A DNA stretch of 64,000 nucleotides from a virus. The stretch lies in IMG/VR virus record IMGVR_UViG_3300022839_000007, positions 62,001-126,000 of that record. One strand, given 5' to 3'. Under the pieces are notes generated by a model, which was not told where the DNA came from, did no database searches, and saw only the letters and a program-made list of their open reading frames with translations. How positions within the stretch are numbered: position 1 is the first letter of the stretch; each line of letters opens with the position of its first letter. Shown here one piece after another: positions 1 through 64,000 of this stretch. The position numbers were made by a program, and so were the translations under genes.

Positions 1-1
1 T

Positions 2-781
2 GTTAAACAAGCTGTATTTTGTGCTCAACGAATTATAAAGTTTTTAAATATACCAGTTACATTAATTACTGATAATATTGCGTATGTCAATACTTCCTAC
101 CCGGATCATCCATTTGATCAAATAATATTATCATCAGATAATAACTACACTCACAAAAAATACAATGATGGTAATTTTATAAGATGTAATTTAGAGTTTA
201 AAAATACATCTAGATCGGATGTTTATGATCTAACACCGTACGACGAAACCATTCTGATGGATACCGATTTTTTGTTAGGCAACGATGTTTTTCTAAATTG
301 CTTTTTACAATCTAGTAATTTTATGATTTATAAGAATGGGGTTGAGTTGTCAGGATGGAGAAACTTACAGGAATTTGAATATATTAGCGATTCCGGTATA
401 GACTTCTATTGGGCAACCGTTATATTTTTTAGAAAAAATTCTACAAACAAGATCTTCTTTGATTTATTAAAACATATTAAAGAAAATTGGACTCATTATA
501 AAAGACTATATAGTCTAACTACTAGCACGTTTAGGAATGATCATGCATTTAGTATTGCATTACATATCATGAATAATTATCAACCAGGAAACTTTTCTAA
601 GTCGCTTCCTGGTAAAATGTTTTACACTACTGATAATGATATTTTAATAGCACTTACGGATAATACGTTTAAATTTCTAATAGAAAATAAAAATTCGCAG
701 TATTTTCCAGCAAGTATTACGGATAGCAATATCCATATAATGAATAAGTTTAGCCTGAATAGGATTATTGACTGTGGCTAA
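2..781 (+). CDS. Glycosyltransferase-like protein, 5' truncated by window edge
   Basis: An open frame runs from base 2 to the stop at 781, so the true start lies outside the window; about 259 residues are visible. The sequence YDETILMDTDFLLG contains a DxD-type motif preceded by hydrophobic residues, as in GT8-like nucleotide-diphospho-sugar transferases. The next gene has the same arrangement (YDRTIVLDTDMLV), so the two are probably paralogues. No membrane segment or signal peptide is evident, suggesting a cytoplasmic enzyme. It probably transfers a sugar from an activated donor; donor and acceptor cannot be read from the sequence. The stop overlaps the start region of the next gene, consistent with one operon. 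Confidence 0.7.
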   Translation, partial: VKQAVFCAQRIIKFLNIPVTLITDNIAYVNTSYPDHPFDQIILSSDNNYTHKKYNDGNFIRCNLEFKNTSRSDVYDLTPYDETILMDTDFLLGNDVFLNCFLQSSNFMIYKNGVELSGWRNLQEFEYISDSGIDFYWATVIFFRKNSTNKIFFDLLKHIKENWTHYKRLYSLTTSTFRNDHAFSIALHIMNNYQPGNFSKSLPGKMFYTTDNDILIALTDNTFKFLIENKNSQYFPASITDSNIHIMNKFSLNRIIDCG

Positions 782-1619
782 TTTTACAATGTTAGCACAG
801 AACAGCAAACATAATTATGTGCAGCAAGCCTACTTATGCGCTCTGAGTATTCGTGCAACTAATCCAAATAGCAAAATATGTTTAATTACCAACGACATTG
901 TAGATGCAATCACTTCTGCAGTGTTCGACGATATAGTAGCAATTCCATGGAACGATCATGCAGCTAATAGTGAATGGAAAGTAGAAAATAGATGGAAACT
1001 TTATCATGCCACTCCTTACGATCGTACTATAGTACTTGATACCGATATGTTGGTATTAGAAAATATCGAGCATTGGTGGAACTTTTTGCAAACCAAGGAT
1101 ATCTTTTTTACTTCAACTGTATTAACATATAGAAATACTCCAGTAACTAGCACATATTATAGGACTGCATTTGCTGTTCATAATTTACCCAACATATATG
1201 CTGGCTTGTATTATTTTAAAAAGTCAGCCGCGTCTCACAAATTTTTTAAGTGGCTAGAAATTGTAATGAACAATTGGCAATTGTTTTATTACCATTATGC
1301 CGGAGGTAGTCATTTTCAAAAATGGCCAAGTATAGATGTTAGTGCAGCAATTGTAATTAAGATATTGGATATCAAAAATGCAGTTACTAGTAACACATAT
1401 TTTCCTAATTTTGTGCATATGAAAACACATTGTCAAGATTGGAAGGACCAGGTGTCTGATAGATGGCAAGACACTGTTTCCACTTATTTAGATCAAAATC
1501 TAACTTTAAAAATTGGTAATTATACACAACGTGGCATTTTTCATTATACTGAAAAAGATTTTATTACCAATGAACTAATAACCATTTACGAAGATTACAT
1601 AAAGAAACACAATGAATAA
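774..1619 (+). CDS. Glycosyltransferase-like protein (DxD motif)
   Basis: About 281 residues. The N-terminal half shows AYLCALSIRATNPNSKICLI, a Rossmann-like nucleotide-sugar entry, then TPYDRTIVLDTDMLVL with a DTD metal/nucleotide-sugar motif near residue 88. It resembles the truncated gene before it and is probably its paralogue. There is no ATG near the 5' end; GTG at 774, with AGGA about ten bases upstream, is preferred over TTG at 768 and ATG at 789. The end overlaps the next gene by 8 bases (ATGAATAA). Sugar transfer is inferred from the fold motif only; the substrate is unknown. Confidence 0.72.
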   Translation: MANFTMLAQNSKHNYVQQAYLCALSIRATNPNSKICLITNDIVDAITSAVFDDIVAIPWNDHAANSEWKVENRWKLYHATPYDRTIVLDTDMLVLENIEHWWNFLQTKDIFFTSTVLTYRNTPVTSTYYRTAFAVHNLPNIYAGLYYFKKSAASHKFFKWLEIVMNNWQLFYYHYAGGSHFQKWPSIDVSAAIVIKILDIKNAVTSNTYFPNFVHMKTHCQDWKDQVSDRWQDTVSTYLDQNLTLKIGNYTQRGIFHYTEKDFITNELITIYEDYIKKHNE

Positions 1620-2193
1620 TTCAATAATTTATATTACTACACAGCGTTACATATACTTTGACGCTACCGGAAATATACTTAGTGTTTCTAACAATAATAA
1701 TACTCTCGGTAATAATATTAAAGTTGAATTTAACCAGGTCGAATCTCTTATATCGGGCAAAGAACACTTTCATCATTATCGAGTTATATTTGATACTATT
1801 ACCAACACTTATGTTTTATTTAACGTGTGCAACGAAGGCAATTTAATTTTTTCTATTGATTTGGCCATACACAAAATTTCACAAACACTGACCAAAATAC
1901 CCGATTTAATCATCACGCAGGACACTGTCACTCGTGTTTGGAAATTTGAATTAAATAAGGCAATTAGAGAAAATTTTCAAACACTAAATGTCGAACCGTT
2001 GTTAACATTCAGTATTTCTAAATACAACGATTTACACCAACTTGAACAATTTATTAGCTTACCGATAGAGAAATTAATCAGCGATTGCGTTGTAACTGTT
2101 CCGTATGAATCCAGTATTCCTGTTGGATTAACTAAGATGAGTATATATACTACAAAGAGACTAAACACATATTATCACAAGGTATTATTATGA
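1612..2193 (+). CDS. Hypothetical protein in glycosyltransferase/radical SAM operon
   Basis: 193 residues, not recognised. It is rich in Asn, Ile and Thr, has no Cys cluster, no P-loop and no membrane segment. It overlaps the preceding gene by 8 bases and the following gene by 4 (ATGA), so it is translationally coupled to glycosyltransferase-like neighbours. The alternation of hydrophobic and polar residues suggests a mainly beta protein. It could be an acceptor-recognition or structural partner, but nothing in the sequence proves that. Confidence 0.65.
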   Translation: MNNSIIYITTQRYIYFDATGNILSVSNNNNTLGNNIKVEFNQVESLISGKEHFHHYRVIFDTITNTYVLFNVCNEGNLIFSIDLAIHKISQTLTKIPDLIITQDTVTRVWKFELNKAIRENFQTLNVEPLLTFSISKYNDLHQLEQFISLPIEKLISDCVVTVPYESSIPVGLTKMSIYTTKRLNTYYHKVLL

Positions 2194-3110
2194 ATAATAA
2201 ATTTCGAGTAGCAGATTGCGACATAGTGTATTTAAGTTACGACGAGCCGAATGCCGAAAAAAACTATGCTGATTTATGTAAAAAGATACCGTGGGTAAAA
2301 CGAGTACACGGAGTTAAAGGCAGCGATGCAGCACATAAAGCCTGTGCTAAAATAAGCGAAACACCGCGATTTATTACAATCGATGGTGACAATATTATTG
2401 ATGCTAGCTTTGTAAACAAGGAATTTGATTTAGATGCAAATAAAGATTTAGCATCGTGTGTTATTAGTTGGACAGCTCGCAATACCATTAATGGATTGAT
2501 GTACGGAAATGGCGGAATCAAATGCTGGCCTACGCAGTATGTTCTAGATATGAAAACGCATGAGAACGCGCCTGCGGATAACGTACATGCGCAGGTAGAT
2601 TTTTGCTGGGATGTTGAATACATTCAAATGAATAGTTGCTACAGCGAAGTTATGAACAATGCTACACCTCAACAAGCATGGCGTGCCGGATTCCGAGAAG
2701 GGTGTAAAATGGCATTAGACCGCGGAGTGCGTGTTAGTCTGGAGGATTTTAAAAAGAACCATTGGAAAAATTTACATCGATTGTATATTTGGTTAATGGT
2801 AGGCGCTGATGTAAAAAACGGATCATGGGCTATATACGGAGCACGTCACGGATTGTATCAAACAATGTGCACCGACTGGGACTTTGTAAATGTGCGAGAC
2901 TTTGAGTATCTTAACCAAATGTGGAATACCATTGATATTACCGAAGAATCGTTACTTAAGTCAATTGACAATTTAGGAACTGATTTAAAATTACATTTAG
3001 GATTGCCTATAGGAATTAATCCCTTAACAGCTGACCAAAGTACATTTTTTAAAACAGTATATCAAAACCCGTCAAGAGTAGCTAATCAACAGTTTATAGA
3101 TCGAGAATAA
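2190..3110 (+). CDS. Glycosyltransferase-like protein (ISYDEPNAE/IDGDN family)
   Basis: 306 residues. The start DIVYLSYDEPNAEKNYADL is shared with the gene at 4510 (DIVFISYQEPNADENYAAL), as are a following HGV segment, a DGD motif (TIDGDNIID here, VVDGDAIIL there), GYGGIK/GNGGIK and a Trp/Arg-rich region. The DGD corresponds to the DxD of nucleotide-sugar-binding GT-A folds. The two genes flank a radical SAM gene and are duplicates. The start overlaps the previous stop (ATGA). The substrate is unknown; the enzyme assignment rests on the DxD context. Confidence 0.65.
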   Translation: MNNKFRVADCDIVYLSYDEPNAEKNYADLCKKIPWVKRVHGVKGSDAAHKACAKISETPRFITIDGDNIIDASFVNKEFDLDANKDLASCVISWTARNTINGLMYGNGGIKCWPTQYVLDMKTHENAPADNVHAQVDFCWDVEYIQMNSCYSEVMNNATPQQAWRAGFREGCKMALDRGVRVSLEDFKKNHWKNLHRLYIWLMVGADVKNGSWAIYGARHGLYQTMCTDWDFVNVRDFEYLNQMWNTIDITEESLLKSIDNLGTDLKLHLGLPIGINPLTADQSTFFKTVYQNPSRVANQQFIDRE

Positions 3111-3111
3111 C

Positions 3112-4509
3112 TTGAAAGATTTAAAAAAATGGAAAAAGGATAATCTTGATACAGTAAGTTGTACGTTTTGTGTTGCAAAATGGAAACAAGTTACTTTGCA
3201 TCTTCAAAACGGATTTACCCATAGCTGTCATCACCCTACGTCTCATAAAATTCCGTTAGATGAACTAGTAAATAACCCTAGCGCATTACATAACACAAAA
3301 TTTAAAAAATTACAGCGTAAGTCTATGCTGGAAGGAATCCGTCCAGACGAATGCGATTACTGTTGGCGAGTAGAAGATGCTCCTAATAATCCAATCAGTG
3401 ATAGAACATATAAATCTGCAGAGTCATGGGCAGAAGAATACATTGAAGAAATAATTGCTAAACCGTGGGACGACGATGTAACTCCTAGCTACTTAGAAGT
3501 ATCGTTTAGTAGTGTATGCAACTTCAAATGCAGCTATTGCTCTCCTCAGGTTAGTAGTAAATGGATGGAGGAAATACAACAGCACGGAGCATATCCTACC
3601 TCTAATAAATTTAACGATATAACGTATCTAGACTCTCAAGGAATGATGCCTATACCGCACCGAGTAAAAAATCCGTATGTTGACGCATTTTGGAAATGGT
3701 GGCCAGATGTTTCTCGAGATCTAAGGCATTTTAGAATTACAGGAGGCGAACCGCTGTTATCTAAGGATACGTTTAAGATACTAGACGACCTAATAGCAAA
3801 TCCGCGCCCTAATATGGAGTTTTCTATTAACAGTAATATGTGTATTCCTGATGCAGTTTTTAATAAATTTATAGAAAAAATCAAAATTATTTGCAACGAA
3901 AATAAAGTAAAAAAGTTTAAGATATTTACTAGTGCAGAGGCATATGGTGCTCAGGCAGAGTATATTCGACACGGGCTGGATTATAATCAATGGTTAGACA
4001 ATATACGTCGAGTTTTGAGAGAAATACCAAACTGTACATTTACTTGCACAAGCACTTATAATCTATTGAGTCTCTTTAGCTTCGATAAGCTGTTGGTTGA
4101 TATACTAGAAATTAAAAAAGAGTTTGGCGGTCCTAACAAAAATATTCCAATTATATTAGATACTCCTTATCTAAGATATCCTGCTCACCAGGCTGTATTT
4201 ATAGCAGATAATAGTTGGAATACTCGGTATTTAATACCTCAAGCAGAATTTATTAAATATCATCTTGAAGATAAAACCGTCGCCAACAAGACAAATAATG
4301 GATTTTACAGTTGGGAATTAGATAAGTTTAAGAGAATTTCAAGCATACTATTAGAAGAAAATTTGTCAACTTCTGAACTGTGTATACGTAGATCGGACTT
4401 TGTTAAATTTGTAGACGAGCATGACAAAAGACGTGGAACAACCTTTTTAAAAACATTTCCAGAGATGGCAGAATTTTACAAAAAAATATCCAATGGTGAA
4501 ACATTTTAA
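3112..4509 (+). CDS. Radical SAM protein with N-terminal twitch-like Cys region
   Basis: 465 residues, TTG start one base after the previous stop. Residues about 12-90 hold several Cys (CTFC, CHH, CDYCW), resembling an N-terminal twitch region that may bind an auxiliary iron-sulfur cluster. The radical SAM core starts near residue 135 with CNFKCSYC (CxxxCxxC for the [4Fe-4S] cluster) and has TGGEPLL for SAM binding. Radical SAM enzymes of this layout commonly modify peptides or other cytoplasmic substrates. Its neighbours are two paralogous glycosyltransferases. The target is unknown. Confidence 0.8.
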   Translation: MKDLKKWKKDNLDTVSCTFCVAKWKQVTLHLQNGFTHSCHHPTSHKIPLDELVNNPSALHNTKFKKLQRKSMLEGIRPDECDYCWRVEDAPNNPISDRTYKSAESWAEEYIEEIIAKPWDDDVTPSYLEVSFSSVCNFKCSYCSPQVSSKWMEEIQQHGAYPTSNKFNDITYLDSQGMMPIPHRVKNPYVDAFWKWWPDVSRDLRHFRITGGEPLLSKDTFKILDDLIANPRPNMEFSINSNMCIPDAVFNKFIEKIKIICNENKVKKFKIFTSAEAYGAQAEYIRHGLDYNQWLDNIRRVLREIPNCTFTCTSTYNLLSLFSFDKLLVDILEIKKEFGGPNKNIPIILDTPYLRYPAHQAVFIADNSWNTRYLIPQAEFIKYHLEDKTVANKTNNGFYSWELDKFKRISSILLEENLSTSELCIRRSDFVKFVDEHDKRRGTTFLKTFPEMAEFYKKISNGETF

Positions 4510-5202
4510 ATGTATGACATAGTATTTATTAGTTATCAAGAACCCAATGCAGATGAAAATTACGCTGCATTAAAGGAAAAGTTTCCAACGGCTAAACGCA
4601 TACACGGTGTTGCAGGAATTCATCAAGCCCATATTACAGCAGCAGCAAAATGTTTTACAAAAATGATATGGGTTGTAGACGGCGATGCAATCATATTACC
4701 TACTTTTGATTTTACATATAGCGTAGATTTATATAATTTAGAAACAGTACATGTATGGCGGAGTCAAAATCCTATCAACGATCTTGTATACGGATACGGA
4801 GGAATAAAGTTGCTTCCGAGGAATCTCACAATAAACATGGATGTTAGCAAGCCAGATATGACTACTAGTATCAGTTGCAATTTTCGAGCAATGTCTGAAA
4901 TTTCAAACATCACATCTTTTAACACCGACCCGTTTAGTACCTGGCGTAGTGCATTTAGAGAATGTACCAAGCTTGCATCTAAAGTAATTGACCGACAGAA
5001 CGACAACGAAACACAACAAAGATTACATACATGGTGTACAGTAGGAGTAGATAGGCCGTATGGCAACTATGCACTTGCTGGAGCAAAAGCAGGAGCAGTA
5101 TACGGTTTTCAAAATCAAACTAATATCGTTGCTCTTAAAATGATCAACAACTTTAGTTGGCTAAAGGAGAAGTTTGATGATACATTCAAGCAAGTTTTTT
5201 GA
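4510..5202 (+). CDS. Glycosyltransferase-like protein, paralogue of the 2190 gene
   Basis: 230 residues, shorter than its paralogue at 2190. Shared blocks in order: SYQEPNADENY, HGVAG, VVDGDAIIL (DGD, nucleotide-sugar type), SQNPINDLVYGYGGIK, WRSAFRE and NYALAGAKAG. The ATG follows the previous stop directly and its 3' end overlaps the next gene by 26 bases. Family membership is inferred from internal similarity plus the DxD motif. Sugar and acceptor are not identifiable. Confidence 0.65.
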   Translation: MYDIVFISYQEPNADENYAALKEKFPTAKRIHGVAGIHQAHITAAAKCFTKMIWVVDGDAIILPTFDFTYSVDLYNLETVHVWRSQNPINDLVYGYGGIKLLPRNLTINMDVSKPDMTTSISCNFRAMSEISNITSFNTDPFSTWRSAFRECTKLASKVIDRQNDNETQQRLHTWCTVGVDRPYGNYALAGAKAGAVYGFQNQTNIVALKMINNFSWLKEKFDDTFKQVF

Positions 5203-5821
5203 TAATTTTGGACAATTTATTTCTCGATACCCTGATACAGATTTAATTGATCTGTTTTCAAAGGGACAAATAGAATCTAAGCGTTGGTTAGTAAATACGG
5301 TAATAAATTTAAACTTAGATTTAGGATCTGTCTTTTTATGTGCAGGGTGGTATGGAACTCTGGCAACGTTTATATTTGAATCTGGCATACCACTAACACA
5401 AATTAGAAGCTTTGATATAGACCCAATTTGTGCTGGTCGTGCTGATTCATTTAATCGTTGTTGGGTAATAGATGGGTGGAAATTTAAAGCTAGTACACTT
5501 AATATACACGATATGACTTATCCATTAACATACACAACAATTAGAGCTAACGGTACGGAGGCAGGCTTATGTGAAACTCCAAATTCAGTCATTAATACAA
5601 GTTGCGAACATATTGATAATTTTTCTAAATGGTATAAAAAAATTCCCAACGGAACACTGCTAATACTACAAAGTAACAATTTCTTTGAAATATCAGATCA
5701 TATTAATTGTGTCAAAAATAATGACGAATTTGCATTGCAGACCCCTATGTCTGTTGAATTATTTAATGACGAACTAGAATTACCAGCGTATAAAAGATTT
5801 ATGCGAATTGGATATAAATGA
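5177..5821 (+). CDS. Class I SAM-dependent methyltransferase-like protein
   Basis: 214 residues. ATG 5177 has AAGGAGA 5' of it and is chosen over the TTG three bases earlier. The segment SVFLCAGWYGTLATFIFESG resembles motif I (glycine-rich SAM loop) and IRSFDIDPICAGRADSFN resembles motif II with the acidic ribose-binding Asp. A later VINTSCEHIDNF segment fits the motif IV position. The protein lies inside the radical SAM/glycosyltransferase operon, overlapping both neighbours. The methylated substrate is unknown. Confidence 0.6.
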   Translation: MIHSSKFFDNFGQFISRYPDTDLIDLFSKGQIESKRWLVNTVINLNLDLGSVFLCAGWYGTLATFIFESGIPLTQIRSFDIDPICAGRADSFNRCWVIDGWKFKASTLNIHDMTYPLTYTTIRANGTEAGLCETPNSVINTSCEHIDNFSKWYKKIPNGTLLILQSNNFFEISDHINCVKNNDEFALQTPMSVELFNDELELPAYKRFMRIGYK

Positions 5822-6534
5822 AAATACAAATTTTATCAATGCCGCGTACCGGTAGTTCTTATTTAAAAACAATGTTGAATTTTCAAATGACAAAATATGT
5901 AAATTATTTTACTATTTCGGAACCGTTTAATGATAGCAAACAATCCCTTATTAAATATCAGAATAGAAATACTATAATTAATAGTATTAAATCATCCGAC
6001 AACGCATTGGTTAAGAGTCACATACACGAACTAATTAATATACAACATACTGACGTTTTTAAAGAATATTCTGCCATAGACTGGTACACGATTTGTCTTT
6101 TGCGCAGAAATATATTTACATTAACATTAAGCAGAGTAATTGCAATTAGCACCGGCGTATGGGACAATCAAAATTTTAAAAATTTAATTATGCATATTGA
6201 TTTTGAAATTTTTAAAAATTATTTAATCCAAACATTAAACTGGATAAGATTTATTAAACTTAATTCGTTTAATTTTATATTTCATAAAGTAGTTTTTTAC
6301 GAAGATCTATTATTTAAATCGGAATCCGATTTAAATAATATAGGTATACCGGTAACTCATACTACTTATTATGCACCATCTCGACTATATTTAAAAAGAG
6401 ATATAATTAGCAACTATAACGAACTCTATCAGAACACTATTGAGTTTACTAGAGGAATTCAAGACTTATCGTTTGACGGTGTATATTTACAGGATAACAT
6501 AATTTTTAACAATAATTCAACTTTGAATATATAA
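5818..6534 (+). CDS. Sulfotransferase-like P-loop protein
   Basis: 238 residues. The N-terminus MKIQILSMPRTGSSYLKTML has the 5'-phosphosulfate loop (PRTGSSYL) typical of PAPS-dependent sulfotransferases. LLRRNIFTLTLSRVIA fits the region that contacts the 3'-phosphate (RR...S). The start overlaps the preceding stop (ATGA). In family terms it would move sulfate to a hydroxyl of a sugar or small molecule, fitting the glycosyltransferases upstream. A different P-loop transferase is possible. Confidence 0.65.
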   Translation: MKIQILSMPRTGSSYLKTMLNFQMTKYVNYFTISEPFNDSKQSLIKYQNRNTIINSIKSSDNALVKSHIHELINIQHTDVFKEYSAIDWYTICLLRRNIFTLTLSRVIAISTGVWDNQNFKNLIMHIDFEIFKNYLIQTLNWIRFIKLNSFNFIFHKVVFYEDLLFKSESDLNNIGIPVTHTTYYAPSRLYLKRDIISNYNELYQNTIEFTRGIQDLSFDGVYLQDNIIFNNNSTLNI

Positions 6535-6578
6535 GGGTTTTGTGGTCATAAGTACTATGTAATTAATTGGAGACTAGG

Positions 6579-7727
6579 TTGTCACTTATCAAATGTTTAC
6601 ACATTACAAAAGGTATGCGTATCTCTTTTAGAGAAATTTGCAATCAAGTATATTTTTTTAGAAAACCATGCTGTGAAATGCACACGTCGGATATGCCAGC
6701 TGATATATCTAAATTTGTCCCCTATGTGGATGTTACTAGTATTTTTTCTCACCCTACGATAAAATACTTTAATAGCTGGGTAAATACAGAAGAAATAATG
6801 CATCCTAGTTGCCAACCCTGCAAAATTAAAGAATCATTAGGTATACACAGTGCAAGGATGCAATCAAATCTACATACAGATGCACCGTATGACATATTAC
6901 TATTAGATGTTGTAATTGGAAATGCTTGTAATCTTGCTTGTCCATTTTGTGATAGTACTTCTAGTTCATTGATAAACAAAATTTCAAAAAAACAAAATAT
7001 TGCCGAGCTTCCTACAAATTGGAAGACAGCAACGCACAAGCTTGCTTCGTCTAACAGTATTTCTAAAATAATATCCGAGTTGTTAACAACATATAAAGTT
7101 AAACAGCTTAAATTAATAGGCGGCGAACCATTTTTAAAAGAAAATTGGGAATCAATTGGCAATATTTTAGATCAAGATTATTGTAAAGATCTTGAAATAT
7201 CAATTACCTCTAACGGAACGGTATTGAACAAAAGAATTCTACAGAGTCTAAAAAATACAAAAACTACCGAATTAAGAATTAGCGTAGACAGTATAGGAAG
7301 CAACTACGAATTTATTAGATGGCCGCATTCGTGGAAAAAGATGGAAGACAACTTAAATTTTTTAAAAAACAACACAGCTAATAATATTCAAATATCAGTA
7401 GCAAATTTAATTTCTGTTTTAAATTTTGAATTTCTTCCAGAGATCGAAGAATATTTTTCAAATTTGCCATTTTTTTGTGGATACAATTTTGACATTAAGC
7501 CAAAAACATCATTATTACATTATTCCAATATTCCAAATAATATAAAAATACAAGTTAGAGATCGAATTAAAAACAAAGATTTAAAAAAAATGATCGAACT
7601 CTATGAAACGGATGTAGACTCGGTACTAATTCAAAAACAATTTGAATTTTTTTTAAAACATAGAAAATTATCCACGGCTGCAAATGCAGTCGGTCCTATG
7701 ACTGCTAAATGGTTATCATTAACATGA
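6579..7727 (+). CDS. Radical SAM protein with N-terminal Cys (twitch-like) region
   Basis: About 382 residues. The start is taken as TTG 6579 because GGAG lies six bases upstream; a TTG 12 bases earlier overlaps that site. N-terminal Cys (KPCCEM, HPSCQPC) may hold an auxiliary cluster. The core motif is CNLACPFC and the SAM-binding stretch is LKLIGGEPFL. The layout matches the 3112 protein, with which it shares general architecture but not close sequence. Its stop overlaps the next start by ATGA. Confidence 0.78.
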   Translation: MSLIKCLHITKGMRISFREICNQVYFFRKPCCEMHTSDMPADISKFVPYVDVTSIFSHPTIKYFNSWVNTEEIMHPSCQPCKIKESLGIHSARMQSNLHTDAPYDILLLDVVIGNACNLACPFCDSTSSSLINKISKKQNIAELPTNWKTATHKLASSNSISKIISELLTTYKVKQLKLIGGEPFLKENWESIGNILDQDYCKDLEISITSNGTVLNKRILQSLKNTKTTELRISVDSIGSNYEFIRWPHSWKKMEDNLNFLKNNTANNIQISVANLISVLNFEFLPEIEEYFSNLPFFCGYNFDIKPKTSLLHYSNIPNNIKIQVRDRIKNKDLKKMIELYETDVDSVLIQKQFEFFLKHRKLSTAANAVGPMTAKWLSLT

Positions 7728-8692
7728 TATTATTAAACACTCGCACTGGTATAAAAAAAGCAAACATCGGTACCGTAAAAACTTCTTTAAATAAATTTAA
7801 AGGATGGTATTGCGGTGCAGGCATGGACTTCTTGTGGATAAATGATAAAGGATATATATTTGGAAATGTATGCAGGCATAGCGGATGCTATGGAAATCTT
7901 TATACAGAATTTACACTTCCGACAGAGCCTATGATTTGTCCAGCTAGTTCGTGTTATTGCGCAGCAGATATTGATATATTAAAAGCTAAAACCCAAAGTG
8001 ATTTTACTGAGTTTGCAGCCAACATTACTAACAGCGACCTATTTTATATAGATGATTACAACAACCAAGAAGTAATTAGTTTATGCGGAGTAAGTAAAAC
8101 TAATCAAAATAAGTTTTTTAGTATTAACTGGAATATTGGAAAAAGATGTAACTATTCATGTACGTATTGTCCGCCAGCAGTGCATGACAACTTTAGTCCG
8201 CATATGCCGTTTGATACGTTTAAAAAAGCTATTAACAAGATACAGGAATCAATATCTCATAAAAAAATACAAATAACATTTACTGGAGGAGAACCTACTA
8301 TAAATCCTAATTTTTTTAAAATTGTAGATTATTGCGTTAATTTGGGCATCAAGGTATTTACAAATACTAACGGCACTTGTACTGTAAAAAAAATGTATAA
8401 ACTAATACAGGCCGGCGGCGCAATGGTAAGTGTACATGCAGAATTTGCACAACAAAAAAAGCTTGTAGGAAAAATTCAAGAAGTGTTACTATACAATCTA
8501 TCCGGTAATCTTAATGTAAAATATATGTTAGCACCGGGCAAATTAGAAGAATGTAAGCAATTTATCAGTATTTTGCCTCCAAGAACTTCAAAATTCAAAT
8601 TCAGTATAGAGCCGCTAGTTGATAAGATAAATGACAGAACTATGCTTATATATAGTTTAGAAGAAATTAAAATTATACAGGAAACGCAATGA
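7724..8692 (+). CDS. Fusion of Cys-rich domain and radical SAM domain
   Basis: About 322 residues; ATG 7724 overlaps the previous stop (ATGA). Residues 1-95 form a Cys-rich domain (GWYCGAGMD, GNVCRHSG, MICPASSCYCAAD) homologous to the stand-alone protein at 9356. From about residue 130 comes a radical SAM core with CNYSCTYC and TGGEPTINPNF, closely like the 8689 protein. So this gene equals the 9356 and 8689 proteins joined. The Cys-rich domain probably binds a metal or Fe-S cluster. Function in the pathway is unknown. Confidence 0.78.
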   Translation: MILLNTRTGIKKANIGTVKTSLNKFKGWYCGAGMDFLWINDKGYIFGNVCRHSGCYGNLYTEFTLPTEPMICPASSCYCAADIDILKAKTQSDFTEFAANITNSDLFYIDDYNNQEVISLCGVSKTNQNKFFSINWNIGKRCNYSCTYCPPAVHDNFSPHMPFDTFKKAINKIQESISHKKIQITFTGGEPTINPNFFKIVDYCVNLGIKVFTNTNGTCTVKKMYKLIQAGGAMVSVHAEFAQQKKLVGKIQEVLLYNLSGNLNVKYMLAPGKLEECKQFISILPPRTSKFKFSIEPLVDKINDRTMLIYSLEEIKIIQETQ

Positions 8693-9363
8693 CACAGATT
8701 GTATCAATACAAAGTAATCGCCCTCAGAATATATTTTACGTTCATTGGAATTTAGGAAAACGCTGCAATTTTGATTGTTCGTATTGTGCCGACAGTTTAC
8801 ATGACTTTATTAGCCCTCATCGTTCGTTGGAAAATTTAATTACAATAGCAGATAATATGAAGAAAAACATTCTACACGATAAAATTAGGATATGGTTTAC
8901 AGGTGGAGAGCCTACGGTTAACCCTAATTTTTTAAAATTTTGCAAGTATTTGTACGCAGATGGCAGGTTTTTGTTAGGATTAAACACTAATGGAAGTAGA
9001 ACCACTCGATATTATTTAAATTTATTAGAGTGCGTGGATACAATACAATTTAGTAGTCATTTTGAATTTTTAAAAGATGACAAATTTAAAGAAACATTGA
9101 CTACACTAGTTAAAGAAACGTACGGTTCAGGGAAGGCAGTTAATATAAACTTAATGATGGAGCCTGAATATTGGGATAGGGCGGTATCTCTCATTAAACA
9201 TTGCAAACAGTTTTCTATTGAATATCATATTAAACGAATACGTAATAAGGACAACTTTACTTCCATTAACAGACAATATTCTCCAATATACACCGATGAC
9301 CAGTTAAGATTTATCACAGATGCCGAGTATAGACATACTTATTTAGAGGATTACAATGAGTGA
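8689..9363 (+). CDS. Radical SAM protein, paralogue of the 7724 C-terminal domain
   Basis: 224 residues consisting almost only of the radical SAM core: NLGKRCNFDCSYCADSLHDF (CxxxCxxC) and WFTGGEPTVNPNFLKF. Side by side with the 7724 protein, the pattern W N-(I/L)-G-K-R-C-N and the SPH and TGGEPT(I/V)NPNF blocks are preserved. It lacks the Cys-rich domain, which is encoded separately by the next gene. The start overlaps the previous stop (ATGA) and the 3' end overlaps the next gene by 8 bases. Confidence 0.8.
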   Translation: MTQIVSIQSNRPQNIFYVHWNLGKRCNFDCSYCADSLHDFISPHRSLENLITIADNMKKNILHDKIRIWFTGGEPTVNPNFLKFCKYLYADGRFLLGLNTNGSRTTRYYLNLLECVDTIQFSSHFEFLKDDKFKETLTTLVKETYGSGKAVNINLMMEPEYWDRAVSLIKHCKQFSIEYHIKRIRNKDNFTSINRQYSPIYTDDQLRFITDAEYRHTYLEDYNE

Positions 9364-9721
9364 TATTGTGTGCTATACCTCCGACGGAATTGCATCTGAA
9401 TTGTGGGCCAATGACTTAGTAAAATCCGAAATGGTCAATTTTGAAGGGTGGCAATGCGGTATCGGAACCGAAAGTATTGAGATTCGTAGCGATGGGTCGA
9501 TATACAGAGGAGTATGCAAAGTAGGAGGAAAAATTGGACATGTCGACGACGAAGTGTGGAATTTTCCTAAAACGTTTATTGTTTGTAATAAAACTTCGTG
9601 TACATGTGTTGCCGATATTAAGTCTACACGTTATAAAAATGCACAATACAGATCCGAGTTATCTCAACAAGTTACTGAAAGGATTTTGCAAAATGGCGGA
9701 CATAATCCAATTAATGTTTGA
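9356..9721 (+). CDS. Stand-alone Cys-rich domain protein
   Basis: 121 residues. Pattern: GWQCGIGTESIEI, IYRGVCKVGGKIG, then FIVCNKTSCTCVADI. The same spaced Cys residues and Gly positions occur in residues 1-95 of the 7724 fusion. The domain is probably a metal or Fe-S binding module used as a partner of the 8689 radical SAM protein. It overlaps that gene by 8 bases, consistent with equal production. A SPASM-like role is an inference. Confidence 0.65.
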   Translation: MSDIVCYTSDGIASELWANDLVKSEMVNFEGWQCGIGTESIEIRSDGSIYRGVCKVGGKIGHVDDEVWNFPKTFIVCNKTSCTCVADIKSTRYKNAQYRSELSQQVTERILQNGGHNPINV

Positions 9722-10541
9722 CAACTCAACTAGTCTATCTATTTTAATGAATCAAAACAAATTTGTAAATAAGTGGTTAGAGTTGTTATCAACATATAAT
9801 AATCAGATTCCTGGGCAGTACGAATACGATATACAAATATCTGGAATTGGCAGAGATTATGTAATTGATGAATTGTTAGAAGTAATGACAGAAATTAATA
9901 ATCATCATCCGCATACAATTCCTATTAATTATTTTCATCGGCATTTATCACATGTTGAATTAAGCGACATACACTTTATATATGAAAAAATTGAATCAGA
10001 TAATGTTTGGTTGTCAACTGGTAGACTTTCTTATAACTGCATCTGTTTTTACAAGTCCAAGTTGAATGATTTAATACACGAAATGGAAGCAATGTTAGGC
10101 AAGCGTACTACGCCGAGGGTGAGATTTAGGATTGTTGATCCTGTAACCAAAGTGCCTAACACATATAAACCAGAGTTAGATATTAGTGATTACAAATTAT
10201 TTGAACCAATTATACGCCCCTATGTTGTATATTTAAATTATAACGCAGTAGGTGAGGACTTTATAAAAACATTTAAATCTAACAGAGATCCAAGCACAGC
10301 GGTTCCGCTAACTAAATATAGTCCTAGTTTTTTCTTTGTAACACACGCGATTGATATACATTTGCAACAACATACCGTACTACAATGTAGAAAGTGGATG
10401 TTAAATGCAGGGTACAACAGCGAGGATTATAAAAACAGTTTTGGATATATTCCGTTAGGCGTAGTATTTAAAAATAGTTCCGATAACGATATTTCTACCA
10501 CTATCAAAACCTCTAAGCTAATCGGAGTTAACATTACATGA
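9693..10541 (+). CDS. Hypothetical protein linked to radical SAM genes
   Basis: About 282 residues, not recognised. The frame is open further upstream, but that part would lie entirely inside the previous gene; ATG 9693 (29-base overlap) or ATG 9714 are the sensible starts. It has no Cys motif, P-loop or membrane segment. Aromatic and His residues are common (NHHPHTIPINYFHRH). The 3' end overlaps the next radical SAM gene by 4 bases. It may be a substrate-binding or acceptor protein of the pathway, without proof. Confidence 0.6.
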   Translation: MADIIQLMFDNSTSLSILMNQNKFVNKWLELLSTYNNQIPGQYEYDIQISGIGRDYVIDELLEVMTEINNHHPHTIPINYFHRHLSHVELSDIHFIYEKIESDNVWLSTGRLSYNCICFYKSKLNDLIHEMEAMLGKRTTPRVRFRIVDPVTKVPNTYKPELDISDYKLFEPIIRPYVVYLNYNAVGEDFIKTFKSNRDPSTAVPLTKYSPSFFFVTHAIDIHLQQHTVLQCRKWMLNAGYNSEDYKNSFGYIPLGVVFKNSSDNDISTTIKTSKLIGVNIT

Positions 10542-11554
10542 AAATATTTCCAAAGTGCTTAACTGGAAAATTGCCACAAGTGACATATAATGGATATGTA
10601 ATGCCATGTTGCTGGGTTCCGTATACTAAAACAATATCTTACACTGATAATACAAATAAGGCAAATCCTTTTTTACATGACGATTTTAATCTATACAATA
10701 ATGATTTTAATAGTATTGTTGGAAGTGAAAAGTGGGTAAACATGTTGAACGATACATTTTATAAGGATGTAATTCCGTATAAATGTTCAGTGGCATGTAA
10801 GTCCTTTATTTTAGAAAATGGAAAAGTATCGTCGGCAAACTCACGTCAGCCAAAATTCTTTTTAGAAGAATCTAACATAACGTCGTATTGGAAAAAGCAA
10901 AGTGCGGACCGAGAAATTTTTAATAATAGTACAACACACCCAGCAGATATTGTTGAAGTAAATCTTGAAACTACTAGTAGATGTACACTACAATGTCCGT
11001 ACTGTTCGAGGACTATTGAAAAACATACTTATCAAAAAGGGGACTTAGATTTTGAGGTAGTTAAAAAGTTACTTTATGCACGAGATTGGAAAACAGTAGT
11101 AGATTGTCCTAGATACGGCGATCCAATATTTTACAAACACTTTTCGGATATGATGGATTTACTAAAGGATGCTCCGGTTAAAACTTATCGAATACACGTT
11201 TCTGCAACAGGACGCGGAACTTCCTGGTGGGATAATACTGTGAAACAATTCTTACAGTTAAAATCCTGTGGAACTAGAGTTGTTATTACATTCGGAATAG
11301 ACGGGCTTGCAGATACTTCTAAAATTCATAGAATTGGGCAAAACTGGGAAGAAATTATATATGCTTTAAAAAAATGTGCTGCGGCAGGAATTGAAACTAT
11401 ATGGCAATTTATACCGTTTAGTCATAACGAGCACCAGATTCAAGAAGCAAAGGAATTATCAAAACTGTTTAATGCAAAGTTTAAAATAGTAATAAGCAAC
11501 CGATTTAGTACAGTTGATAAGTTTAGACCACTTGACCCAGCGTTAAGTGTATAA
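10538..11554 (+). CDS. Radical SAM protein with N-terminal Cys region
   Basis: 338 residues. N-terminal Cys (FPKCLTG, MPCCWVPYT, YKCSVACKSF) resemble a twitch-like auxiliary cluster region. The core motif CTLQCPYC lies near residue 150. The usual GGEP block appears replaced by CPRYGDPIF, so the SAM-binding loop is divergent. It is the last gene before the only real gap in this operon, which holds a promoter-like site. Its target is unknown. Confidence 0.75.
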   Translation: MKIFPKCLTGKLPQVTYNGYVMPCCWVPYTKTISYTDNTNKANPFLHDDFNLYNNDFNSIVGSEKWVNMLNDTFYKDVIPYKCSVACKSFILENGKVSSANSRQPKFFLEESNITSYWKKQSADREIFNNSTTHPADIVEVNLETTSRCTLQCPYCSRTIEKHTYQKGDLDFEVVKKLLYARDWKTVVDCPRYGDPIFYKHFSDMMDLLKDAPVKTYRIHVSATGRGTSWWDNTVKQFLQLKSCGTRVVITFGIDGLADTSKIHRIGQNWEEIIYALKKCAAAGIETIWQFIPFSHNEHQIQEAKELSKLFNAKFKIVISNRFSTVDKFRPLDPALSV

Positions 11555-11594
11555 CAAATATTATTCTATTTTTAATCCAATATAAAAATAATAT

Positions 11595-11602
11595 CATAAA
11601 TA
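11595..11602 (+). promoter_or_regulatory. Late-promoter-like octamer CATAAATA
   Basis: The octamer matches the T4 late consensus TATAAATA at seven of eight positions. It sits in the only noncoding gap (11555-11635) of the plus-strand operon, about 33 bases before the next ATG. It could start a second transcript for the PP-loop, SDR and oxygenase genes. AT-rich sequence raises the chance of a random match. Confidence 0.4.
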
Positions 11603-11635
11603 TAAGAAAATATCAATAATTTTAAAATAACAAAC

Positions 11636-12274
11636 ATGATAACACATAATATTAACAATATTAATACCTTTAATGTATATCCCGGAACTACCGGAGTATG
11701 TGTAAGCGGCGGCGCCGATAGTGCGTTGCTCTTGTATTTTAATTTAAAGTACGCAATTTCTAAAATACATATATTTTCTTTGGCTAATCAAAAAAAATTA
11801 AGAAATTCTCGATTAGCAATTAATGTTATTAGTAAATGCGCAGAATTAACTAACAATTTCAACTTTGAGCATCATATCATGTATGCCAACGCACAAACCA
11901 AAGAAAATTTATTTATATTACCGGATTTATATATTACAGAAAATAAAATTAACACGATTTGCACCGGTATAACTAAGAATCCTCCTAAAACTGTAACTGA
12001 CAATTTTTTATTGCCAACTAAGGAAACCCTTGAAAGAAATCCCGAGGTAGTTAGACCGACATTATATAATAACACATTATATCTACCATGGACTAATATC
12101 GACAAACGCGAAGTGTGTAACATTTATCAACAATACAATTTGTTAGAAACTTTGTTTACAGAAACACGAAGTTGTGAATGGGATCATACAGTTCCTACCT
12201 CCGATCCTGGCGATTTTCATTGCGGAAAATGTTGGTGGTGCGAAGAGAGATTGTGGGGGTTTGGTAAATTATGA
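11636..12274 (+). CDS. PP-loop ATPase with QueC-like zinc motif
   Basis: 212 residues. GVCVSGGADSALLLYF is the PP-loop (SGGxDS) that adenylates a substrate with ATP. The C-terminus has C...HCGKCWWCEERLWGFG, resembling the four-Cys zinc site that ends QueC (7-cyano-7-deazaguanine synthase). The middle of the protein is not clearly QueC-like. If it is QueC it would complete preQ0 synthesis with the FolE, QueD-like and QueE genes elsewhere in the window. Alternatively it is an amide/thio-forming ligase of the local pathway. No strong Shine-Dalgarno is visible. Confidence 0.6.
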   Translation: MITHNINNINTFNVYPGTTGVCVSGGADSALLLYFNLKYAISKIHIFSLANQKKLRNSRLAINVISKCAELTNNFNFEHHIMYANAQTKENLFILPDLYITENKINTICTGITKNPPKTVTDNFLLPTKETLERNPEVVRPTLYNNTLYLPWTNIDKREVCNIYQQYNLLETLFTETRSCEWDHTVPTSDPGDFHCGKCWWCEERLWGFGKL

Positions 12275-12795
12275 AATATGCGATTACCGGGCATACTAGC
12301 GGTATCGGGCATGAATTATTTAAACAATTGTCGCCTGATATTATAGGATTTAGTAAAACAACAGGATATGATATTTGCCAAACTAAAGATAGGCAACAAA
12401 TCATTGACGAATCTTACGAATGCGACATATTTATTAATAACGCACATAACGGCTATTGCCAAACAGAGATGTTATACGAAGTGTTTAATACATGGAAAGA
12501 TATGGATAAATTAATAATTAATATAGGAAGCGATACAACTTGTGGAATAAAAAACAAAGCTTGGCAATATAGTGCCGAAAAAGCAGCATTAGATAAGGCA
12601 AATGAGCAACTTGGATTTTTAAAGAAAGCTTGCAAAGTATCTATGGTACGATTTGGATTTGTAGGAACACCAAGAATTATAGAATATTTTAATCCAAAAA
12701 CATTTATAACACTTGAAGACTCGGCTAAAATTATAATATGTCAACTGCCTTGGATGAAAAAATATAGATTATTAGACTTTACAATAACATCTTAA
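12271..12795 (+). CDS. Short-chain dehydrogenase/reductase
   Basis: 174 residues, short for an SDR. GHTSGIG near the N-terminus is the TGxxxGIG cofactor loop, NNAH is the NNAG-type motif and YSAEKAAL is the catalytic YxxxK. It should reduce or oxidise a carbonyl/alcohol with NAD(P)H in the cytoplasm. It overlaps the upstream PP-loop gene by 4 bases. The substrate-binding C-terminal part is reduced. Confidence 0.75.
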   Translation: MKYAITGHTSGIGHELFKQLSPDIIGFSKTTGYDICQTKDRQQIIDESYECDIFINNAHNGYCQTEMLYEVFNTWKDMDKLIINIGSDTTCGIKNKAWQYSAEKAALDKANEQLGFLKKACKVSMVRFGFVGTPRIIEYFNPKTFITLEDSAKIIICQLPWMKKYRLLDFTITS

Positions 12796-12805
12796 TGGAA
12801 TATTA

Positions 12806-13420
12806 ATGAATATATCAAATAATTTTAACACAACAAATTTTAATCAACTCTTATCTTTGCCTATATTGGACTTACAAGACGAACTGGTCAAATTAAAAGA
12901 TGCAGGACTAGTTAATTGGTTTCAAAAATCTAATGGCGAATATATAGCAGATCAAATATGCATCACCTCGATAAACGGTCAGGAGGATAATATATTTTAC
13001 GGGCGAGGCAGTTTATATCTTGATTGGGATAATTCGTATAATGATAGCAAAGGTAATTTACAAGCTCCTTTACGAGATACTCCGTTGCAAGAGATAGATT
13101 TTTGTAAATTATGCACGCCATTTATTGGTACATTATTTGAAACAGCATTTATTGCACTAACTGAAAAATATCACATTGGACGGATGCGGGTAATGAATAG
13201 TAAACCAAAGACATGTCTCACTTGGCATATCGATGACACTTACCGCATACATTATCCTATGAAAACACAAGAAGGATGCTTTATGGTAATCGAAGACGAA
13301 ATACGCCATTTACCTAAATACACTTGGTGGGAAACAGATACGCTTAAATCTCACACTGCATTTAATGCAAGCACACAAATTCGAACGCACTTGGTTGTTA
13401 ATGTAATTGGCACAAAATAA
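12806..13420 (+). CDS. Aspartyl/asparaginyl beta-hydroxylase-like oxygenase
   Basis: 204 residues. LTWHIDDTYRIHYPM carries the HxD iron ligands followed by the R.H.P pattern of AspH-type 2OG-Fe(II) oxygenases. The distal HTAF...QIRTHLVVNV supplies the third His and the Arg that binds 2-oxoglutarate. It would hydroxylate a peptide residue or small molecule. It is the first of three oxygenase-like genes interleaved with a PP-loop gene. The stop overlaps the next start (TAATG). Confidence 0.72.
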   Translation: MNISNNFNTTNFNQLLSLPILDLQDELVKLKDAGLVNWFQKSNGEYIADQICITSINGQEDNIFYGRGSLYLDWDNSYNDSKGNLQAPLRDTPLQEIDFCKLCTPFIGTLFETAFIALTEKYHIGRMRVMNSKPKTCLTWHIDDTYRIHYPMKTQEGCFMVIEDEIRHLPKYTWWETDTLKSHTAFNASTQIRTHLVVNVIGTK

Positions 13421-13917
13421 TGAATTTTGATATTATTAAGTTAACACAGTATTACGATATAGAAAAATTAACAGTTGACGTTTTAAAATTAGTTCAGGAC
13501 AATACAACTTCGGTGACTCTCTCAAGTACTATGACAGACTTTGATATGTATACTTCTCATACTACTCCGTTGCAAGGCACGGCAGTTTTAGAATCCGATT
13601 TTACACATTTACATCCGTCATTGCGTAATACGGTATTTGAAGAAATTTGGAAGAATAATATAGACACAATTGGACGATTTAGAATTATGATATTACAACC
13701 AAATACGTCGTATTTGCCCCATTTTGATGCCGATTACAGACACCATTTGGCTGTAATCACCAACCCGGATGCGGTGCTTCAAATTAATAACTGTAACTAT
13801 CACCTTCCTTCAGATGGATCTGTGTATCTCTGTAATACTAGAAAATTACATACTGCAATAAACAACGGAGTAACTAGAAGAATACATTTAGTTTGGAATG
13901 ATAGGAATTGTGAATGA
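13420..13917 (+). CDS. Second AspH-like 2OG-Fe(II) oxygenase
   Basis: 165 residues. LPHFDADYRHHLAV gives the HxD site and KLHTAINNGVTRRIHLVW the distal His and 2-oxoglutarate Arg. It is compact, almost only the catalytic barrel. It is coupled to both neighbours by 1- and 4-base overlaps. Sequence similarity to the 12806 protein is limited to the motif regions, so the substrates may differ. Confidence 0.7.
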   Translation: MNFDIIKLTQYYDIEKLTVDVLKLVQDNTTSVTLSSTMTDFDMYTSHTTPLQGTAVLESDFTHLHPSLRNTVFEEIWKNNIDTIGRFRIMILQPNTSYLPHFDADYRHHLAVITNPDAVLQINNCNYHLPSDGSVYLCNTRKLHTAINNGVTRRIHLVWNDRNCE

Positions 13918-14723
13918 TAACGGTATACGAAGATGGAACTCGATGCGTTACATACTGTGATTCAACTTACTACGATCTAGCAGAGTTTTCTAGTAATAAA
14001 AACATTATACTACTTAGCGGCGGCATAGATTCGCAATCGTTGATATCTTACTTTACAATAAATAATATTTCGTTTATTGCATATTTCTTTGATTATGGAA
14101 TTAATAAGTACGATAAGGATTATGCAATTAAATTTAAAACCAATGTACTTAAATTTAATTTAGATGATTTATATTTTAACAAAGAAATACATAAATATTA
14201 TTCTAAATTTTGCGAATGCACTAGTCCTCAACTAGCTGTACATATTTACGGCATAGACTGCTTATTTAAAAAATATCCAGATTATAACATTATAATGCCA
14301 GGAATGCCTTTATTTTTTAATTTAAACGATGATAATAGTATAGCAAATTCGTTACCCGACTTTACTCAATTATCGTATCTGCGATACAAAGAAAAAACAA
14401 ATAGTAAATTATATCCATATTTTTGGGCAGAAAGTAAGCAAGGCCAAGAAATGCTTAACTCGGCAACACAGTTAAATTTTTCTATCACCGACTATCAAAA
14501 AAAAATATTATTATATCGAGAATTAAATCTTGACATTTCTCCTCAAGAAATCAAAAAAACTGGATTTGAGGAATACAAAGACTACTTAAAAAAAGAAAAA
14601 TTAATAGACTATAATAAAGAGTTTAGACGACCGATATCAAAAGAAAAAAAATGCATTGGAGTATTTGAAGATTCGCTAATGTCGGCCAAATTAAAAAACT
14701 ATATTAATGACTGGAAAGCTTAA
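13914..14723 (+). CDS. PP-loop ATP pyrophosphatase-like protein
   Basis: 269 residues. NIILLSGGIDSQSLISYF is a PP-loop near residue 30, as in asparagine synthetase B-type and related ligases that activate a carboxylate or carbonyl with ATP. No glutaminase domain is present. The segment KKTGFEEYKDYLKK and an internal YGIDCLFKK block recur in the minus-strand protein at 15361, so the two are paralogues. It is coupled to oxygenase genes on both sides, suggesting a shared substrate. Confidence 0.7.
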   Translation: MITVYEDGTRCVTYCDSTYYDLAEFSSNKNIILLSGGIDSQSLISYFTINNISFIAYFFDYGINKYDKDYAIKFKTNVLKFNLDDLYFNKEIHKYYSKFCECTSPQLAVHIYGIDCLFKKYPDYNIIMPGMPLFFNLNDDNSIANSLPDFTQLSYLRYKEKTNSKLYPYFWAESKQGQEMLNSATQLNFSITDYQKKILLYRELNLDISPQEIKKTGFEEYKDYLKKEKLIDYNKEFRRPISKEKKCIGVFEDSLMSAKLKNYINDWKA

Positions 14724-15388
14724 TGATAGAAAATATTGCATCAGTTCCACTACTAGTAAAAAGTCAATTTAAGTCTATTGTACTCGAGAATATGATAGAC
14801 TCTCTCGAGTATGCTCAAGGGTGTATAATAGACGATACCGGCAAACTATTTAAGTGGAATCGAGCCGAATATTGTTTGTATTATAACAATATTGATAATA
14901 CTATTCCTGCCAATTGGAGCACAAATATAGAACAGGTTAAATTGCATACTGCATTTGTAACTAGTGAAGTTACCCGTTTGCGTAAATATATAGTTAACAA
15001 CCTGCCTATTGATGTGTCGTATATTTCAATTCAAAAATCAAAAGGAAATCTATATCCGCATTTTGATATCACTGACCAGTCAACAGTAACTACATTACCA
15101 ACAGATTTGTCTTTAATAAAAATAATGCTAGATGCAAATACTTCAATTGATAAATTATATTTTACAAATGGCATAAGTAACTTTTATTTTACAAAAAATC
15201 ATTTGCCACTCGATACAAATATATTTGCATGGAGTTCTAAACGATATAAACACGGAGTAACTGATCTGACTCTAGATGCTAATCGAATACTTATTAACAT
15301 ATATGGTACATTTAATCATAATAACTATTATAACCTAATACAGGAGAGTATTAAACAATATCAACATGTAGCATTAAGAGTAGTATGA
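14723..15388 (+). CDS. Third 2OG-Fe(II) oxygenase-like protein
   Basis: 221 residues. LYPHFDITDQ gives an HxD and YKHGVTDLTLDANRILINIYG a distal His and Arg in the expected order and spacing. Other AspH features are weak, so confidence is lower than for its two neighbours. It ends the plus-strand operon and its last 28 bases overlap the end of the convergent gene at 15361. No terminator hairpin is seen there. Confidence 0.58.
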   Translation: MIENIASVPLLVKSQFKSIVLENMIDSLEYAQGCIIDDTGKLFKWNRAEYCLYYNNIDNTIPANWSTNIEQVKLHTAFVTSEVTRLRKYIVNNLPIDVSYISIQKSKGNLYPHFDITDQSTVTTLPTDLSLIKIMLDANTSIDKLYFTNGISNFYFTKNHLPLDTNIFAWSSKRYKHGVTDLTLDANRILINIYGTFNHNNYYNLIQESIKQYQHVALRVV

Positions 15389-16317
15389 TACTCATCTAGA
15401 AACTCTATTATAATTTTAGTTTCGTAACCTATTTTAAAATCTTCAATTATTTTTGAAAAATTCCATATATTATATGTTTTTCTTAATTCTTCTAGCCCGG
15501 TTAATTTTAGCCTTCTAAGGGGTATATTACAATATCCGAGTTCTTGGTAAAGAGTTTTCTTGTCGGCATATAAAAAACAATTATAATTTAAAAGTGCAGA
15601 ATGTACTAGGTCCGACTGTAAATTGTTAGCTAATAAAAACGAGGATGTTATCGAAATCTTTTGAACTTTACTCCACCGATCTAACGCACATATATTATCC
15701 GATGGATACGAAAATTTAAGTTCATTATTAACTATTGCAGGCTCAGGAATATCGCCGGAAATAACTAAATGACAGTCGTTGCTAAGTTTAAGACAGTCTA
15801 ACGAATACAGAAACAACATAACTTCAGGAAATGACGTGCGGTACCTAAGCCCGTACCAAAGGTGATGATTACTATTAAAAAAGTTAGTAGCATCGATTTT
15901 TATGTAATTTATTTTAAAATTAGCCGGTAACGTTCTCTGTAAATCTAAGTAATCCTCTTTATTACAAGTATAGTCAAAAAAGACCAACTGAACAATTGAT
16001 GCAACTGGGAGGAATGATCTAATAAGCATTTCGCTATCAATTCCTCCGGATACTAATAATATGATAGTTTTTTTAGTTTCTGTAAGATTGCGGGCATAAT
16101 TGTATGCATGATGTAAAAATGACGAATGCTGATCAGAAAACGAAGTACTAACGTTCCAAGCAAAAGCTGTATTAAATTTAAAATCTACCAACCCGATCTC
16201 ATCTATATATCCGTATGATAGTGGGTTATTGTTAATATTAAAGTTTTCGTTAAATCCATAATACATGTTATTATAGCAAATTGATCCCGTTCTAGGAGTT
16301 TTACTTACAGAAAACAT
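15361..16317 (-). CDS. PP-loop ATP pyrophosphatase-like protein, convergent paralogue
   Basis: 318 residues. IILLVSGGIDSEMLIRSF is the PP-loop near residue 93, followed by a VFFDYTCNKEDY segment like FFDYGINKYDKDY in the 13914 protein. LTGLEELRKTYNIWNF near the C-terminus matches KTGFEEYKDYL there. An N-terminal extension of about 65 residues distinguishes it. It is encoded on the opposite strand but abuts the pathway, so it is likely a related ligase. Its start shares one base with the upstream gene's stop. Confidence 0.7.
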   Translation of the reverse strand: MFSVSKTPRTGSICYNNMYYGFNENFNINNNPLSYGYIDEIGLVDFKFNTAFAWNVSTSFSDQHSSFLHHAYNYARNLTETKKTIILLVSGGIDSEMLIRSFLPVASIVQLVFFDYTCNKEDYLDLQRTLPANFKINYIKIDATNFFNSNHHLWYGLRYRTSFPEVMLFLYSLDCLKLSNDCHLVISGDIPEPAIVNNELKFSYPSDNICALDRWSKVQKISITSSFLLANNLQSDLVHSALLNYNCFLYADKKTLYQELGYCNIPLRRLKLTGLEELRKTYNIWNFSKIIEDFKIGYETKIIIEFLDEYHTTLNATC

Positions 16318-17126
16318 TAAAACTTTTTTGATAATATGGAGAATTCATAGTTATTTTTTTTAATTGGATTAATAGTAAATGTCTGGGTTTCGGATCCAGC
16401 TGTAATACAAATATCCACTATCTTGTTAGTGTGTCCTAATAAAAATCCATCTCGAAAAGTAATTCCCTGAGGTAAATTTTCTGCAACTGCATTAGGGGCT
16501 GATGTAATTAAGAATCCAAACAATTCGTTACTCTTTACTTCAAATTCGTGTAGATTATTAAAGTTCCATATTGGCATAGTTATCTCCTTCTGTATATTTA
16601 TCTTACTAGCATAGCCGAATGCATAAAAGTCGCCCAATATAAAGCTGTTATCCTTTAACAATTGACTAATTATTTTAATTGGAGACACTAGGCGGTACCA
16701 TTGCATGTCGACATCGCAATATTTAAAATAACATTTTCCAGTTAAATCCATAGAAGATATTGGAGTAACGTTAGGATGTATTCCTGGAAAATTACAATGA
16801 TCGGAAATATTATTAAACGAGCAGTACAGTTGATCTTTAGAAAAATTGTACATAAGTTGGTCTATTCTAGTTGACACCGCACTACTTCCAAACGGCATAA
16901 ACACTGGATTTTTGATGTCCGACTTTAATATGTTTAACAAAATAGAATGCACCGAATCTTCAGTAAAGTTAGTAGGAATTACATGTACGTTAATATCAAA
17001 TTTTGTAAAGGAGAGTGCAGTGAAATATAGATGCGAATTGTGAATAACGGATTGCGTTTCAAAACTTACATTAGAATTATTAATTCTAATAGGATAATAC
17101 CCATCAATTAGTATTGGAGAAAGCAA
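16317..17126 (-). CDS. Hypothetical protein between GNAT and PP-loop genes
   Basis: 269 residues, not recognised. It contains alternating hydrophobic strands, several Cys (CSFNNISDHCNF, CYFKYCDVDMQW) and no obvious nucleotide motif. It overlaps the upstream GNAT gene by 23 bases and abuts the PP-loop gene, indicating one transcript from the tail-fibre promoter. It could be a substrate or acceptor of the neighbouring enzymes; this is only positional inference. Confidence 0.65.
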   Translation of the reverse strand: MLSPILIDGYYPIRINNSNVSFETQSVIHNSHLYFTALSFTKFDINVHVIPTNFTEDSVHSILLNILKSDIKNPVFMPFGSSAVSTRIDQLMYNFSKDQLYCSFNNISDHCNFPGIHPNVTPISSMDLTGKCYFKYCDVDMQWYRLVSPIKIISQLLKDNSFILGDFYAFGYASKINIQKEITMPIWNFNNLHEFEVKSNELFGFLITSAPNAVAENLPQGITFRDGFLLGHTNKIVDICITAGSETQTFTINPIKKNNYEFSILSKKF

Positions 17127-17598
17127 TATAACAGTCTGTCATCTGATTGTTAATTTTAAAATAGCTAGGAATAGGTCCTACTATTTTAAAATTAAGCTTT
17201 GTTAATAATGCAATACTAGCCAAGTTATCAATATCAATTGTGCATTTAACTCGATTAATATTTGCATCGGCTAAGAATCTATCAAGATTAGCTTTTAAAA
17301 TACTGGTAGTAATTCCTTGCGAAGCATATTCTTCATCGATGCAATATGACAGCGATCCTGATTTATAAAATGTGCGATTAATTTCTTCAATATAGTACAT
17401 GCCTATTATTATATTGTTATATTTTAAACAATATACTAGCATTTTTTTTTTATTAATCATCTCGTAAATTAATGAAAAAAAGTTTTCGTCTTTATAAGAT
17501 GGCAAGTTATCAAATTTTTTAAAATACGATATATTTTTATCATAAAATTTAATTATATTAAAATTATCAAACTGTGTAATAGGCTCTAACAAATACAT
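17104..17598 (-). CDS. GNAT-family N-acetyltransferase
   Basis: 164 residues with the RimJ/RimL-like layout: LSYCIDEEYASQGITTSIL gives the acetyl-CoA entry (DxxxxxQGI/G), then NINRVKCTIDIDNLASIALLTKLNFKIVG is split here as the helix and the N-S/A-x-LLxKLGF end typical of these enzymes. It would acetylate an amine of a protein or small molecule using acetyl-CoA. It directly follows a second GNAT gene downstream of a tail-fibre-like gene. The substrate is not known. Confidence 0.78.
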   Translation of the reverse strand: MYLLEPITQFDNFNIIKFYDKNISYFKKFDNLPSYKDENFFSLIYEMINKKKMLVYCLKYNNIIIGMYYIEEINRTFYKSGSLSYCIDEEYASQGITTSILKANLDRFLADANINRVKCTIDIDNLASIALLTKLNFKIVGPIPSYFKINNQMTDCYIAFSNTN

Positions 17599-18051
17599 TT
17601 ATAACTCCATAATAGCATAACAATTTGGACCAAATTCGACATTTTTATTAAAAAATTTTCCTATCTTTTTAAATCCAAATTTTTCATAACTATACAACGA
17701 AGTCTTGCGCGGAATTGTCCATAATATTTTACATTTTTCATTAGTTGCTTGAATTTTTATTTGGTTAAGTAACATTTTACTTAATCCTCTACCACGAAAT
17801 GATTCGTCGATCCACAATCCACGAGTCCGATATTCAGACTCCTGAGTTCGATGACCAGATATTACTCCAACAATAGTATTGTTAAATTTAATGCAAAAAA
17901 AACTAGGAATATACTTACGATATATTTCCATGTCGTACCCGCTACTCAACATCATACTGCTCATACTATTAATAGGAGAAATACGCCCCGGCCACAAAAT
18001 TTTCCAAAAAGGAAGAGTAGCATCAAACGTAGATGTATGACAGTTAACCAA
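17599..18051 (-). CDS. GNAT-family N-acetyltransferase
   Basis: 150 residues, TTG start with an 8-base overlap with the tail-fibre-like gene. LWIDESFRGRGLSKMLL contains the RGxG(L/K) acetyl-CoA pyrophosphate loop, and YSYEKFGFKKIG the usual C-terminal strand. Not closely similar to the GNAT gene after it. Translational coupling to the fibre-like protein suggests that the fibre or a product displayed with it could be acetylated, which is inference. Confidence 0.78.
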   Translation of the reverse strand: MVNCHTSTFDATLPFWKILWPGRISPINSMSSMMLSSGYDMEIYRKYIPSFFCIKFNNTIVGVISGHRTQESEYRTRGLWIDESFRGRGLSKMLLNQIKIQATNEKCKILWTIPRKTSLYSYEKFGFKKIGKFFNKNVEFGPNCYAIMEL

Positions 18052-18934
18052 CAGTTCCGTCGTCGAGGTTAATCCATGTATTATTTTGATATCCTTGAAA
18101 TCGATTATCAGTAGAGTTGTAAACTACCATTCCGTTTTGTCCAACCGGACGAGTAGCAGTAGTATATAATCCAAATTGCATATATCCCACTGACATTGCT
18201 TCGGAGACTTGCCCAGTACCGCTAACAATTAAGTTGCCACGAACATCTAGAGCGGAACTAGGAGTTAACGTACCGATTCCAAAATATTCCCCGGTCCATG
18301 TTGCATATGAACTACTATTTGCAAATGAACCAGATTGATCAACTCCTAGAGCAATCCATGCATCGCCTCCTGATATACTAGATTTTATTAACTTACCGTT
18401 GATGTCATTTTTTTCAAACATGATTCTACCGTAAACTAACGAGTTGTTTGTTAATGTACCAGCGGATGTTGCAGTAAATGTTACACTACTCGCATTATCC
18501 TGTGATTCAATTGCTAAGTTAGTACTATCTGCATTATTAGTTGTAATAACTACTCCGGCTGCCGGCACATTAATAATACTAGTATTAATAGTACCAGTGA
18601 TTACTCCTGTAGATGTATCTACTAATATAGTGCTATCATCGCCTATTATGTTAAATCTATAAGAGCTACCTTCGATTATTTCATTATTTCCTGGAACAAA
18701 CTGTGTACCGTTCCATTCTAATACATCTCCAACTAGCAAAGGAGTACTTGATATATCAACATCCGTTAGCTGATCAATACCAAATAGTGCAATATTGTTA
18801 ATAAGATTACCGCCTACTGTTGCACCGTCACCTGCATAAAGTCCTTTAGTGTCAGTGACGTAGATTAACTCGCCTTCTTGCGGAATAATTGTTAATCTTT
18901 CAGCATCAACGCCGCGTCTTAGTCTTAAAGCCAT
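18044..18934 (-). CDS. Tail-fibre-like virion protein
   Basis: 296 residues. The N-terminus has LRRGVDAERLTIIPQEGEL and YVTDTKGLYAGDG, a motif found at the start of many phage fibre and tropism-determinant proteins (RRGT...R..I.P..GEL..TTD...L..GDG). A low-complexity beta-rich middle follows, with Ser/Thr/Asn and Gly, and the end has ATRPVGQNGMVVYNSTDNRF, also common in fibre tips. It probably forms part of a trimeric host-contacting fibre. A late-promoter-like octamer lies 30 bases upstream. Confidence 0.75.
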   Translation of the reverse strand: MALRLRRGVDAERLTIIPQEGELIYVTDTKGLYAGDGATVGGNLINNIALFGIDQLTDVDISSTPLLVGDVLEWNGTQFVPGNNEIIEGSSYRFNIIGDDSTILVDTSTGVITGTINTSIINVPAAGVVITTNNADSTNLAIESQDNASSVTFTATSAGTLTNNSLVYGRIMFEKNDINGKLIKSSISGGDAWIALGVDQSGSFANSSSYATWTGEYFGIGTLTPSSALDVRGNLIVSGTGQVSEAMSVGYMQFGLYTTATRPVGQNGMVVYNSTDNRFQGYQNNTWINLDDGTVG

Positions 18935-18963
18935 TAGAATCTCCTAAAGTGATTGCTTTAATA

Positions 18964-18971
18964 TATTTATC
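18964..18971 (-). promoter_or_regulatory. Late-promoter-like octamer GATAAATA
   Basis: GATAAATA reads on the minus strand about 30 bases before the fibre-like gene, leaving a short leader with AGGAG. It differs from the T4 late consensus TATAAATA only at the first base. Flanking it, CTCCTAAAGTGAT and ATCACTTTAGGAG form an inverted repeat around the site, which might allow hairpin formation in the leader. Confidence 0.55.
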
Positions 18972-18986
18972 ACTTTAGGAGGTTTG

Positions 18987-19298
18987 TCATTTATTTAATT
19001 TAAGAAATTTGTAGACACGTTTGCTAAGATCTTTTTTGACTCGTTCTATATCTAATCTAAAATCTAAAGATTCGATAGTATCGTCAAACTCGTCAAATAC
19101 GTCGTCAAGGCTATCTTCAATTTCTTCAACAGTTTGATTTTTGCGACTATCGTCTATGTCGATATCCCATGTGGTTCCGTCAACAAAGGTAATAACAATT
19201 TGACTAACGTATTCGATAGGAAGATGCTGGATATCAATTTCGTCTAGTATCTTTTCCCAGTCGTTGTCTTCAACCGGTAAACTATTAGGCTTTGGCAC
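18987..19298 (-). CDS. Conserved small acidic phage protein
   Basis: About 103 residues with GTG 19298 as start, giving a 14-base overlap with the upstream gene; a longer frame would overlap by over 100 bases. The N-terminal half is acidic (EKILDEIDIQHLPIEY, VTFVDGTTWDIDIDD) and the C-terminal half is helical and charged (RVKKDLSKRVYKFLKLNK). This profile is common in small proteins of marine T4-like phages. Function unknown. Confidence 0.6.
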   Translation of the reverse strand: MPKPNSLPVEDNDWEKILDEIDIQHLPIEYVSQIVITFVDGTTWDIDIDDSRKNQTVEEIEDSLDDVFDEFDDTIESLDFRLDIERVKKDLSKRVYKFLKLNK

Positions 19299-19884
19299 TA
19301 GCAGGTTTCTTTGCAGCAGTTGGTTTTTTTTCAGTTGTAGACATAGCTTCTGCTTGCTTACGTAATGCCTGCGCTTCTTTAAACATTGCATCTGCAGTTG
19401 ACCTTAACTTGACAGCCATTTCTGCGGATGTAAGCGCAACTTCTGCTACAGGAGCAGCAACACTAGTATCACTTGCAACCACCGCCTTTACACCGTTGCC
19501 TTTGACAGCAAGATCGTCGATAGACACGCCTTTTTGTTGTGCAATTATCTCGTTAAGTTCGTTTAACATAATCGAAGAGTGATTATTTGGAATCATCTCA
19601 ACCTCGTTGGTTGCAACTTTTTTAAGTTGTCCCGTCCGATGAAATCCTGCTAGCATATTTCTTCCATCCGGTAGGTATGCTCTGCTCATTGCATCTGCTA
19701 GTTCGTCAGATTGTTGTCCGGCAGGGGACTCAACTATTTTAATAAGAGCATCGTGCTCGTCTGCCGGTAATGATTCAGTAAGTACAACGAGCGCACTGTA
19801 TGGATCATTCGGAATAGTACGATATGCAACAATTGCACGTCTCTTATTATTCTTAAGTCTGCCTACATGTTTAATATTAGCCAT
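19285..19884 (-). CDS. Hypothetical protein with Ala/Lys-rich tail
   Basis: 199 residues, GGAG upstream of ATG. The N-terminal two-thirds looks globular (VAYRTIPNDPYSALVVL, SPAGQQSDELADAMSRAYL). From about residue 150 it becomes helical and ends in a KKPTAAKKPASAKA-type low-complexity basic tail. Such tails often bind nucleic acid or act as flexible linkers. It sits among small T4-like conserved genes and may be a virion or assembly protein. Not recognised further. Confidence 0.65.
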   Translation of the reverse strand: MANIKHVGRLKNNKRRAIVAYRTIPNDPYSALVVLTESLPADEHDALIKIVESPAGQQSDELADAMSRAYLPDGRNMLAGFHRTGQLKKVATNEVEMIPNNHSSIMLNELNEIIAQQKGVSIDDLAVKGNGVKAVVASDTSVAAPVAEVALTSAEMAVKLRSTADAMFKEAQALRKQAEAMSTTEKKPTAAKKPASAKA

Positions 19885-20131
19885 TTGTTTCTCCGATAGG
19901 TGTTACTGCATTAACAGCAGGCACTGGTGCAGATTCCTGTGCTACGTTAGCAGCTTTTTGTTGTTCTTCAACTGCTTTTAAAAACAGCTCAAGTTTGTTA
20001 TAGATAATACCAACGGCTGCCATTTCCCCCGGTTTAAACGTACTACGTTCGCTGGCAATTTCAATAATGCCTTTCATTGTAGCAAGGTCTTGTATGGTAA
20101 GGTCGTTTGGATTATTTTCAGTAGTAGGCAT
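19877..20131 (-). CDS. Small hypothetical protein
   Basis: 84 residues when started at ATG 20131, which has AAGGAG at ideal spacing; a longer frame upstream lacks such a site. It is helical in the centre (TIQDLATMKGIIEIASER, NKLELFLKAVEEQQKAA) and ends in an Ala/Pro/Val tail. It overlaps the next gene by 8 bases. Function unknown. Confidence 0.65.
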   Translation of the reverse strand: MPTTENNPNDLTIQDLATMKGIIEIASERSTFKPGEMAAVGIIYNKLELFLKAVEEQQKAANVAQESAPVPAVNAVTPIGETNG

Positions 20132-20169
20132 AGTTTTCTCCTTGTAAAGTATATACCGCGATAATAGTT

Positions 20170-20448
20170 TTAATATTTCAAATGTGGACAAGCTAACATA
20201 AAGTAACTCATTTCTTTGGGATTCTCAAACGCAATATTCATCTTTTGTTTTAATCCAGATGTAGTACTAGTATCTACAATTAGTCCAATATAATACTTTC
20301 CTGATAAGTTAGAATAAATCCACTCGTCGATTGCAGAATTTAAATTGTAACTCGGAATAATAGTAGTACTTTCAAAGTACGGAGGACAAAATTCTACCCG
20401 TCGTAATCCTAGCACATTAAGGGGATTTACTTTTCCCTTCTCTAACAT
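20170..20448 (-). CDS. Small hypothetical phage protein
   Basis: 92 residues. FCPPYFESTTI, an aromatic-rich centre (WIYSNLSGKYYIGLIVD) and PKEMSYFMLACPHLKY at the end. There are no catalytic motifs. A GAGGCTC-like site precedes the ATG. It is preceded by a gap with an AATAAATA octamer at 20517-20524 that could be a late promoter. Confidence 0.6.
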   Translation of the reverse strand: MLEKGKVNPLNVLGLRRVEFCPPYFESTTIIPSYNLNSAIDEWIYSNLSGKYYIGLIVDTSTTSGLKQKMNIAFENPKEMSYFMLACPHLKY

Positions 20449-20561
20449 TGAGGCTCCTTACTTGATATGTATTATAATCTATATTAACATTTAATAGATA
20501 GCGTTGTTACTAAAGTATTTATTTCTTGAACTAACACCCTACTATGTTTTTGAGATTAGAG

Positions 20562-20596
20562 ATAACTCAAGGGCTCTACTAGAGCCCTTGAGTTAT
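20562..20596 (-). terminator. Perfect 16-bp inverted repeat, probable terminator
   Basis: Arms 20562-20577 and 20581-20596 are perfect complements with a 3-base loop (ACT). It lies 18 bases downstream of the VWA-metallopeptidase stop. No long T run follows on either strand, so it may also act as an RNA-stabilising hairpin. Confidence 0.65.
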
Positions 20597-20613
20597 TATA
20601 TATTGCACCGTAT

Positions 20614-21891
20614 TTAGGCAGCGTCGTAATGCGCAGTAACTCCAAACGGCCCTTCGAGATTTTTATCACTGTTACTATGAATGATAAAGATAGTATCACA
20701 ATAATCTGGATCACCCCAAGAATTCCAAGCATATCCATCAGTAAACATAATGAACTTTTTAGGTACAATATCTTGATTCTTCATGTAAGTCCAGTTTGCC
20801 ATGAAGTCAGTGCCGCCACCGCCCATAATATGATATTCAGTAAGATCCGACCCGTTATCAGAACTAAAATCTTGTTCGTTATACACTTTGGTATCAAAGC
20901 ACCATAGTTTAATTTTATAGTCTTGATACTCGTCCATAATACCTTTAATTTCACCAAGGAAGTCGGCTGCCTGTTCGTTACCAATACTACCGCTCATATC
21001 CAAGCAGATACACAAGTCAATTGTATCCTGGAATGACATTCCAGGCAAAATTGCTCCGCTCATTTGTCCTCTACGGCTAGGGCGAGAAAATGTATAATCA
21101 CTTTTGATAGTGCTCTGAATTTGTTGACGAAGTAGCTCACGCCAGTTCATCTTTGACTCGGACATTTCTTTAATCATACGCTGAATACCAGCAGGTACAT
21201 TACCAGCGCCTGCTGCACTAGCTGCTTGAATCATAGCTTCTTTGATCTCGTCTCTAATTTGATCAAGTTCTGCCTTACTATAAGTAGGACGTCCGGACCC
21301 GTCGCTATTTTTAACTTCGCCGTCTTCGCCCTCGAGGTCAAGATGCTCGTCAAGCATTTCGCCAAGTGCATCAATTGCACTTTGACCATTTTTGTCTTTC
21401 TCTTTTTTTAGGTCGTCGTATACTTCTTCGCTTGCCCAGCCACGGTACTTAAAATCTTGATAGCAATCAACGATGCGAGGCTTACGTCCAATACGGTCAT
21501 CTACTAGTAAATTGTTTACAATATAGTCAGCTGCAATGTTATACAATCGAGGGTCTCGAGAGTCGCGACGCCCAAGATGATTGTAAACCATATGTAAAAT
21601 TTCGTGTGCAACTACAAATTCAACTTCTTTGTTATCCATTGCATTAAAAAATTGCGTATTGTAGAACAAATGGCGACCGTCGACTGCCGCAGTAGGAAGC
21701 CAATCGTCTGCGGCCCGAATCTTCAAACGAGTTGCCATGTTTCCAAAAAACGGATGCCGTAGTAGCAATCCTACTCGGGCAGTAATAATACGCTCCTGAA
21801 CCTCAACTTGCATCTTTGCAAGTTGTTCAGGAGTAATGTTAGGATCGGGCTTCCAGCCACGTGTGGTGCTTGCAGTCTTTTTACTAGACAT
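20614..21891 (-). CDS. Metallopeptidase-like protein with C-terminal VWA domain
   Basis: 425 residues. N-terminal VVAHEILHMVYNHLG near residue 95 is a HExxHxxxxH zinc-metallopeptidase site. A charged linker follows and then, from about residue 275, a VWA domain with CICLDMSGSIGNEQ (MIDAS DxSxS) and FTDG. Such VWA proteins partner with MoxR-type AAA+ ATPases, and one is encoded just upstream. The pair may act as a chaperone or metal-insertase on a phage or host complex. Promoter-like and terminator elements flank the gene. Confidence 0.78.
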   Translation of the reverse strand: MSSKKTASTTRGWKPDPNITPEQLAKMQVEVQERIITARVGLLLRHPFFGNMATRLKIRAADDWLPTAAVDGRHLFYNTQFFNAMDNKEVEFVVAHEILHMVYNHLGRRDSRDPRLYNIAADYIVNNLLVDDRIGRKPRIVDCYQDFKYRGWASEEVYDDLKKEKDKNGQSAIDALGEMLDEHLDLEGEDGEVKNSDGSGRPTYSKAELDQIRDEIKEAMIQAASAAGAGNVPAGIQRMIKEMSESKMNWRELLRQQIQSTIKSDYTFSRPSRRGQMSGAILPGMSFQDTIDLCICLDMSGSIGNEQAADFLGEIKGIMDEYQDYKIKLWCFDTKVYNEQDFSSDNGSDLTEYHIMGGGGTDFMANWTYMKNQDIVPKKFIMFTDGYAWNSWGDPDYCDTIFIIHSNSDKNLEGPFGVTAHYDAA

Positions 21892-21923
21892 TGTATAACC
21901 TCATTGTTTGTTGCTAATATAGT

Positions 21924-21952
21924 AATGTAACATCATTTACTTAATAAGTCAA
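21924..21952 (-). promoter_or_regulatory. Sigma70-like promoter before VWA gene
   Basis: Minus-strand TTGACT, 17 bases, TACATT. The -10 element is imperfect. It lies in the 108-base gap between the MoxR and VWA genes, so the VWA gene may have its own start site. Confidence 0.35.
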
Positions 21953-21965
21953 CTTGTATATAGGA

Positions 21966-21994
21966 TAGCGGGCATTTTTTAAAAATGCCCGCTA
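21966..21994 (-). terminator. 14-bp palindrome after MoxR gene, probable terminator
   Basis: TAGCGGGCATTTTT pairs perfectly with AAAAATGCCCGCTA around one base. It lies six bases past the MoxR stop. The inner A/T run would give a U-rich strand within the stem for either direction. Confidence 0.6.
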
Positions 21995-21999
21995 ACATC

Positions 22000-23082
22000 T
22001 TATGCCGACTGTGCGGCTTTGATATACTTGCCGAACCGCTCGTGGAATTCGTCAAAACATTCAACTGCATCCGGATCAATTGGCAAGCTATATTGAGTAA
22101 GAGCCAACTTAATGCCCATCACAACCAACTCAGTGTCAAAGTTATCCATTGCAAACCGCAAAAAGTTATTCACCTTAGAATCAAACTTCTTGTCGTTTGC
22201 ATCACTTGCTGCCTTAAGCTCGTAACACAACGAAACAGTCAAGGAGTACATAGCACTGATCTCTTTGCTCTTCATCTCCTTAACACGCCCTGCTAGGATC
22301 TCACTCGGATCGGGCATCATCGAAGCAATTTTGCGGTGTGCCATAAACTTAACAGCTAGCCCTTCGCCCACTGCACCTGCAACCAAGTCGGTAGTAGTTG
22401 TCGAATCTACATTATCGTCTAGGAGATCGCTAACAAAACTCCAGCTACGAGGAGTAGCAAAGCTACGGCTCGAACTCTTTGGATCAAAATCATAAAGATC
22501 TTGTTTTGCAAATTGCAAGTAGCCTACTACGTCTTGGTGTACCTTGTTGTTAACAGCCCAGCCAAACCAGTCGTCAAAGTTAACAGCTAACTCCAAGTGG
22601 ATAAATCGGTTTGCAAGCGGCGCTGGCATGCGGTACGTTACGCCCTTATCTGCTTCTCTGTTACCAGCAGCAACAATCATTACATTGTCCGGCAGCTTGT
22701 ATGTACCAACACGCCGGTTCAATGTAAGCTGATAAGCCGCAGCTTGTACAGCGGGTGCTGCCGAGTTCATCTCGTCTAGAAACAATACAATGTGGTCGTA
22801 TTTTGCTGCCATTTCAGCGTTTGGCAATTCGCTAGGCGCACCCCAAACCATAGTGCCCTGGCTAGGATCGTAATACGGAATACCTTTGATGTCAGTAGGT
22901 TCCCAGAGGCTCAGTCGGATATCAATCAAATGACTATTGCTAAAGCTATCGCAAATTTGTGCAACAATGTCGGATTTACCAACGCCTGGAGGGCCCCATA
23001 GGAATACAGGACGTTTCTTTTTCATAGCAACCCGAAGGCTGTTCTTTGCTTTGCTAGGGCTAAGGGTACGTGCATCAGACAT
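22000..23082 (-). CDS. MoxR-family AAA+ ATPase
   Basis: 360 residues. WGPPGVGKSDIV near residue 30 is Walker A, IVLFLDEMNSA near 97 Walker B, and VAAGNREAD the sensor 1 region. This matches MoxR-type ATPases, which remodel complexes with VWA-domain partners. The VWA-metallopeptidase gene follows after a palindrome, supporting a two-component machine. ATG has an AAGGAAA site. It has its own sigma70-like promoter upstream, so it is probably expressed early. Confidence 0.85.
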   Translation of the reverse strand: MSDARTLSPSKAKNSLRVAMKKKRPVFLWGPPGVGKSDIVAQICDSFSNSHLIDIRLSLWEPTDIKGIPYYDPSQGTMVWGAPSELPNAEMAAKYDHIVLFLDEMNSAAPAVQAAAYQLTLNRRVGTYKLPDNVMIVAAGNREADKGVTYRMPAPLANRFIHLELAVNFDDWFGWAVNNKVHQDVVGYLQFAKQDLYDFDPKSSSRSFATPRSWSFVSDLLDDNVDSTTTTDLVAGAVGEGLAVKFMAHRKIASMMPDPSEILAGRVKEMKSKEISAMYSLTVSLCYELKAASDANDKKFDSKVNNFLRFAMDNFDTELVVMGIKLALTQYSLPIDPDAVECFDEFHERFGKYIKAAQSA

Positions 23083-23131
23083 GATATTTTCCTTTGTCAG
23101 TGTCTATATTTCAGTTTGTTTCTACTTGTTA

Positions 23132-23160
23132 GTTATAGCATTAGTTGCTAGGTGTGTCAA
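23132..23160 (-). promoter_or_regulatory. Sigma70-like promoter before MoxR gene
   Basis: Minus-strand TTGACA, 17 bases, TATAAC, ending about 50 bases before the MoxR ATG. Five of six bases match the -10 consensus and all six the -35 consensus. Use by host RNA polymerase early in infection is inferred. Confidence 0.6.
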
Positions 23161-23374
23161 CCAAGTTTTTAATAAACTTGTCAACACACTCGTGGAATGT
23201 GTCAAGAATTTCGTCTGACGTGTAATTGTCGTCAAACCGTGCCTTTGCAGACATGTATACATCGCCTTCTACATACGACATATTAATTTGGTCATCGGAC
23301 CAATTCTTTGGATCTTCCATAGATGCTGTAAATACATCTTCAATAAACTGTGATAGCGAAGTGTCATTTAACAT
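23141..23374 (-). CDS. Small acidic hypothetical protein
   Basis: 77 residues, acidic (FIEDVFTASMEDPKNWSDD, DDNYTSDEILDTFHECVDKF). There is no recognised domain. GGAAA lies upstream of ATG. It lies upstream of the MoxR gene, but a sigma70-like promoter overlaps its 3' end, so the two need not be co-transcribed only. Function unknown. Confidence 0.6.
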   Translation of the reverse strand: MLNDTSLSQFIEDVFTASMEDPKNWSDDQINMSYVEGDVYMSAKARFDDNYTSDEILDTFHECVDKFIKNLVDTPSN

Positions 23375-23408
23375 TAGATTTCCTTTATACAGCGTTACAT
23401 TGTACGTA

Positions 23409-23436
23409 ACTATAACACAGTAACAATTAAAGTCAA
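23409..23436 (-). promoter_or_regulatory. Sigma70-like promoter before the 23374 gene
   Basis: Minus-strand TTGACT, 16 bases, TATAGT, about 35 bases before the ATG at 23374 and directly after the stop of the upstream gene. Confidence 0.45.
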
Positions 23437-23828
23437 TCAGTTTTGTTTAAACTTCGTCCTCTGGACAGCGCCTTTGCAATTCCATACTTTCGCATATCCC
23501 CACTAAATAACGCAAGTTCAACCGCTTTACGTTCACTAGTAACTACTATTTTTTTTGTATTAATGTAATATGGACAATCGATAAAATGGTCTAGATACAG
23601 TATTACTTGTGTAGTAAGGGGCATGTCGGCAGGAAACGGAATGTCATATGTTGTCATTTCTATTGTAGATAGCATATCTAATCCTGCTTCGGTAAGTCGA
23701 AGTCCGCCTGTTTTTTTTACTCGGGTGTTTTGCCACCATAAAGGAAAATATTCAATTACAGTAGCATCACTAACTGTTTTTCCTAATTGTTTTAAAAACA
23801 CTTTGGTGTAGACGGACTTATTCAGCAA
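23433..23828 (-). CDS. Conserved hypothetical phage protein
   Basis: 131 residues, basic at both ends. The block VIEYFPLWWQNTRVKKTGGLRLTEAGLDML looks like a small globular core (quoted in part as LWWQNTRVKKTGGLRLTEAG), followed by an extended region with YLDHFIDCPYYI. No catalytic motif is visible. It overlaps the upstream gene by 11 bases. The type is common among T4-like marine phages but has no known function to my knowledge. Confidence 0.65.
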   Translation of the reverse strand: MLNKSVYTKVFLKQLGKTVSDATVIEYFPLWWQNTRVKKTGGLRLTEAGLDMLSTIEMTTYDIPFPADMPLTTQVILYLDHFIDCPYYINTKKIVVTSERKAVELALFSGDMRKYGIAKALSRGRSLNKTD

Positions 23829-24105
23829 CTTCTTCGCCGTCGGTTAATTTAAATACTGTAAATTCATCAGTTTTAAACATGATGTTCAATTTTTTTGCAA
23901 GGTTGTAAGCATGGCCGCTATTGCTAAAACTAGTCTTCTTATACTTAGCAGCAGACATTCCATTAAGTTCATTAAAACTTTTTAAATTGAAAGGAAGCTG
24001 TTGATAGAATACTGCCCAAATTGCATCTGCTTGCAGAATTTGCTCGCTTCGATAAGTTCTACCATTTGTAAATTCCATTAAAACAACCGGTGCCGGACGA
24101 CTCAT
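23818..24105 (-). CDS. Small hypothetical phage protein
   Basis: 95 residues. VVLMEFTNGRTYRSEQILQ starts it and TDEFTVFKLTDGEEVAE ends it, with a Tyr/Ser-rich centre. No known domain. A GATAAATA octamer lies 28 bases upstream with GGAG in the leader, so it is likely a late gene. It overlaps the next gene by 11 bases. Confidence 0.65.
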   Translation of the reverse strand: MSRPAPVVLMEFTNGRTYRSEQILQADAIWAVFYQQLPFNLKSFNELNGMSAAKYKKTSFSNSGHAYNLAKKLNIMFKTDEFTVFKLTDGEEVAE

Positions 24106-24132
24106 ACACGTACTCCATATTATATACGTATA

Positions 24133-24140
24133 TATTTATC
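24133..24140 (-). promoter_or_regulatory. Late-promoter-like octamer GATAAATA
   Basis: Minus-strand GATAAATA followed by TATACG, 28 bases before the ATG at 24105. The leader carries TGGAG. It overlaps the stop region of the upstream gene. Confidence 0.5.
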
Positions 24141-24384
24141 TATTATTCCAGTTTCCAGCTTCTCCAATTCTAACTTCGATAATTTCGTTTGATGCGTTTG
24201 CATGTTCCTTTACAAATTGTTCTAACTCTCCGTTAAGACGTGCCATAACAATTCCTAGGGTAAAAGCAAGATTCTTTGCAGCAACAATGTCCATACGAAG
24301 TTCCTTTGACTTACTAATGTCAGCGCCATGTACTTGCTTGATAAATTGCTGAATAGCAACAGTATTAATTGGTTCAATTGGCAT
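24136..24384 (-). CDS. Small helical hypothetical protein
   Basis: 82 residues, mostly helical (IQQFIKQVHGADISKSKELRMD, split as IQQFIKQVHG and SKELRMDIVAAKNLAFTLG). Acidic near the end. It overlaps the upstream gene by 11 bases. No recognised domain; resembles other small conserved proteins of this phage group. Confidence 0.6.
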   Translation of the reverse strand: MPIEPINTVAIQQFIKQVHGADISKSKELRMDIVAAKNLAFTLGIVMARLNGELEQFVKEHANASNEIIEVRIGEAGNWNNR

Positions 24385-24838
24385 GTCGTAATGCTGCCTT
24401 CATTTCAAACTCTGTCTTAAAGGGGCCTATATAAGTATTACGTTCGATTGTAATTAACTTTGGACAAAAGCTTTTAAGCCACGTTATGTCAAACTTGATT
24501 AAATAAAATCCTGCACAATAAGTACTACTTGACGTTTTGCTTTTAGTAAACAGCGGAAGTCCACGTGAAATATCGTACATACTGTTATAAGGAGTAACTC
24601 TTGTTGGATATCCATGTACATCGCTAGTTAATGTATTTTTTGGAATAGTAATTTTTGCTACTAGAAAATGACTTCCAAACTTTTTTCTTAGTTGAACTTC
24701 GTCTTTATAAAAGTCAACTTTGCCTTTGCTGGATAACATAAAGTTATCATTTTCTCTGGTAAGAGTTCCTACACGGACTCCTTCGTCTTCGAGTATCCAA
24801 AATTTGTTATCTAAAATTGGTTTAGCTGTTACTGTCAT
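24374..24838 (-). CDS. Conserved hypothetical phage protein
   Basis: 154 residues, start overlapping the RNase H stop by ATGA. A beta-rich protein: FWILEDEGVRVGTLTRE and HFLVAKITIPKN, then YCAGFYLIKFDITWLKSF and IERNTYIGPFKTEFEM. This profile recurs beside RNase H genes in marine T4-like phages as I recall, but no function is known. Genetic linkage suggests a role in DNA metabolism. Confidence 0.65.
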   Translation of the reverse strand: MTVTAKPILDNKFWILEDEGVRVGTLTRENDNFMLSSKGKVDFYKDEVQLRKKFGSHFLVAKITIPKNTLTSDVHGYPTRVTPYNSMYDISRGLPLFTKSKTSSSTYCAGFYLIKFDITWLKSFCPKLITIERNTYIGPFKTEFEMKAALRHAN

Positions 24839-25818
24839 TTAATATACTTTGCTTGTAATGGAGTGGCATAACTAGATGCCTGATCTGCGATCCGTTGTAA
24901 ATCCCACTTGGCACAGAATTTCATAAGACGCATGCCTACTTGTGAAATATCCTTAGGCTCAACGCCGGCAACTGCATTATTAATAATTTCTCGTATTTCA
25001 GCAGGCTGCGCAGTTAAATCGCAAAGAATTACATTACGATTATAATCATCAAGCACTCGATGTTCTTGTTTTTTGTGATCGGTCCAGCGCTGTAGCATTA
25101 GGTTGTTCCAATTAAAGCCCTTGGTCTGCTTGTCTTCGAATGCTTCAATTAATCCTACTTTATTTTTAGTACCCTTTTTACGTACTCCTGGATATGCACT
25201 AAAAACGTTGTCACTAACATCTCCACGCATACACTTTTCAAATAACATAAAAGATGGATCTGGTGCAACTTTTGGATTGTTAGTCTTAGGATCGATTACA
25301 CGCTTTCCTTTATCAGTGAAATACCCTTCGTGAGTAATTGTAGTATTTGATACTCCGTTGTATTGCCTTACTGTAGGACTAATTAATTGTGCATAGTCGC
25401 CATCGGTGCTGATAATTATATGAGAATCATTTGGATGATTCTGCACCCACCCTGCAATTAAATCATCAGCCTCTAGCTGCGGATGTTGAACAACTGAACA
25501 ATTGGTTTTATCTACAATGAAGTTTTTAAACTCATCAAATATTTCAAAAAATATTCGATCCTCTTCTACTTGTGCAGTAGTAAGTGCAGCACGAAGTTCT
25601 TGTCTATTACGCTTATAAGGGGCGTAGAAGTCTTTTCGCCAACTACGCCCCTCGAGCATAAAGATGACATGATCAGCATCAAAGTCTTGCCACGCTTTTT
25701 TAATACTACTAAAAGTAACATGTAGTGCCATGCCTACTTTGGTATCAATATCGCCTCTCACAGCAAATTTTGCTCTAAAAAATAGATTCATGGTATCGAC
25801 AAGTATGTAAGTGGTCAT
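24835..25818 (-). CDS. rnh: T4 RNase H-like 5'-3' exonuclease (FEN1 family)
   Basis: 327 residues. ILVDTMNLFFRAKF near the N-terminus, LEADDLIAGW near 120, STDGDYAQLI near 140 and GDVSDNVFSAYPGV near 205 are the acidic metal-binding motifs of FEN1/5'-nuclease proteins. T4 RNase H removes RNA primers from lagging-strand fragments, so this belongs to the replisome together with gp43, gp44 and gp45 in this window. Its stop overlaps the start of the following gene (ATGA). Confidence 0.88.
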   Translation of the reverse strand: MTTYILVDTMNLFFRAKFAVRGDIDTKVGMALHVTFSSIKKAWQDFDADHVIFMLEGRSWRKDFYAPYKRNRQELRAALTTAQVEEDRIFFEIFDEFKNFIVDKTNCSVVQHPQLEADDLIAGWVQNHPNDSHIIISTDGDYAQLISPTVRQYNGVSNTTITHEGYFTDKGKRVIDPKTNNPKVAPDPSFMLFEKCMRGDVSDNVFSAYPGVRKKGTKNKVGLIEAFEDKQTKGFNWNNLMLQRWTDHKKQEHRVLDDYNRNVILCDLTAQPAEIREIINNAVAGVEPKDISQVGMRLMKFCAKWDLQRIADQASSYATPLQAKYIK

Positions 25819-26240
25819 GATACTTCGCTTTTATCTTTAGAAATAGGTGTTACGTTAATATACCCTGATCCTCGACTAGTGTCAAGTCCTTCTTGTTCCA
25901 ACATACTGTACACAATATCTCTAAACCATCTGTCTACAATCTCGTGCTCGGGGTCCATTTCTTCTCCATATCCGCCACGCCGCAGTTGTAAAATAAACAA
26001 GTCATTCCAATCTAGTTCAAAGAACCCGTTGCGAAGATTTTCTTCGTTAACTTGTACATTTAACACACTAACCCATGGCTCGCCTTTTTTGGTAGCATAC
26101 GCCTTAGGATCTTTTTTTTCTAGTAATGCTAGTTCCGCTGCTTCAACGTCTTTTACATCACTTTCTATTTTTGCTAGTCTTGCAGCAAGTTCTTTTTCTT
26201 TTGCTGTAATTCCGGTTATCTGTTTAAACCAATTTTTCAT
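25815..26240 (-). CDS. Conserved T4-like hypothetical protein
   Basis: 141 residues. A helical charged start (KEKELAARLAKIESDVKD) then GEPWVSVLNVQVNEENL, GFFELDWNDLFILQLRRGGY and EIVDRWFRDIVYSML. The EPWVSV...ELDWND...VDRWF pattern is familiar from marine T4-like genomes, where the function is unknown. It is coupled to RNase H by ATGA and to the upstream gene by a 4-base overlap. Confidence 0.7.
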   Translation of the reverse strand: MKNWFKQITGITAKEKELAARLAKIESDVKDVEAAELALLEKKDPKAYATKKGEPWVSVLNVQVNEENLRNGFFELDWNDLFILQLRRGGYGEEMDPEHEIVDRWFRDIVYSMLEQEGLDTSRGSGYINVTPISKDKSEVS

Positions 26241-26578
26241 TCGTTGGTGTACTTAATTGTTTTTTCAACTTTAAATCCTGCAAGTGCTTGCATGGTGCCG
26301 ATGTCGTTATTTTTGTCTGCAAATTCACTATACTTGATTATATTGCCTGGATCGAGCATATAAGCTATCTCTTCTGTTGATAAACAATCATTTTTATTTT
26401 TTTCTAAAATTTTATTACAGTAATCGATCTTAATTTGTTGAGAAGCAGAATACTCCGAAGGCACTACCACAGAATCGTCGATTATTGTAGTAGTGTTATC
26501 ATCTAACTTTTGAATAATTGACAATCTCTGTATAAATGTTGTCTCATCAAAATGGTTATAATAAATAATTTTTCTCAT
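26237..26578 (-). CDS. Hypothetical protein
   Basis: 113 residues. MRKIIYYNHFDETTFIQRL at the start, acidic/serine middle, and LDPGNIIKYSEFADKNNDI later. No recognised domain, signal or membrane segment. Four-base overlaps at both ends place it within the QueE-RNase H operon. Confidence 0.6.
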   Translation of the reverse strand: MRKIIYYNHFDETTFIQRLSIIQKLDDNTTTIIDDSVVVPSEYSASQQIKIDYCNKILEKNKNDCLSTEEIAYMLDPGNIIKYSEFADKNNDIGTMQALAGFKVEKTIKYTNE

Positions 26579-26757
26579 AACTTTTTCCTTATTATGTTGT
26601 ACTGTTCCTCGGTAAGTTGGTTATCTTTTAATATTTCAACACCGGGACTAATTGAAATATAAGTCGACGTATATTCGTCTACTTCTTCGTTAATACTAGA
26701 TTTTTTAAACTTGTTTCTAATAATTGTTACTAGATTAAATATATTGTTTAGGTACAT
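26575..26757 (-). CDS. Small hypothetical protein
   Basis: 60 residues from ATG 26757, which follows the QueE stop by one base; a longer start would lie inside QueE. MYLNNIFNLVTIIRNKFKK may form a hydrophobic helix, then an acidic segment. Function unknown. Confidence 0.5.
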   Translation of the reverse strand: MYLNNIFNLVTIIRNKFKKSSINEEVDEYTSTYISISPGVEILKDNQLTEEQYNIIRKKL

Positions 26758-26758
26758 A

Positions 26759-27655
26759 TTATGTCCCCCATGCATTACCATAAAGTTGTAAATGAAGTCT
26801 TGGAGAAAATCTCCAACCTTTTTCTAAACAAAGATCAGACACTTGCTTTTCGTTGAGATTATATTCGTCGCTATGCCCTCCAAGCGGCATAAGATATACC
26901 GGTGCTTCGATGCCAGCAGCACGATATTCTTGTACTGCCTTATTAGCTTCTTCGATGTCGACTCGATCTGCTACTACAAACTTAAAATAGAGGTGACTAT
27001 CATTAACACTAGCATATTCAGCCGCAACTCTAGGACATATAGCATCTTCCCACGATTCCCCACTAATGGACAGCTTTGGGCTACAACTCCATGTAAGATT
27101 AAATCTTGTTTGGGTATTAAGATAATTTTTAAAATCAGCTTGTAGGAATTGAGAAGTATTTGTCTCAAATGTAACATTTTTTAGATCAGCCATTTTTGGA
27201 TGTTCAAACAATTCAATGTACAACCGTTGCCACCCTAGTAGTGGCTCTCCTCCGGTTAAAATTAAATGAATGTCCTGCCCGTTGTCCATAGTCCATTTAC
27301 CGGCCGGAGTAAGTGCCAATAGTTTTTCAACAACTTCGTCAACTGAATCGCTATTTGTCATTTTCTTAAATTCAGGGTAGATGCTTGCATATGTATCGCA
27401 GCCAGTGTGTATAATAGGTAAGTCGGACAGTTTGGTAGCAGATGCAAGAATACCGCTGTCTAATAGTGCCTGAACTTCGCTATTGTGTTTGATTCCGTTT
27501 GCAGCTTTTTTGGCGCGACTAGGCTCGCCTCTGGGCAAACCAAAGTTCATACATCTAAAATTACACGAATATGTTCGTAAAAACACACTCGGGACTCCTA
27601 CAAACCGACCTTCGCCTTGTAGTGAAAAAAACATCTCTGTGTATTTTAATTTCAT
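26759..27655 (-). CDS. queE: QueE-like 7-carboxy-7-deazaguanine synthase
   Basis: 298 residues. FSLQGEGRFVGVPSVFLRT at the start is the classic QueE entry, followed by CNFRCMNFG and later LILTGGEPLLGWQ (SAM binding). QueE converts 6-carboxytetrahydropterin to 7-carboxy-7-deazaguanine using a radical SAM cluster. The third Cys of CxxxCxxC is Phe here; a downstream TGCDTYA may supply the ligand. It overlaps FolE by 4 bases, matching the pathway order. In phages the product usually feeds deazaguanine DNA modification. Confidence 0.82.
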   Translation of the reverse strand: MKLKYTEMFFSLQGEGRFVGVPSVFLRTYSCNFRCMNFGLPRGEPSRAKKAANGIKHNSEVQALLDSGILASATKLSDLPIIHTGCDTYASIYPEFKKMTNSDSVDEVVEKLLALTPAGKWTMDNGQDIHLILTGGEPLLGWQRLYIELFEHPKMADLKNVTFETNTSQFLQADFKNYLNTQTRFNLTWSCSPKLSISGESWEDAICPRVAAEYASVNDSHLYFKFVVADRVDIEEANKAVQEYRAAGIEAPVYLMPLGGHSDEYNLNEKQVSDLCLEKGWRFSPRLHLQLYGNAWGT

Positions 27656-28338
27656 CTTGATATAAACCCCTGTTGTAATTTAATATTGTCAAAGAATTCT
27701 TGTTTGGTACTAGCATCTGTTTTAAACGCACCCTTTAAAACAGTAGTTTGCGTAAGACTTGAATTTGCCATAATACCCCTATGCAAACAGCACCCGTGTT
27801 CGGCTTGTATATATACCCCGATATCGTTACTACCAGTTACTAGCATAATTTCACGCGCAATGTCTACAGCAAGTTCTTCTTGTAATGTGCCTCGTCTTGC
27901 ACACCATTGTGCGATACGAGTATACTTACTAAGTCCAATTAACTTGTCAGCAGCAAGAATTCCAATAAACGCAACTCCAGTAACCGGCTGGTGATGGTGA
28001 CTACACATACTGGTTACTTCGGCTCGTACCACCAGCATACCGTCGTAACCATGAACAGGATCGTTAGGAAATGCAGTTACATTAGGCATTGGTTGATATC
28101 TGCCGGACATTAATTCATTTATGTACATTTTAGCCAATCGTCTTCCGGTATCCATGCTATTAGGATCACGATGTCGATCAATTACCAGACTGTCTAATAC
28201 ATTTTCAAACTTGATAGTAAGTTCGTCTACTAGTTCGGGTAGATCTCCAGGTTGGATGTGTTTGGAAATATTATCACCTGCCCAGTATCTATCACCGGCA
28301 GTTTCAATCCGTTGTTTAATTCTTTCACTTGTCTTCAA
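27652..28338 (-). CDS. folE: GTP cyclohydrolase I
   Basis: 228 residues. SMCSHHHQPVTGVAFIGI and AEHGCCLHRGIM contain the zinc-binding Cys/His set and active-site His of FolE. It opens GTP to dihydroneopterin triphosphate, the first step of 7-deazaguanine synthesis. It is the first gene after a perfect sigma70-type promoter and is followed by queE with an ATGA overlap. This indicates early, coordinated expression. Confidence 0.92.
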   Translation of the reverse strand: MKTSERIKQRIETAGDRYWAGDNISKHIQPGDLPELVDELTIKFENVLDSLVIDRHRDPNSMDTGRRLAKMYINELMSGRYQPMPNVTAFPNDPVHGYDGMLVVRAEVTSMCSHHHQPVTGVAFIGILAADKLIGLSKYTRIAQWCARRGTLQEELAVDIAREIMLVTGSNDIGVYIQAEHGCCLHRGIMANSSLTQTTVLKGAFKTDASTKQEFFDNIKLQQGFISR

Positions 28339-28401
28339 TTTATTTCTCCGAGTTTTGATCGAGGATGATCTTATAAAATATGGTACAACATATATACATA
28401 C

Positions 28402-28430
28402 ATTATACCGTATATTTAGGTCTTTGTCAA
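28402..28430 (-). promoter_or_regulatory. Perfect sigma70 promoter before folE
   Basis: Minus-strand TTGACA, exactly 17 bases, TATAAT, all matching consensus, 64 bases before the folE ATG. It lies in the gap between the 28434 gene and folE. It should fire with unmodified host polymerase early in infection. Confidence 0.8.
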
Positions 28431-28433
28431 CAT

Positions 28434-28634
28434 TTATTTAAAATATTTGTTTAACATTTCAATACGGTCGTTTGCCGAAGCCATTTTATCTAGTTCTAGT
28501 TGAATTGCTTCTACTATATCGCTATGTTCGCCAATTCCTACACTGTTATTCAAATATACCATTATGTTGGTTTTTGCTCTTTCTAGTTCGCCCTTGGCAT
28601 GCATTCTCGAAGCTTTAATTAGTTGTTGTTTCAT
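28434..28634 (-). CDS. Small helical hypothetical protein
   Basis: 66 residues, predicted all-helical (KASRMHAKGELERAKTNIMV, SDIVEAIQLELDKMA). No known domain. It overlaps the phosphoribosyltransferase by 4 bases. Its stop touches the folE promoter. Function unknown. Confidence 0.6.
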   Translation of the reverse strand: MKQQLIKASRMHAKGELERAKTNIMVYLNNSVGIGEHSDIVEAIQLELDKMASANDRIEMLNKYFK

Positions 28635-29185
28635 TTTGTTCCTTTGTATTCGTATGGATATGTGTATTGGGTATGTGTTAGACTGTTATCAACTAGTTGA
28701 TAAGAGTAATCTACGTTGTCGTATGCGCTACTGAGATATTCTGTCATTACTGCAAATTTTACATTACGATGCCATACTGTATCCCAACTAGGATTGTTAG
28801 GAAAGCAACTGCTTTGCCAATCTTTTTTAATCCAGTTAAACGTAGCACCAGTATCACTAAAGTCGTCTACAATAAGTATATTCTTTCGTTGTTTGATATC
28901 CCAGCGGGCACCTGTAATTCCTGATGTAGGCAGATTATAACCAAATGCATCCTCGCTCATCCAGGTGTTACTTTCGTTATTCTCATTGTCGGCTGCATTA
29001 GTCAATTTAACTTTAAGAGTCTCCATCCGGATAGAAAGCTTATGACTGAGAATAGTAGCTAAAATTAATCCGCCTCGAGTAATTCCTACAATATAATCTG
29101 GACGCCACATGTCGGCATACATTTGTATGATAATATTATCCGCAGCGTCTTCTATATCGCTCCAAGTGTTCTTAACTAGTTTCAT
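28631..29185 (-). CDS. Type I phosphoribosyltransferase-like protein
   Basis: 184 residues from ATG 29185, which overlaps the upstream stop (ATGA). YIVGITRGGLILATILSH early in the protein and NILIVDDFSDTGATFNWI (the PRPP-binding loop, DDxxDTG) mark the family. It resembles xanthine/hypoxanthine-guanine transferases that join a base to PRPP. Near the deazaguanine genes it might serve base salvage, but this is only positional. Confidence 0.82.
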   Translation of the reverse strand: MKLVKNTWSDIEDAADNIIIQMYADMWRPDYIVGITRGGLILATILSHKLSIRMETLKVKLTNAADNENNESNTWMSEDAFGYNLPTSGITGARWDIKQRKNILIVDDFSDTGATFNWIKKDWQSSCFPNNPSWDTVWHRNVKFAVMTEYLSSAYDNVDYSYQLVDNSLTHTQYTYPYEYKGTK

Positions 29186-29463
29186 TTTAGTGATTCCAAA
29201 CTTAAACATTTAGCAACGTACTCGCCAATTTCTTGATCTTTATTTATAATATACATACTATTATTATTACGATCGGTTTTTGAATCGTAACGAGTAAACT
29301 CAAGTATTTGCCCGTTATTTGCATGATAAATACGAAAATTTAGAATAGCGTTTGTGTCTGGTCGATTTGATATACCAGACACACTCGCTGTTTTTGCAAA
29401 AACATTATCATAACTGTCTGCATCTTGTATCCACTTTAGTAATTTTCTTTTAAACCACTTCAT
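29182..29463 (-). CDS. Small hypothetical protein
   Basis: 93 residues from ATG 29463. A basic amphipathic start (MKWFKRKLLKWIQDA) is followed by NAILNFRIYHANNGQILEF, a beta segment. The start type MKWFKRK is frequent among small proteins of marine T4-like phages. It overlaps both neighbours. Function unknown. Confidence 0.6.
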   Translation of the reverse strand: MKWFKRKLLKWIQDADSYDNVFAKTASVSGISNRPDTNAILNFRIYHANNGQILEFTRYDSKTDRNNNSMYIINKDQEIGEYVAKCLSLESLK

Positions 29464-29845
29464 TTTTGACAATATCCTTTATCATTTCAAATTGATCCTT
29501 TGCTTTTTGTAGCGCTGGATAGGTTTGAAGAAGAATTGTCAATTCTTCTTCTTCGCGCATTTTCTTAGTAACCCATCTTAACGTGTTTGTTATTTCAACT
29601 AGGTTAGCCTGAACCCATTCTACAGTATTCTCAACTTGATACGAAACTGCAATACCAGCCGATTCGCCTAAGTTAGGCTGCCATGTATTGGAGGTAGCGT
29701 TCCAATACTCAATAATAGTTCCGTTGATACGAAGGCTCCCGTCTACTACTGAAGTATTTTCTTCAACCTGTGCAGGGTAATAGCCATTAGGCAAGGTGTG
29801 TTGAATAGTAATGTGCTTACTGTTACTGTATAAATAAATTGACAT
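29450..29845 (-). CDS. Hypothetical, possibly structural protein
   Basis: 131 residues. The N-terminal half is beta-like (YPAQVEENTSVVDGSLRING, IIEYWNATSNTWQP) and the C-terminal half is helical and charged (EEELTILLQTYPALQKAKDQ). The layout resembles small tail-fibre accessory or chaperone proteins. The next upstream gene has a similar helical end. Role not established. Confidence 0.55.
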   Translation of the reverse strand: MSIYLYSNSKHITIQHTLPNGYYPAQVEENTSVVDGSLRINGTIIEYWNATSNTWQPNLGESAGIAVSYQVENTVEWVQANLVEITNTLRWVTKKMREEEELTILLQTYPALQKAKDQFEMIKDIVKNEVV

Positions 29846-29881
29846 ATTAATACTTAATACCTTTGTTAAAATAAGATAGCA

Positions 29882-30193
29882 TTATGTTGACTCTTTTATT
29901 AGGATAAATGTGTTATAAGTTTCTAATGCTTGTTCATAATCATTTTTTAATTGTTTTAGTCGAGGGAACATTTCTTCCATTTTTACATTATGCTTCAATA
30001 AACGCAGCTCATTGCGTAGCTCGTCGAGCTCTGCTAATATATTTCTATTTGAAACTATTAACGAATCTGCTTTTATTACACTATTGTTTGTTGCCGTATC
30101 AATGAAGTATGACGGTACGTTTACCGAGGAGGATATACTATTAGTATTACCACTTATATTGGTAATTGATGAAACTATACCGGTATTATTCAT
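29882..30193 (-). CDS. Hypothetical coiled-coil protein
   Basis: 103 residues. The Ser/Asn-rich start is low complexity, then ILAELDELRNELRLLKHNVK and MFPRLKQLKNDYEQALETY form heptad-like helices. It follows GalE directly, one base apart. It may be a structural or chaperone protein for fibre assembly, judged from composition only. Confidence 0.55.
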   Translation of the reverse strand: MNNTGIVSSITNISGNTNSISSSVNVPSYFIDTATNNSVIKADSLIVSNRNILAELDELRNELRLLKHNVKMEEMFPRLKQLKNDYEQALETYNTFILIKEST

Positions 30194-31054
30194 TTAATTA
30201 ATTTCTAATTTATATTGATCTAAACACATGTCTTCTAGTGTCTTAGATAGTATAACATATTTTGATAATATGTCAACTACACTATTAACTGCATCGCCTT
30301 GTCGCCGAGGTCCTACAACTTTATTTAATTTTGTATCAGTAACTTTTTCCATAGTATTAATTACGTCGAGTACACTATATCCAGTATTACTGCCTAGACA
30401 TTCGTAAGCAGTATTAGCCGGACCTGTTTCTACCGCGTTAAGAATAGCATTGCTAATATCTTCAACATGGATGTAATCACGTATGCAAGTACCGTCTTTG
30501 GTATTATAATCATTGCCGTATATATAAATTTTGTCTCTTTTACCTGCGGCATGTTCTGCAGCAATCTTAATTAAATGTGTAGCTGTACCGAGTTGCTTGT
30601 TAATTCCGTCTGTTCCGCTTACATTAAAGAAACGAAAGATAGTATAGCCACTTGCCTTTTCTTTAATGATGTCTTCGGCAGCTACTTTACTTCTTGCATA
30701 CGGTGATGCCATCTCCCACGCACTACTTGTACTTGCAAACAACACATGAGGAGTGGTTACATTGTCAAGTAAGTTAGAAGTACCAGTAACGTTTACACGG
30801 TAGTATTCGGTAGGAAATATCAAACTATCGGGTACAACACTTCTTCCTGCTAAATGTATTACGGCATCAAACGTTCCGCTTGCATATTGCTTGGTTATAT
30901 CAGTGTTATCATAATAGTCACAGTACCTAGATACATCGTTTGCACAACCGTGTATTTCCGTATCCCAGCCAATAACAGTATGACTTCTTTCTTTTAAAAG
31001 CTTACATACATGACTACCGATGTAACCACTTGCGCCTGTAACCAATACTTTCAT
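30194..31054 (-). CDS. galE: UDP-glucose 4-epimerase-like SDR
   Basis: 286 residues. MKVLVTGASGYIGSHVCKLL gives the NAD loop (GxxGxxG), FASTSSAWE and SPYARSKVAAED the catalytic Ser and YxxxK, and IRDYIHVEDIS the conserved late block of extended SDR epimerases. It is about 50 residues shorter than E. coli GalE. It likely epimerises a UDP-sugar for the phage's glycosyltransferases. ATG 31054 is preferred over the TTG three bases before it. Confidence 0.8.
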   Translation of the reverse strand: MKVLVTGASGYIGSHVCKLLKERSHTVIGWDTEIHGCANDVSRYCDYYDNTDITKQYASGTFDAVIHLAGRSVVPDSLIFPTEYYRVNVTGTSNLLDNVTTPHVLFASTSSAWEMASPYARSKVAAEDIIKEKASGYTIFRFFNVSGTDGINKQLGTATHLIKIAAEHAAGKRDKIYIYGNDYNTKDGTCIRDYIHVEDISNAILNAVETGPANTAYECLGSNTGYSVLDVINTMEKVTDTKLNKVVGPRRQGDAVNSVVDILSKYVILSKTLEDMCLDQYKLEIN

Positions 31055-31101
31055 CAAATGCTTTCTCTTTGCTAGTTGCTTTATAATATACTATTTTTAT
31101 A

Positions 31102-32847
31102 TCATTGTCGACTATTTTTTTGGTATATAAATGTAAGATTTCCTGAATCCCATATCCTATACAGTCCGTTGTTGTTCATATTTTGGGATTCGGTCAACTT
31201 TGCATCAAAAAATTGTAGTTGTTGCTGCAATTTATGTTTTTGGTATTGAATTCTATTTTGCATCCTACCATTGACTATGTACCAATAGTTTGGAGAAGTG
31301 GTGTGCAGAAATTTTAAATTGGTTTTGTGATATACTCCTCCGACTGAATACCTGCGATTAGCATAGGTTACGAAAGAGTCGTGCGGCTGGTGCTTGAATA
31401 TTTTGCTTGCACCTCCGGTTATTTGCATTCCTTTTTTGCTGCATAATCGTAACAGTTCAGTATTTACATTTTTAGAAAATCTTGATTTGCCGTAAGTTGC
31501 CAACAATACCAACTTATCTTGATAAAACAGTCCGTATTGATCCGATGATCCAATAGTACCACTTAGGTGATTTTGATCTAGAAACACTGTTGCTGTACTT
31601 TTTTGTACTGACCTAAATGTCGTATTTCGAGCACCGATTACTTCTTGATAAATTCCTAATCTAGACAGTATCATGCTTTTCCAAATAGAGTTTTTAATCA
31701 AGTCGTTCCATTCAGTGTCCCAAACATGCAGTAACTGAATGCCTTTTTCTTCGCATAGAACTGTTTTGTTCAAGTGGTAGTTTTTATTCTTTCCATGCTG
31801 CTCAGTGTGCCAATATACTCCATTAAATTCAATAGCCAAGTTATGATGTGGCATATAAAGATCTAGTTCTACGCCATTGAGTACACATCGATCACGATGT
31901 ATTGTTTCGATGCCGTTGTCCTCTAAAAACTGTTTGATCTCTAGTTCGCCTACTGACGTTCCGATCTTAACTTCTTTAAACGGCAGCTGATAGCGATCAG
32001 TGATATTAGTTATCACAGCCAACGAAACATTAGTCTCTTTGGCTAATGCTGTTCTCAACGCCGGGGTTTCTTTATTCTTGATATGATCAATTACATATTG
32101 ATATTGAGCTTGGTAATTTTTGTCTTTGCTGTTCTGTATTTTTTCAATCACACTTGCTAGTTGAGTCGAATGTTCAACTCCGTACTTGCTAAGTGTGCGT
32201 TGTCTTTTCTTTTGTTTGACCGATTGCGTTTTTTGTGGATGGCATCCGTATTTTTCGTCAAATGTCTTATGACGTGCGCTCTTCAGTTCTTCTGACTTTG
32301 ATTTTAACGTACTACTAATTTTTTGCTTTGTTTCTTCGAGGTGGACTGCATTGTCCACTCCGTATTTGTATAAGCAAGTTTCTTTAGCAAGACTTCTATT
32401 ATTATATACAGCATCGCCGTATTTTTTTAATTTAGTCTCGGCTCTTTTGGTCTTGCTAGTGTTGTCATTCCTTGAACACTGTATACTACAATGCTCTGAA
32501 AAAGTCTTGGTTGAGGAGTTAAAATACCTCACAGGATTGCCACAAATTTTACAACAAGGTACTACTATGTTATTTATTATGCAATGTATTGCAACTGACG
32601 TTTTTAAATTTGGAAATTCGATTGCAATACTATCTTTTATTTCTTGCGAAAGTATCTTTGTGATATTAGGATTGAGCTTTTTATTGTTAGTAAAAAGATT
32701 AGGGATACGAGTTAACGCATCCCTAATTTGCTTAATACTTGTTTTTTGATACGTGGTCTCTATATCGAGCGTCGTTTCGGTTCCATTGTTCGCCGGTGCC
32801 TTGCATGATGTCGATGCATCTATCAATGGTTTTACTGGTCCAGTCAC
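31102..32847 (-). CDS. Free-standing Vsr-like (EDxHD-type) homing endonuclease
   Basis: 581 residues. A zinc-finger-like CCKICGN...HCSIQC region near 95-125 is followed by repeated KYGV(D/E) motifs, as in DNA-recognition repeats of phage endonucleases. A core near 300-370 has SVGELEIKQFL, ELDLYMP and AIEFNGVYWHTE, matching the Vsr-like fold of EDxHD homing endonucleases. GTG 32847 with AGGAG six bases upstream is a good start and lies inside the glycosyltransferase gene, so 116 bases are read in two frames. It is probably mobile. Confidence 0.75.
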   Translation of the reverse strand: MTGPVKPLIDASTSCKAPANNGTETTLDIETTYQKTSIKQIRDALTRIPNLFTNNKKLNPNITKILSQEIKDSIAIEFPNLKTSVAIHCIINNIVVPCCKICGNPVRYFNSSTKTFSEHCSIQCSRNDNTSKTKRAETKLKKYGDAVYNNRSLAKETCLYKYGVDNAVHLEETKQKISSTLKSKSEELKSARHKTFDEKYGCHPQKTQSVKQKKRQRTLSKYGVEHSTQLASVIEKIQNSKDKNYQAQYQYVIDHIKNKETPALRTALAKETNVSLAVITNITDRYQLPFKEVKIGTSVGELEIKQFLEDNGIETIHRDRCVLNGVELDLYMPHHNLAIEFNGVYWHTEQHGKNKNYHLNKTVLCEEKGIQLLHVWDTEWNDLIKNSIWKSMILSRLGIYQEVIGARNTTFRSVQKSTATVFLDQNHLSGTIGSSDQYGLFYQDKLVLLATYGKSRFSKNVNTELLRLCSKKGMQITGGASKIFKHQPHDSFVTYANRRYSVGGVYHKTNLKFLHTTSPNYWYIVNGRMQNRIQYQKHKLQQQLQFFDAKLTESQNMNNNGLYRIWDSGNLTFIYQKNSRQ

Positions 32848-33895
32848 TGATTTCTCCTATTCGTGTATGCGGATTGTCCAGTAAGTTATCTAGTTTATTT
32901 GCAGCGTCTTCTACGCTCCACGGAACAAACAACCGTGTGTGGTCGTTGTTGAAAATTTCCGGAAAGCTTCGATATGCTGGATACAACACGTTACACCCAA
33001 GAGCGTCTGCTTCACTAACTGTATTACTAGTCCAATCCTGTAATGCATTATTTATCATTACACGACTATCATTGAGAATGTTATAGTAGTCATTCTTTTG
33101 TAGATTTTCGTATACTTTCAATACACCTCTACGGGCCAACTCGTTTGCACGTTTGATATACTTAGGATTATTTGAACGTAGCGGTCCGCCCTGCAATACA
33201 GCAAACTCTACATCTGTTTCTGCATATTGTTCGGCAAGATCCATATAAAAATCTGGTTGTTTCTCCTGATCCCACCGAGAAGAAAATACAACACGCATTT
33301 TACGTTCGTTAAACGGTATAATTCTGCTTACTCGTTCTTGCACTTCTGTTTTGTCAAATGCAAGCCCTGAAATGTTGTAAAGAGGAGCAGTCCAGTTTGC
33401 AATTTTCATGTTAGCAACCATTTCTTCATTGCTTGCTAATACCCCAGTAACAAACTCATTACACATTTGTTCATACAAGCTCATCCATTTACTCATGCCC
33501 CAAACATGAACAAAATCGTCAGGGTCAATACTTTGTGCTAAACAACGTACCCAGACCTTAGGACGCTGCTCGGCAGGAATCTGATTCATTATGTATGGCA
33601 ACGATTCCATTCCTGGTGCAAACATATCTTCAAAGAATACAACATCTTCTCCAGTACATTCACCGTTACGCATCATTTGCACAAGATTCATTATTTGACT
33701 CATACTAAAATAGCTGCGTCCGTGTGCATCTAACACTTGTCCAACACTAATGGTCTTGGTGTCATCAATTGTAGTACCGGGCACTATAACATAGTCGATT
33801 CCGCGTCGTTTAAAGGCGCGTTCGCTCCAGTCTTGTAATTGGTAAGTATACCTGGAGATATAACTCTCCAGGCCCATATAAAATAGTTTACGCAT
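32732..33895 (-). CDS. Glycosyltransferase (GT4/GT1-like)
   Basis: 387 residues. ATG 33895 overlaps the upstream stop (TGATG). The C-terminal half holds MRVVFSSRWDQEKQPDFYMD, NDYYNILNDSRVMINNALQ and SNTVSEADALGCNVLYP, typical of the nucleotide-sugar domain of GT-B enzymes (E at the sugar-contact position). Comparable enzymes are common in marine T4-like phages, where the acceptor may be DNA or a surface glycan. The last 38 codons overlap the endonuclease gene. Confidence 0.8.
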   Translation of the reverse strand: MRKLFYMGLESYISRYTYQLQDWSERAFKRRGIDYVIVPGTTIDDTKTISVGQVLDAHGRSYFSMSQIMNLVQMMRNGECTGEDVVFFEDMFAPGMESLPYIMNQIPAEQRPKVWVRCLAQSIDPDDFVHVWGMSKWMSLYEQMCNEFVTGVLASNEEMVANMKIANWTAPLYNISGLAFDKTEVQERVSRIIPFNERKMRVVFSSRWDQEKQPDFYMDLAEQYAETDVEFAVLQGGPLRSNNPKYIKRANELARRGVLKVYENLQKNDYYNILNDSRVMINNALQDWTSNTVSEADALGCNVLYPAYRSFPEIFNNDHTRLFVPWSVEDAANKLDNLLDNPHTRIGEISDWTSKTIDRCIDIMQGTGEQWNRNDARYRDHVSKNKY

Positions 33896-34128
33896 CAACG
33901 CTTCCGATTGTTAATAACCGGACGTCCTTCGCGTTTTGCGCGAGCAACTGCCCGTTTCCATCCACGCCATTTTTTAAATGCGCCCCAAAGTCTCGACTTT
34001 TCGTCATACAACTCTGCCTCGTTAAATGGCAGTAAATTGCCAAATCGGTCTAGTTCAGTTGTACAATAATCGCGAAATTCTTCAAGATCGTCAAAAATAC
34101 GATTAACTACAGTATTGGTAATAGTCAT
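33895..34128 (-). CDS. Small basic hypothetical protein
   Basis: 77 residues. An acidic N-terminal half (FDDLEEFRDYCTTELDRFG, AELYDEK) precedes a strongly basic C-terminus (KKWRGWKRAVARAKREGRP). The pattern is common in marine T4-like genomes, function unknown. It leads the glycosyltransferase operon and has its own sigma70-like promoter. Confidence 0.65.
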   Translation of the reverse strand: MTITNTVVNRIFDDLEEFRDYCTTELDRFGNLLPFNEAELYDEKSRLWGAFKKWRGWKRAVARAKREGRPVINNRKR

Positions 34129-34163
34129 AGTAGCAGTCCTTGTGTTATGTGAAAGTATAATTA

Positions 34164-34192
34164 AGTATACAACAGATATTAGTATGCGTCAA
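34164..34192 (-). promoter_or_regulatory. Sigma70-like promoter before the 34128 gene
   Basis: Minus-strand TTGACG, 17 bases, TATACT, with one mismatch in each box, about 36 bases before the ATG. It lies in the gap after the QueD-like gene. Confidence 0.55.
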
Positions 34193-34196
34193 CGAA

Positions 34197-34556
34197 TTAT
34201 GCCGGCGTATACTCAATAATACCGTCGCTTTCGCCATCTTCGGATATTACAATTTCGTAATATCGATCAGATCCATAGGAGGGAATAAGATGTTGTTTTA
34301 AAATATCATCGCCGATCATCTCGCAGCTTTTGTGATTCATGTTACCGGACTTAATAAACTCTTGCAATCGCCATTTAGTAAGAAAAAACTCTAGTTCTCT
34401 GTCCAAATGAGTAACTGAAATTTTAACCTCTACTTTGAACATATGTCTATGTTCAACTTCAAGAAACTTGATGCGAGAATCAATTTTTCCTGCGCCTGGA
34501 TAATAGTGAAAGCCTTCAAATTCTGTTCTAATTTTAATAAATGTCTTAGTTGTCAA
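34197..34556 (-). CDS. queD: QueD-like (6-carboxytetrahydropterin synthase) T-fold protein
   Basis: 119 residues, probably TTG start (AAGGA upstream). FEGFHYYPGAG gives a first zinc His and LEVEHRHMFKVEVKISV the HxH zinc pair with the beta strand that follows in QueD. DGIIEY at the end is in the place of the C-terminal strand. QueD turns dihydroneopterin triphosphate into 6-carboxytetrahydropterin, the step between FolE and QueE, both present. The match is motif-based; the catalytic Cys is not evident. Confidence 0.6.
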   Translation of the reverse strand: MTTKTFIKIRTEFEGFHYYPGAGKIDSRIKFLEVEHRHMFKVEVKISVTHLDRELEFFLTKWRLQEFIKSGNMNHKSCEMIGDDILKQHLIPSYGSDRYYEIVISEDGESDGIIEYTPA

Positions 34557-34573
34557 ACTATAATATCCTTGTG

Positions 34574-35098
34574 TTAAGTAATAATTTCGTCTGCAGTATA
34601 CTTACTCCAGTCGGTAAATGCAGTACGCGATGTTAGCTCGTTTAGTTTATGTACCCACACTCCTGGGTTTGTAGCATCAAACCCCTTGTCGTCAATTTTG
34701 AGACATGCATTATATCCAAGTTGCGCAATGTAAGGAATCTTAGCAGAAATCATTGGAATAAATCTATTGTGTTCAGTAAATCCAGTTTCGAGTAATCCCT
34801 CAACTTGACTAATGTCCACGTCTAGTGTAACCCAGAGTTTTTTCTCTAACAGTGGAAATATCATAGCTTCCCAAGGTGCCCACTGTTCAGAACTATTTTC
34901 TGTAACATCGAAGCTCATATTAGCACCGCAATACACGTGACTGCATCCATTAAAATTTGCAATGATTGCTACCTCGGCGGCATTTTTAATACCTACTACA
35001 AATAATGTTTTTTTACCATACCCTGGAGTATGTTCTACTTCGTTACCTACAAAATATTGCACATCTTCTTTTGTGCCTTGGTCGTAAACTCTTTTCAT
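34574..35098 (-). CDS. Conserved protein between QueD-like and DpdA-like genes
   Basis: 174 residues from ATG 35098 (AAGG upstream). It contains YFVGNEVEHTPGYGKKTLFV, then IIANFNGCSHVYCGANMSFD and WVTLDVDISQVEGLLE. No known catalytic motif. It lies between two genes of the deazaguanine set and may be a partner in base exchange or an alternative pathway enzyme. Function unknown. Confidence 0.65.
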   Translation of the reverse strand: MKRVYDQGTKEDVQYFVGNEVEHTPGYGKKTLFVVGIKNAAEVAIIANFNGCSHVYCGANMSFDVTENSSEQWAPWEAMIFPLLEKKLWVTLDVDISQVEGLLETGFTEHNRFIPMISAKIPYIAQLGYNACLKIDDKGFDATNPGVWVHKLNELTSRTAFTDWSKYTADEIIT

Positions 35099-35174
35099 AT
35101 ATCTACCTTGTGCTTGTGTACTACTATAATACATGCTAGTTGTAAATATTACAACCGCTAATACCTAAAAGTTG

Positions 35175-36725
35175 TTAATCAAACAATTCGTTAAATTTAG
35201 TACTAGCATTTACAGTTTTTTTGCCAATATTAAGACGAGTACCAATTACCTGCATCCAAAATCGATCATATTTTTCAACTACTTCCAACGCGGATTCTCT
35301 TGTTGTCTTAGAAAAGATTTCGTCTATTGCGTCTCTAAATTTCAGTCCTGACATTCCCCATTTATCATCAATAAGCATATAAGGGAATTTGCCTGCATCG
35401 TATTCTCTATTAGCGCGTTGTGTACTTTCTACATGCATCCAAACATTGTGTCCCATTTGCAATGCATAGCTGAAACTATCCCAGCTGGTTGAATCCTTAG
35501 TTCGTATGATCTGGTCTCCGTACTTGTCTAGCAATGGAATTCCGGTCTTGTCTAATTCAGGATCTCCTTTGTTAACTTTGATACTACCTACTTTATTAGT
35601 GTCCCCCGGTGCATAGATACAGACGTCGTTCATTTTAAGTATATTGCTAATTGGTGAATTTTCAAAAGATTTAAGTATATTGTCTTGCACAACTGCATCG
35701 CTAAACTTTCGAATATCGGAAGAGTACTTTAATGCATCGGCGCCCGGAGCCATCATATAACTCCATTTTCCGCGATCCTCGATACGAATACTGTGATAAA
35801 TTTGTCCATTTGCAGTAGCAAGGAATGGACTTGCACAATCATATGTAATCATAAAGTTTTTATTATGATATTTACGGATAGCACGTTGAATATCAGTAAG
35901 CAGAATTGCCCACTCTAATTTACTAGTACCAAGAAAATGCATTACATCGTGCAATCCTTCTTCTAATAGCCCGTCGTATATCATATGAACTAACCTACGA
36001 AGAATCAAATGAACATCGCACATATTCTGCCCACCCATTGCCCATCCATTAAAGTAAGTGCCGGGGTATTTTGTAGGATCGCAATAGTCTTTAAATTCAT
36101 TATACCAGCCATCGGCATCGGCATGGTTACTACCTTGCAATACATTGAGTACTTTAAAATTACCACGACGATTTGCCATGTAATATCTTGCATTAATATG
36201 CGTAGCATCAACTGCATCTTGATAACTGTGAATTCCGGCAGCAGCGGCAGCCTTTGGATCCTGAAAGGTCCATGTTGGAATATCCAACATCATTCCGTAA
36301 TCCATATATTCTTCCATCCAGTCTACAACTAATTTGCGTTTTTTAGCAGCAAGCGGACAATTGGGGTCCGCCCACTTTCCTGGCCATAATCCTTTAGCTA
36401 TCTGGAATCCTCCAGAGTCACCTAACAGCCACGAACTGTCTCTATCTCGGTTACGCACCATATCTTCTTTTTCGCTAAATTTGTTAATATCAAGTTCGGC
36501 ATGACCTGCAGAATACAGTGCCCATTTATATTGAAACGCACCTTTCGAGGGATTTAAAAAATTTAATCCCTCAACTCCGCCTAGCCCTATAGGGATTCTT
36601 GCAGTATCTACATATTCTCCGTATCTCTGCTTACCTATAAAAGTTCCGTAAAATCCACTAATGCTCGGTAAGAAGTAAGCATAATCATTTTGTGTCGATG
36701 TTAAATCGGTATTAATTTTTGTCAT
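35175..36725 (-). CDS. dpdA: DpdA/TGT-like deazaguanine transglycosylase
   Basis: 516 residues. LLGDSGGFQIAKG near 101-113 carries the DSGGFQ base-binding Asp of tRNA-guanine transglycosylases. MMLDIPTW, NVLQG and FNGWAMGGQ follow in TGT order, and MITYDCASPFLAT has the nucleophile-type Asp. DpdA proteins are TGT relatives that exchange guanine in DNA for a 7-deazaguanine. With FolE, QueE and a QueD-like gene nearby, DNA modification is the best reading. The Cys zinc site of classical TGT is not apparent. AGGAAG precedes the ATG. Confidence 0.78.
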   Translation of the reverse strand: MTKINTDLTSTQNDYAYFLPSISGFYGTFIGKQRYGEYVDTARIPIGLGGVEGLNFLNPSKGAFQYKWALYSAGHAELDINKFSEKEDMVRNRDRDSSWLLGDSGGFQIAKGLWPGKWADPNCPLAAKKRKLVVDWMEEYMDYGMMLDIPTWTFQDPKAAAAAGIHSYQDAVDATHINARYYMANRRGNFKVLNVLQGSNHADADGWYNEFKDYCDPTKYPGTYFNGWAMGGQNMCDVHLILRRLVHMIYDGLLEEGLHDVMHFLGTSKLEWAILLTDIQRAIRKYHNKNFMITYDCASPFLATANGQIYHSIRIEDRGKWSYMMAPGADALKYSSDIRKFSDAVVQDNILKSFENSPISNILKMNDVCIYAPGDTNKVGSIKVNKGDPELDKTGIPLLDKYGDQIIRTKDSTSWDSFSYALQMGHNVWMHVESTQRANREYDAGKFPYMLIDDKWGMSGLKFRDAIDEIFSKTTRESALEVVEKYDRFWMQVIGTRLNIGKKTVNASTKFNELFD

Positions 36726-36757
36726 ATATCTGCGTTCTTCCTAGTGGAATCTTTAAT

Positions 36758-37156
36758 TTATACAGTTTTTATATTTTTTAGAACCGCGGTTATTTCGTTA
36801 ATTGAGTCAATCGTGGACGTAGTAGTGTACGAACTGGGAGGCGCGCCTGTAATTCCGCCGCCCAAAGTATACGTATTCGAATTGTATGCAGGATACGGGT
36901 ACGGACTAGCTGCAGGATACGTGTATACACTAGATTTAGAATTACTAGCATGTTGCAAGTCTTTTACCCTGCGTTCTAATAGATCAACTTTAATAATAAG
37001 CCCCTCTAGCGGTCCTGTAGTAGCATTATCTTTGCAAGGATGAACCATAGCTGCTATTATCATGAAATTACGTAATGCAGCTTTTACTGCAGGGTTGTCT
37101 GATGCAAGTGCTGCATCAAACATTTTAGCAAATTCTTCAAAACTAAAATCTGTCAT
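36758..37156 (-). CDS. Small hypothetical protein with Tyr/Pro/Ser-rich segment
   Basis: 132 residues. FEEFAKMFDAALASDNPAVK and FMIIAAMVHPCKD form a helical N-terminal part; residues about 75-115 are low complexity in Tyr, Pro, Ser and Thr; the end is helical. It directly follows the sliding clamp gene. No function is evident. Confidence 0.6.
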   Translation of the reverse strand: MTDFSFEEFAKMFDAALASDNPAVKAALRNFMIIAAMVHPCKDNATTGPLEGLIIKVDLLERRVKDLQHASNSKSSVYTYPAASPYPYPAYNSNTYTLGGGITGAPPSSYTTTSTIDSINEITAVLKNIKTV

Positions 37157-37158
37157 TT

Positions 37159-37887
37159 TTATTTTACCTGAGCAGGAAGAATATAATCGTATGTCGCCAT
37201 GCCTGAATTTACACTAATTTTCATAGCACCTTGACCGGTAATACTCATTACTTTGTCGCCGTTTAATTCAAGAATGGCAATTGTTTGCGCAACTGGCCAC
37301 GAATGGACATGCGATAGCTTTCCTGAAATACCACGATGAAAAGTAAACTTACCAGCATGTGTACTCGAGTCGCCAAAGTAAAAATTAAGATCTCCATTTT
37401 CTATTTTAACTCGAAATACAGATTCTTCACTGTGTGCTCCTGCCATTAATTTCATTCGAGCAATATTAGCAAGAGATGGTTCAATTTCTACTTCCCAACT
37501 TTTGCCGTTATATGTTGCACTTTTTAACTTTTCTTCAATTGTAGCAGTATTCATAAAACAATAGTCGTTTTGAAAATCACCGCTGCTATTTTTAAAATGC
37601 ATGTGAGTAGGAAGAACTACCCCATTGCGTTCGTCTTGGACTACTTCAATTGTTGCATTATCTTTGTATTCTGGATTTTTGAGATGATACGCAAGCTTTC
37701 CTAAGTCGGGCATACCAAAAGTACCAATAAACTCACCGACTGGAGTTTTTGTAACAGCCTTCATAATAACGCTGCGGTCTTCGGTCATTGCTTCGATAAC
37801 TGTAGTATCTTCAGCAGTGACTTTGAGTATAGTAATAAAGCCCAACGAATGTGTATGGCTTACAATGTCTTTTAAAATATCTTTCAT
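37159..37887 (-). CDS. 45: Sliding clamp, gp45-like
   Basis: 242 residues, similar in size to T4 gp45 (228). A beta-rich sequence with clamp-like blocks (DTTVIEAMTEDRSVIMKA, GTFGMPDLGKLAYHLKNP and a C-terminal HSWPVAQTIAILELNG, MATYDYILPAQVK). It encircles DNA and tethers the polymerase. The PolC tail here ends FSNLFSW, a likely clamp-binding peptide. It has a sigma70-like promoter upstream. Confidence 0.8.
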   Translation of the reverse strand: MKDILKDIVSHTHSLGFITILKVTAEDTTVIEAMTEDRSVIMKAVTKTPVGEFIGTFGMPDLGKLAYHLKNPEYKDNATIEVVQDERNGVVLPTHMHFKNSSGDFQNDYCFMNTATIEEKLKSATYNGKSWEVEIEPSLANIARMKLMAGAHSEESVFRVKIENGDLNFYFGDSSTHAGKFTFHRGISGKLSHVHSWPVAQTIAILELNGDKVMSITGQGAMKISVNSGMATYDYILPAQVK

Positions 37888-37906
37888 GTGTTCTCCTGTT
37901 AATTTA

Positions 37907-37935
37907 ATTTTATATTAATTATCATAGTTTGTCAA
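37907..37935 (-). promoter_or_regulatory. Sigma70-like promoter before sliding clamp gene
   Basis: Minus-strand TTGACA, 17 bases, TAAAAT. It lies just before the clamp gene and partly in the stop region of the UDP-sugar dehydrogenase gene. Confidence 0.5.
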
Positions 37936-38678
37936 GTAATTTTTTTAATTATTTTATTATAATCTACTGCTGCTTCAATCGTATTTAGGTTAATATTGTT
38001 ATCTGCTGCCATTTTTAAAAGAGCAGCAGTGTCTTTAGGAAAGCACATTCCGTTCCATCCGCGCTGTTCTACATATGTATGGCTATGCCCAATCCGTACA
38101 TCCTCGGCAATGCCAGCTCTAACTTGATCAAAATCAATACCAGTTGCTGCACACATATCGTATACGTGATTAAAGAAGCTAACTTTTGTAGCAAGAAATG
38201 CATTTCTAAAGTATTTGATCATAATTGCTTCCTCGGGCAATATAATATGCTGTTTTATATGAGGTGCCATTGTACGGTATTGGTCTGCCCAATAGTTACA
38301 ATTTCCACTAAGTATAACAGTGTCGGTATTTTTGATATCATTCAGATAATTACCGGCACGTAAAAACTCTGGACTAAAGCATAACTCTTTTTGTGGAAAT
38401 GTTTCTTTTAATATATTCCATCCGTCTAAGCTAATGGTGCTTTTGATTAATATTCTAGCGTGATCCGGTACTGCTTGTACAACCTCCATAACATCACTAA
38501 TATCGCAGGCACCGTCGATGCCTTGAGGAGTAGGAACACATACAATAAGTTGAGTAGTGTCCTGCCCAATGGTATTTTGATTATATTTTGGATCGACAAT
38601 TTTAATCTGGTCACCCCATCCTTTAAAAAATATTTCGTATGCCTTGCCTACAAATCCGTATCCTGCAATAATCATCAT
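37932..38678 (-). CDS. UDP-glucose/GDP-mannose dehydrogenase-like, truncated
   Basis: 248 residues. MMIIAGYGFVGKAYEIFF is the NAD loop, CVPTPQG the next conserved block and NGMCFPKDTAALL the catalytic Cys motif (GxCxPKD). Typical enzymes have about 390-450 residues; the C-terminal sugar-nucleotide domain is missing here, and an ordinary stop codon ends the gene. The overlap with the upstream gene (ATGA) supports this start. It may act as a reduced dehydrogenase on a phage-specific sugar nucleotide. Confidence 0.72.
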   Translation of the reverse strand: MMIIAGYGFVGKAYEIFFKGWGDQIKIVDPKYNQNTIGQDTTQLIVCVPTPQGIDGACDISDVMEVVQAVPDHARILIKSTISLDGWNILKETFPQKELCFSPEFLRAGNYLNDIKNTDTVILSGNCNYWADQYRTMAPHIKQHIILPEEAIMIKYFRNAFLATKVSFFNHVYDMCAATGIDFDQVRAGIAEDVRIGHSHTYVEQRGWNGMCFPKDTAALLKMAADNNINLNTIEAAVDYNKIIKKIT

Positions 38679-39385
38679 TGTGCTATTTTTTCCTCTTGTA
38701 AATATATAAGATGTTTGTATGTATCTCTCCAACTCTTTACTTGATAGGAGTTTTGTACTAGTATTGCCAGCGGCGCGTCGTTGCCGCCGGGCATTGTTTT
38801 GTCACCAAAGAAATAAATATTATCCACACTTGTATCAAAGTCCTTAATAATTTGACTTTTGTCATATCCAGTTGGGTATATATCTATGCCTGTGTCGCCA
38901 CCAATAACAGCAGTAAGGTCCTTATAAGCCATGTTAAATTGTAAAGCAATACTTTCTCGTTCTTGTTGCTTAATATCCCATGCTATATACTCGTTACGTT
39001 GCGCGATTGTTGCTCCTCTTCCTATAATACTAAAGTTTACAGTGCCAGGACGTTCTTCGATGTGTGTACCTGTACGTATAGGAAACTTGCTAATTTCTAA
39101 ACAATATTCTAAGGTTCTGCGACATTTATTTGGTAACGTCCAATTGTTTCTTTTTATATTTTTACCATGTTGCCACACATCATTTCCTGAGCAGTTGTAT
39201 ACTGTAGTTACATTGTTTACAATATAATCTCCAAGTTGGTCTATAGTTTTTTGATGGTCGCTTCCGGTAACAATATACACATCGTTGTCTGTGCAGAAAC
39301 TATGAAAAAAATTCTTGAATACAGGATTAATTAGTTGTCTGCTAGGAGTAAGGGTTCCGTCTACATCAAATATAAACTTATTCAT
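38675..39385 (-). CDS. Eukaryote-type (PMM2-like) phosphomannomutase / HAD phosphatase
   Basis: 236 residues from ATG 39385. FIFDVDGTLTPSR is the HAD motif I; ERPGTVNFSIIGRGA, GGDTGIDIYPTGYDKSQI and YFFGDKTMPGGNDA closely follow the human PMM2 pattern (GGxxxxD and FGDKTMPGGND). PMM2 interconverts mannose-6-P and mannose-1-P for GDP-mannose synthesis. This type is unusual in phages. The stop overlaps the next start and the start overlaps the cytidylyltransferase stop. Confidence 0.78.
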   Translation of the reverse strand: MNKFIFDVDGTLTPSRQLINPVFKNFFHSFCTDNDVYIVTGSDHQKTIDQLGDYIVNNVTTVYNCSGNDVWQHGKNIKRNNWTLPNKCRRTLEYCLEISKFPIRTGTHIEERPGTVNFSIIGRGATIAQRNEYIAWDIKQQERESIALQFNMAYKDLTAVIGGDTGIDIYPTGYDKSQIIKDFDTSVDNIYFFGDKTMPGGNDAPLAILVQNSYQVKSWRDTYKHLIYLQEEKIAQ

Positions 39386-39800
39386 TTTTTTCACATTTTG
39401 CAACTCGTCTGCGTAGGTCACTAGTACTAAATCTGTGATCACGCTTGTTAAAATGTAAGTCTATGCCTCGTTTGCGACAAATATCTTTGCCGCTAAACTC
39501 CTTCTCTCGATATTCCTCTCCAAGGAATCGAACATCAATTTGAAACAATTCTAATATGTCAACTAGATCCTGCTCTGTTTGATAAGGTACTATTTCGTCA
39601 ACAAACTTAAGAGCATTTAATTGTGCATATCTCTCTACTAATGTTTGCACAGGTTTATTTTTTTCTGTTGGGCGATCTATTGTAGGATCAGTTTGTAATC
39701 CTACAATAAGATAATCGCAATTTGATCTTGCTTCACGCAACATCCCAATGTGTCCTGCATGAAGCAAATCAAATGAACTAAACGTAATACCTACTTTCAT
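39378..39800 (-). CDS. Cytidylyltransferase-like nucleotidyltransferase
   Basis: 140 residues from ATG 39800. VGITFSSFDLLHAGHIGML has the HxGH nucleotide motif and RFSTSDLRRRV the end motif of TagD-type glycerol-3-phosphate cytidylyltransferases (RTxGxSTT-like region, here degenerate). It would activate a phosphorylated alcohol or sugar with CTP. It lies six bases after the polymerase C part, forming a metabolic group with the phosphomannomutase and dehydrogenase. Confidence 0.75.
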   Translation of the reverse strand: MKVGITFSSFDLLHAGHIGMLREARSNCDYLIVGLQTDPTIDRPTEKNKPVQTLVERYAQLNALKFVDEIVPYQTEQDLVDILELFQIDVRFLGEEYREKEFSGKDICRKRGIDLHFNKRDHRFSTSDLRRRVAKCEKNE

Positions 39801-39805
39801 ATTTA

Positions 39806-40882
39806 TTACCAACTAAACAAATTGCTAAATGTATTATGACGTTTAGTACTTTCTAAGTCGTAGTTTAGCACACCAATTAAGTTGTCTAATTTATTATCAA
39901 TAATTACTTCTTCCATTGCACTGTCGTCAAATGGCAATTCCTTAAACCATGCCGGCATACGCATTTCGTCAGTAGGATATGCAACGCTAGTAAATCCCAA
40001 CGGATTAGCTTTAACTTTACAAACGATTACTTTCATTCCGTCGACAATTTCTTGAGAATAACGATCGCCGTTCATTCTTTTAAGTGTGTTCCAGTTAATG
40101 CTTGCTCTAACATGTCCTGGCATGTTTGCCTTGCCTTGTTTTTCTTCCAGTCGCTGATAGTGCAAAATATTGTTTGCACGTTTAGGAGATCCCTTTTCGT
40201 ATCCAGGCCGATCTTTAAATTCTTTACGAAATTCAGTGATTGCATCTAGAATATCACTCTCGTTGGCTTTTTGTAAAACCATCATCAATAAAGTGCTAAG
40301 GAAAGTTTGCATAAACAAAGGAGTGTCCGATCTCTTGAGATCTAACCCCATAGCTTTAACTTTACCGGGTTTTCCGTCGACGTCTTTTCTATGTCCTTCA
40401 ACATCAATAACCAGTGCAGCATATCGTTTTTTAGTAATGAACAACCCGGTTTCTGCAACAATTTCTCGTCCAGCTGCAATAACGTCGGACCTAGACTTAG
40501 GGCAATGAAATGCTTGTGCCATAAATTTTTCAAACGTTGTATTTGCTTGATCAGCAACTTGATCATATAGTTTAATGGCGTTTTCTTTATTCCACGGAAC
40601 TTTTCCTGCTGCTACATCGTCTTTTATCATCGGCCATGCACTGAAATATACCGAGTTATGTATTAGGATGTTGTTAGCAAAGAACCAGGGCTGGTCGCTA
40701 TTTTTCATTCCTATATCATATACATATTCGTCGTTGGCTTTTCGAACTTTAGTAACTCTTTTAACTTTGCTTCGAGATAGACTTAGTTTTTTAGATCCAA
40801 CCTCATTGAGAAATTCCTTTACTGCAAAAGCAACTTCCTCTTTAGTTGTTGCTGATAATATCTTGATTAAGTTATCTTTCAT
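39806..40882 (-). CDS. 43: DNA polymerase part C: intein C-half plus thumb domain
   Basis: 358 residues. Residues 1-76 are the C-half of an intein: VYDIGMKNSDQPWFFANN fits block F and ILIHN followed by Ser fits block G and the +1 residue. Residues 77-358 continue gp43 after motif C (SVYFSAWPMIKDD, TKKRYAALVIDVEG) to a C-terminal FSNLFSW, like the clamp-binding peptide of RB69 gp43. After trans-splicing it would join PolB. The ATG has no strong ribosome site; a 3-codon mini-frame (ATG GTA GAA TGA) abuts it. Confidence 0.9.
   Translation of the reverse strand: MKDNLIKILSATTKEEVAFAVKEFLNEVGSKKLSLSRSKVKRVTKVRKANDEYVYDIGMKNSDQPWFFANNILIHNSVYFSAWPMIKDDVAAGKVPWNKENAIKLYDQVADQANTTFEKFMAQAFHCPKSRSDVIAAGREIVAETGLFITKKRYAALVIDVEGHRKDVDGKPGKVKAMGLDLKRSDTPLFMQTFLSTLLMMVLQKANESDILDAITEFRKEFKDRPGYEKGSPKRANNILHYQRLEEKQGKANMPGHVRASINWNTLKRMNGDRYSQEIVDGMKVIVCKVKANPLGFTSVAYPTDEMRMPAWFKELPFDDSAMEEVIIDNKLDNLIGVLNYDLESTKRHNTFSNLFSW
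40655..40882 (-). other. Split intein C-half (Int-C)
   Basis: 76 residues at the start of PolC. The last residues HN followed by Ser are the hallmarks of the C-terminal splice junction. The minimal Int-C core begins about residue 38; the first 37 residues are a charged extension (MKDNLIKILSATTKEEVAFA then KEFLNEVG) of unknown role, perhaps for association with Int-N. Confidence 0.85.
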
Positions 40883-40916
40883 TCATTCTACCATTTTAAT
40901 ATCTGTTGTTCTACTA

Positions 40917-40946
40917 GGTTAGTATTTGCTGTGTAGTGGACTAACC
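40917..40946 (-). other. Hairpin in the gap between intein halves
   Basis: In the 109-base gap, GGTTAGT and ACTAACC form a 7-bp stem with a 16-base loop. No ORF of the size of an endonuclease is present in the gap. It may affect translation of PolC. Confidence 0.35.
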
Positions 40947-40991
40947 CGCTTTTTTGCCGTTACGTTTGATTGTTTAATAATAAAATTTAAA

Positions 40992-41521
40992 TCATACCTG
41001 ATAAATGTTAAGTGTTATTATAATGTCGTCTTCATTAATTTCCAGAGGCTTAACTTCTATTAATTCGCCATTGCGTTCGATCATTACTGAATGATCTTCG
41101 GTTACGATAACTATATTGCCTTCTGAATCCTCGATTTCGTATAAGTCTTTGGAGACTTTGTGGCGATACACATAATTAATATGTCCCATATATGGTTCGT
41201 CTCTTTCTTTATCGTATGACATTACCATTACATCGTCGTCGTGTGCGTATTCCTTATCTCCGTTGTTGGTTTTAATTTCCAGTCTATTGAATAAGCTTTC
41301 GATAGTCATATTTCCTATTGAGGTCTCGATTAGTGAATTTGCTTCACAAGAATCTGTATCTCCGTAGATTACAGCTTTTCCTACATGATCGTATTCGCCT
41401 GTAATAATTTTATTAACTTCGGCACTCATATGCTTAACAATCTGCCTACCACTAAGAGTAGTACTCTGTCCAATTCTTTTATCAAAGAATCTGCATCCTG
41501 GGTTTAAGATAGCACCATACA
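40992..41521 (-). CDS. 43: DNA polymerase part B, exon 2: motif B to motif C plus intein N-half
   Basis: With exon 1 it makes a 239-residue protein (190 + 530 bases = 240 codons). It begins TG TAT GGT, which after splicing to the final T of exon 1 restores Leu-Tyr-Gly of motif B (KKINLNS|LYGA). KAVIYGDTDS is motif C with the catalytic Asp pair. The next 118 residues, from CEANSLIETSIG to NIYQV, are an intein N-half ended by a natural stop. The polymerase active site is thus completed only after splicing. Confidence 0.9.
40995..41348 (-). other. Split intein N-half (Int-N)
   Basis: 118 residues starting with Cys1 right after YGDTDS. CEANSLIETSIG fits block A and VIVTEDHSVMIER fits block B with the TxxH motif. 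It ends NEDDIIITLNIYQV at a stop codon. Insertion after the DTDS of motif C is the site known as pol-c in archaeal family-B polymerases. Confidence 0.87.
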
Positions 41522-41773
41522 CATTGATGTTCAGTTAGAATCGTTAATTCCAACCCGCCTTGCGGCTGCTGCATGTTACCATGCAGATCAGACTATATCA
41601 CCATCTGTGTTAACACAGATGTTCCCCGTTTCCACTCACTTGAGTGTACGTCTTTCGACTAGTCGTTGAACCTTCCTAACGCATTAGGCTTGGCTGCTGA
41701 TTGTCCTTATTGGAGTTTCCAGCAATTAGAGGAATTATTCGACCATTGTTGCCAATGGAAGTCGCAGTACTTT
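41522..41773 (-). ncRNA. Group I intron in DNA polymerase gene (subgroup IA2-like)
   Basis: 252 nt without ORF. Core elements in order on the minus strand: AATTGCTGGAAACTCC (P), AATCAGCAGCCAAGCC (Q), GTTCAACGACTAGTCG (R) and GATATAGTCTG (S); GACTA/TAGTC can form P7. P1 can form from 5'-exon UCGU with internal guide GCGA, giving the U-G pair at the splice site, and the intron ends in G. P2 (CCATTG-GCAA-CAATGG) and P9 (CTGCATG-GTAA-CATGCAG) are hairpins with GNRA loops. Removal joins exons in frame at NS|LYG. Confidence 0.92.
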
Positions 41774-41963
41774 ACGAGTTTAGGTTAATCTTCTTGACTA
41801 GTTGGCGTTTATCCCAAAACGTTATTTGATCTAGTATGTAGTCCTTGTCATTAGAAACGACCTTGTTATCCTTGATTTTTAAATTATGATTATCAAGGTA
41901 CAGCGCAATCTTTTTTGGATCAGCGTCGCTAATTAGTTGTTTAAGTTTTTTAATATCTATCAT
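41774..41963 (-). CDS. 43: DNA polymerase part B, exon 1
   Basis: 63 codons plus one base. AGGAG precedes ATG 41963. The segment runs MIDIKKLKQLISDADPKK to FWDKRQLVKKINLNS, the conserved run into motif B of gp43 (KxxxNSLYG). Unspliced, it would hit TAA directly at the intron edge. The start separates it from PolA by 59 bases, so PolB is its own polypeptide. The N-terminal 40 residues correspond to the fingers region and may serve as the interface with PolA. Confidence 0.88.
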
Positions 41964-42022
41964 TGGTATTCTCCTTTAAATATCTAAAAAGATACGGTTC
42001 ATTTTTTCTCTCCGGAGATAGT

Positions 42023-43861
42023 TCATTTATCATTTATTGTATACTTTTTAATATCTTCAGCTAACGTAGGATCAATATTAATGCCAGAATTAAGTTCTGT
42101 CCATAGCTCTAGCATACCCTGAAGCTCTTTACGCTCGCTGTACCATCTCTTAAGAAGTCCGGGAATTACTGCTTCAAATTCGTGTGTGAATATAGTTCCG
42201 TTCGCACTAAGCATCCACGGAGTATTACTATCAAAAATCATATTATAAATTTCAGCAGCACTAAGCACGTCTTGACGCCCGTCTTCCCAATTGACGTGTA
42301 ATGCAATGTCTTTACGTTGTTCCATTACAGCTTCGTATTCTTCAGTAGCAAATCTTCCTTCCCAACTTGCAGCAAAACTCATTTTCTTAAGAGTTATATC
42401 GTCGTGTACTCGTGCTTCGCTAATATGTGGAACAATTTGTCCTATGATACTTTCTGGTGCCATATTCATGCTACGAATCACACTAGGATACAATGAGTTA
42501 AGATCCATACTACCTATCCATTCGTGTAATCCCTTTTTAGGAACCGCGACATATGCACCAGCAGCTTGTGTACTATCGCCGTTATTTTTTCTATTAGGAA
42601 CTTGCATACCTCTTCGATGTGCTTCGTTGATAATTGCTTGTTCAGTTAGTGCTACTGCACCTGCAGTAGTTTGTAGTAATACTGTATTTTCGTGAGCAAG
42701 GACGTTTGCTAAATCAATAAATTTTAGTTTTTTATCTAATTTATCTAGTAACGCAACGTCTTGTCTATTATATTCAATAAATTTTTCAAAATCATTATTG
42801 TATAACTGATCCAATGTACCTTCGTATATTGTTTTGTTCTCGCCTACTTCCATCTCTCCAATTGCATCAAGTCGATAGCTATGACGTTCCTCGTAAGTGT
42901 ATTTGCGATATAAGTTAAGATAATCAAGATGTACTCTTCCGATAGTATCGTAGGTTATGCTAGTTTTTCCGTATTTTTCAAACTCGCGTTTTTTAGGCAA
43001 TTGCCCCCATAAACAGAAGCGTCTAGTATCGTCATTGCTCAATACACGTTTGATACGATTAACAGTATAAGGAACGTCGTACCCTTCGGAATTCCATCCA
43101 CTATGTACATCGGCATCTTCAATTAAGTCTAGAAACATCTGTAACATAGCACGTTCGCCATTACCTTCTGAATCGTTAGGAAACAATATACATTCTTCGC
43201 CCCATCGTTCCTTACATATTGCTTGTGCTTTTTCAAACGGTAATCCTTTAGGAGGCATAGCAACTGTAACTAATAAATCTAACCATTGCAAGTATACAGT
43301 AATAGCAGTAATTGGCATAAATGGATCGTCAGTTGGTGCAAAGCCTCTGCCGGCTTTTAAGTAATCACACCCTGAAATTTGCTTCCACTTTTTTTCTTTG
43401 TGGTTCCATACTTCGTATAGATGCGCATCGGTAATACGCGAAAGTGCATCGACATTTGTATCAATATCTATAACTGTTGACTTTTTTCTAATTTTTACCT
43501 TGTAATCCCTAGGGTACTCAAACGGATCAAAGTCAGTTTCGATATCCCAAAATGCTACATTAAGTTTAGGAGCATCCTGATTAAGATAGTGTTCGCTTAG
43601 GCATTGAAATATTGGATTTACATCAGACTCAAATAATACGTTGCCTTTGTTAATAGCAACTTCTTTTCTATAATCTTTTGTATTTTTACACACAATACGG
43701 CTTAGAGTGTCTCCAAAAATACTCTTGTACTTTCCTCTAGCGTCTTTGTAATAAAATGTATATTTTGCTTGGTATTCTTGATAAATTCGTTTACCTTCCT
43801 TGCGTTCGACTATGTTAATAGTATCGCTGTCCCGGTTAAAGAAGCTGTCAATGTAGGGCAT
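42023..43861 (-). CDS. 43: DNA polymerase part A: N-terminal, exonuclease and motif A
   Basis: 612 residues from ATG 43861 (AAGGAGAG upstream; the TTG 18 bases earlier overlaps that site). VAFWDIETDFDPF near 105 is Exo I, VHSGWNSEGYDVPYTVNR Exo II and YNRQDVALLDKLD Exo III. DLNSLYPSVIRSMN near 450 is palm motif A. It stops at KKYTINDK before motif B. So it has proofreading and half the palm but no complete active site. Split gp43A/gp43B polymerases are known in Aeromonas T4-like phages. Confidence 0.92.
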   Translation of the reverse strand: MPYIDSFFNRDSDTINIVERKEGKRIYQEYQAKYTFYYKDARGKYKSIFGDTLSRIVCKNTKDYRKEVAINKGNVLFESDVNPIFQCLSEHYLNQDAPKLNVAFWDIETDFDPFEYPRDYKVKIRKKSTVIDIDTNVDALSRITDAHLYEVWNHKEKKWKQISGCDYLKAGRGFAPTDDPFMPITAITVYLQWLDLLVTVAMPPKGLPFEKAQAICKERWGEECILFPNDSEGNGERAMLQMFLDLIEDADVHSGWNSEGYDVPYTVNRIKRVLSNDDTRRFCLWGQLPKKREFEKYGKTSITYDTIGRVHLDYLNLYRKYTYEERHSYRLDAIGEMEVGENKTIYEGTLDQLYNNDFEKFIEYNRQDVALLDKLDKKLKFIDLANVLAHENTVLLQTTAGAVALTEQAIINEAHRRGMQVPNRKNNGDSTQAAGAYVAVPKKGLHEWIGSMDLNSLYPSVIRSMNMAPESIIGQIVPHISEARVHDDITLKKMSFAASWEGRFATEEYEAVMEQRKDIALHVNWEDGRQDVLSAAEIYNMIFDSNTPWMLSANGTIFTHEFEAVIPGLLKRWYSERKELQGMLELWTELNSGINIDPTLAEDIKKYTINDK

Positions 43862-43902
43862 CGGGGTCTCTCCTTGCAACTTGTGGCTTGCTTACCGTGG
43901 TA

Positions 43903-43921
43903 TTGCTCGTAAAGTGAGCAA
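43903..43921 (-). promoter_or_regulatory. Leader hairpin upstream of polymerase A
   Basis: TTGCTC and GAGCAA form a 6-bp stem with a 7-base loop, about 40 bases before the PolA ATG; a second small stem (GCAA/TTGC) lies nearer the ribosome site. T4 and RB69 gp43 repress their own mRNA through a leader hairpin, so this is a candidate operator. Confidence 0.35.
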
Positions 43922-43924
43922 GTC

Positions 43925-44140
43925 TTATAACAACAACCCTGCTATATAGATAAGAGTTAGTCCTGAATTAAGAACTATTAAACTTTTTTCTTTCCATAGT
44001 ATTCCTATTAGTATCCACAAACTGTTTGATCCTATGAATGCAAATATATAATACGGATAGATATTAAATGCTGCAAGACTAGCAGCAATTAGTAATGCTG
44101 CGGTGCTAATCCATGCTAGCCATTGATAAGGTTTATTCAT
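43925..44140 (-). CDS. Small membrane protein
   Basis: 71 residues with three hydrophobic segments (WISTAALLIAASLAAF, YYIFAFIGSNSLWILIGIL and LIVLNSGLTLIYIAGLLL). Probably an inner membrane protein with two or three spans. The start overlaps the upstream stop (ATGAATAA-like). Similar small membrane proteins occur in cyanophages and other marine T4-like phages. Function unknown. Confidence 0.65.
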   Translation of the reverse strand: MNKPYQWLAWISTAALLIAASLAAFNIYPYYIFAFIGSNSLWILIGILWKEKSLIVLNSGLTLIYIAGLLL

Positions 44141-44376
44141 TTGTTTTTCTTTAACATGTATATTGTAATTTTAGGATCGGTTATAACTAGTAAATCTTGT
44201 GGATACTTTTTATCTACGTGTTGCCTGCCTACTTCGATTACATTAATCATTTTATTGTTTATTTTTTTAACAATGCCAATAATCATATTATTGTGTTTAG
44301 GATAGGCAACTATATCACCTAGCTTAATTATTTTATTTAAAATGTCACAATGTTCAGTAATAACAATATTAGTCAT
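44137..44376 (-). CDS. Small hypothetical protein, SH3-like beta
   Basis: 79 residues from ATG 44376, which overlaps the upstream stop by 8 bases (ATGACTAA). LGDIVAYPKHNNMIIGIVKK and MINVIEVGRQ form alternating strands as in small SH3/KOW-like folds. No catalytic residue. It may bind RNA or protein; not established. Confidence 0.6.
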   Translation of the reverse strand: MTNIVITEHCDILNKIIKLGDIVAYPKHNNMIIGIVKKINNKMINVIEVGRQHVDKKYPQDLLVITDPKITIYMLKKNK

Positions 44377-44635
44377 CGTTATCATACCCAATAGTAGCAA
44401 TAATAGTTTCGAGGTCTTCAAATTCGTCATTCAAACGACTCCAGTCGCGATTTTTTGCAACTTTAATAGCTTTATTAATAATACTAGGTTTTACGTTTAG
44501 TTCTTCTGCAACTGCTTTCACGGTTTCTTTTAATCCGCCCTGCAAATCTTCAATTTCTTGTAGTACAGTTACGCCTTCTTTAACAAGCCTCTCTAGTTTG
44601 GCTTTTTCTTCTTGGCCATAGGTACGGTCGCTCAT
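44369..44635 (-). CDS. Small helical DNA-binding-like protein (DsbA-like)
   Basis: 88 residues, helical and charged (EKAKLERLVKEGVTVLQEIE, KAVAEELNVKPSIINKAIKV). The last segment resembles a helix-turn-helix, and size and composition fit T4 DsbA, a double-stranded DNA-binding late-transcription accessory protein. The match is by profile only. A perfect sigma70 promoter precedes it. Confidence 0.5.
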   Translation of the reverse strand: MSDRTYGQEEKAKLERLVKEGVTVLQEIEDLQGGLKETVKAVAEELNVKPSIINKAIKVAKNRDWSRLNDEFEDLETIIATIGYDNDD

Positions 44636-44665
44636 GTATTATCCCTTTTTGTTATTGTTAATTAT

Positions 44666-44694
44666 ATTATATTGTATTATTTAATTTTTGTCAA
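44666..44694 (-). promoter_or_regulatory. Perfect sigma70 promoter upstream of DsbA-like gene
   Basis: Minus-strand TTGACA, 17 bases, TATAAT, all consensus, 31 bases before the ATG at 44635. It drives the small genes leading to PolA. Confidence 0.78.
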
Positions 44695-44698
44695 CGTA

Positions 44699-45298
44699 TT
44701 ATTTGACAAACGCACCAATTCTACCATGTACATCAGGGTATTCTCGGTATCTATATCCAGTTGGCGGAATAGTTGCTTCGCCTTCCCATACTGGAATAAA
44801 ATGGTTTATATTACCGTCAAAATCCTCGTTGCGACGTAGATGTATCTCAATGAGATTGTCTCCAATAAATTCGCAATTAATCCACTGATGACGTTGATTA
44901 AAATTTCTTAATATTTTTGGAAACGGTTTGCAAATATCATTTCTACGCCAATCTGTCCATTTTGTAAAGGTTGTAGAAGGCTTGTGTCCTTCTACACATA
45001 ACATTTGACGTGAATTATAATAGTCAATGCTTAAATGTCTGCCTTCGAACCATTCACACCAAAAGTATCCTATTGGTAAATGCATAGTGCTACAGTCTAT
45101 CCACACCTTTGTTGTACCAAGCCCAAGGCCTATCATATTTACACACGGACGAACAATATAGTAATTTGGTGCTGGCACATCTAGCCCAACTGGACCCGAA
45201 ATATACCCTAGCTTACGAGATAAAATAAGTTTATCCAGTACCCAAATGTTATCTGGGTCAATTGTTTCCCAAATTAAATCCTCAGCGCACTTCTTCAT
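44699..45298 (-). CDS. Conserved marine T4-like phage protein
   Basis: 199 residues. LIWETIDPDNIWVLDKLIL, GPVGLDVPAPNYYIVRPC, LPIGYFWCEWFEGRHLSI and PPTGYRYREYPD are recurrent blocks I associate with many marine T4-like genomes, where no function is assigned. Trp and Tyr are frequent; no P-loop or membrane segment. It sits between the MKx leader genes and an early promoter. Confidence 0.7.
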   Translation of the reverse strand: MKKCAEDLIWETIDPDNIWVLDKLILSRKLGYISGPVGLDVPAPNYYIVRPCVNMIGLGLGTTKVWIDCSTMHLPIGYFWCEWFEGRHLSIDYYNSRQMLCVEGHKPSTTFTKWTDWRRNDICKPFPKILRNFNQRHQWINCEFIGDNLIEIHLRRNEDFDGNINHFIPVWEGEATIPPTGYRYREYPDVHGRIGAFVK

Positions 45299-45313
45299 AT
45301 TACAGAAAATAAA

Positions 45314-45649
45314 TTATTTAATTCGTTTATTAACCATACGCTCGGCCAATGAATGTTTATAAATAGTTGCTGCTTCTGATGTCATTGCAATGTTTACTTC
45401 TGATTGACCGACTTGTTCGTATTCTAGTGCATGATACACACTGCTAATGTAATCTGCTGCTTTTGTAATTTTAGCTTGTTGCCATCCTTCGATGCCTTCA
45501 GATTCGCTTACATTCTTCAGTATATTATGTAATTTAATAGAATATTTTGCAATTTTGTATAATTCTGCACGAGCCATTTGTACTTCGTGATCTTGTTCAG
45601 CTAGGTGAGCCATGTCGCCTAACCCTTCGTTTATCTTCTTTCTAGTCAT
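45314..45649 (-). CDS. Small conserved helical protein
   Basis: 111 residues from ATG 45649 (GGAG seven bases upstream; a TTG 12 bases earlier contains that site). ELYKIAKYSIKLHNILKN and KITKAADYISSVYHALEYE are helices familiar from structural or assembly proteins of marine T4-like phages. A GATAAATA octamer stands 28 bases upstream, indicating late expression. Confidence 0.65.
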   Translation of the reverse strand: MTRKKINEGLGDMAHLAEQDHEVQMARAELYKIAKYSIKLHNILKNVSESEGIEGWQQAKITKAADYISSVYHALEYEQVGQSEVNIAMTSEAATIYKHSLAERMVNKRIK

Positions 45650-45677
45650 CGGATTCTCCAAGATATGCTAATAAGTA

Positions 45678-45685
45678 TATTTATC
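45678..45685 (-). promoter_or_regulatory. Late-promoter-like octamer GATAAATA
   Basis: Minus-strand GATAAATA followed by TACTTA, 28 bases before the ATG at 45649, with GGAG in the leader. It overlaps the 3' end of the upstream gene. Confidence 0.5.
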
Positions 45686-45872
45686 GTTTTTTCTGGTGCC
45701 CAAATATATTATCGGGCATATCAAGAGCATTAACGATAGTACCGTCTTTATTTTTCTTTTGAGCAGCTTCTGGTGCTCCGTATTTTCCACGACGTTGGGT
45801 TCCGCCCATCGGGGTTGCAATACTTGCTACTGACCCCGATGATGTCATTTCAGTAATTTCACGAATTTTCAT
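45681..45872 (-). CDS. Small protein with MK(I/V)xE leader
   Basis: 63 residues. MKIREITEM begins the shared leader of this gene run (IRE and ITE are possible (I/L)xE cleavage sites). The rest is Gly/Ser/Lys-rich and ends NALDMPDNIFGHQKKR. Likely an internal virion peptide; inferred from the leader. ATG is one base after the upstream stop. Confidence 0.55.
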   Translation of the reverse strand: MKIREITEMTSSGSVASIATPMGGTQRRGKYGAPEAAQKKNKDGTIVNALDMPDNIFGHQKKR

Positions 45873-45873
45873 G

Positions 45874-46410
45874 TTATCCTACTAGCTTTCCGCCCAACGG
45901 ATGTGGACCTCTTCGTTTTTTTGCAGGAGTAGGCTCGTTGCCGCGCGCATAGTCGCCATCCTTTTGTTTATACGACTCGTCTTGCATTTCCTTAGGAGAC
46001 TTACTCATTAACGCCTTTGCAACCTGAGTACCGCCGTACAATATTGCCACAACTACAATTAACGGTAAACTGTATTTTCCGGCAAACATTGCAATCTTCT
46101 GTGCAGCAGAAGATCCTAATACGTTCTTAATTAACGGAATAAGATTATCTTCGGTCATGTTTACCACGTCATTTATTGCCAATCCAGTAGCACCTATACC
46201 CACACCTGTTCCGAGACGTCCTGCGGCTGTAGCCCCGGTTGCAACGCCTCTGCCTACCATAGGCACAGCTTTTACACTTCCTATAAGTACTCTAGCCCCA
46301 GCTTTGGCAGCCCAGGGTAATGCAACTCTTGCTCCTGCAACAACTAATGGAATAAACCAAACAACTTCGGTTATTGGATTTTTTAACTCTGTGACTTCGC
46401 TAACCTTCAT
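45874..46410 (-). CDS. Internal-virion-like protein with hydrophobic core and MKVSE leader
   Basis: 178 residues. The leader MKVSEVTEL is followed by NPITEVVWFIPLVVAGARVA, a Gly/Ala-rich stretch (AAKAGARVLIGSVKAVPMVG) and a hydrophobic segment (YSLPLIVVVAILYGGTQVA), then a basic tail. It could insert in a membrane during DNA entry or lie inside the capsid. The start touches the upstream stop. Role inferred. Confidence 0.6.
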   Translation of the reverse strand: MKVSEVTELKNPITEVVWFIPLVVAGARVALPWAAKAGARVLIGSVKAVPMVGRGVATGATAAGRLGTGVGIGATGLAINDVVNMTEDNLIPLIKNVLGSSAAQKIAMFAGKYSLPLIVVVAILYGGTQVAKALMSKSPKEMQDESYKQKDGDYARGNEPTPAKKRRGPHPLGGKLVG

Positions 46411-46595
46411 TATAGTTTCCTTAATCCTGTTATTTTAGCATCGGATCCGTATTGTGCATGTATCATCAATTTTGCAGATTGCGCGCTCTTTGCACTAACT
46501 TGAATAGAAATCCATTGAGAATAATACGGTTGGCGTACTTGTACCATTGCATCAAATAAATAAAAATTGCTGTGCTTTATTTCTCGTAGTAACAT
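46410..46595 (-). CDS. Small hypothetical protein (MLLREI start)
   Basis: 61 residues. MLLREIKHS is a variant of the shared leader. Then AMVQVRQPYYSQWISIQVSA and KSAQSAKLMIHAQYG, a beta-alpha layout. GATAAATA ends exactly five bases before the ATG; there is no Shine-Dalgarno, so a leaderless mRNA is possible. Function unknown. Confidence 0.55.
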   Translation of the reverse strand: MLLREIKHSNFYLFDAMVQVRQPYYSQWISIQVSAKSAQSAKLMIHAQYGSDAKITGLRKL

Positions 46596-46596
46596 A

Positions 46597-47160
46597 TCAA
46601 TATTTATCGAAGTTAAAAAGTTTAGTAAGTTCTCTATACAACGGATCTTCCAAAGTATGTCCGCCTTCCATTATAGCCCATTCTATATCAGTGTATCGAG
46701 GAGCAGCTTCCGAGGTTACTGTCTTAATTGCAAGCGGACCGTGTGGATGGTGAGGGTTGAGTACTACATCTTCGCCGTTCATAAGATCGCTAATATTAGC
46801 AGCTTTTCCTAATCTGTCTAATACCTGATGTAGTCTATCGGTTGGATCGTATCCATATGAATCGTATCCCTTTTTTCCGCGAACCTCTACTCTATTCATG
46901 CCTCTTTTATTTATATGTAGGATATCGTACAGCAGTCCGCGCTCTAGTTTAATCATTACGCTTTCGGTTATTCCAAGATTAGTTAATATATTAGAACTTG
47001 TTACTTTAGATTTTTTACCCATGATAGGCGGTCTACCGTCTTTATCTACTATATTACCAAACTTAGCAGCTTGTTTTTTGATTTCGTTTGGTCCTACATC
47101 AACCGTGGTATTAACACCCTTGACTATTCTTCCATCCTCTGCTAAATCGCTAATCTTCAT
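46597..47160 (-). CDS. Hypothetical virion-associated protein with MKISD leader
   Basis: 187 residues. The leader MKISDLAED contains LAE, a possible protease site. Then TSSNILTNLGITESVMIKLE, LYDILHINKRGMNRVEVRGK and LMNGEDVVLNPHHPHGPLAI. No catalytic motif. It is one of the shared-leader run. Probably a late virion or assembly protein. Confidence 0.6.
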   Translation of the reverse strand: MKISDLAEDGRIVKGVNTTVDVGPNEIKKQAAKFGNIVDKDGRPPIMGKKSKVTSSNILTNLGITESVMIKLERGLLYDILHINKRGMNRVEVRGKKGYDSYGYDPTDRLHQVLDRLGKAANISDLMNGEDVVLNPHHPHGPLAIKTVTSEAAPRYTDIEWAIMEGGHTLEDPLYRELTKLFNFDKY

Positions 47161-47193
47161 TTTTTTCCTATCTGTTTTTAGTATTAGTTAATA

Positions 47194-47679
47194 CTACTTT
47201 GAGAATCTTCCTGCTGGACTAAATGCTTTATTTTGATCTTTAGAAAACATCCGTCTATCTTCGGAAGTCATTACTCTGCATGGACCTTGATCCGGAACCA
47301 TGAATAATTTTTGAGTACTATACGGAAATAAGTTAGGACCAATTGTTGTAATCTTGTAAACTGTAAAGTTAGTTTCTGTAATTTTACTTTTTCTAATATC
47401 TTTTACAAATGAAATGCCTATATTTTTTTCATTAAATATTGCAAACGAATCATTCTCGTTCAATGATGTAATCATGTTATTTATTGGATCTTGTGTTATT
47501 TTTTTTAACATAAACATCACAGACGCTTTATTTTCTTGGGCAATTCTCATTAACCTATCATCGACGTGATCGCCAAATATAATCATTCCATCAGGAAACT
47601 TGTACGGTAGCCGTCGTTCAGCTTCCCAGAGCTCGTTGTTGCTAGTAACATACTGTGTAATTATCTCAAATATCTTCAT
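47194..47679 (-). CDS. Hypothetical virion-associated protein with MKIFE leader
   Basis: 161 residues from ATG 47679, one base after the upstream stop; starting here gives MKIFEIITQYV, the run's leader (IFE site). Later KFPDGMIIFGDHVDDRLM, QENKASVMFMLKKITQDP and PDQGPCRVMTSEDRRMF. No known domain. Position and leader suggest a late virion protein. Confidence 0.62.
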   Translation of the reverse strand: MKIFEIITQYVTSNNELWEAERRLPYKFPDGMIIFGDHVDDRLMRIAQENKASVMFMLKKITQDPINNMITSLNENDSFAIFNEKNIGISFVKDIRKSKITETNFTVYKITTIGPNLFPYSTQKLFMVPDQGPCRVMTSEDRRMFSKDQNKAFSPAGRFSK

Positions 47680-47680
47680 A

Positions 47681-48100
47681 TTACCAATTTCTGCAACTCC
47701 AATATCTTGCAGATGTACGAGGTCCAGGATTGTCACAATTATGACGTGCCCTAAAACTTTTTCTTCTTGCAGGATTTGATTTCTTAATACGCATATTTGG
47801 ATCTCCGAAGTTTACTTTTTTAACATTTCCGGTACTCGGATCTTTTACAAAAACCTTAAACTTTTTTACATCGCCTCGCATAGGTTTGCCTAGGCTAACT
47901 TTGCGTCCTTGATACTCGGCTTCGTCGAGTATATCGTCTTCGTTGAACCACATTTCTCCATATGCTTCAAAGAATTCATTGCCATGATAGGTTTCCTCTT
48001 TAACGCAATTATTTACACGCTTGCCTTTGTTCTTACCGGTACCGGGCTTTGTGCCGTCTTTTTTGTATCCGTCCCAGCAAGAAATTTCGTTAACTTTCAT
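47681..48100 (-). CDS. Conserved basic virion-like protein with MKVNE leader
   Basis: 139 residues. MKVNEISCWDGYKKDGTKPG, then EAEYQGRKVSLGKPMRGDVK, VNFGDPNMRIKKSNPARRKS and ARHNCDNPGPRTSARYWSC. The C-terminal third is very basic with Cys and resembles small conserved proteins of several marine phage groups. It may bind DNA in the capsid. It overlaps the upstream gene by 4 bases. Confidence 0.65.
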   Translation of the reverse strand: MKVNEISCWDGYKKDGTKPGTGKNKGKRVNNCVKEETYHGNEFFEAYGEMWFNEDDILDEAEYQGRKVSLGKPMRGDVKKFKVFVKDPSTGNVKKVNFGDPNMRIKKSNPARRKSFRARHNCDNPGPRTSARYWSCRNW

Positions 48101-48306
48101 TTTCTTCCCCTAAATGTTCCGCCCGTGAGATGCGGCAAAGTAAACCAGAGTTCAAACCATTTTGGATCACCAGGTTGTATATTCTGTTCACGTTCTTTTT
48201 GACGATTACTGTTAGCAGCATCGCTGATATTGCCCAATGAGTATTCGGTATACCCTTTAAATTCGTTTACACCAGCAAGCTTTATAAGTCTGTCTAAATC
48301 GTCCAT
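48097..48306 (-). CDS. Small hypothetical protein
   Basis: 69 residues. MDDLDRLIKLAGVNEFKGY resembles the leaders of other marine T4-like small proteins (DxLxxLLKLAGV). The end GTFRGRK is basic. Probably late, function unknown. Its stop overlaps the next start by 4 bases. Confidence 0.58.
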   Translation of the reverse strand: MDDLDRLIKLAGVNEFKGYTEYSLGNISDAANSNRQKEREQNIQPGDPKWFELWFTLPHLTGGTFRGRK

Positions 48307-48788
48307 TATAAATCTCTATTAGCAGAACTAGTTGCTGGTTGTTTTTTACGTATTATAAATTCGGTCATTCTACCAATATCGCTCCACGCAAATTCAAATC
48401 CGTTCTTATCAGCAAACTTTTGTATCATTTTTTTATACAACGAAGATCTGCTGTCCTTGATTTTAGGATCTTCTGCGGCAGCGCCTTCGCGCTTGGCAAC
48501 AAATGTAATACTCTCGGCTGTTAAATTTAACTTAAAAAATGAAGAAATAATATTAATTACAGTAGCAAATATAGCAAATTCATTACCTTCTCCGGTACGT
48601 TTAATGTTATTATCTTTTTTAAATCCTACTTCAAAATTACGACTATTGTGAGAAAGAGATTCAAAGTATACTACAACATTGCCGCCTGCTGATGCAAAAT
48701 GAGCGCGAAAACTATTAACTTCTTGTTGAGTCCATTGCCAGTTATACGGACGATCAAACACTTCAACAATAATCTCGCAGACTTTCAT
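48306..48788 (-). CDS. Hypothetical virion-associated protein with MKVCE leader
   Basis: 160 residues. MKVCEIIVEVFDRPYNWQWT has the leader with IVE as possible cleavage site. A beta-rich middle (GGNVVVYFESLSHNSRNFEV) and a basic end (FIIRKKQPATSSANR). Not recognised. Sits between two other genes of the run. Confidence 0.6.
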   Translation of the reverse strand: MKVCEIIVEVFDRPYNWQWTQQEVNSFRAHFASAGGNVVVYFESLSHNSRNFEVGFKKDNNIKRTGEGNEFAIFATVINIISSFFKLNLTAESITFVAKREGAAAEDPKIKDSRSSLYKKMIQKFADKNGFEFAWSDIGRMTEFIIRKKQPATSSANRDL

Positions 48789-48789
48789 A

Positions 48790-49029
48790 TTATCGATTTC
48801 TATCTATTTTTTTTAGCAACTTTTCATCGGGCATTGCGTTGCCTAACTTTTGTGCAATTTTGTATTCAGCTGCACCGCCTGCAACTCCGCCTGCATACTT
48901 TCCTGCTCGTTTAGCTGCTGCCTGTCCGGCAGTTCTTGCTCCTAGTTTTGCTGCTCCGGCTTTTGCCAATTGTCCACCTATATTTGCTCCTACACCAACT
49001 AGGGCACCAACCACTTCGTTTACTTTCAA
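48790..49029 (-). CDS. Small Gly/Ala-rich protein with MKVNE leader
   Basis: 79 residues. MKVNEVVGALVGVGANIGGQ, then alternating Gly/Ala/Lys (GARTAGQAAAKRAGKYAGG). It could be a membrane-active or DNA-binding internal peptide. It overlaps the nucleotidyltransferase stop by 4 bases. Confidence 0.58.
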   Translation of the reverse strand: MKVNEVVGALVGVGANIGGQLAKAGAAKLGARTAGQAAAKRAGKYAGGVAGGAAEYKIAQKLGNAMPDEKLLKKIDRNR

Positions 49030-49598
49030 GATATTTCCTTTGTTTGTTCCATACCGTTACGAACTGCATTATAAATTTGTATTGCATATTTTTTATTAGA
49101 AATACCTTGCTTAAATAATTCAAAGTTGCCAGCAAACGCTGCCTCTCGTAACTTACTTGCACTTATACCGTTAACTCCGGCAGCATCAGGATCTCGATCG
49201 CCGGCGCTAACTACAGTTATGTTATCAAAATGATATTCTTTACCATTGTATTTGTTAATTAGCTTAGTAAACTCGTCAATACGATCGCTGCCTGCAACAT
49301 ATACAATATTTTGATATCCAAGTGATTCGATGCGTTGCAATACTTGTATAATATTCTTAATATGTTTGTTACCAACAATGACATCAGGAAATAGCAGTTG
49401 AACAATTTCTAGCTTGTTGTCAAACTCTAGCGGGTCTGTTTTAGGATGATGACTGTGGCTTAAAAATAAGTAATAGTCGCCTTTTAGACTAGTAATTTTA
49501 TTTACTAGTTTTTTGTGTCCTAGAGTTGGAGGATTCATTCGTGCAAATGCAACAATTGCAGTATTACCAATTACTTTACACTTTTGGTTAATTATCAT
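49026..49598 (-). CDS. Nucleotidyltransferase (NMN adenylyltransferase-like)
   Basis: 190 residues. NTAIVAFARMNPPTLGHKKL has the GxFxPxHxGH-type motif (NPPTLGH) and GVNGISASKLREAAF the ISxTxxR end motif. Such enzymes add AMP from ATP to nicotinate or nicotinamide mononucleotide, making NAD; other substrates are possible. Here it may support NAD pools for the phage's dehydrogenases. Its last bases overlap the next gene. Confidence 0.78.
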   Translation of the reverse strand: MIINQKCKVIGNTAIVAFARMNPPTLGHKKLVNKITSLKGDYYLFLSHSHHPKTDPLEFDNKLEIVQLLFPDVIVGNKHIKNIIQVLQRIESLGYQNIVYVAGSDRIDEFTKLINKYNGKEYHFDNITVVSAGDRDPDAAGVNGISASKLREAAFAGNFELFKQGISNKKYAIQIYNAVRNGMEQTKEIS

Positions 49599-50182
49599 TA
49601 GTATTCGCCTTTACGAAGACTTTCTACTTCATTTGTTAATAATTTAGTAATGCATTGCATTTTTTCGCTGTCGGTTAACAATTCAGCTGGGCGTTTTTTA
49701 ATATTGAATTTCTTAATATATTGAATTATAGCTGTTTCAATAACAGGGAGCATACTTTTCTTATTATATTTTCCGCCCTTTTTAACAGACGCTTGTACAT
49801 CAATTAGTGCCGGATAAAGAGTTTTTCTATAAAATCCTGGATCTTGTTTCATAAAGATGCACAAGTCTTCAACTATATCGTATGGTAGTTGACTACCAAT
49901 TTTTAATTCCTGAACTTGATCTTGATCAAAAAATTCGTTTATTTTAGTAGTATTTCCAGAAATTTCAATTTCAAAATTATCGTACCCTTGCTCCATCATA
50001 TAATCTGCAAGACGAGATGAATACTCATCTGCTTCGTGATCTAATAAATTTCGCGGTAACGCAATTTCAACAACTAGCCGTCCGTTGCTGGTTTCTAGTA
50101 GCGTCTGATTAGGAAAAATTGATTCGTTTAGAAATGATACCGCTTTATGTTCATCTAATATTACTCTTGCAAAATGCTTCAT
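49598..50182 (-). CDS. Conserved hypothetical phage protein
   Basis: 194 residues. FARVILDEHKAVSFLNES and NGRLVVEIALPRNLLDHEAD, then a helical part ending LTDSEKMQCITKLLTNEVES. Familiar type among marine T4-like phages, function unknown. It shares one base with the nucleotidyltransferase (TAATG). Confidence 0.65.
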   Translation of the reverse strand: MKHFARVILDEHKAVSFLNESIFPNQTLLETSNGRLVVEIALPRNLLDHEADEYSSRLADYMMEQGYDNFEIEISGNTTKINEFFDQDQVQELKIGSQLPYDIVEDLCIFMKQDPGFYRKTLYPALIDVQASVKKGGKYNKKSMLPVIETAIIQYIKKFNIKKRPAELLTDSEKMQCITKLLTNEVESLRKGEY

Positions 50183-50190
50183 ATAATTCC

Positions 50191-50553
50191 TTAATGATTT
50201 AACATTATACTATCAATGGATCCAGCAGTGTATAATACCATTGCTCTTATCCATACATAGTTACCTGTAAAGTTTTTTAAATGAGATCCACCGCTATTAT
50301 CAGTATCTGTTGCATCACTTATATGATTAGATACAGCTAAAGTAAACCAATCTTGTTCAGTTGGCACTGTTGCTAGAGATGCTTGTATCGAGGCAGTTCC
50401 TATAAAATTAGTTACGGTATATTGTACTGTGTGAAATCCGTCGCTTCTGCTATAAAACCCGTCGCCTTTGAACATGTTACCTATTACAGTAATTAATACA
50501 CCGTCTCCGGTATGTACATGATTTGATAAAATTATTTTACTTGTGCTTGACAT
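50191..50553 (-). CDS. Hypothetical virion-like beta protein
   Basis: 120 residues from ATG 50553. SSTSKIILSNHVHTGDGVLI, GFHTVQYTVTNFIGTASIQ and GGSHLKNFTGNYVWIRAMVL are repeated strands typical of fibre or decoration proteins. GATAAATA ends five bases before the ATG with no Shine-Dalgarno, giving a possible leaderless late mRNA. Confidence 0.6.
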   Translation of the reverse strand: MSSTSKIILSNHVHTGDGVLITVIGNMFKGDGFYSRSDGFHTVQYTVTNFIGTASIQASLATVPTEQDWFTLAVSNHISDATDTDNSGGSHLKNFTGNYVWIRAMVLYTAGSIDSIMLNH

Positions 50554-50557
50554 ACAA

Positions 50558-51265
50558 CTATTTATCAATATCTTCTTTGTATACTAACTTGTCAATACGA
50601 CATATGTTACCGCCTATTATTAGTTGTAGTAACATAATGATATTCTCGTCTCTCACATACACATATTGTCCGTTAATCCATTTTGCACCTTCTTGCAAAT
50701 TTCTCATTAGGACATCGCCAACTTTAATTTTATCTCGGTTGTGTTTGATCCATTCTGCAAAAGAAGGACTAGCTGGCTTATTTCCAAATGATACTTTATA
50801 TGGATAATCAGTTGGACTGTTGACAACAATAACGTTCTTATTATTACTAAGAAAGTCAATGGTTCTTAGGTCAGGTTTCCATAACTCAATTATCTTGGTA
50901 TTTATTTTATTAATAATGTTTTCTAATGTAAAGAGATTATTTCCGTATATTGTTAATGAATCACGTTCGCATCGTAGCGAGAACTCGCTACGATTTACTA
51001 GGATTAATTCTTGATATATAGTAGTTGCATCCGAGAGGTCCTCGAGAGGTACAGTAACGTTGGCCCGGCTTCTTCTTATTACCGGTAATATCTTACGTTC
51101 AAGATTTTCGTTATAATATTCTAATCTCTCATTAACATAATCAAGGGTTGTTACTTTGCTTGATGTATTTCTAAAAATTATTGCTAGCTGATTCTTTAGC
51201 TTTAGTTTATACAAATATTTTCCGTAATGTAGAAACTTAGTTTCTCGCAGTTTTAATTTTGTCAT
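50558..51265 (-). CDS. Conserved hypothetical protein
   Basis: 235 residues. KLKLRETKFLHYGKYLYKL at the start; ELILVNRSEFSLRCERDSLT in the middle; KVGDVLMRNLQEGAKWINGQ later. Mixed alpha/beta, no catalytic motif. It overlaps ClpA by 29 bases, so it is coupled to it. It may be a virion or assembly factor. Function unknown. Confidence 0.62.
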   Translation of the reverse strand: MTKLKLRETKFLHYGKYLYKLKLKNQLAIIFRNTSSKVTTLDYVNERLEYYNENLERKILPVIRRSRANVTVPLEDLSDATTIYQELILVNRSEFSLRCERDSLTIYGNNLFTLENIINKINTKIIELWKPDLRTIDFLSNNKNVIVVNSPTDYPYKVSFGNKPASPSFAEWIKHNRDKIKVGDVLMRNLQEGAKWINGQYVYVRDENIIMLLQLIIGGNICRIDKLVYKEDIDK

Positions 51266-53486
51266 GTGTTACTTCTAATACAATTTCATTTTCTGATACG
51301 TTAATAACTACAGTACCTCCTAGCTTCAAGTCGCCAAACAGCATTGCTCTTGATAACGGACGTTTAATGTCGTTATCAATTACACGCTGCAATGGTCTAG
51401 CACCCATTTTATTATCAAACCCCTTTTCTACTAAATAGTCAAGTGCTTCGTCTGCAATGGAAATCTTAATTCCTTTGTCCTTAACTTGATCACGTAGTTC
51501 TGCAAGAAAGCTTCCTACAATTTTTAGCATTACTGGTTTGCTAAGTTTAGAAAACGTAACAATAGCATCTAATCTATTACGAAATTCCGGAGCAAAGAAC
51601 TTTTTAAGTTCTGTATCTGCGTAATCCTTGCTTGCACTTTCACCAAACCCAATTGTGTTCTTTTCAGAATCTCTTGCACCTAGATTTGTAGTAAGAATTA
51701 GTACACAGTTACGAGCATCTGCTTCTTTACCGTTTGATCCAGTTACCTTGCCGTTGTCCATTAATTGTAATAATATTGAACTTACATCAGGGTGTGCCTT
51801 TTCAATCTCGTCGAGCAGTAGTACACAATTAGGATTTTCTTGTAATTTGACTATTAGTTGTCCAGCATTGTCATCGAACCCGACATAGCCCGGAGGCGAC
51901 CCAATTAGCTTGGCTACAGAATGTTTTTCCATGTATTCAGACATATCAAATCGTACAAGCGGTACGCCCAGATGCTTTGCTAATTGCTTTGCTGCATGAG
52001 TCTTACCAACTCCGGTAGGCCCCATAAACACAAAACTTCCAATAGGCTTATTTGCACTTTTAAGTCCGGCTTGTGCAACTAGAACCTTATCTACAATTGC
52101 GTCAATTGCAGTGTCCTGTCCGTATACACTACCTTTAAGATTTTTCTCAAGACTAGCAAGATTTTCAGTTTCTTGTTCTGCAACTTGCTCTTGGGGGATC
52201 TTAATCATTCGAGATAATTCATACTGAATATTTTTTTCAGTAATAATCTTATCAGTTTCTTGATCGCGTACTTTAAATCGGCTACATGCAACATCAATAA
52301 GATCAATTGCTTTATCAGGAAGCTTTTTATCTGTCTGATACTTGATGCTAAGTTTTACCGCAGCCTCAATTGCAGAATCTTTTATCTCGACTGTGTGAAA
52401 GTCTTCGTAGTACTTTCGTATTCCGTACAGAATTTCTACAGTCATTGCAGCAGACGGTTCGTCGATAGTTACACGCTGGAATCTGCGCATCAGCGCTCGG
52501 TCTTTTTCAAAGAACTTACGGTACTCGTCCCACGTAGTAGCAGCTATTACTTTAATATTGCCTTTTGCAAGCGCAGGTTTAAGCATATTTGCAAGGTCAT
52601 TTGAACTATTTTGTCCGCCTGCTCCTGCACCGCTAATCATATGAGCTTCGTCGATGAACAGAATAGTCTTACCTTTGTTCTGTAACGCTTGCAATACCAG
52701 TTTGAATCTTTCTTCAAAGTCTCCACGGTATTTTGAACCAGCTAACATACTTCCGATATCCAACGAGTATACGGTATAGTCCTTAAGAAATGTAGGCACG
52801 TCGCCGTGTACAATTTTATAAGCAAGCCCTTCAACTACTGCGGTTTTGCCTACTCCTGGATCTCCTACCATCAGCGCATTACTTTTGCTACGTCTTCCTA
52901 ATGCAAGAGCCACCTGTTCAATCTCGTCATGGCGTCCAATTACTGGATCAATTTTGTTAAGAGAGGCGAGGTGATTGAGATCTTCGGTAAATGCGCGAAG
53001 TGCTTTATTTGCAGCACCGCCGTTCTCGGCTTCCTCTGGTTCTTGATTTAAATCCATTTCTGGGTGATGATATCGTGTGTATGTATCTTTATCAATTCCA
53101 GACTGCTGTGTTACAAAATAAGCATAACTACGTTTTTCATTGAGGATGCTTATTAGCACATCGCTTGTAGTAATTTGCTCTCTTCCTTGAAATAACACCT
53201 GTGCAAAAGCACGGTTAAGTACTCGTTCTACAGTTTGCGTTTTTTTAGGCTTATATTTTTCAAGATCTGTTTTAATATCATCACACTTGGTTTTAAGATA
53301 ATTATCAAGGGCGGATGTCATTAGTACAGGATCAATGCCGTAATCTGTGATATCTTTTACAAAGGTGTCTTCAAAAAGCATTGCATATAGCAAATGTTCA
53401 AGTGTTACATATTCGTGTTGTAATTTTTTGGCATTATTAACTGCTTTATCAAAGACTGATTGCAGTTCTGTACTAGGTTCTACCAT
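51237..53486 (-). CDS. clpA: ClpA-like AAA+ unfoldase
   Basis: 749 residues. An N-terminal Clp repeat domain (HEYVTLEHLLYAMLFEDTF) is followed by a first ATPase domain with GDPGVGKTAVVEG and a second with GPTGVGKTHAAKQL, Walker B LLLDEIEKAHPD. NTIGFGES before FFAPEFRNRLD sits where ClpA has its IGL/F loop that docks ClpP, so interaction with host ClpP is likely. It could redirect host proteolysis. It overlaps the peptide deformylase gene. Confidence 0.9.
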   Translation of the reverse strand: MVEPSTELQSVFDKAVNNAKKLQHEYVTLEHLLYAMLFEDTFVKDITDYGIDPVLMTSALDNYLKTKCDDIKTDLEKYKPKKTQTVERVLNRAFAQVLFQGREQITTSDVLISILNEKRSYAYFVTQQSGIDKDTYTRYHHPEMDLNQEPEEAENGGAANKALRAFTEDLNHLASLNKIDPVIGRHDEIEQVALALGRRSKSNALMVGDPGVGKTAVVEGLAYKIVHGDVPTFLKDYTVYSLDIGSMLAGSKYRGDFEERFKLVLQALQNKGKTILFIDEAHMISGAGAGGQNSSNDLANMLKPALAKGNIKVIAATTWDEYRKFFEKDRALMRRFQRVTIDEPSAAMTVEILYGIRKYYEDFHTVEIKDSAIEAAVKLSIKYQTDKKLPDKAIDLIDVACSRFKVRDQETDKIITEKNIQYELSRMIKIPQEQVAEQETENLASLEKNLKGSVYGQDTAIDAIVDKVLVAQAGLKSANKPIGSFVFMGPTGVGKTHAAKQLAKHLGVPLVRFDMSEYMEKHSVAKLIGSPPGYVGFDDNAGQLIVKLQENPNCVLLLDEIEKAHPDVSSILLQLMDNGKVTGSNGKEADARNCVLILTTNLGARDSEKNTIGFGESASKDYADTELKKFFAPEFRNRLDAIVTFSKLSKPVMLKIVGSFLAELRDQVKDKGIKISIADEALDYLVEKGFDNKMGARPLQRVIDNDIKRPLSRAMLFGDLKLGGTVVINVSENEIVLEVTHDKIKTARN

Positions 53487-54006
53487 ATTTAATCCTTTTT
53501 GTTCGGGCTGTTTGTGCTGTTTGTGCTATTTTTAACTTTAGTTTACTGACTCGATCAACAAATTGTATGCCCTGAAGGTGATCGTATTCATGTAAAAAGC
53601 AACGAGCGTCGATGTCGTCATACGTTGCATCTACACTTATAACACTATTATAGTCACTTGTCAACGTATCAAATTCCACATTGATGCTATTTGGACGTTT
53701 TATACTTAGAAATAAATCAGTATGACTAAGGCACCCCTCAGGGCCTAATTCTATTTGTTTGCTAACACTTTTAACAACAGGATTTATTACAACTGTGACA
53801 TTTCCGTACTGTTTGTTTAATACGGTTCTCATAACAAATATCTGATACGGAAGCCCTACTTGATTTGCGCTTAATCCTAGACCGCCTAATTCATGCATTA
53901 AGTTTGTCATCTGTAGGGCAATACTTGCTATGTCAACTTGAGTAGTGTCTACACGCGGCAGAGCAGTTGCAAGTAATATATTAGGCGATTTTATTAATGT
54001 CATCAT
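53473..54006 (-). CDS. def: Peptide deformylase
   Basis: 177 residues. GGLGLSANQVGLP (motif 1), GPEGCLSHTDLF (motif 2) and FLHEYDHLQGIQF (HExxH, motif 3) are all present. It removes the formyl group from new proteins' N-termini. Phage copies are known in cyanophages, where they favour host or phage protein turnover. Its end overlaps the ClpA start and its start overlaps DnaJ, one proteostasis unit. Confidence 0.92.
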   Translation of the reverse strand: MMTLIKSPNILLATALPRVDTTQVDIASIALQMTNLMHELGGLGLSANQVGLPYQIFVMRTVLNKQYGNVTVVINPVVKSVSKQIELGPEGCLSHTDLFLSIKRPNSINVEFDTLTSDYNSVISVDATYDDIDARCFLHEYDHLQGIQFVDRVSKLKLKIAQTAQTARTKRIKYGRT

Positions 54007-54772
54007 TAATAGATTGTATCCTTGTTAACAAGTCGTTATCGGTAATAATAGGAGTGATACATTTAATTTTTACATACAAGTTACCAAATTTACCAGACCT
54101 CGGATCTAAAAGACCGTACCCGGCAATATTTAATATTGTATCGGCTTGCGTACTCTTAGGTATGTTAACACGAAGGACGCCGGATGTCAACTGGTCTATG
54201 TTAACTACAGTTCCTAAAATTAAATCAAACATTTTTAAATTAATAGTAGTTACTAAATGAATACCGTCTCGTTTAAATATAGGATGATCAACAACTTTTA
54301 CATGTACTAACAAATTACCCGGTGTTTGCTGGGCATAGTGGTTGTCTCCAAGCCCTCTAAACTTTAAAACTTCGCCGTGTAATACTCCGGCATGTATTTT
54401 TATATTTGCAGTAGCTATATTGTTACTTCTCATAGCATACGAAACTGTAATATCTTTTCCGTTGGCAACATCCTCTAGAGTTATTACAACTTGCAATCTA
54501 ACATCTGCGTTACGCTGTCGCGGATCGCTTCCAAAGAATTGGGAAAATATGTCTTCAAATTGTGTATCTGAAGAAATTGGTTTGCTAACCTGATCGTATT
54601 TGGCCCGTGTTTCTGGATTTTTTAATATCTGATAAGCTTCGTTAATACTTGAAAATACATTCTTCTCGCCCCCTTTATCGGGGTGATGCATCTTAGCTAA
54701 AGACTTGTAGGCTTGTCTAATTTCGTGCTGAGTTGCAGTGCTTGATATTCCTAAAGTCGTATAATGTTTCAT
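53981..54772 (-). CDS. dnaJ: DnaJ-like co-chaperone (zinc finger absent)
   Basis: 263 residues. YTTLGISSTATQHEIRQAYK and MHHPDKGG contain the J-domain with HPD. No CxxCxGxG repeats exist, so it is of CbpA type. C-terminal substrate-binding beta domains follow (ADVRLQVVITLEDVANGKDI). It would stimulate host DnaK. AATAAATA ends five bases before ATG 54772, without a Shine-Dalgarno. Confidence 0.88.
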   Translation of the reverse strand: MKHYTTLGISSTATQHEIRQAYKSLAKMHHPDKGGEKNVFSSINEAYQILKNPETRAKYDQVSKPISSDTQFEDIFSQFFGSDPRQRNADVRLQVVITLEDVANGKDITVSYAMRSNNIATANIKIHAGVLHGEVLKFRGLGDNHYAQQTPGNLLVHVKVVDHPIFKRDGIHLVTTINLKMFDLILGTVVNIDQLTSGVLRVNIPKSTQADTILNIAGYGLLDPRSGKFGNLYVKIKCITPIITDNDLLTRIQSINDDINKIA

Positions 54773-54805
54773 ACAACTATTTATTTTTTCAACTAGTGCA
54801 ATTTC

Positions 54806-55114
54806 TTATTCGTGATTGTCTTTATTTTCATATGCAGTTTTTCCGTAGAACCCTATCACTATTGCAGCAACTGATACAAAATATGTAGGAGCCATATCTC
54901 CTAGTATAATTGCAGCCTGGTCGAGTTTGACCAAAAATGCCAATACAATAGCAGCTGGGTATAATAACATACCAAACAACGCAAACCATGCCATTCTTCG
55001 TTGGGCATCTTCCCGTTTATCTTGATTTTCAATACGAAGCATAATTTCTTTTGTTGATAACTCTTCTCCTGTTATTATATTTTCCTGAATTTCTGTTGAT
55101 TTGTATTTGGCCAC
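54806..55114 (-). CDS. Membrane protein, holin candidate
   Basis: 102 residues, GTG start with GAGGGAG upstream. The N-terminal half is charged and helical; two transmembrane segments follow (MAWFALFGMLLYPAAIVLAF and YFVSVAAIVIGFYGK), then a charged tail. It lies in the lysis region downstream of endolysin and spanin genes, so holin is plausible, though small membrane proteins of other roles look alike. Confidence 0.55.
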   Translation of the reverse strand: MAKYKSTEIQENIITGEELSTKEIMLRIENQDKREDAQRRMAWFALFGMLLYPAAIVLAFLVKLDQAAIILGDMAPTYFVSVAAIVIGFYGKTAYENKDNHE

Positions 55115-55195
55115 TTCTAATCTCCCTCTAGGTTGGCGTTACATATATTATTAGAATATTTTCTCCTTATTAACAGTAGCCCTTACTGTTTTATT

Positions 55196-55546
55196 TTAGT
55201 TAGTTAATGTTACTGCGTCTTCGTAATATACAATGATGTTGCCCTGTTGGTTAATATATCGTCGAAGTTCGGCAATATTAAGACTTAGGGTTTCGTAATC
55301 TTTTACACTAATAGCAATATACACTAATTCACCATTTTTACTAGCAAACTCTTTGGCAAATTCTTCAAAGTTGTCAACTGTAACTACATAAACTTTTATA
55401 TCATTTAATTGCACTGGTTTAGGTAACGCTACTCTAGGAACTTCGATCTTTACTGTATTTGTTACAGTTTTAATTTCCGGAGGATTACCGCAACTTACCA
55501 GGAATAGTGTCGTTAGTAATATCGTTCCAAACTTTGTTAGTCGCAT
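55196..55546 (-). CDS. Rz1-like outer-membrane spanin lipoprotein
   Basis: 116 residues. The signal peptide FGTILLTTLFLVSCGNPP contains a lipobox (LVSC). The mature part has Lys/Pro/Val strands and is mainly soluble. Its start lies inside the Rz-like gene (62-base overlap), the classic arrangement of embedded spanin pairs, though longer than lambda Rz1. It would sit in the outer membrane and pair with the Rz-like protein. Confidence 0.68.
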   Translation of the reverse strand: MRLTKFGTILLTTLFLVSCGNPPEIKTVTNTVKIEVPRVALPKPVQLNDIKVYVVTVDNFEEFAKEFASKNGELVYIAISVKDYETLSLNIAELRRYINQQGNIIVYYEDAVTLTN

Positions 55547-55874
55547 CTTGAATCCTTTTCTGAATTAATCCGGGTTTTTCACGAGACAATTTTGTTAAAT
55601 TGTGTTTTTGCAATACTGATCTCAGTTCGTCGCCGTATAACTCTGCTTTTTGCAAGTCAGTTTGCAGTTTTAAGTTAAGTTTGGCATTGCGTATTGCATC
55701 TTGTCTCAGCAACTTAACGCTAGCCTCTGACGTTTGTACTGCTACCTTTAAAACTGCATTATTAGTTTGCAACAATTCTATTCTATTCTGGCTGTGATTA
55801 TAGTACCAATATCCTACGCCGCTAACTGCCAGTAATATCACTAAAAAAATTCCACTTAGCTTTAAACTAGTCAT
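55485..55874 (-). CDS. Rz-like inner-membrane spanin
   Basis: 129 residues. One N-terminal transmembrane helix (LSGIFLVILLAVSGVGYWYY) is followed by a periplasmic coiled coil (RIELLQTNNAVLKVAVQTSE, QTDLQKAELYGDELRSVLQK). It overlaps the endolysin by 8 bases and the lipoprotein by 62. With the lipoprotein it would fuse inner and outer membranes in the last lysis step, implying a Gram-negative host. Confidence 0.7.
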   Translation of the reverse strand: MTSLKLSGIFLVILLAVSGVGYWYYNHSQNRIELLQTNNAVLKVAVQTSEASVKLLRQDAIRNAKLNLKLQTDLQKAELYGDELRSVLQKHNLTKLSREKPGLIQKRIQDATNKVWNDITNDTIPGKLR

Positions 55875-56742
55875 CTAATAACTTTCCAAGAGTATTTGGA
55901 CCAGCGATTCCGTCGGCTACTAACTTATTAGCAGTTTGCCACTCTATTAATTTACGTTCAGTTCCTGGACCAAATACTCCGTCGGCGGTAATTTTTAATG
56001 CAGTTTGCATTATTTTAACTCCGTTACCACGCGATCCACGTCGTAATACACTAATTTCAGTTAAATCAACTTCGTCGTCGATATCAGTAACATCGGGTAA
56101 TATTACAGTGGTTCCTAAAATTTTCATAGCATCGGTGTAACGATTCTGTCGATCTCTAAGCCCAATGTTACCGCCGTTAATGCGTTTGGTTATTCTTGCA
56201 ACATCGTCGTTATCAGAAATTGCATTCAAATTATTTTTGCTCCAAAACCAACATGCACTTTCCACAGCGCCCTTTTCCGTAGATACATAGTTTGCAGCCT
56301 GTTCTGCACTCATTCCAATAGTTTTTCCAAAAGCAGTGTAATTATCGCGACCGGTTAACTGTTTTAATCCACGTCCTCGAAATAACCAGCCATCGCCTGT
56401 TTGTACATTGCCCATCTTGTTTATTCGAAATTTATCCATATATACATAGTTTGCAATTTTCTCAGGTTTGCGAGCATAAGTTTTTGCATTTCGCTTTGGA
56501 GGAGATCCAAAATAACGTCCAAATACTGCATCTAATGATTTACTACTATAATTAAGATTTTCTACTAGACTACGAAAATTGTTTGATTCATGGGCGCATT
56601 GACTAAGAAAATGAGCTACACGTCTTTGGGTTGTAATGCCGTATTTTGGCAATACATCTACTAGCGCAGTATGCCATGCTTCAACTGCAAGATTTCCTGG
56701 AATAATTGCAGCAAGTTGAGACTTTGTTAATTTAAAACTCAT
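55867..56742 (-). CDS. Endolysin: GH19 chitinase-type lysozyme plus peptidoglycan-binding domain
   Basis: 291 residues. RRVAHFLSQCAHESNNFRSL has the catalytic Glu of GH19/lysozyme-like enzymes; GDGWLFRGRGLKQLTGRDNY is the second signature. From about 225 a PG_binding_1 domain follows (LRRGSRGNGVKIMQTALKI, TADGVFGPGTERKLIEWQ). ATG 56742 is preferred to GTG nine bases earlier. It cleaves the glycan chain of the host wall. It is followed by spanins. Confidence 0.85.
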   Translation of the reverse strand: MSFKLTKSQLAAIIPGNLAVEAWHTALVDVLPKYGITTQRRVAHFLSQCAHESNNFRSLVENLNYSSKSLDAVFGRYFGSPPKRNAKTYARKPEKIANYVYMDKFRINKMGNVQTGDGWLFRGRGLKQLTGRDNYTAFGKTIGMSAEQAANYVSTEKGAVESACWFWSKNNLNAISDNDDVARITKRINGGNIGLRDRQNRYTDAMKILGTTVILPDVTDIDDEVDLTEISVLRRGSRGNGVKIMQTALKITADGVFGPGTERKLIEWQTANKLVADGIAGPNTLGKLLDD

Positions 56743-56751
56743 AATGTTCAC

Positions 56752-57474
56752 CTATCTTAGTCGCTCTAATACAAGCATATGCCCGGCATTTTCAAATGTT
56801 AATGTATTTTTTCCAAATTTAGTAACATTATAATCGCCGATATATTTAGTTAAAAATATTATTTCCGCAAAATCGTTCATGTTAATCTTGTCGGTAATAC
56901 TTTCTAACATACTTTCAGTGGTTCCGAAGTCTTTAACTTTAAATCCTACCGGATCTCCCCATATACGTTTAATAGTTAGTTCTTGATTTTCTTCTAACTC
57001 GATCTCTTCTAAGAAACTTCGATTAAAAAAGTTCTTAAAGTTATTCATGTTAGATTCGGTAACAGTAATATTATACGAATTGTTATCCAACGGAATTGAT
57101 ACAGTTAGTGTTTCTTTATTAACTGGATAGCTTTTAAATCCTTTATAATATCGAAATCTAAAATTATTGCGACTTGTTAATTTTTCAACACCGTTGATAA
57201 TTTCCATAATTTGATCAGGGACATTGTTGTCTCGTTCGAGTTCAACAAACACTCGATACATTCCGTCTTCCTGCTCGCCGCTACTAATGTCAGCATCTAG
57301 AACAAAATGATATCCACGTTCAATGAACTCCACAAGATCAGTAGCTGCGGCCTTTTCACTAACAGTAAAACTTAAAACAACAATGTCGCTGTCGTTTCCC
57401 ATCTTACTTTTAAAGCTATCTATCTCAAATACCTTGTTAACTAGGTTAATTAAATCGCCTGCTTTTAGTCCCAT
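56752..57474 (-). CDS. Conserved T4-like hypothetical protein
   Basis: 240 residues, beta-rich with acidic blocks (FVELERDNNVPDQIMEI, LEEIELEENQELTIKRIWG). RYYKGFKSYPVNKETLTVSI is basic/aromatic. Marine T4-like phages have comparable genes beside late structural genes; function unknown. Coupled by one base to the upstream gene. Confidence 0.65.
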   Translation of the reverse strand: MGLKAGDLINLVNKVFEIDSFKSKMGNDSDIVVLSFTVSEKAAATDLVEFIERGYHFVLDADISSGEQEDGMYRVFVELERDNNVPDQIMEIINGVEKLTSRNNFRFRYYKGFKSYPVNKETLTVSIPLDNNSYNITVTESNMNNFKNFFNRSFLEEIELEENQELTIKRIWGDPVGFKVKDFGTTESMLESITDKINMNDFAEIIFLTKYIGDYNVTKFGKNTLTFENAGHMLVLERLR

Positions 57475-58001
57475 TATACTTGTCCTCCGTCTTGGATCGA
57501 CTGGTCCGGTGCAGCCCCGTCGGTGATAGTATCTTGTACGTCTATTGCACTTGCAGTTTCGTCTACTTCCAACTCTGCGAGTTCAGATTGATAAAGATCT
57601 GCAAGTAATTTTTTTGGTAATTGAATTTCGACTATCCATATTGGTTTGCGATCTAGTTTTCCTTTTTTTGTACCAGTTCGCATATCATCTGGATTCATAA
57701 TCTTTCTTGGTTTTACTACATAACTTTTTTTATAACTTACTTTACAGTCATAATCAAGTAACCGTTTACCTCCCATAGGGTCTGGCATTTTGCTATATGG
57801 CCAAAATAGCTTAATACTAACCCAATGTCTGCTAATGTTTGGTCCGGATGCTAGCTCTCCGTCTTCCCAATTCTTATAAACGTATAAGTCGAGCTCGTCT
57901 AATACTCGTTCTACATCTTTTAATACGTTAAACGCAGTATTACTATCGTACATATTTTCGATATTTTTGATAACATCGATCTCGTCGAGAATGTTGGCCA
58001 T
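57474..58001 (-). CDS. Conserved T4-like hypothetical protein, first gene of lysis operon
   Basis: 175 residues from ATG 58001 (AGGAA upstream). ANILDEIDVIKNIENMYDSN, VLDELDLYVYKNWEDGELAS and RHWVSIKLFWPYSKMPDPMG are blocks known from T4-like marine genomes. A late-promoter octamer lies 26 bases upstream. Possibly structural. Function unknown. Confidence 0.67.
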   Translation of the reverse strand: MANILDEIDVIKNIENMYDSNTAFNVLKDVERVLDELDLYVYKNWEDGELASGPNISRHWVSIKLFWPYSKMPDPMGGKRLLDYDCKVSYKKSYVVKPRKIMNPDDMRTGTKKGKLDRKPIWIVEIQLPKKLLADLYQSELAELEVDETASAIDVQDTITDGAAPDQSIQDGGQV

Positions 58002-58026
58002 AATGTTTCCTATTAGTTTACACACT

Positions 58027-58034
58027 TATTTATC
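58027..58034 (-). promoter_or_regulatory. Late-promoter-like octamer GATAAATA (minus)
   Basis: Minus-strand GATAAATA 26 bases before the ATG at 58001; the leader has AGGAA. It heads the operon through endolysin and spanins, whose late timing matches. It is back-to-back with a plus-strand copy 42 bases away. Confidence 0.6.
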
Positions 58035-58076
58035 GTATTATACCATCAGTATAAAAGTTTTAACAACTAGTATGAT

Positions 58077-58084
58077 GATAAATA
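58077..58084 (+). promoter_or_regulatory. Late-promoter-like octamer GATAAATA (plus, phoH)
   Basis: Plus-strand GATAAATA, 64 bases before the phoH ATG. The leader carries a small hairpin (GTTTC/GAAAC, 58099-58115) and AGGAGG before the start codon. Confidence 0.5.
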
Positions 58085-58147
58085 CTTTGCAGGTTAAAGT
58101 TTCCTGTAAAGAAACACTAATCTGTCATCCATTCATAGGAGGACTTA

Positions 58148-58879
58148 ATGGGTAAAGCTAGAGCCGCAAAACGGCAAGCATATGTTAAATCGAGTAACAA
58201 CAATACAAATGTTGTTAAACTAACTACATTCCTTCCAAAGAAGGCTAGAACAGTCGACTTACTTCCAAGAAATAAAAGTCAAGAAACTTACGTATTAGCA
58301 CTGACTGCACCGGAGAAAGACATTGTCTTTGGCATAGGTCCAGCAGGAACTGGTAAAACCATGTTGGCATGCCAGGCAGCAGTAAAGGCATTCTTAGCAG
58401 GCGAAGTTGATAAAATTATAGTTACACGTCCGGCAGTTAGCACCGACGAGGATTTAGGATTCTTACCAGGCACACTAGAAGAAAAAATGGCACCGTGGTG
58501 TCGTCCACTTTTTGATGTATTTCAAGAATACTTTTATGCTAGTGAACTTAAAACAATGATGGAAGAAAAGGTACTTGAAATTTCGCCATTAGGTTATATG
58601 AGAGGAAGAACTTTTAAAAATGCATTTATAATTGCAGATGAATGTCAGTTAACTACTCCGGGACAAATGAAGATGTTGCTTACTCGATTAGGAGTAGGTA
58701 GTAAAATGATTATTACTGGGGATTTGAAACAAGCTGATCGAGGAAGTGATAACGGATTGCTAGAATTTCTAGACAAGTTTGATCACAGTAATCGTATTCA
58801 GATTGTAAAGTTTAACACCAAGGATGTAGAAAGACATCCGGTAGTTAAAGAGATACTTCGAATTTACGGAGACGAATAG
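58148..58879 (+). CDS. phoH: PhoH-like ATPase
   Basis: 243 residues. FGIGPAGTGKTMLACQAA near 62-78 is Walker A and FIIADECQLTTPGQMKMLL near 168 Walker B. PhoH-like proteins are P-loop ATPases related to RNA helicases and are very common in marine phages; the role is unsettled. It is the only plus-strand gene in the last 48 kb, with its own leader and terminator-like hairpin. AGGAGG is a strong ribosome site. Confidence 0.92.
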   Translation: MGKARAAKRQAYVKSSNNNTNVVKLTTFLPKKARTVDLLPRNKSQETYVLALTAPEKDIVFGIGPAGTGKTMLACQAAVKAFLAGEVDKIIVTRPAVSTDEDLGFLPGTLEEKMAPWCRPLFDVFQEYFYASELKTMMEEKVLEISPLGYMRGRTFKNAFIIADECQLTTPGQMKMLLTRLGVGSKMIITGDLKQADRGSDNGLLEFLDKFDHSNRIQIVKFNTKDVERHPVVKEILRIYGDE

Positions 58880-58894
58880 TTACTATCTGTGTTA

Positions 58895-58935
58895 GTAATG
58901 GTTGATGGAGCATTGCTCCATCAACCGCGTATTAC
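58895..58935 (+). terminator. Terminator hairpin after phoH
   Basis: GGTTGATGGAGCA pairs with TGCTCCATCAACC around one base (58900-58926), extended by GTAAT/ATTAC outside. It begins 16 bases after the phoH stop and separates it from the convergent gene. T run is weak. Confidence 0.7.
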
Positions 58936-58957
58936 TTATATAAAGAGGATGCCATTA

Positions 58958-59188
58958 TCATGTTTTCCTCATTAAATAAAGTAGATACTCGTTATTAGAT
59001 AATAAAACAGTCCAACTTGTTTTATTAATTGGCGGCTTTCCTGATTCGTCATAAAAAATTTGTATAACATGATAGCTAGTTGCCCATATTAATTTATTAT
59101 TAATAGTGCTACGTACTGGCCACCACGCAAAATGCCGTTTATGACATTCTTGGTTGCGTAATTTATTTCCAACAGAATAGCTAGGCAA
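58958..59188 (-). CDS. Small hypothetical protein, convergent to phoH
   Basis: 76 residues, TTG start just after the ThyX stop. The pattern KRHFAWWPVRSTINNKLIWA and DESGKPPINKTSWTVLLSN resembles small proteins of marine T4-like phages (HFAWWPV). No catalytic motif. Role unknown. Confidence 0.55.
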   Translation of the reverse strand: MPSYSVGNKLRNQECHKRHFAWWPVRSTINNKLIWATSYHVIQIFYDESGKPPINKTSWTVLLSNNEYLLYLMRKT

Positions 59189-59191
59189 TTA

Positions 59192-59869
59192 TTATAACTT
59201 TTTTGCTAGTGGAAAGATTTCGGCTATTACTGTTGCACACGCCTTAGCAACTTCCATATGCTCTTTTTGTGTACCGTTTTCTTTACGTAGATCGATATAA
59301 TGAATCCAACTACGTAGTGTACCATTCATATATAGCCGTGTTTTAGTAAGCCCTTCGGGAAGAACTTTTCGTGCTTGTTCTTTTGCAATTCCGTTTTCAA
59401 TTGCCCAGTTATAAGCAACACTTGCTGTATCAATTACGTTTTGCTGTAACTGTTCCCATTTAATTATTAATTCAGAAACTCCTTCTTGATCAAGGTCAAG
59501 CTCTATTGAGTTCTGTCTGTTTTTTGGATCTTGTAGTCTAGCTTCGCAAATAACAAACGAGTTTTCAATTTCGCTTACATTTGCATATCTTTGGCTAAAT
59601 TCTTGAAATGCAAAACTTCTGTGTCTTATAATTTGATGAGCAATATCGCGAGTTGTTTCAATTTCAATAACTGCATTAGCCATTTCAAGCGGAGACCAAT
59701 GCTGATGTTTAATTAAATATGAAATTAATCGTTCACTAGTTTCGGTATTAATTTGTGCAGACGGGTTACTTACTTTTGCACAAAATGCAATTAGTTCTTG
59801 TACGTCGGTTAACCCTTCGTCTTCAAATTCTTTAGTTGCTCGACTATATGATATTAATTTAGCGTACAT
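59192..59869 (-). CDS. thyX: Flavin-dependent thymidylate synthase
   Basis: 225 residues. IIRHRSFAFQEFSQRYANV carries the ThyX motif RHRxxxxxxxS (residues 82-92). QKEHMEVAKACATVIAEIF is the late helix. It makes dTMP from dUMP with FAD and methylenetetrahydrofolate, supporting phage DNA synthesis. The upstream gp44 gene and downstream small gene are on the same strand. Confidence 0.93.
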   Translation of the reverse strand: MYAKLISYSRATKEFEDEGLTDVQELIAFCAKVSNPSAQINTETSERLISYLIKHQHWSPLEMANAVIEIETTRDIAHQIIRHRSFAFQEFSQRYANVSEIENSFVICEARLQDPKNRQNSIELDLDQEGVSELIIKWEQLQQNVIDTASVAYNWAIENGIAKEQARKVLPEGLTKTRLYMNGTLRSWIHYIDLRKENGTQKEHMEVAKACATVIAEIFPLAKKL

Positions 59870-59893
59870 TAGTATTCCTTTTAAAATATGAAA

Positions 59894-60808
59894 TTAAATT
59901 CGCGCAAGGCAAATTAGAACTGCGGCAAGATTAATCTCTGGATCGACAACTAGTGCATGATCCACTAGTCCTTGTTTGATAATTAAAACTGCTTGATCTT
60001 GTTGGTCGTCGGTTCCAAAAATTGTAATGTTTGTATATAACCATACATATACTTCTTCAATCTCTTCGGACCGAAGTTGTCCGCATAATAACTTTCTTGC
60101 ATCTTGTATTTTACCAGCACGGAATAACTCTACCATGTTGACTCTCCATTCAGGAACTCCTGTGTCGGCTTTTTCAGCAGAGTTAAGCGTTCCGCTTTGT
60201 GAGTTTTCCTGTACAAGTTGAATACATTTTCTAAGATCAGGATAAGTAATCTTAACATACGTATCTAACGTATCGATGTCAAACTGGATAGTTTCTTCAA
60301 TAAGAATTTGTGCTACTCTTGCAGTGAATTCAACTTGATCAATTTTAGCAAAATGAAATTGATAACACCGGCTATGCAATGCTGGTATAATTCTGTTTGG
60401 TGCGTTTGTGGTTAAAATAAATCTAGCAAACTGAGAGTATTGTTCAATGATTCCTTTTAGCGAGTCCTGTCCTTGTGGCGAAATTCGGTCGCCTTCGTCT
60501 AGCAAAATTACCTTAAAGCTTCCCCAGGGAATCATACTAATAAACGGAACTATTCTGTCTCTAATGAAATCAATTCCAGTTTCTCTACTAGCATTTACTT
60601 CAAGTACGTCTAGCTCATGAACTCCTAGCTCGTTTATCAGCATCTTTGCCATACTAGTTTTTCCAGTTCCAGGCAACCCAGACAAAATCAAAGACGGAAT
60701 CGATTTGTCTTTGATCCATTGTTCTACTTGAGAACGCTGAGTTTTGTCTCGAAACACATATTCGTTAATAGTTTTTGGACGGTACTTATCAGTCCATAAT
60801 TGTTTCAT
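59894..60808 (-). CDS. 44: Clamp loader large subunit, gp44-like
   Basis: 304 residues. ILSGLPGTGKTSMAKML near 41-57 is Walker A, FKVILLDEGDRIS near 97 Walker B with DExx, and ALHSRCYQF an SRC box of clamp loaders. It opens the gp45 ring with gp62. No gp62 gene was recognised in this window. The start overlaps the small gene upstream by ATGA-type coupling. Confidence 0.92.
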   Translation of the reverse strand: MKQLWTDKYRPKTINEYVFRDKTQRSQVEQWIKDKSIPSLILSGLPGTGKTSMAKMLINELGVHELDVLEVNASRETGIDFIRDRIVPFISMIPWGSFKVILLDEGDRISPQGQDSLKGIIEQYSQFARFILTTNAPNRIIPALHSRCYQFHFAKIDQVEFTARVAQILIEETIQFDIDTLDTYVKITYPDLRKCIQLVQENSQSGTLNSAEKADTGVPEWRVNMVELFRAGKIQDARKLLCGQLRSEEIEEVYVWLYTNITIFGTDDQQDQAVLIIKQGLVDHALVVDPEINLAAVLICLARI

Positions 60809-60981
60809 CTGTTTTCCATTTTATAAAGTTCATGTATGCCGTAAAATGTTAACGCTGCAAATCCTAATTGCCACGTAACTAGTCCTTCGTTCACTAACTT
60901 GCAATATTCACGGTACCATCGTTTGTGATTCCCACCGTGTCTTGCTAATAGCAGTAATCTTTTTTTACGCAGAGAAGTCAT
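60805..60981 (-). CDS. Small 58-residue hypothetical protein
   Basis: 58 residues, starting MTSLRKKRLLLLARHGGN and ending TFYGIHELYKMENR. Its ATG overlaps the upstream stop and its TGA overlaps the gp44 ATG (ATGA at both ends), which supports translation. A basic start and a hydrophobic centre (TWQLGFAALTFYGI) suggest a possible short membrane or binding segment. Function unknown. Confidence 0.55.
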   Translation of the reverse strand: MTSLRKKRLLLLARHGGNHKRWYREYCKLVNEGLVTWQLGFAALTFYGIHELYKMENR

Positions 60982-61166
60982 TTGTTTTGCTGCCGTCTTA
61001 GTCTAAAAGTACAATAACTATTAGTCCATAAGTCTAAAACAAAATAAGCACCCACGACACCCAACATCTGTATATACCAAATTGGTCCAGATACTGCTAT
61101 TACTACATTAGCAACAAAAAAATCTGCGGCTAGAAATGCCACTGCCCAATCATACCATTTAATCAT
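60978..61166 (-). CDS. Small membrane protein
   Basis: 62 residues from ATG 61166, with GGAG six bases upstream. Two hydrophobic segments (WAVAFLAADFFVANVVIAVS and YIQMLGVVGAYFVLDLW) and a basic tail. An inner membrane protein of unknown role. Confidence 0.6.
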   Translation of the reverse strand: MIKWYDWAVAFLAADFFVANVVIAVSGPIWYIQMLGVVGAYFVLDLWTNSYCTFRLRRQQNK

Positions 61167-61348
61167 TGTTTGCTCCATTTAAGTAAAAATAAAATTGCTA
61201 TTCTAGGGTTGTTAAATTGTACATACCGCAATCTGTCAATGCTCCATAATTTTTTATCAGCAGGTCCATAACAGGAACACAACCATTTTATTGCATTGAG
61301 CCGATGCGATACTGACTGAGAAAGGGTTTCAAGATCGATAGTTGTCAC
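61163..61348 (-). CDS. Small hypothetical protein
   Basis: 61 residues. IDLETLSQSVSHRLNAIKWL and YVQFNNPRIAILFLLKWSKQ; one possibly hydrophobic end. It overlaps both neighbours by 4 bases, as is usual in this small-gene run. Unknown function. Confidence 0.55.
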   Translation of the reverse strand: MTTIDLETLSQSVSHRLNAIKWLCSCYGPADKKLWSIDRLRYVQFNNPRIAILFLLKWSKQ

Positions 61349-61527
61349 TCATCTGCACCTTCAGTAGGCTCAGTTTTCTTAGGACGTCTACCATAAAATC
61401 CCCCGGTGATAATTAAATTTTCACTGACTGCACCCGGAGGTGACACTGTAACTTTTCCTCCAGCAGAAAGATAGTTAAGTATAAGATCGCTATCATCTTT
61501 TTGTAATTTACGCGGAATTGGATTCAT
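61345..61527 (-). CDS. Small hypothetical protein
   Basis: 60 residues. DSDLILNYLSAGGKVTVSPP and GGFYGRRPKKTEPTEGADE, similar to small proteins of marine T4-like phages (VxVxPPGAxSE...FYGRRPKK). Probably soluble; unknown function. Confidence 0.55.
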   Translation of the reverse strand: MNPIPRKLQKDDSDLILNYLSAGGKVTVSPPGAVSENLIITGGFYGRRPKKTEPTEGADE

Positions 61528-61534
61528 ATATTAT

Positions 61535-62071
61535 CTACTTTTTAAAACCAAAATGACTAAAGATTTGCTGTACTGACTTTGCCTGAAAATACGCATCAGC
61601 TAACGCATTATGCAAATCAGTTTGCATAGCCTTACGCGGATCTACAGGCATACGTTTAGTAAGAGTTCTACTGTCAGAAATCTTCCAAAATTGCCACGGA
61701 ATAGGTTTTCCTGTCATTTTATACATATTTTCAAGAATTGTATAATCAAACCCGTAACCATGTCCCCATAGCTCGTCAACTCCGACTACCCATTTATTAA
61801 GTTGAGAAAGAGCGTCATCAACTGATACTGCTCCAGTTTGATCAAATGCTTCCTCCATCACTTTAGGATCTTGCTGACCCCACCATTGTAAAGTACTGTC
61901 GCTTGTTGTTCTTCCAAGCAAATCTTGATTGTCGACACATATTTTAATATAAAACTCTGAATGTGGTTCATCAGTAGTTAATGGATTAAATTTTACTGCA
62001 CCTAAGCTAAGAACTGTAGCAGTAGGACGAACATCCAGTGTCTCGACGTCGATCATTCCTGATGTAGACAA
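61535..62071 (-). CDS. DEDD-family 3'-5' exonuclease
   Basis: 178 residues. The start is TTG 62071 because AAGGAGGG stands six bases upstream; ATG 62056 has no proper site. MIDVETLDVRPTATVLSLGA is Exo I (DxE), GHGYGFDYTILENMYKM Exo II and DLHNALADAYFQAKSV Exo III with the His of DEDDh enzymes. It could process nucleic acids, such as mRNA or DNA. It is like the Rv2179c family. Confidence 0.78.
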   Translation of the reverse strand: MSTSGMIDVETLDVRPTATVLSLGAVKFNPLTTDEPHSEFYIKICVDNQDLLGRTTSDSTLQWWGQQDPKVMEEAFDQTGAVSVDDALSQLNKWVVGVDELWGHGYGFDYTILENMYKMTGKPIPWQFWKISDSRTLTKRMPVDPRKAMQTDLHNALADAYFQAKSVQQIFSHFGFKK

Positions 62072-62137
62072 GATAACCCTCCTTGGTTATGTTATACTGT
62101 ATTTTATTGTAACATGATTTTACAAGTAGTCAAATGA

Positions 62138-62506
62138 CTATTTTATAAATTGTGATAAGTTTGGATCTTTCCAACCTTCGGGTTTGAGAATTTTTCCGTC
62201 AGCTCGCCTACGAACTTTTCCAGATTCTACATTAATTTTAGCAAAATTAGTATCCATTACTTCTTTCCATGCAGCTTCTCCTACAGGACCGAATCCACTG
62301 AGAATTGCACCCGACGTAACGACCATGATATCAATTAATCCATCTAATTGCTTCACTCTATCTTCTTCTTGGCAAGCTACTACCAATTCGTTATATTCTT
62401 CGTCAATTAATCCTAAATACATTTCATATTGATCTTTGTTAGTGCCGTCGGTTGTTTGGTCACATGCTGTCATAAAAACATATGAGTCGTTAAAAATGTT
62501 TGTCAT
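62138..62506 (-). CDS. MazG-like NTP pyrophosphohydrolase
   Basis: 122 residues. LIDEEYNELVVACQEED and QLDGLIDIMVVTSGAIL give the EExxE and ExxD-like metal sites of the all-alpha NTP-PPase group. AWKEVMDTNFAKI with KVRRRADGKILKPEGW follow. It may hydrolyse dNTPs or alarmone-like nucleotides and so alter host starvation signals, as proposed for cyanophage MazG. Confidence 0.72.
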   Translation of the reverse strand: MTNIFNDSYVFMTACDQTTDGTNKDQYEMYLGLIDEEYNELVVACQEEDRVKQLDGLIDIMVVTSGAILSGFGPVGEAAWKEVMDTNFAKINVESGKVRRRADGKILKPEGWKDPNLSQFIK

Positions 62507-62515
62507 ATTTGTACC

Positions 62516-62920
62516 TTATTGATTAATAAACGTTCCGGGGTCAACTGTAAACCCTTCGCCGTCTGAATATTCTTTTCCTATAGTAATTCCAATTGGCGGC
62601 GTGTTGCTCCATAGCAATATACTAGAATTTTCTACCATGCGCAGTTCGCGTTGGTCATTTCCAGTTCCTACATTAATTCCACGTGTCCATCTGCCGTGTT
62701 CTATAAGAATCCAGTCGCCTATATTATAAGGATCGATATTATCTGGTCCTTTATCATATACTTTACCCCAGCGCGGGTAGATGCCTCTTCCGCTACCGTT
62801 GTCGTCTCGCACGATAAGTCCTGACAAGGTCTTTTGTTCACCAAAATACATATCGCTTACAATAACTTTATCACCAATGGCTCTTAATGTACCGTTGGAT
62901 GTGTTTGATGTTAATGTCAT
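62516..62920 (-). CDS. GroES-like co-chaperonin candidate
   Basis: 134 residues. LRAIGDKVIVSDMYFGEQKT, SGLIVRDDNGSGRGIYPRWG, and PYNIGDWILIEHGRWTRGI follow the GroES order (DRV, mobile loop with G, GD.V). It may cap host GroEL, as T4 gp31 does for capsid folding. The pattern is partial, so other beta-barrel proteins are possible. Confidence 0.58.
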   Translation of the reverse strand: MTLTSNTSNGTLRAIGDKVIVSDMYFGEQKTLSGLIVRDDNGSGRGIYPRWGKVYDKGPDNIDPYNIGDWILIEHGRWTRGINVGTGNDQRELRMVENSSILLWSNTPPIGITIGKEYSDGEGFTVDPGTFINQ

Positions 62921-63273
62921 GATTTACCTTTTTTAATAAAATTTCCCAATTCGTCTTCTTCCCACTGTGTAGCTATTGGTTTTTTAGCAACTGTACGTTC
63001 TTTTTTTACAACTGCTACGTCATCGTTAATTCTGCTGACTTCCCTAATTACCGGTTCGTCGAGAACTGCGTTAGTTTGATTGTAATAATCTTTAAGTACA
63101 TCTTCTCTTTTGCGAACTATTTTACCACCAGGTCCTAACTCGTCGCCTCGGGCATTGACTCTTGCGTTTCCAACTGCAGGAGTTAACTCATTTCTTGAAA
63201 TTAGTAAATCTAAGTCAACGCTTTTTCCGTTTGCAGTTTTATAGATTTTTCGACCTTTTCCTTTTGTTGTCAT
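62917..63273 (-). CDS. Hypothetical basic protein
   Basis: 118 residues, rich in Lys, Arg and Asp. MTTKGKGRKIYKTANGKSVD and LDLLISRNELTPAVGNARVN, then YYNQTNAVLDEPVIREVSRI and a Lys-rich end. It overlaps the next gene by 4 bases. A familiar type of small T4-like gene; could be virion-associated. CTAAATA and AAGGAG lie upstream. Confidence 0.58.
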   Translation of the reverse strand: MTTKGKGRKIYKTANGKSVDLDLLISRNELTPAVGNARVNARGDELGPGGKIVRKREDVLKDYYNQTNAVLDEPVIREVSRINDDVAVVKKERTVAKKPIATQWEEDELGNFIKKGKS

Positions 63274-63300
63274 AGGAGTCTCCTTATAATATACGTATAT

Positions 63301-63861
63301 TTAGTCTCTTAGAAACTCTCGCCAGTCAAGATTATACTTTACAGAGTCTATACGATGCACTCCAATCAAATATAGCACATATGAACTAACGCTGCTTCCT
63401 CGACCTACTCCCCAAATAATTTTATTTTCACGCATAAAGTCTACTAAGTACACCATATACCGTAACAAGTCCAACATGTTGCGATCTTTATATGCAGCTA
63501 GTTCTTCGCATACAACTTTCCATTCTCGTGTAGCATGGACTTCATACGGTTCAAACAATGGTAGTTTGGTCATTAATTCTGCCATGATATACGGTCCGAT
63601 ATCTAATATTTTATATTCATCAGGCATAAACCATTCGGATTGTAAAGCATGATCAAACTCTTCTTGCTGGACATCGAGTGCAATATATTTGGTAAGAGAA
63701 GGCATTCCTTGTTCTTGCATTGCAATATTAAACATATCTACTTCGTCACTTGGATCACATAATACCACATGGCATTTATCTGATTGTCCAGAATAAATTA
63801 AATTAATTAAATCACGGTTAGAAAATCTTGGAATTCCTAACGAGTCTGTTTTTATTAGCAT
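63301..63861 (-). CDS. Fragment resembling DNA polymerase III alpha subunit
   Basis: 186 residues. IIWGVGRGSSVSSYVLYLIG then HRIDSVKYNLDWREFLR closely follow the bacterial replicase DnaE block (GxGRGSSxxSxxxYxLxIxxxDPxxYxLxFERFL). The N-terminal half is not like the PHP domain. Catalytic Asp triad regions of DnaE are absent, so it cannot be a full polymerase. It might bind nucleotides or primers. It may derive from a host gene. A sigma70-like promoter precedes it. Confidence 0.62.
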   Translation of the reverse strand: MLIKTDSLGIPRFSNRDLINLIYSGQSDKCHVVLCDPSDEVDMFNIAMQEQGMPSLTKYIALDVQQEEFDHALQSEWFMPDEYKILDIGPYIMAELMTKLPLFEPYEVHATREWKVVCEELAAYKDRNMLDLLRYMVYLVDFMRENKIIWGVGRGSSVSSYVLYLIGVHRIDSVKYNLDWREFLRD

Positions 63862-63867
63862 ACATTA

Positions 63868-63896
63868 AGTTTAACGTACTTTAATTAACTTGTCAA
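63868..63896 (-). promoter_or_regulatory. Sigma70-like promoter upstream of the 63861 gene
   Basis: Minus-strand TTGACA, 17 bases, TAAACT. The -10 box overlaps the stop codon of the upstream partial gene. The start site would fall next to the ATG at 63861, so the leader would be very short. Confidence 0.5.
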
Positions 63897-64000
63897 GAGT
63901 GTTGTTACCATTTTGTTGATCCTTTAGTCTGGAATTTGCTTTGCGTTCTTCTAATTCGAGCTTGTAAGTATCAATTAGTAATACAACTTGCTGTCTAACA
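63871..64000 (-). CDS. C-terminal end of a gene continuing beyond the window
   Basis: The last 43 codons are visible: charged and helical, with KLELEERKANSRLKDQQNGN and ending TLDKLIKVR. The 5' part lies outside the window. No assignment is possible. Confidence 0.5.
   Translation of the reverse strand, partial: VRQQVVLLIDTYKLELEERKANSRLKDQQNGNNTLDKLIKVR

What the first reader, a model, noticed from the sequence alone, without database searches (positions are those of the whole stretch)
39806..43861. Replicative DNA polymerase encoded as three pieces, joined by a split intein
PolA (exonuclease, motif A), PolB (motifs B and C, Int-N) and PolC (Int-C, thumb, clamp-binding tail) are separate reading frames. 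Int-N starts with Cys right after YGDTDS and has TEDHS; Int-C ends ILIHN before Ser. The fold and catalysis need all pieces, so protein trans-splicing and non-covalent assembly are inferred. Split inteins in phage genes and in the N. equitans polymerase are established precedents; this combination is not one I know.
Basis: partly seen in the sequence, partly recalled or inferred. Interest (0 to 1): 0.92.

Follow-up and report, generated by a model that had tools for sequence, protein, structure and literature searches.

The report
Phage DNA polymerase in three pieces
This phage's only family B DNA polymerase gene is broken in three places by decayed mobile elements and is probably rebuilt by RNA splicing, protein trans-splicing and plain subunit assembly; the same architecture is already on record for some Aeromonas phages, so it is a remarkable but not new kind of thing.

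Summary
On the minus strand: PolA (exonuclease, motif A; 43861-42023), PolB (own ribosome-binding site; 41963-40992) and PolC (40882-39806). PolB's gene holds a 252-nt group I intron (41773-41522, Rfam E=3e-24) inside motif B, restoring KKINLNS^LYGA. PolB ends in Int-N and PolC begins with Int-C of a motif-C intein; the catalytic residue is Ser1 (YGDTD^S), not Cys. Its continuous relative folds as an intein (pLDDT 91; best PDB match is the Aes123 PolB1 split intein, whose trans-splicing has been measured). The fingertip gap and the Int-N/Int-C spacer are relics of two homing endonucleases that are intact in relatives. Against a relative with the same architecture, the fingertip-intron block is 95% identical, the intein 89% and the polymerase around them 70-78%: two separate lateral transfers. 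Precedent: Aeromonas phages Aes508 and Aes516 carry the same layout (gp43A / intron + N-intein / C-intein), and MIJ3/PA5oct a split intein in PolB. So this is a new member of a known kind. Its value: it shows how the fractures arose.

The parts
42023..43861 (-). PolA, 612 aa: exonuclease motifs (DIETD, NSEGYD, YNRQD), motif A (DLNSLYPS), first half of the fingers; stops at the fingertip (..KKYTINDK)
   Evidence: RB69-type polymerase match; GCAAGGAG before the ATG
41964..42033 (-). relic of an HNH-type homing endonuclease gene: its first codons (MINELSPERKNEPYLFRYLK) joined to its last codons by an internal deletion; intact 397-aa copy in L028:7661-8851
   Evidence: 93-95% DNA identity to both ends of the L028 gene; homing endonuclease family phrog_655
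41774..41963 (-). PolB exon 1: second half of a long fingertip plus first part of motif B (..FWDKRQLVKKINLNS)
   Evidence: own Shine-Dalgarno AAAGGAG; 90% identical in L028
41522..41773 (-). group I intron, 252 nt, no ORF; exon ends in U (TCGU), intron ends in G; joins NS^LYGA
   Evidence: Rfam RF00028 at 41783-41569, 95.4 bits, E=3.1e-24; 5 of 252 bases differ from L028; absent from 220 of 224 related loci
41352..41521 (-). PolB exon 2, extein part: rest of motif B to motif C (YGDTD)
40992..41351 (-). Int-N, 119 aa (SCEANSLIET...YQV) and stop
   Evidence: TIGR01445 29.3 bits against a cut-off of 24.5; PF14890 E=3e-8; alignment
40883..40991 (-). relic of the Vsr-like homing endonuclease that lies whole between Int-N and Int-C in L163 and L172; in-frame stop KW*NE and internal deletions
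   Evidence: 82-92% DNA identity to L163 and L028; L163 endonuclease 33% identical to the Aes508 VSR endonuclease, E=1e-35
40655..40882 (-). Int-C, 76 aa: helical leader (about 37 aa) plus conserved blocks YVYDIGM..FFANNILIHN
   Evidence: leader corresponds to the two helices at residues 119-144 of the continuous intein model
39806..40654 (-). PolC extein, 282 aa: end of motif C (SVYF), KKRYA, thumb, C-terminal tail NTFSNLFSW (clamp-binding-like position)
   Evidence: PF00136; RB69 polymerase match E=2e-12
41522..42112 (-). laterally acquired block (fingertip halves + HNH relic + exon 1 + intron), 95.3% identical to L028 within polymerase that is 70-78% identical
   Evidence: absent in L163, otherwise 91-94% like L028 beside it

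Best explanation
The only family B DNA polymerase found in this phage record is a fractured gene made by two homing elements that have since lost their endonucleases. Element 1 is a homing endonuclease gene that sat in the fingertip between the two finger helices, next to an ORF-less group I intron in motif B; it split the polymerase into PolA and PolB. Element 2 is an intein at motif C (YGDTD^S) that was split when or after a Vsr-like endonuclease gene came to lie between its halves. To make an enzyme the phage (i) self-splices the intron from the PolB mRNA, giving NS-LYGA; (ii) trans-splices PolB-IntN with IntC-PolC through a Ser1/Asn/Ser+1 reaction, giving a 402-aa protein with an intact YGDTDSVYF; (iii) assembles this non-covalently with PolA across the fingertip, as proposed for gp43A/gp43B of phage 44RR. 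Shown here: the elements, their precise insertion, the relic endonucleases, separate lateral acquisition, and constraint on the intein (dN/dS 0.1-0.2). Inferred: splicing, assembly and activity.
For: Group I intron; exact NS^LYGA junction with U/G splice-site rules and a 240-codon spliced frame; intein families; continuous-intein relatives L084, L169-L171; AF2 model of that intein pLDDT 91, best PDB hit 9HTH, the Aes123 PolB1 split intein, E=2.5e-14 (sequence match); all exonuclease and A/B/C motifs kept; no other PF00136 polymerase, no PolA-family polymerase and only a partial PolIII-alpha-like ORF in the 157,788-bp record. Endonuclease relics. Mosaic identity 70 / 95 / 78 / 89 / 71% with Fisher p from 4e-4 to 8e-43, and empty-site relative L163. 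Intein dN/dS 0.19 and 0.11. Trans-splicing measured for Aes123 PolB1 (PMC11923092).
Against: No activity was shown for any step. The Int-C family match alone is weak (E=0.026). PolC has lost the ATGA overlap with the endonuclease stop seen in L028/L163, so its translation start is uncertain. The full-length polymerase model was poor (pLDDT 49), so the fingertip location rests on sequence alignment and knowledge of RB69 polymerase. The record may be incomplete, and a host or second polymerase could replicate the phage.
Confidence: 0.85

Rival explanations
1. Intein and intron work, but the PolA/PolB break is bridged covalently (frameshift, bypass or read-through), not by subunit assembly.
For: The PolA tail and the PolB leader align end to end with the unbroken long fingertip of PA5oct.
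Against: Own Shine-Dalgarno and start for PolB; 60 nt with stops between them; in L028 a whole 397-aa endonuclease gene lies there. 44RR and 25 have the same kind of break, and a split enzyme complex is proposed for 44RR (Petrov et al. 2010, from memory; gene maps).
Confidence: 0.05
2. The polymerase gene is dying: the breaks are loss-of-function mutations and another polymerase copies the genome.
For: Both endonucleases are decayed; a small PolIII-alpha-like ORF (63301-63861) exists.
Against: All catalytic motifs kept; exteins diverge from L028 with saturated synonymous sites but dN only about 0.18; Int-N and Int-C conserved; the PolIII-like ORF covers only about 70 positions of one domain.
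Confidence: 0.04
3. Assembly or sequencing errors broke one continuous gene.
For: Most relatives (over 80 full-length frames) have one continuous 887-899-aa frame; several contigs end at the Int-N/Int-C border.
Against: The insertions are a ribozyme, an intein and endonuclease remnants, seen in independent contigs; the same layout exists in isolate genomes Aes508 and Aes516.
Confidence: 0.01
4. The high identity of the two blocks between this phage and L028 reflects constraint rather than lateral transfer.
For: Ribozyme cores and intein folds are constrained.
Against: Synonymous divergence is low too (PolA tail dS 0.13, exon-1 leader 0.22, Int-N 0.36) while exteins on all sides are saturated; edges fall at the intron 3' end and near the intein ends; sister phage L163 lacks block 1.
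Confidence: 0.05

Closest known systems
Split gp43 of Aeromonas phages Aes508 (JN377894) and Aes516 (JN377905)
   Same: Three polypeptides: gp43A / gp43B-1 with group I intron and N-intein / gp43B-2 with C-intein. Aes508 keeps a Seg-type and a Vsr-type endonuclease; Aes516 has neither, as here.
   Different: Intron sits 16 nt further downstream there (LYGAF/L^GNN against NS^LYGA); fingertip endonuclease is GIY-YIG there, HNH here; Int-N about 31% identical; different phage lineage (nearest named polymerase is PA5oct, 43%).
gp43A/gp43B of phages 44RR2.8t and 25
   Same: Break at the fingertip; 25 has an endonuclease in the break and an ORF-less group I intron in 43B.
   Different: No intein; other intron site.
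Split intein in PolB of Pseudomonas phages MIJ3 and PA5oct
   Same: Same insertion site, Ser1, 54% identical Int-N (PMC6892783).
   Different: No intron, fingertip unbroken; a different endonuclease (Hef-like) between the halves.
Aes123 PolB1 split intein (PDB 9HTH)
   Same: Ser1/Ser+1 class, motif-NX-like His (NYVYRHK), motif-C site; closest fold.
   Different: Int-N 120 + Int-C 39 aa; here Int-C carries a 37-aa helical leader, and Int-N a non-catalytic Cys2.
Fractured genes with split inteins (Dassa et al. 2009)
   Same: Intein halves separated by a Vsr-like endonuclease gene in relatives (L163, L172).
   Different: Endonuclease reduced to a relic here.

Membership tests
Split intein, class 1, Ser1/Ser+1 (oxyester) subgroup | Nucleophile at residue 1 and Ser/Thr/Cys at +1; terminal His-Asn | tested here: met
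   Ser1 invariant in the aligned relatives..IHN^S
Split intein, class 1, Ser1/Ser+1 (oxyester) subgroup | Splicing blocks A, B (TxxH), F, G | tested here: met
   TIGR01445 over cut-off; TEDHS; YDIGM..FFANNILIHN
Split intein, class 1, Ser1/Ser+1 (oxyester) subgroup | Hint fold | tested here: met
   model of the continuous homologue L084 (70% identical Int-N), pLDDT 91, PDB best hit 9HTH
Split intein, class 1, Ser1/Ser+1 (oxyester) subgroup | Motif NX histidine | tested here: inconclusive
   NYVYRHK aligns with Aes INYIMKH (alignment; motif described in PMC10189870); role not tested
Split intein, class 1, Ser1/Ser+1 (oxyester) subgroup | Trans-splicing activity | not testable with these tools
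   needs co-expression
Group I intron | Conserved core (P3-P9) by covariance model | tested here: met
   RF00028 95.4 bits against gathering score 50
Group I intron | Exon ends in U, intron ends in G, P1 with exon | tested here: met
   ..UCGU^AAAGU..AAUG^UGUAUGG; UCGU(A)/(U)GCGA P1 read from sequence
Group I intron | Self-splicing | not testable with these tools
   needs in vitro transcription
T4-type family B DNA polymerase | Exonuclease motifs I-III and polymerase motifs A, B, C | tested here: met
   PF00136/PF03104; phrog_262
gp43A/gp43B fingertip split | Break between the two finger helices with separate start for the second piece | tested here: met
   location by alignment, not by a solved structure
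gp43A/gp43B fingertip split | Functional heterodimer | not testable with these tools
   needs purified subunits
Fractured gene with endonuclease between intein halves | Endonuclease gene between Int-N and Int-C | tested here: met
   intact in L163/L172, partial in L028, only a relic in the window

The most novel reading that the evidence does not exclude
Element 1 is a composite homing unit, endonuclease + flanking fingertip exons + ORF-less intron, that moves as one block: on arrival it replaces the recipient's short fingertip by its own long, already split fingertip and so turns a one-chain polymerase into a two-chain one in a single step; losing the endonuclease then leaves the untranslated gap seen in 44RR-like genes.
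Probability: 0.5. Interest if true: 0.62.

Novelty: new member of a known kind. Interest (0 to 1): 0.47.

Why it matters
It extends the three-polypeptide, intron-plus-intein polymerase from Aeromonas phages to a distant lineage with a different intron site and a different endonuclease class, so the architecture has probably been put together more than once. The relatives give the whole series: no element, continuous intein (L084), split intein with endonuclease (L163, L172), all elements with the fingertip endonuclease intact (L028), and both endonucleases lost (this window). That bears on the question left open for phages 25 and 44RR (PMC2988022): did the gap in gene 43 come from an endonuclease insertion? 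In this lineage the gap is an endonuclease relic by sequence. It also supports the proposal that a free-standing endonuclease carries a neighbouring ORF-less intron, and adds a Ser1 split intein with an unusual Int-C leader to those available for protein ligation.

Tried and rejected
Full-length AF2 model of L084 polymerase with intein: pLDDT 49, not used. Genome-contig scan for relatives and a host hint: nothing. Pfam on the endonucleases: only weak matches; PHROGs and the Aes508 comparison served instead. Dassa et al. 2009 not held, so cited through other papers and from memory; Petrov et al. 2010 from memory and through PMC2988022/PMC2993671. I first took the PolA tail and the PolB leader for junk added by the insertion; alignment with PA5oct showed they are two halves of a long native-type fingertip.
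Full report
What is there. The window lies in a virus record of 157,788 bases. On the minus strand, three open frames carry a family B polymerase: PolA 43861-42023, a middle frame, and PolC 40882-39806. They are the only PF00136 matches in the record; a PolA-family polymerase is absent, and a PolIII-alpha-like ORF of 186 aa covers only about 70 positions of that domain.

The missed intron. Rfam finds one RNA in the whole window: a group I intron at 41783-41569, 95.4 bits, E=3.1e-24. Its edges can be fixed by the protein: exon 1 reads ..KKINLNS then stops; exon 2 reads (L)YGAILNPG. With the exon ending in U (41774) and the intron ending in G (41522) the junction is AAC TCG T^TG TAT GGT = NS-LYG, the motif B sequence of the unbroken relatives, and PolB becomes a 239-aa protein from ATG 41963, with AAAGGAG in front. 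The intron occurs in 4 of 224 comparable related loci, all of one lineage, and an exact-core search of the viral collection found four contigs, one of them (L246) a further contig of the same kind.

The split intein. Int-N passes TIGR01445 (29.3 bits, cut-off 24.5) and matches PF14890; Int-C alone is weak. The intein's identity is nonetheless secure, because relatives L084 and L169-L171 carry the same intein as one continuous frame within a 1080-aa polymerase. AF2 gives that intein pLDDT 91, and its closest solved structure is 9HTH, the Aes123 PolB1 split intein (by sequence E=5.5e-12). In the alignment of relatives Ser1 never varies while residue 2 is Cys, Leu or Val, so splicing should run through Ser1 and Ser+1, as in the Aes123 intein, whose trans-splicing has been measured (PMC11923092). 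Trans-splicing would give YGDTD-SVYF, native motif C. The split lies at the usual endonuclease position; Int-C carries a leader that forms two helices in the model.

Where the breaks came from. In L028 the fingertip break holds a 397-aa homing endonuclease gene (phrog_655) whose start overlaps the end of PolA. The window's gap keeps the first codons and the last codons of that gene, 93-95% identical in DNA: an internal deletion. In L163 and L172 a Vsr-like endonuclease lies between Int-N and Int-C, a relative of the VSR endonuclease at the same place in Aes508 (E=1e-35); L028 keeps 69 residues of that frame and the window about 100 nt with an in-frame stop.

Lateral acquisition. Between the window and L028 the DNA identity along the gene is 70.2% (PolA), 95.3% (fingertip halves + relic + exon 1 + intron), 78.2% (exon 2), 89.0% (intein with spacer), 71.4% (C-extein); every neighbouring pair differs at Fisher p of 4e-4 or less. 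Synonymous divergence follows the same steps: low in the mobile parts, saturated in the exteins. The right edge of the first block is the intron's 3' end; the second block coincides roughly with the intein. L163 is a sister of L028 (91% and 94% identity on the two sides) without the first block: it has a short fingertip without the break and no intron, but has the split intein. So two elements arrived separately, and the first brought its own long, split fingertip, which aligns with the unbroken long fingertip of PA5oct.

How it works. Shown: anatomy, precise junctions, conserved motifs, relics, mosaic. Inferred from named precedents: intron self-splicing (phage 25 intron, Petrov et al. 2010, from memory), trans-splicing (Aes123 PolB1, PMC11923092), subunit assembly (44RR gp43A/gp43B, Petrov et al. 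2010, from memory). The final enzyme would be PolA (612 aa) plus a 402-aa PolB/C chain, with exonuclease motifs, motifs A, B, C, KKRYA and a C-terminal tail all present.

Comparison. Aeromonas phage Aes508 is annotated as gp43A / Seg-like endonuclease / gp43B-1 with group I intron and N-intein / VSR endonuclease / gp43B-2 with C-intein, and Aes516 as the same without endonucleases; cmscan confirms their introns. MIJ3 (PMC6892783) and PA5oct have the split intein and an endonuclease. The window therefore belongs to a known kind. Differences that point to separate assembly: intron 16 nt upstream of the Aes508/25 site, HNH instead of GIY-YIG endonuclease, and a distant polymerase (nearest named relative PA5oct, 43%). 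The intein itself belongs to the same family as Aes123 PolB1 and is probably of common descent (inference).

Verdict. Real and functional-looking, with high confidence; not new in kind. Most of the interest is in the natural series of intermediates and in the evidence that the fingertip gap is an endonuclease relic carried in together with an ORF-less intron.

Noticed in passing
L239:3167-5341 (-), i.e. record position about 14166-16340, outside the window: A second intein in the same phage: an apparently cis mini-intein inside a 724-aa portal-like protein (FPQT^CLSLLTKIPLL..YVHN^S).
   Followed up: partly
window 31102-32847 (-): 581-aa homing endonuclease-like ORF (phrog_3339, E=3e-126) elsewhere in the window.
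   Followed up: no
window 63301-63861 (-): 186-aa ORF matching part (26-94 of 260) of the bacterial DNA polymerase III alpha domain PF07733; too short for a polymerase.
   Followed up: partly
window 35175-36725 (-), 6567-7727 (+): ORF with a GDSGGFQI motif as in tRNA-guanine transglycosylases (from memory; no Pfam or PHROG match) and a radical SAM ORF weakly like QueE: possible 7-deazaguanine DNA modification.
   Followed up: no
window about 43381-43510: PolA has about 56 extra residues near the exonuclease domain relative to L028, L163 and L084.
   Followed up: no
L163 near 4325: About 23 nt missing in the polymerase relative to L028, shifting the frame between motif A and the fingers; error or real damage not resolved.
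   Followed up: no
L088, L091, L092, L093, L234: A second intein insertion site two codons upstream in motif C (YGD^TDS, Thr+1), in most of these loci with related Vsr-like endonucleases; the window group uses YGDTD^S.
   Followed up: partly
L027, L029, L246, L165-L168: Several contigs end or start at the Int-N/Int-C border, as if the population varies in how much of the endonuclease remains.
   Followed up: no
record of L028 (G002) 167434-167703: A second group I intron elsewhere in the genome of the relative with all elements; similar matches also in G007, G008, G009.
   Followed up: no

What the first reader, a model, noticed from the sequence alone, without database searches (positions are those of the whole stretch)
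41522..41773. 252-nt group I intron exactly in polymerase motif B
P/Q/R/S-like elements, GNRA hairpins, a U-G splice pair and terminal G are all visible, and removal restores NS|LYG in frame. The same codon region is a known intein site (pol-b) in archaeal polymerases, so three mobile-type interruptions hit catalytic motifs of one gene.
Basis: partly seen in the sequence, partly recalled or inferred. Interest (0 to 1): 0.8.

Follow-up and report, generated by a model that had tools for sequence, protein, structure and literature searches.

The report
Mini group I intron in phage polymerase
A bacterial virus's DNA polymerase gene is cut by a 252-base self-splicing RNA intron at a catalytic motif, and the same gene is also broken in two and carries a split protein intron; the intron is a known kind, but its neighbours show how it moved as part of a larger cassette and then lost the enzymes that spread it.

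Summary
41773-41522 (minus strand) is a 252-nt, ORF-less, T4-type group I intron (RF00028, 95.4 bits, E 2.5e-23). It starts after the first base of the codon following NS in polymerase motif B and ends in G. All 80 intronless relatives first fetched continue in frame across the join. Ten introns at this exact site keep 95.9% of 74 modelled pairs, and 41 pairs show double changes, including P1 and P10. The gene stays under strong purifying selection.

It is not unique or new in kind. At least 16 other viral contigs carry an intron at this site, and Aeromonas phage 25 has the same 43A-endonuclease-43B+intron layout with its intron about five codons downstream.

New here: (1) the intron travelled as one cassette with the fingers fracture and exon 1 (98% identity, against about 71% in surrounding exteins); (2) the endonuclease slot in the fracture is a deletion scar; (3) the polymerase also holds a split intein at YGDTD|S, with a decayed endonuclease relic between its halves. 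A working enzyme would need RNA splicing, protein trans-splicing and non-covalent assembly. Splicing was not tested. The fracture is in the fingers, not in a catalytic motif.

The parts
42023..43861 (-). Polymerase fragment A (612 aa): exonuclease, palm part, motif A (SMDLNSLYPS), first side of fingers
   Evidence: PHROG 262/2062 E<1e-104, Pfam DNA_pol_B and exo1; pS 0.77, pN 0.10 against L015
42026..42115 (-). A-tail extension (MLELWTELNSGINIDPTLAEDIKKYTINDK): one side of a foreign long fingers tip; 5' edge of the transferred cassette near 42117
   Evidence: absent from short-fingered intact relatives, homologous across split relatives, identity to L129 jumps to 96% here
41974..42012 (-). Scar of a deleted HNH-type homing endonuclease gene between A and B (relic frame ..PERKNEPYLFRYLK)
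   Evidence: 37/39 nt identical to the start of the 397-aa ORF in L129; ~1,075 bp missing between 6-bp repeats TTAAAG
41971..41977 (-). Ribosome binding site AAAGGAG of fragment B
   Evidence: sequence, 7 nt before ATG 41963
41774..41963 (-). Fragment B exon 1 (63 codons + 1 nt): B-head (fingers tip) and WDKRQLVKKINLNS
   Evidence: 178/190 nt identical to L129, the last 15 codons with 0 synonymous differences
41522..41773 (-). Group I intron, 252 nt, no ORF, motif B phase-1 insertion (NS T|TG YG)
   Evidence: RF00028 95.4 bits; covariation; 247/252 identical to L100/L129
41762..41777 (-). P1: exon UCGU (41777-41774) pairs with IGS GCGA (41765-41762), U.G at the 5' splice site
   Evidence: 10/10 pair; L096 has GCGU/GCGC, a compensatory change
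41767..41769 (-). P10 partner in the intron (UAC), pairs with exon 2 GUA at 41520-41518
   Evidence: L104 has UAU/AUA, compensatory
41591..41664 (-). P7 (41664-41660 GACUA with 41595-41591 UAGUC), enclosing P7.1, P7.2, P3' and P8
   Evidence: P7 invariant in 10/10; flanking helices covary
41352..41521 (-). Fragment B exon 2 extein, LYGAILNPG...YGDTD (motifs B and C)
   Evidence: pS 0.75, pN 0.03 against L015; 0.767 synonymous divergence from L100
40995..41351 (-). IntN half of a split intein (SCEANSLIETS...VTEDHS), stop at 40994-40992
   Evidence: Pfam Intein_splicing E 3.5e-8, just under its cut-off; L003 has the same intein unbroken
40883..40991 (-). Decayed relic of an EDxHD-like endonuclease gene between the intein halves
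   Evidence: aligned to the L100 relic, with a further internal deletion and a W-to-stop change
40655..40882 (-). IntC half of the split intein (...FFANNILIHN)
   Evidence: 90% nt identity to L100, separate ORF
39806..40654 (-). Polymerase C-terminal part (SVYFSAWP...)
   Evidence: PHROG 1918 E 7.6e-44; pS 0.81, pN 0.08 against L015

Best explanation
41773-41522 is an ORF-less, T4-type (IA2-like) group I intron that should splice itself out of the mRNA of polymerase fragment B. Guanosine attacks after the exon U paired to the IGS G (P1); the exon is then joined to the base after the terminal G, with P10 aligning exon 2, restoring NSLYG. The intron did not enter alone. It is the 3' end of a cassette made of one side of a long fingers tip, a slot for a homing endonuclease, the other side of the tip with exon 1, and the intron. 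This cassette was copied into a short-fingered polymerase, most likely by endonuclease-driven repair (collaborative homing); the endonuclease was later deleted. The enzyme is then completed by a split intein that joins fragment B to C, while fragment A should associate without a covalent bond. Shown: intron structure, borders, covariation, purifying selection, cassette identity, both endonuclease relics. Inferred: splicing, homing, trans-splicing, assembly.
For: RF00028 95.4 bits. In-frame join in 80/80 relatives. 95.9% of 735 cells paired, 41/74 pairs with double changes (shuffles 22.0, 0/500; slid 3-8), including P1 and P10. No other PolB in the record, and all pieces under purifying selection, so splicing must work if the virus replicates with its own polymerase. 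Cassette: 96%, 94% and 98% nt identity to L129 in A-tail, exon 1 and intron, against 71% (A), 78% (exon 2) and 71% (C, against L100); synonymous divergence 0.145 in A-tail plus exon 1 against 0.77-0.81 in exteins. Endonuclease slot: full ORFs in L129, L089, L107, L113, L114, L126; scar here and in L104/L134.
Against: No transcript data. The endonuclease families rest on weak profile scores (NUMOD3 E 0.0017; Vsr E 5.9e-6, just under its cut-off) and motifs read by eye. No cleavage target is known. Two relatives (L096, L109) have the intron without the fracture, and L148 and L154 the fracture without the intron, so the cassette is not obligatory.
Confidence: 0.88

Rival explanations
1. The intron has lost splicing activity and the polymerase is a dying or dispensable gene, replaced by another polymerase.
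For: All three elements have lost their endonucleases; TAA follows directly at the 5' splice site, so unspliced RNA gives only a 63-aa product.
Against: Strong purifying selection in A, exon 2 and C; no second PolB in the record; every core helix intact and P1/P10 matched to the local exons.
Confidence: 0.04
2. The high identity of intron and exon 1 to L129 reflects functional constraint and vertical descent, not transfer of a cassette.
For: Group I cores are conserved, and exon 1 holds the IGS partner.
Against: Introns at the same site in contigs other than the L100/L129 group are only 73-80% identical; synonymous sites are also nearly identical in the cassette and saturated just outside; edges are sharp; the backbone is nearer to intronless, short-fingered L015.
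Confidence: 0.08
3. The intron entered motif B by reverse splicing, independently of any endonuclease.
For: ORF-less intron; L096 and L109 have it in an unbroken gene.
Against: Reverse splicing would not carry exon 1 and the fingers tip along; endonuclease ORFs sit in the fracture in most split intron carriers.
Confidence: 0.12
4. Fracture, intron and split intein are assembly errors.
For: The record is a virus record from IMG/VR that may be incomplete.
Against: The same architecture occurs in L100, L108, L117, L129 and, in part, in many other contigs, and in cultured Aeromonas phage 25.
Confidence: 0.01

Closest known systems
Aeromonas phage 25 gene 43 (43A - homing endonuclease - 43B with group IA2 intron; Petrov, Ratnayaka and Karam 2010, cited in PMC2988022 and PMC2993671)
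   Same: PolB gene broken upstream of motif B, endonuclease in the break, ORF-less intron in fragment B at motif B
   Different: Its intron lies after LYGAL, about 5 codons downstream; its endonuclease is GIY-YIG and still present; no intein seen; 64.2 bits for RF00028
T4 nrdB intron and relatives
   Same: T4-type group I core, 77.9% nt identity over the aligned pieces
   Different: different host gene; carries an I-TevIII relic inside the intron
Pseudomonas phage 201phi2-1 RNA polymerase beta intron
   Same: 72.4% nt identity over 83% of the intron
   Different: different host gene
SPO1 and Bastille-like phage DNA polymerase introns
   Same: group I introns in a phage DNA polymerase at a conserved site (PMC2814812, PMC11878797)
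   Different: DNA polymerase I-type gene, often with intron-encoded endonucleases, longer introns (mean 802 bases in Bastillevirinae)
Fractured genes with split inteins and a new endonuclease family (Dassa et al. 2009; paper not held, known by citation and from own knowledge)
   Same: split intein halves on neighbouring genes with an endonuclease gene or relic between them
   Different: host gene here is PolB, with a group I intron in the same fragment
Nanoarchaeum equitans split PolB intein (pol-c, position III; PMC549080)
   Same: split intein in motif C of a PolB
   Different: insertion here is YGDTD|S, two codons downstream of YGD|TDS; phage gene with adjacent halves

Membership tests
Group I intron (RF00028) | conserved core P3-P9 recognised by a covariance model | tested here: met
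   95.4 bits, full model 1-253
Group I intron (RF00028) | P1 with U.G at the 5' splice site | tested here: met
   UCGU/GCGA, U.G in 10/10, compensatory change in L096
Group I intron (RF00028) | intron ends in G; P10 aligns exon 2 | tested here: met
   G at 41522; P10 93.3% paired, compensatory change in L104
Group I intron (RF00028) | P7 guanosine-binding helix | tested here: met
   5 bp invariant in 10/10
Group I intron (RF00028) | self-splicing activity | not testable with these tools
   needs RNA
Subgroup IA2 (T4-type) | P7.1 and P7.2 hairpins between P7 and P3' | tested here: met
   both present, with covariation; no subgroup-specific model was run
Mobile group I intron | homing endonuclease in the intron or acting on its site | tested here: not met
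   no ORF in the intron; neighbouring endonuclease deleted here; neither neighbour type found elsewhere in the record (no positive control). L129 has one in the slot
Split intein | nucleophile at position 1, TxxH block, terminal HN, +1 nucleophile, on separate ORFs | tested here: met
   S1, TEDH, IHN, +1 S by inspection; Intein_splicing E 3.5e-8, score 33.8 under cut-off 35.8
Split intein | trans-splicing activity | not testable with these tools
   needs protein
Collaborative homing | free-standing endonuclease that cuts the intron insertion site | not testable with these tools
   candidates in L129, L107 and others; target unknown

The most novel reading that the evidence does not exclude
The fracture is itself a working part of a composite mobile element: a landing slot in the polymerase fingers in which unrelated endonucleases (HNH-like, Vsr/EDxHD-like, GIY-YIG in phage 25) succeed each other and each mobilises the ORF-less intron downstream, dragging the fingers tip of the donor polymerase along, so that homing swaps a structural domain of a replicative enzyme between viruses.
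Probability: 0.35. Interest if true: 0.65.

Novelty: new variant of a known kind. Interest (0 to 1): 0.5.

Why it matters
Taken alone the intron is one more T4-type intron in a polymerase gene. Together with its relatives it gives a graded series: intact, split without intron, split with endonuclease and intron, and split with the endonuclease deleted. In such a series the collaborative homing model can be tested directly. One replicative polymerase would need RNA splicing, protein trans-splicing and subunit assembly. All endonucleases are gone from the locus while the parts needed for a working enzyme persist, which illustrates why such elements outlive their drive. It also warns annotators: the ORF 40992-41522 seems to start with a GTG that is really the last base of the intron plus exon 2.

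Tried and rejected
The first frame choice in the fracture alignment was wrong, corrected. The first IntN synonymous estimate was out of frame, corrected. The phage JSE gene 43 intron reported in PMC2993671 gave no RF00028 match in the region searched. AlphaFold of an intact long-fingered relative gave a poor whole model (pTM 0.38); only the local secondary structure around the fingers tip was used, with caution. The papers of Dassa 2009 and Petrov 2010 are not held or not found, so their details rest on citations. A literature check of the archaeal pol-b site found nothing. A dead intron, an artefact, and vertical descent were considered and set aside. The association of fracture with intron (9 of 11 distinct intron carriers split, 2 of 140 without an intron split) is not an unbiased count, because intron and B-head were used as search queries.

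Full report
WHAT IS THERE. On the minus strand the window holds a family B DNA polymerase in pieces. Fragment A (43861-42023) has the exonuclease and motif A. Fragment B starts at ATG 41963 and reads ...WDKRQLVKKINLNS, then a stop. At 41773-41522 lies a group I intron: cmscan gives RF00028 at 95.4 bits, E 2.5e-23, over the full model, and no other copy in the 157,788-bp virus record. After the intron comes LYGAILNPG...YGDTD, then the N half of an intein (41351-40995). A separate ORF (40882-39806) starts with the C half of the intein and ends the polymerase.

BORDERS. In 80 of 80 relatives found by protein similarity to exon 2, the residue before the site (S63) is followed directly and in frame by the residue after it. 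The intron therefore sits after the first base of the Leu codon in NSLYG. It starts with AA and ends with ATG, as do nine other distinct introns at the same place.

STRUCTURE. A structure written from the RF00028 alignment and the intron's own helices (P1, P2, P3, P4, P5, P6, P6a, P7, P7.1, P7.2, P8, P9, P9.1, P9.2, P10) was counted on ten aligned introns. 95.9% of cells pair, against 33-43% when partners are slid by 1-3 columns; 41 of 74 pairs have changes on both sides (shuffles 22.0, none of 500 as high). RNAalifold on its own finds most of the same helices. Two pairs tie the intron to its exons. In L096 the exon reads GCGU and the guide GCGC, where others read UCGU and GCGA. In L104 exon 2 reads AUA and the intron UAU, where most others read GUA and UAC. 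Because the structure was derived in part from the window sequence, the percentage paired is biased upward; the double changes are not explained by that. P7.1 and P7.2 place it with T4-type IA2 introns; the closest cultured introns (T4 nrdB, Acinetobacter phage YMC13/03/R2096, 201phi2-1 RNA polymerase) share 72-80% of aligned bases.

THE GENE IS ALIVE. Against L015 the synonymous and non-synonymous proportions of differences are 0.77 and 0.10 in A, 0.75 and 0.03 in exon 2, 0.81 and 0.08 in C. There is no other PolB in the record. The record may be incomplete, so a second polymerase elsewhere is not excluded.

HOW COMMON. A DNA pattern joining the intron core to LYGA found 56 contigs. Sixteen of these (L089, L090, L096, L100, L104, L107, L108, L109, L113, L114, L117, L122, L126, L129, L134, L136) hold a PolB intron at this exact site. 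L169 and L172, found later, add two. T4-like polymerases in other contigs appear to have an intron just before NSLYG (by reading), and Aeromonas phage 25 has one after LYGAL. Motif B is thus hit at three or more positions.

THE FRACTURE. Short-fingered intact relatives read ...SERKDLQKMLKKAKDAKNEAEIEYWDKRQ... without a break. In the window A ends with a 30-residue tail and B starts with a 48-residue head. Both are homologous among split relatives, and both have counterparts, joined, in a sister group of intact, intronless, long-fingered polymerases (L144-L147, L149-L152, L155, L177). So the break lies in the fingers tip. A weak AlphaFold model of one of these shows two long helices with a small tip domain, and a loop between the A-tail and B-head counterparts (the whole model is poor, only local pLDDT of 80-90 at the tip supports this).

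THE SLOT. In L129, L089, L107, L113, L114, L126 and others, an ORF of 330-397 aa sits between A and B. Two kinds occur: one with an HNH-like motif (HHILP..LTGR.HFIAHW; NUMOD3 E 0.0017) and one Vsr-like (PF03852 E 5.9e-6). Phage 25 has a GIY-YIG gene (motif by reading) in the corresponding place. In the window only a scar is left: 37 of 39 bases match the start of the L129 ORF, and about 1,075 bp are missing between two copies of TTAAAG. L104 and L134 lack the ORF in a background 98.5-98.9% identical to L126, an independent loss, or less likely a gain in L126.

THE CASSETTE. Identity of the window to L129/L100 is 71% in A, then 96% from the A-tail, 94% in exon 1, 98% in the intron, and then falls to 78% in exon 2 and 71% in C. 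The edges are sharp at about 42117 and just after the intron. Synonymous divergence is 0/9 sites in the 15 codons before the intron, 0.145 for A-tail plus exon 1, and 0.77-0.81 outside. The backbone is closer to L015 (76-77%). The simplest reading is gene conversion of one unit: fingers tip, endonuclease slot, exon 1 and intron. Direction and mechanism are inferred.

THE INTEIN. The intein shows its own excess of identity to L100 (88% and 90% nt; synonymous 0.24-0.30) between saturated exteins, so it moved separately. L003 has it unbroken; L007, L010-L013, L096 and L109 have an intact EDxHD-like ORF between the halves (motif by reading; profile support is weak); L100 has a C-terminal relic, and the window a further decayed one. 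Two insertion sites exist in this family, YGDTD|S (window, L003, L004, L100) and YGD|TDS (L107, L109 and others); the second is the classical pol-c site (PMC549080).

KNOWN OR NEW. A group I intron in gene 43, a broken gene 43 and an endonuclease in the break are all known from phage 25 (PMC2988022, PMC2993671). Introns in phage DNA polymerases are common in other groups (PMC11878797). I found no report of a group I intron and a split intein in the same polymerase, but the two most relevant papers are not held. I rate the intron itself a new member, and the locus a new variant, of a known kind.

CONTEXT. The polymerase is most like those of PA5oct-like jumbo phages among cultured phages (44% aa identity). 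The host is unknown.

Noticed in passing
window 31102-32847 (-): 581-aa free-standing endonuclease-like protein (DUF7487 plus weak Vsr/MTES_1575 match; PHROG 3339 homing endonuclease), about 7 kb 3' of the polymerase pieces.
   Followed up: partly
L009:2813-3930: This relative's polymerase has about 1.1 kb of extra sequence at the exonuclease motif NSEGYD, a further interruption site in the same gene family.
   Followed up: no
L083, L084, L087, L093, L098, L103, L116, L121, L131, L135: T4-like polymerases whose introns appear to end just before NSLYG, a different insertion point in the same motif.
   Followed up: partly
L088, L091, L094, L097, L106, L112, L118, L124, L127, L132, L138: Group I introns ahead of a (F)LYGAGDxKIG-type exon, which looks like a family A polymerase, in many viral contigs.
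   Followed up: no
window 40992-41522 (-): Mechanical ORF calling starts this ORF at GTG made of the last intron base and exon 2; a gene finder would likely mis-annotate it.
   Followed up: yes
window 3112-4509, 6567-7727, 10538-11554 (+): Several radical SAM proteins in one region of a phage genome.
   Followed up: no
window 20614-23082 (-): DUF2201 metallopeptidase/VWA protein next to an AAA-type ATPase, a MoxR-VWA-like pair.
   Followed up: no
window 51237-54772 (-): ATP-dependent protease next to a DnaJ-like protein.
   Followed up: no
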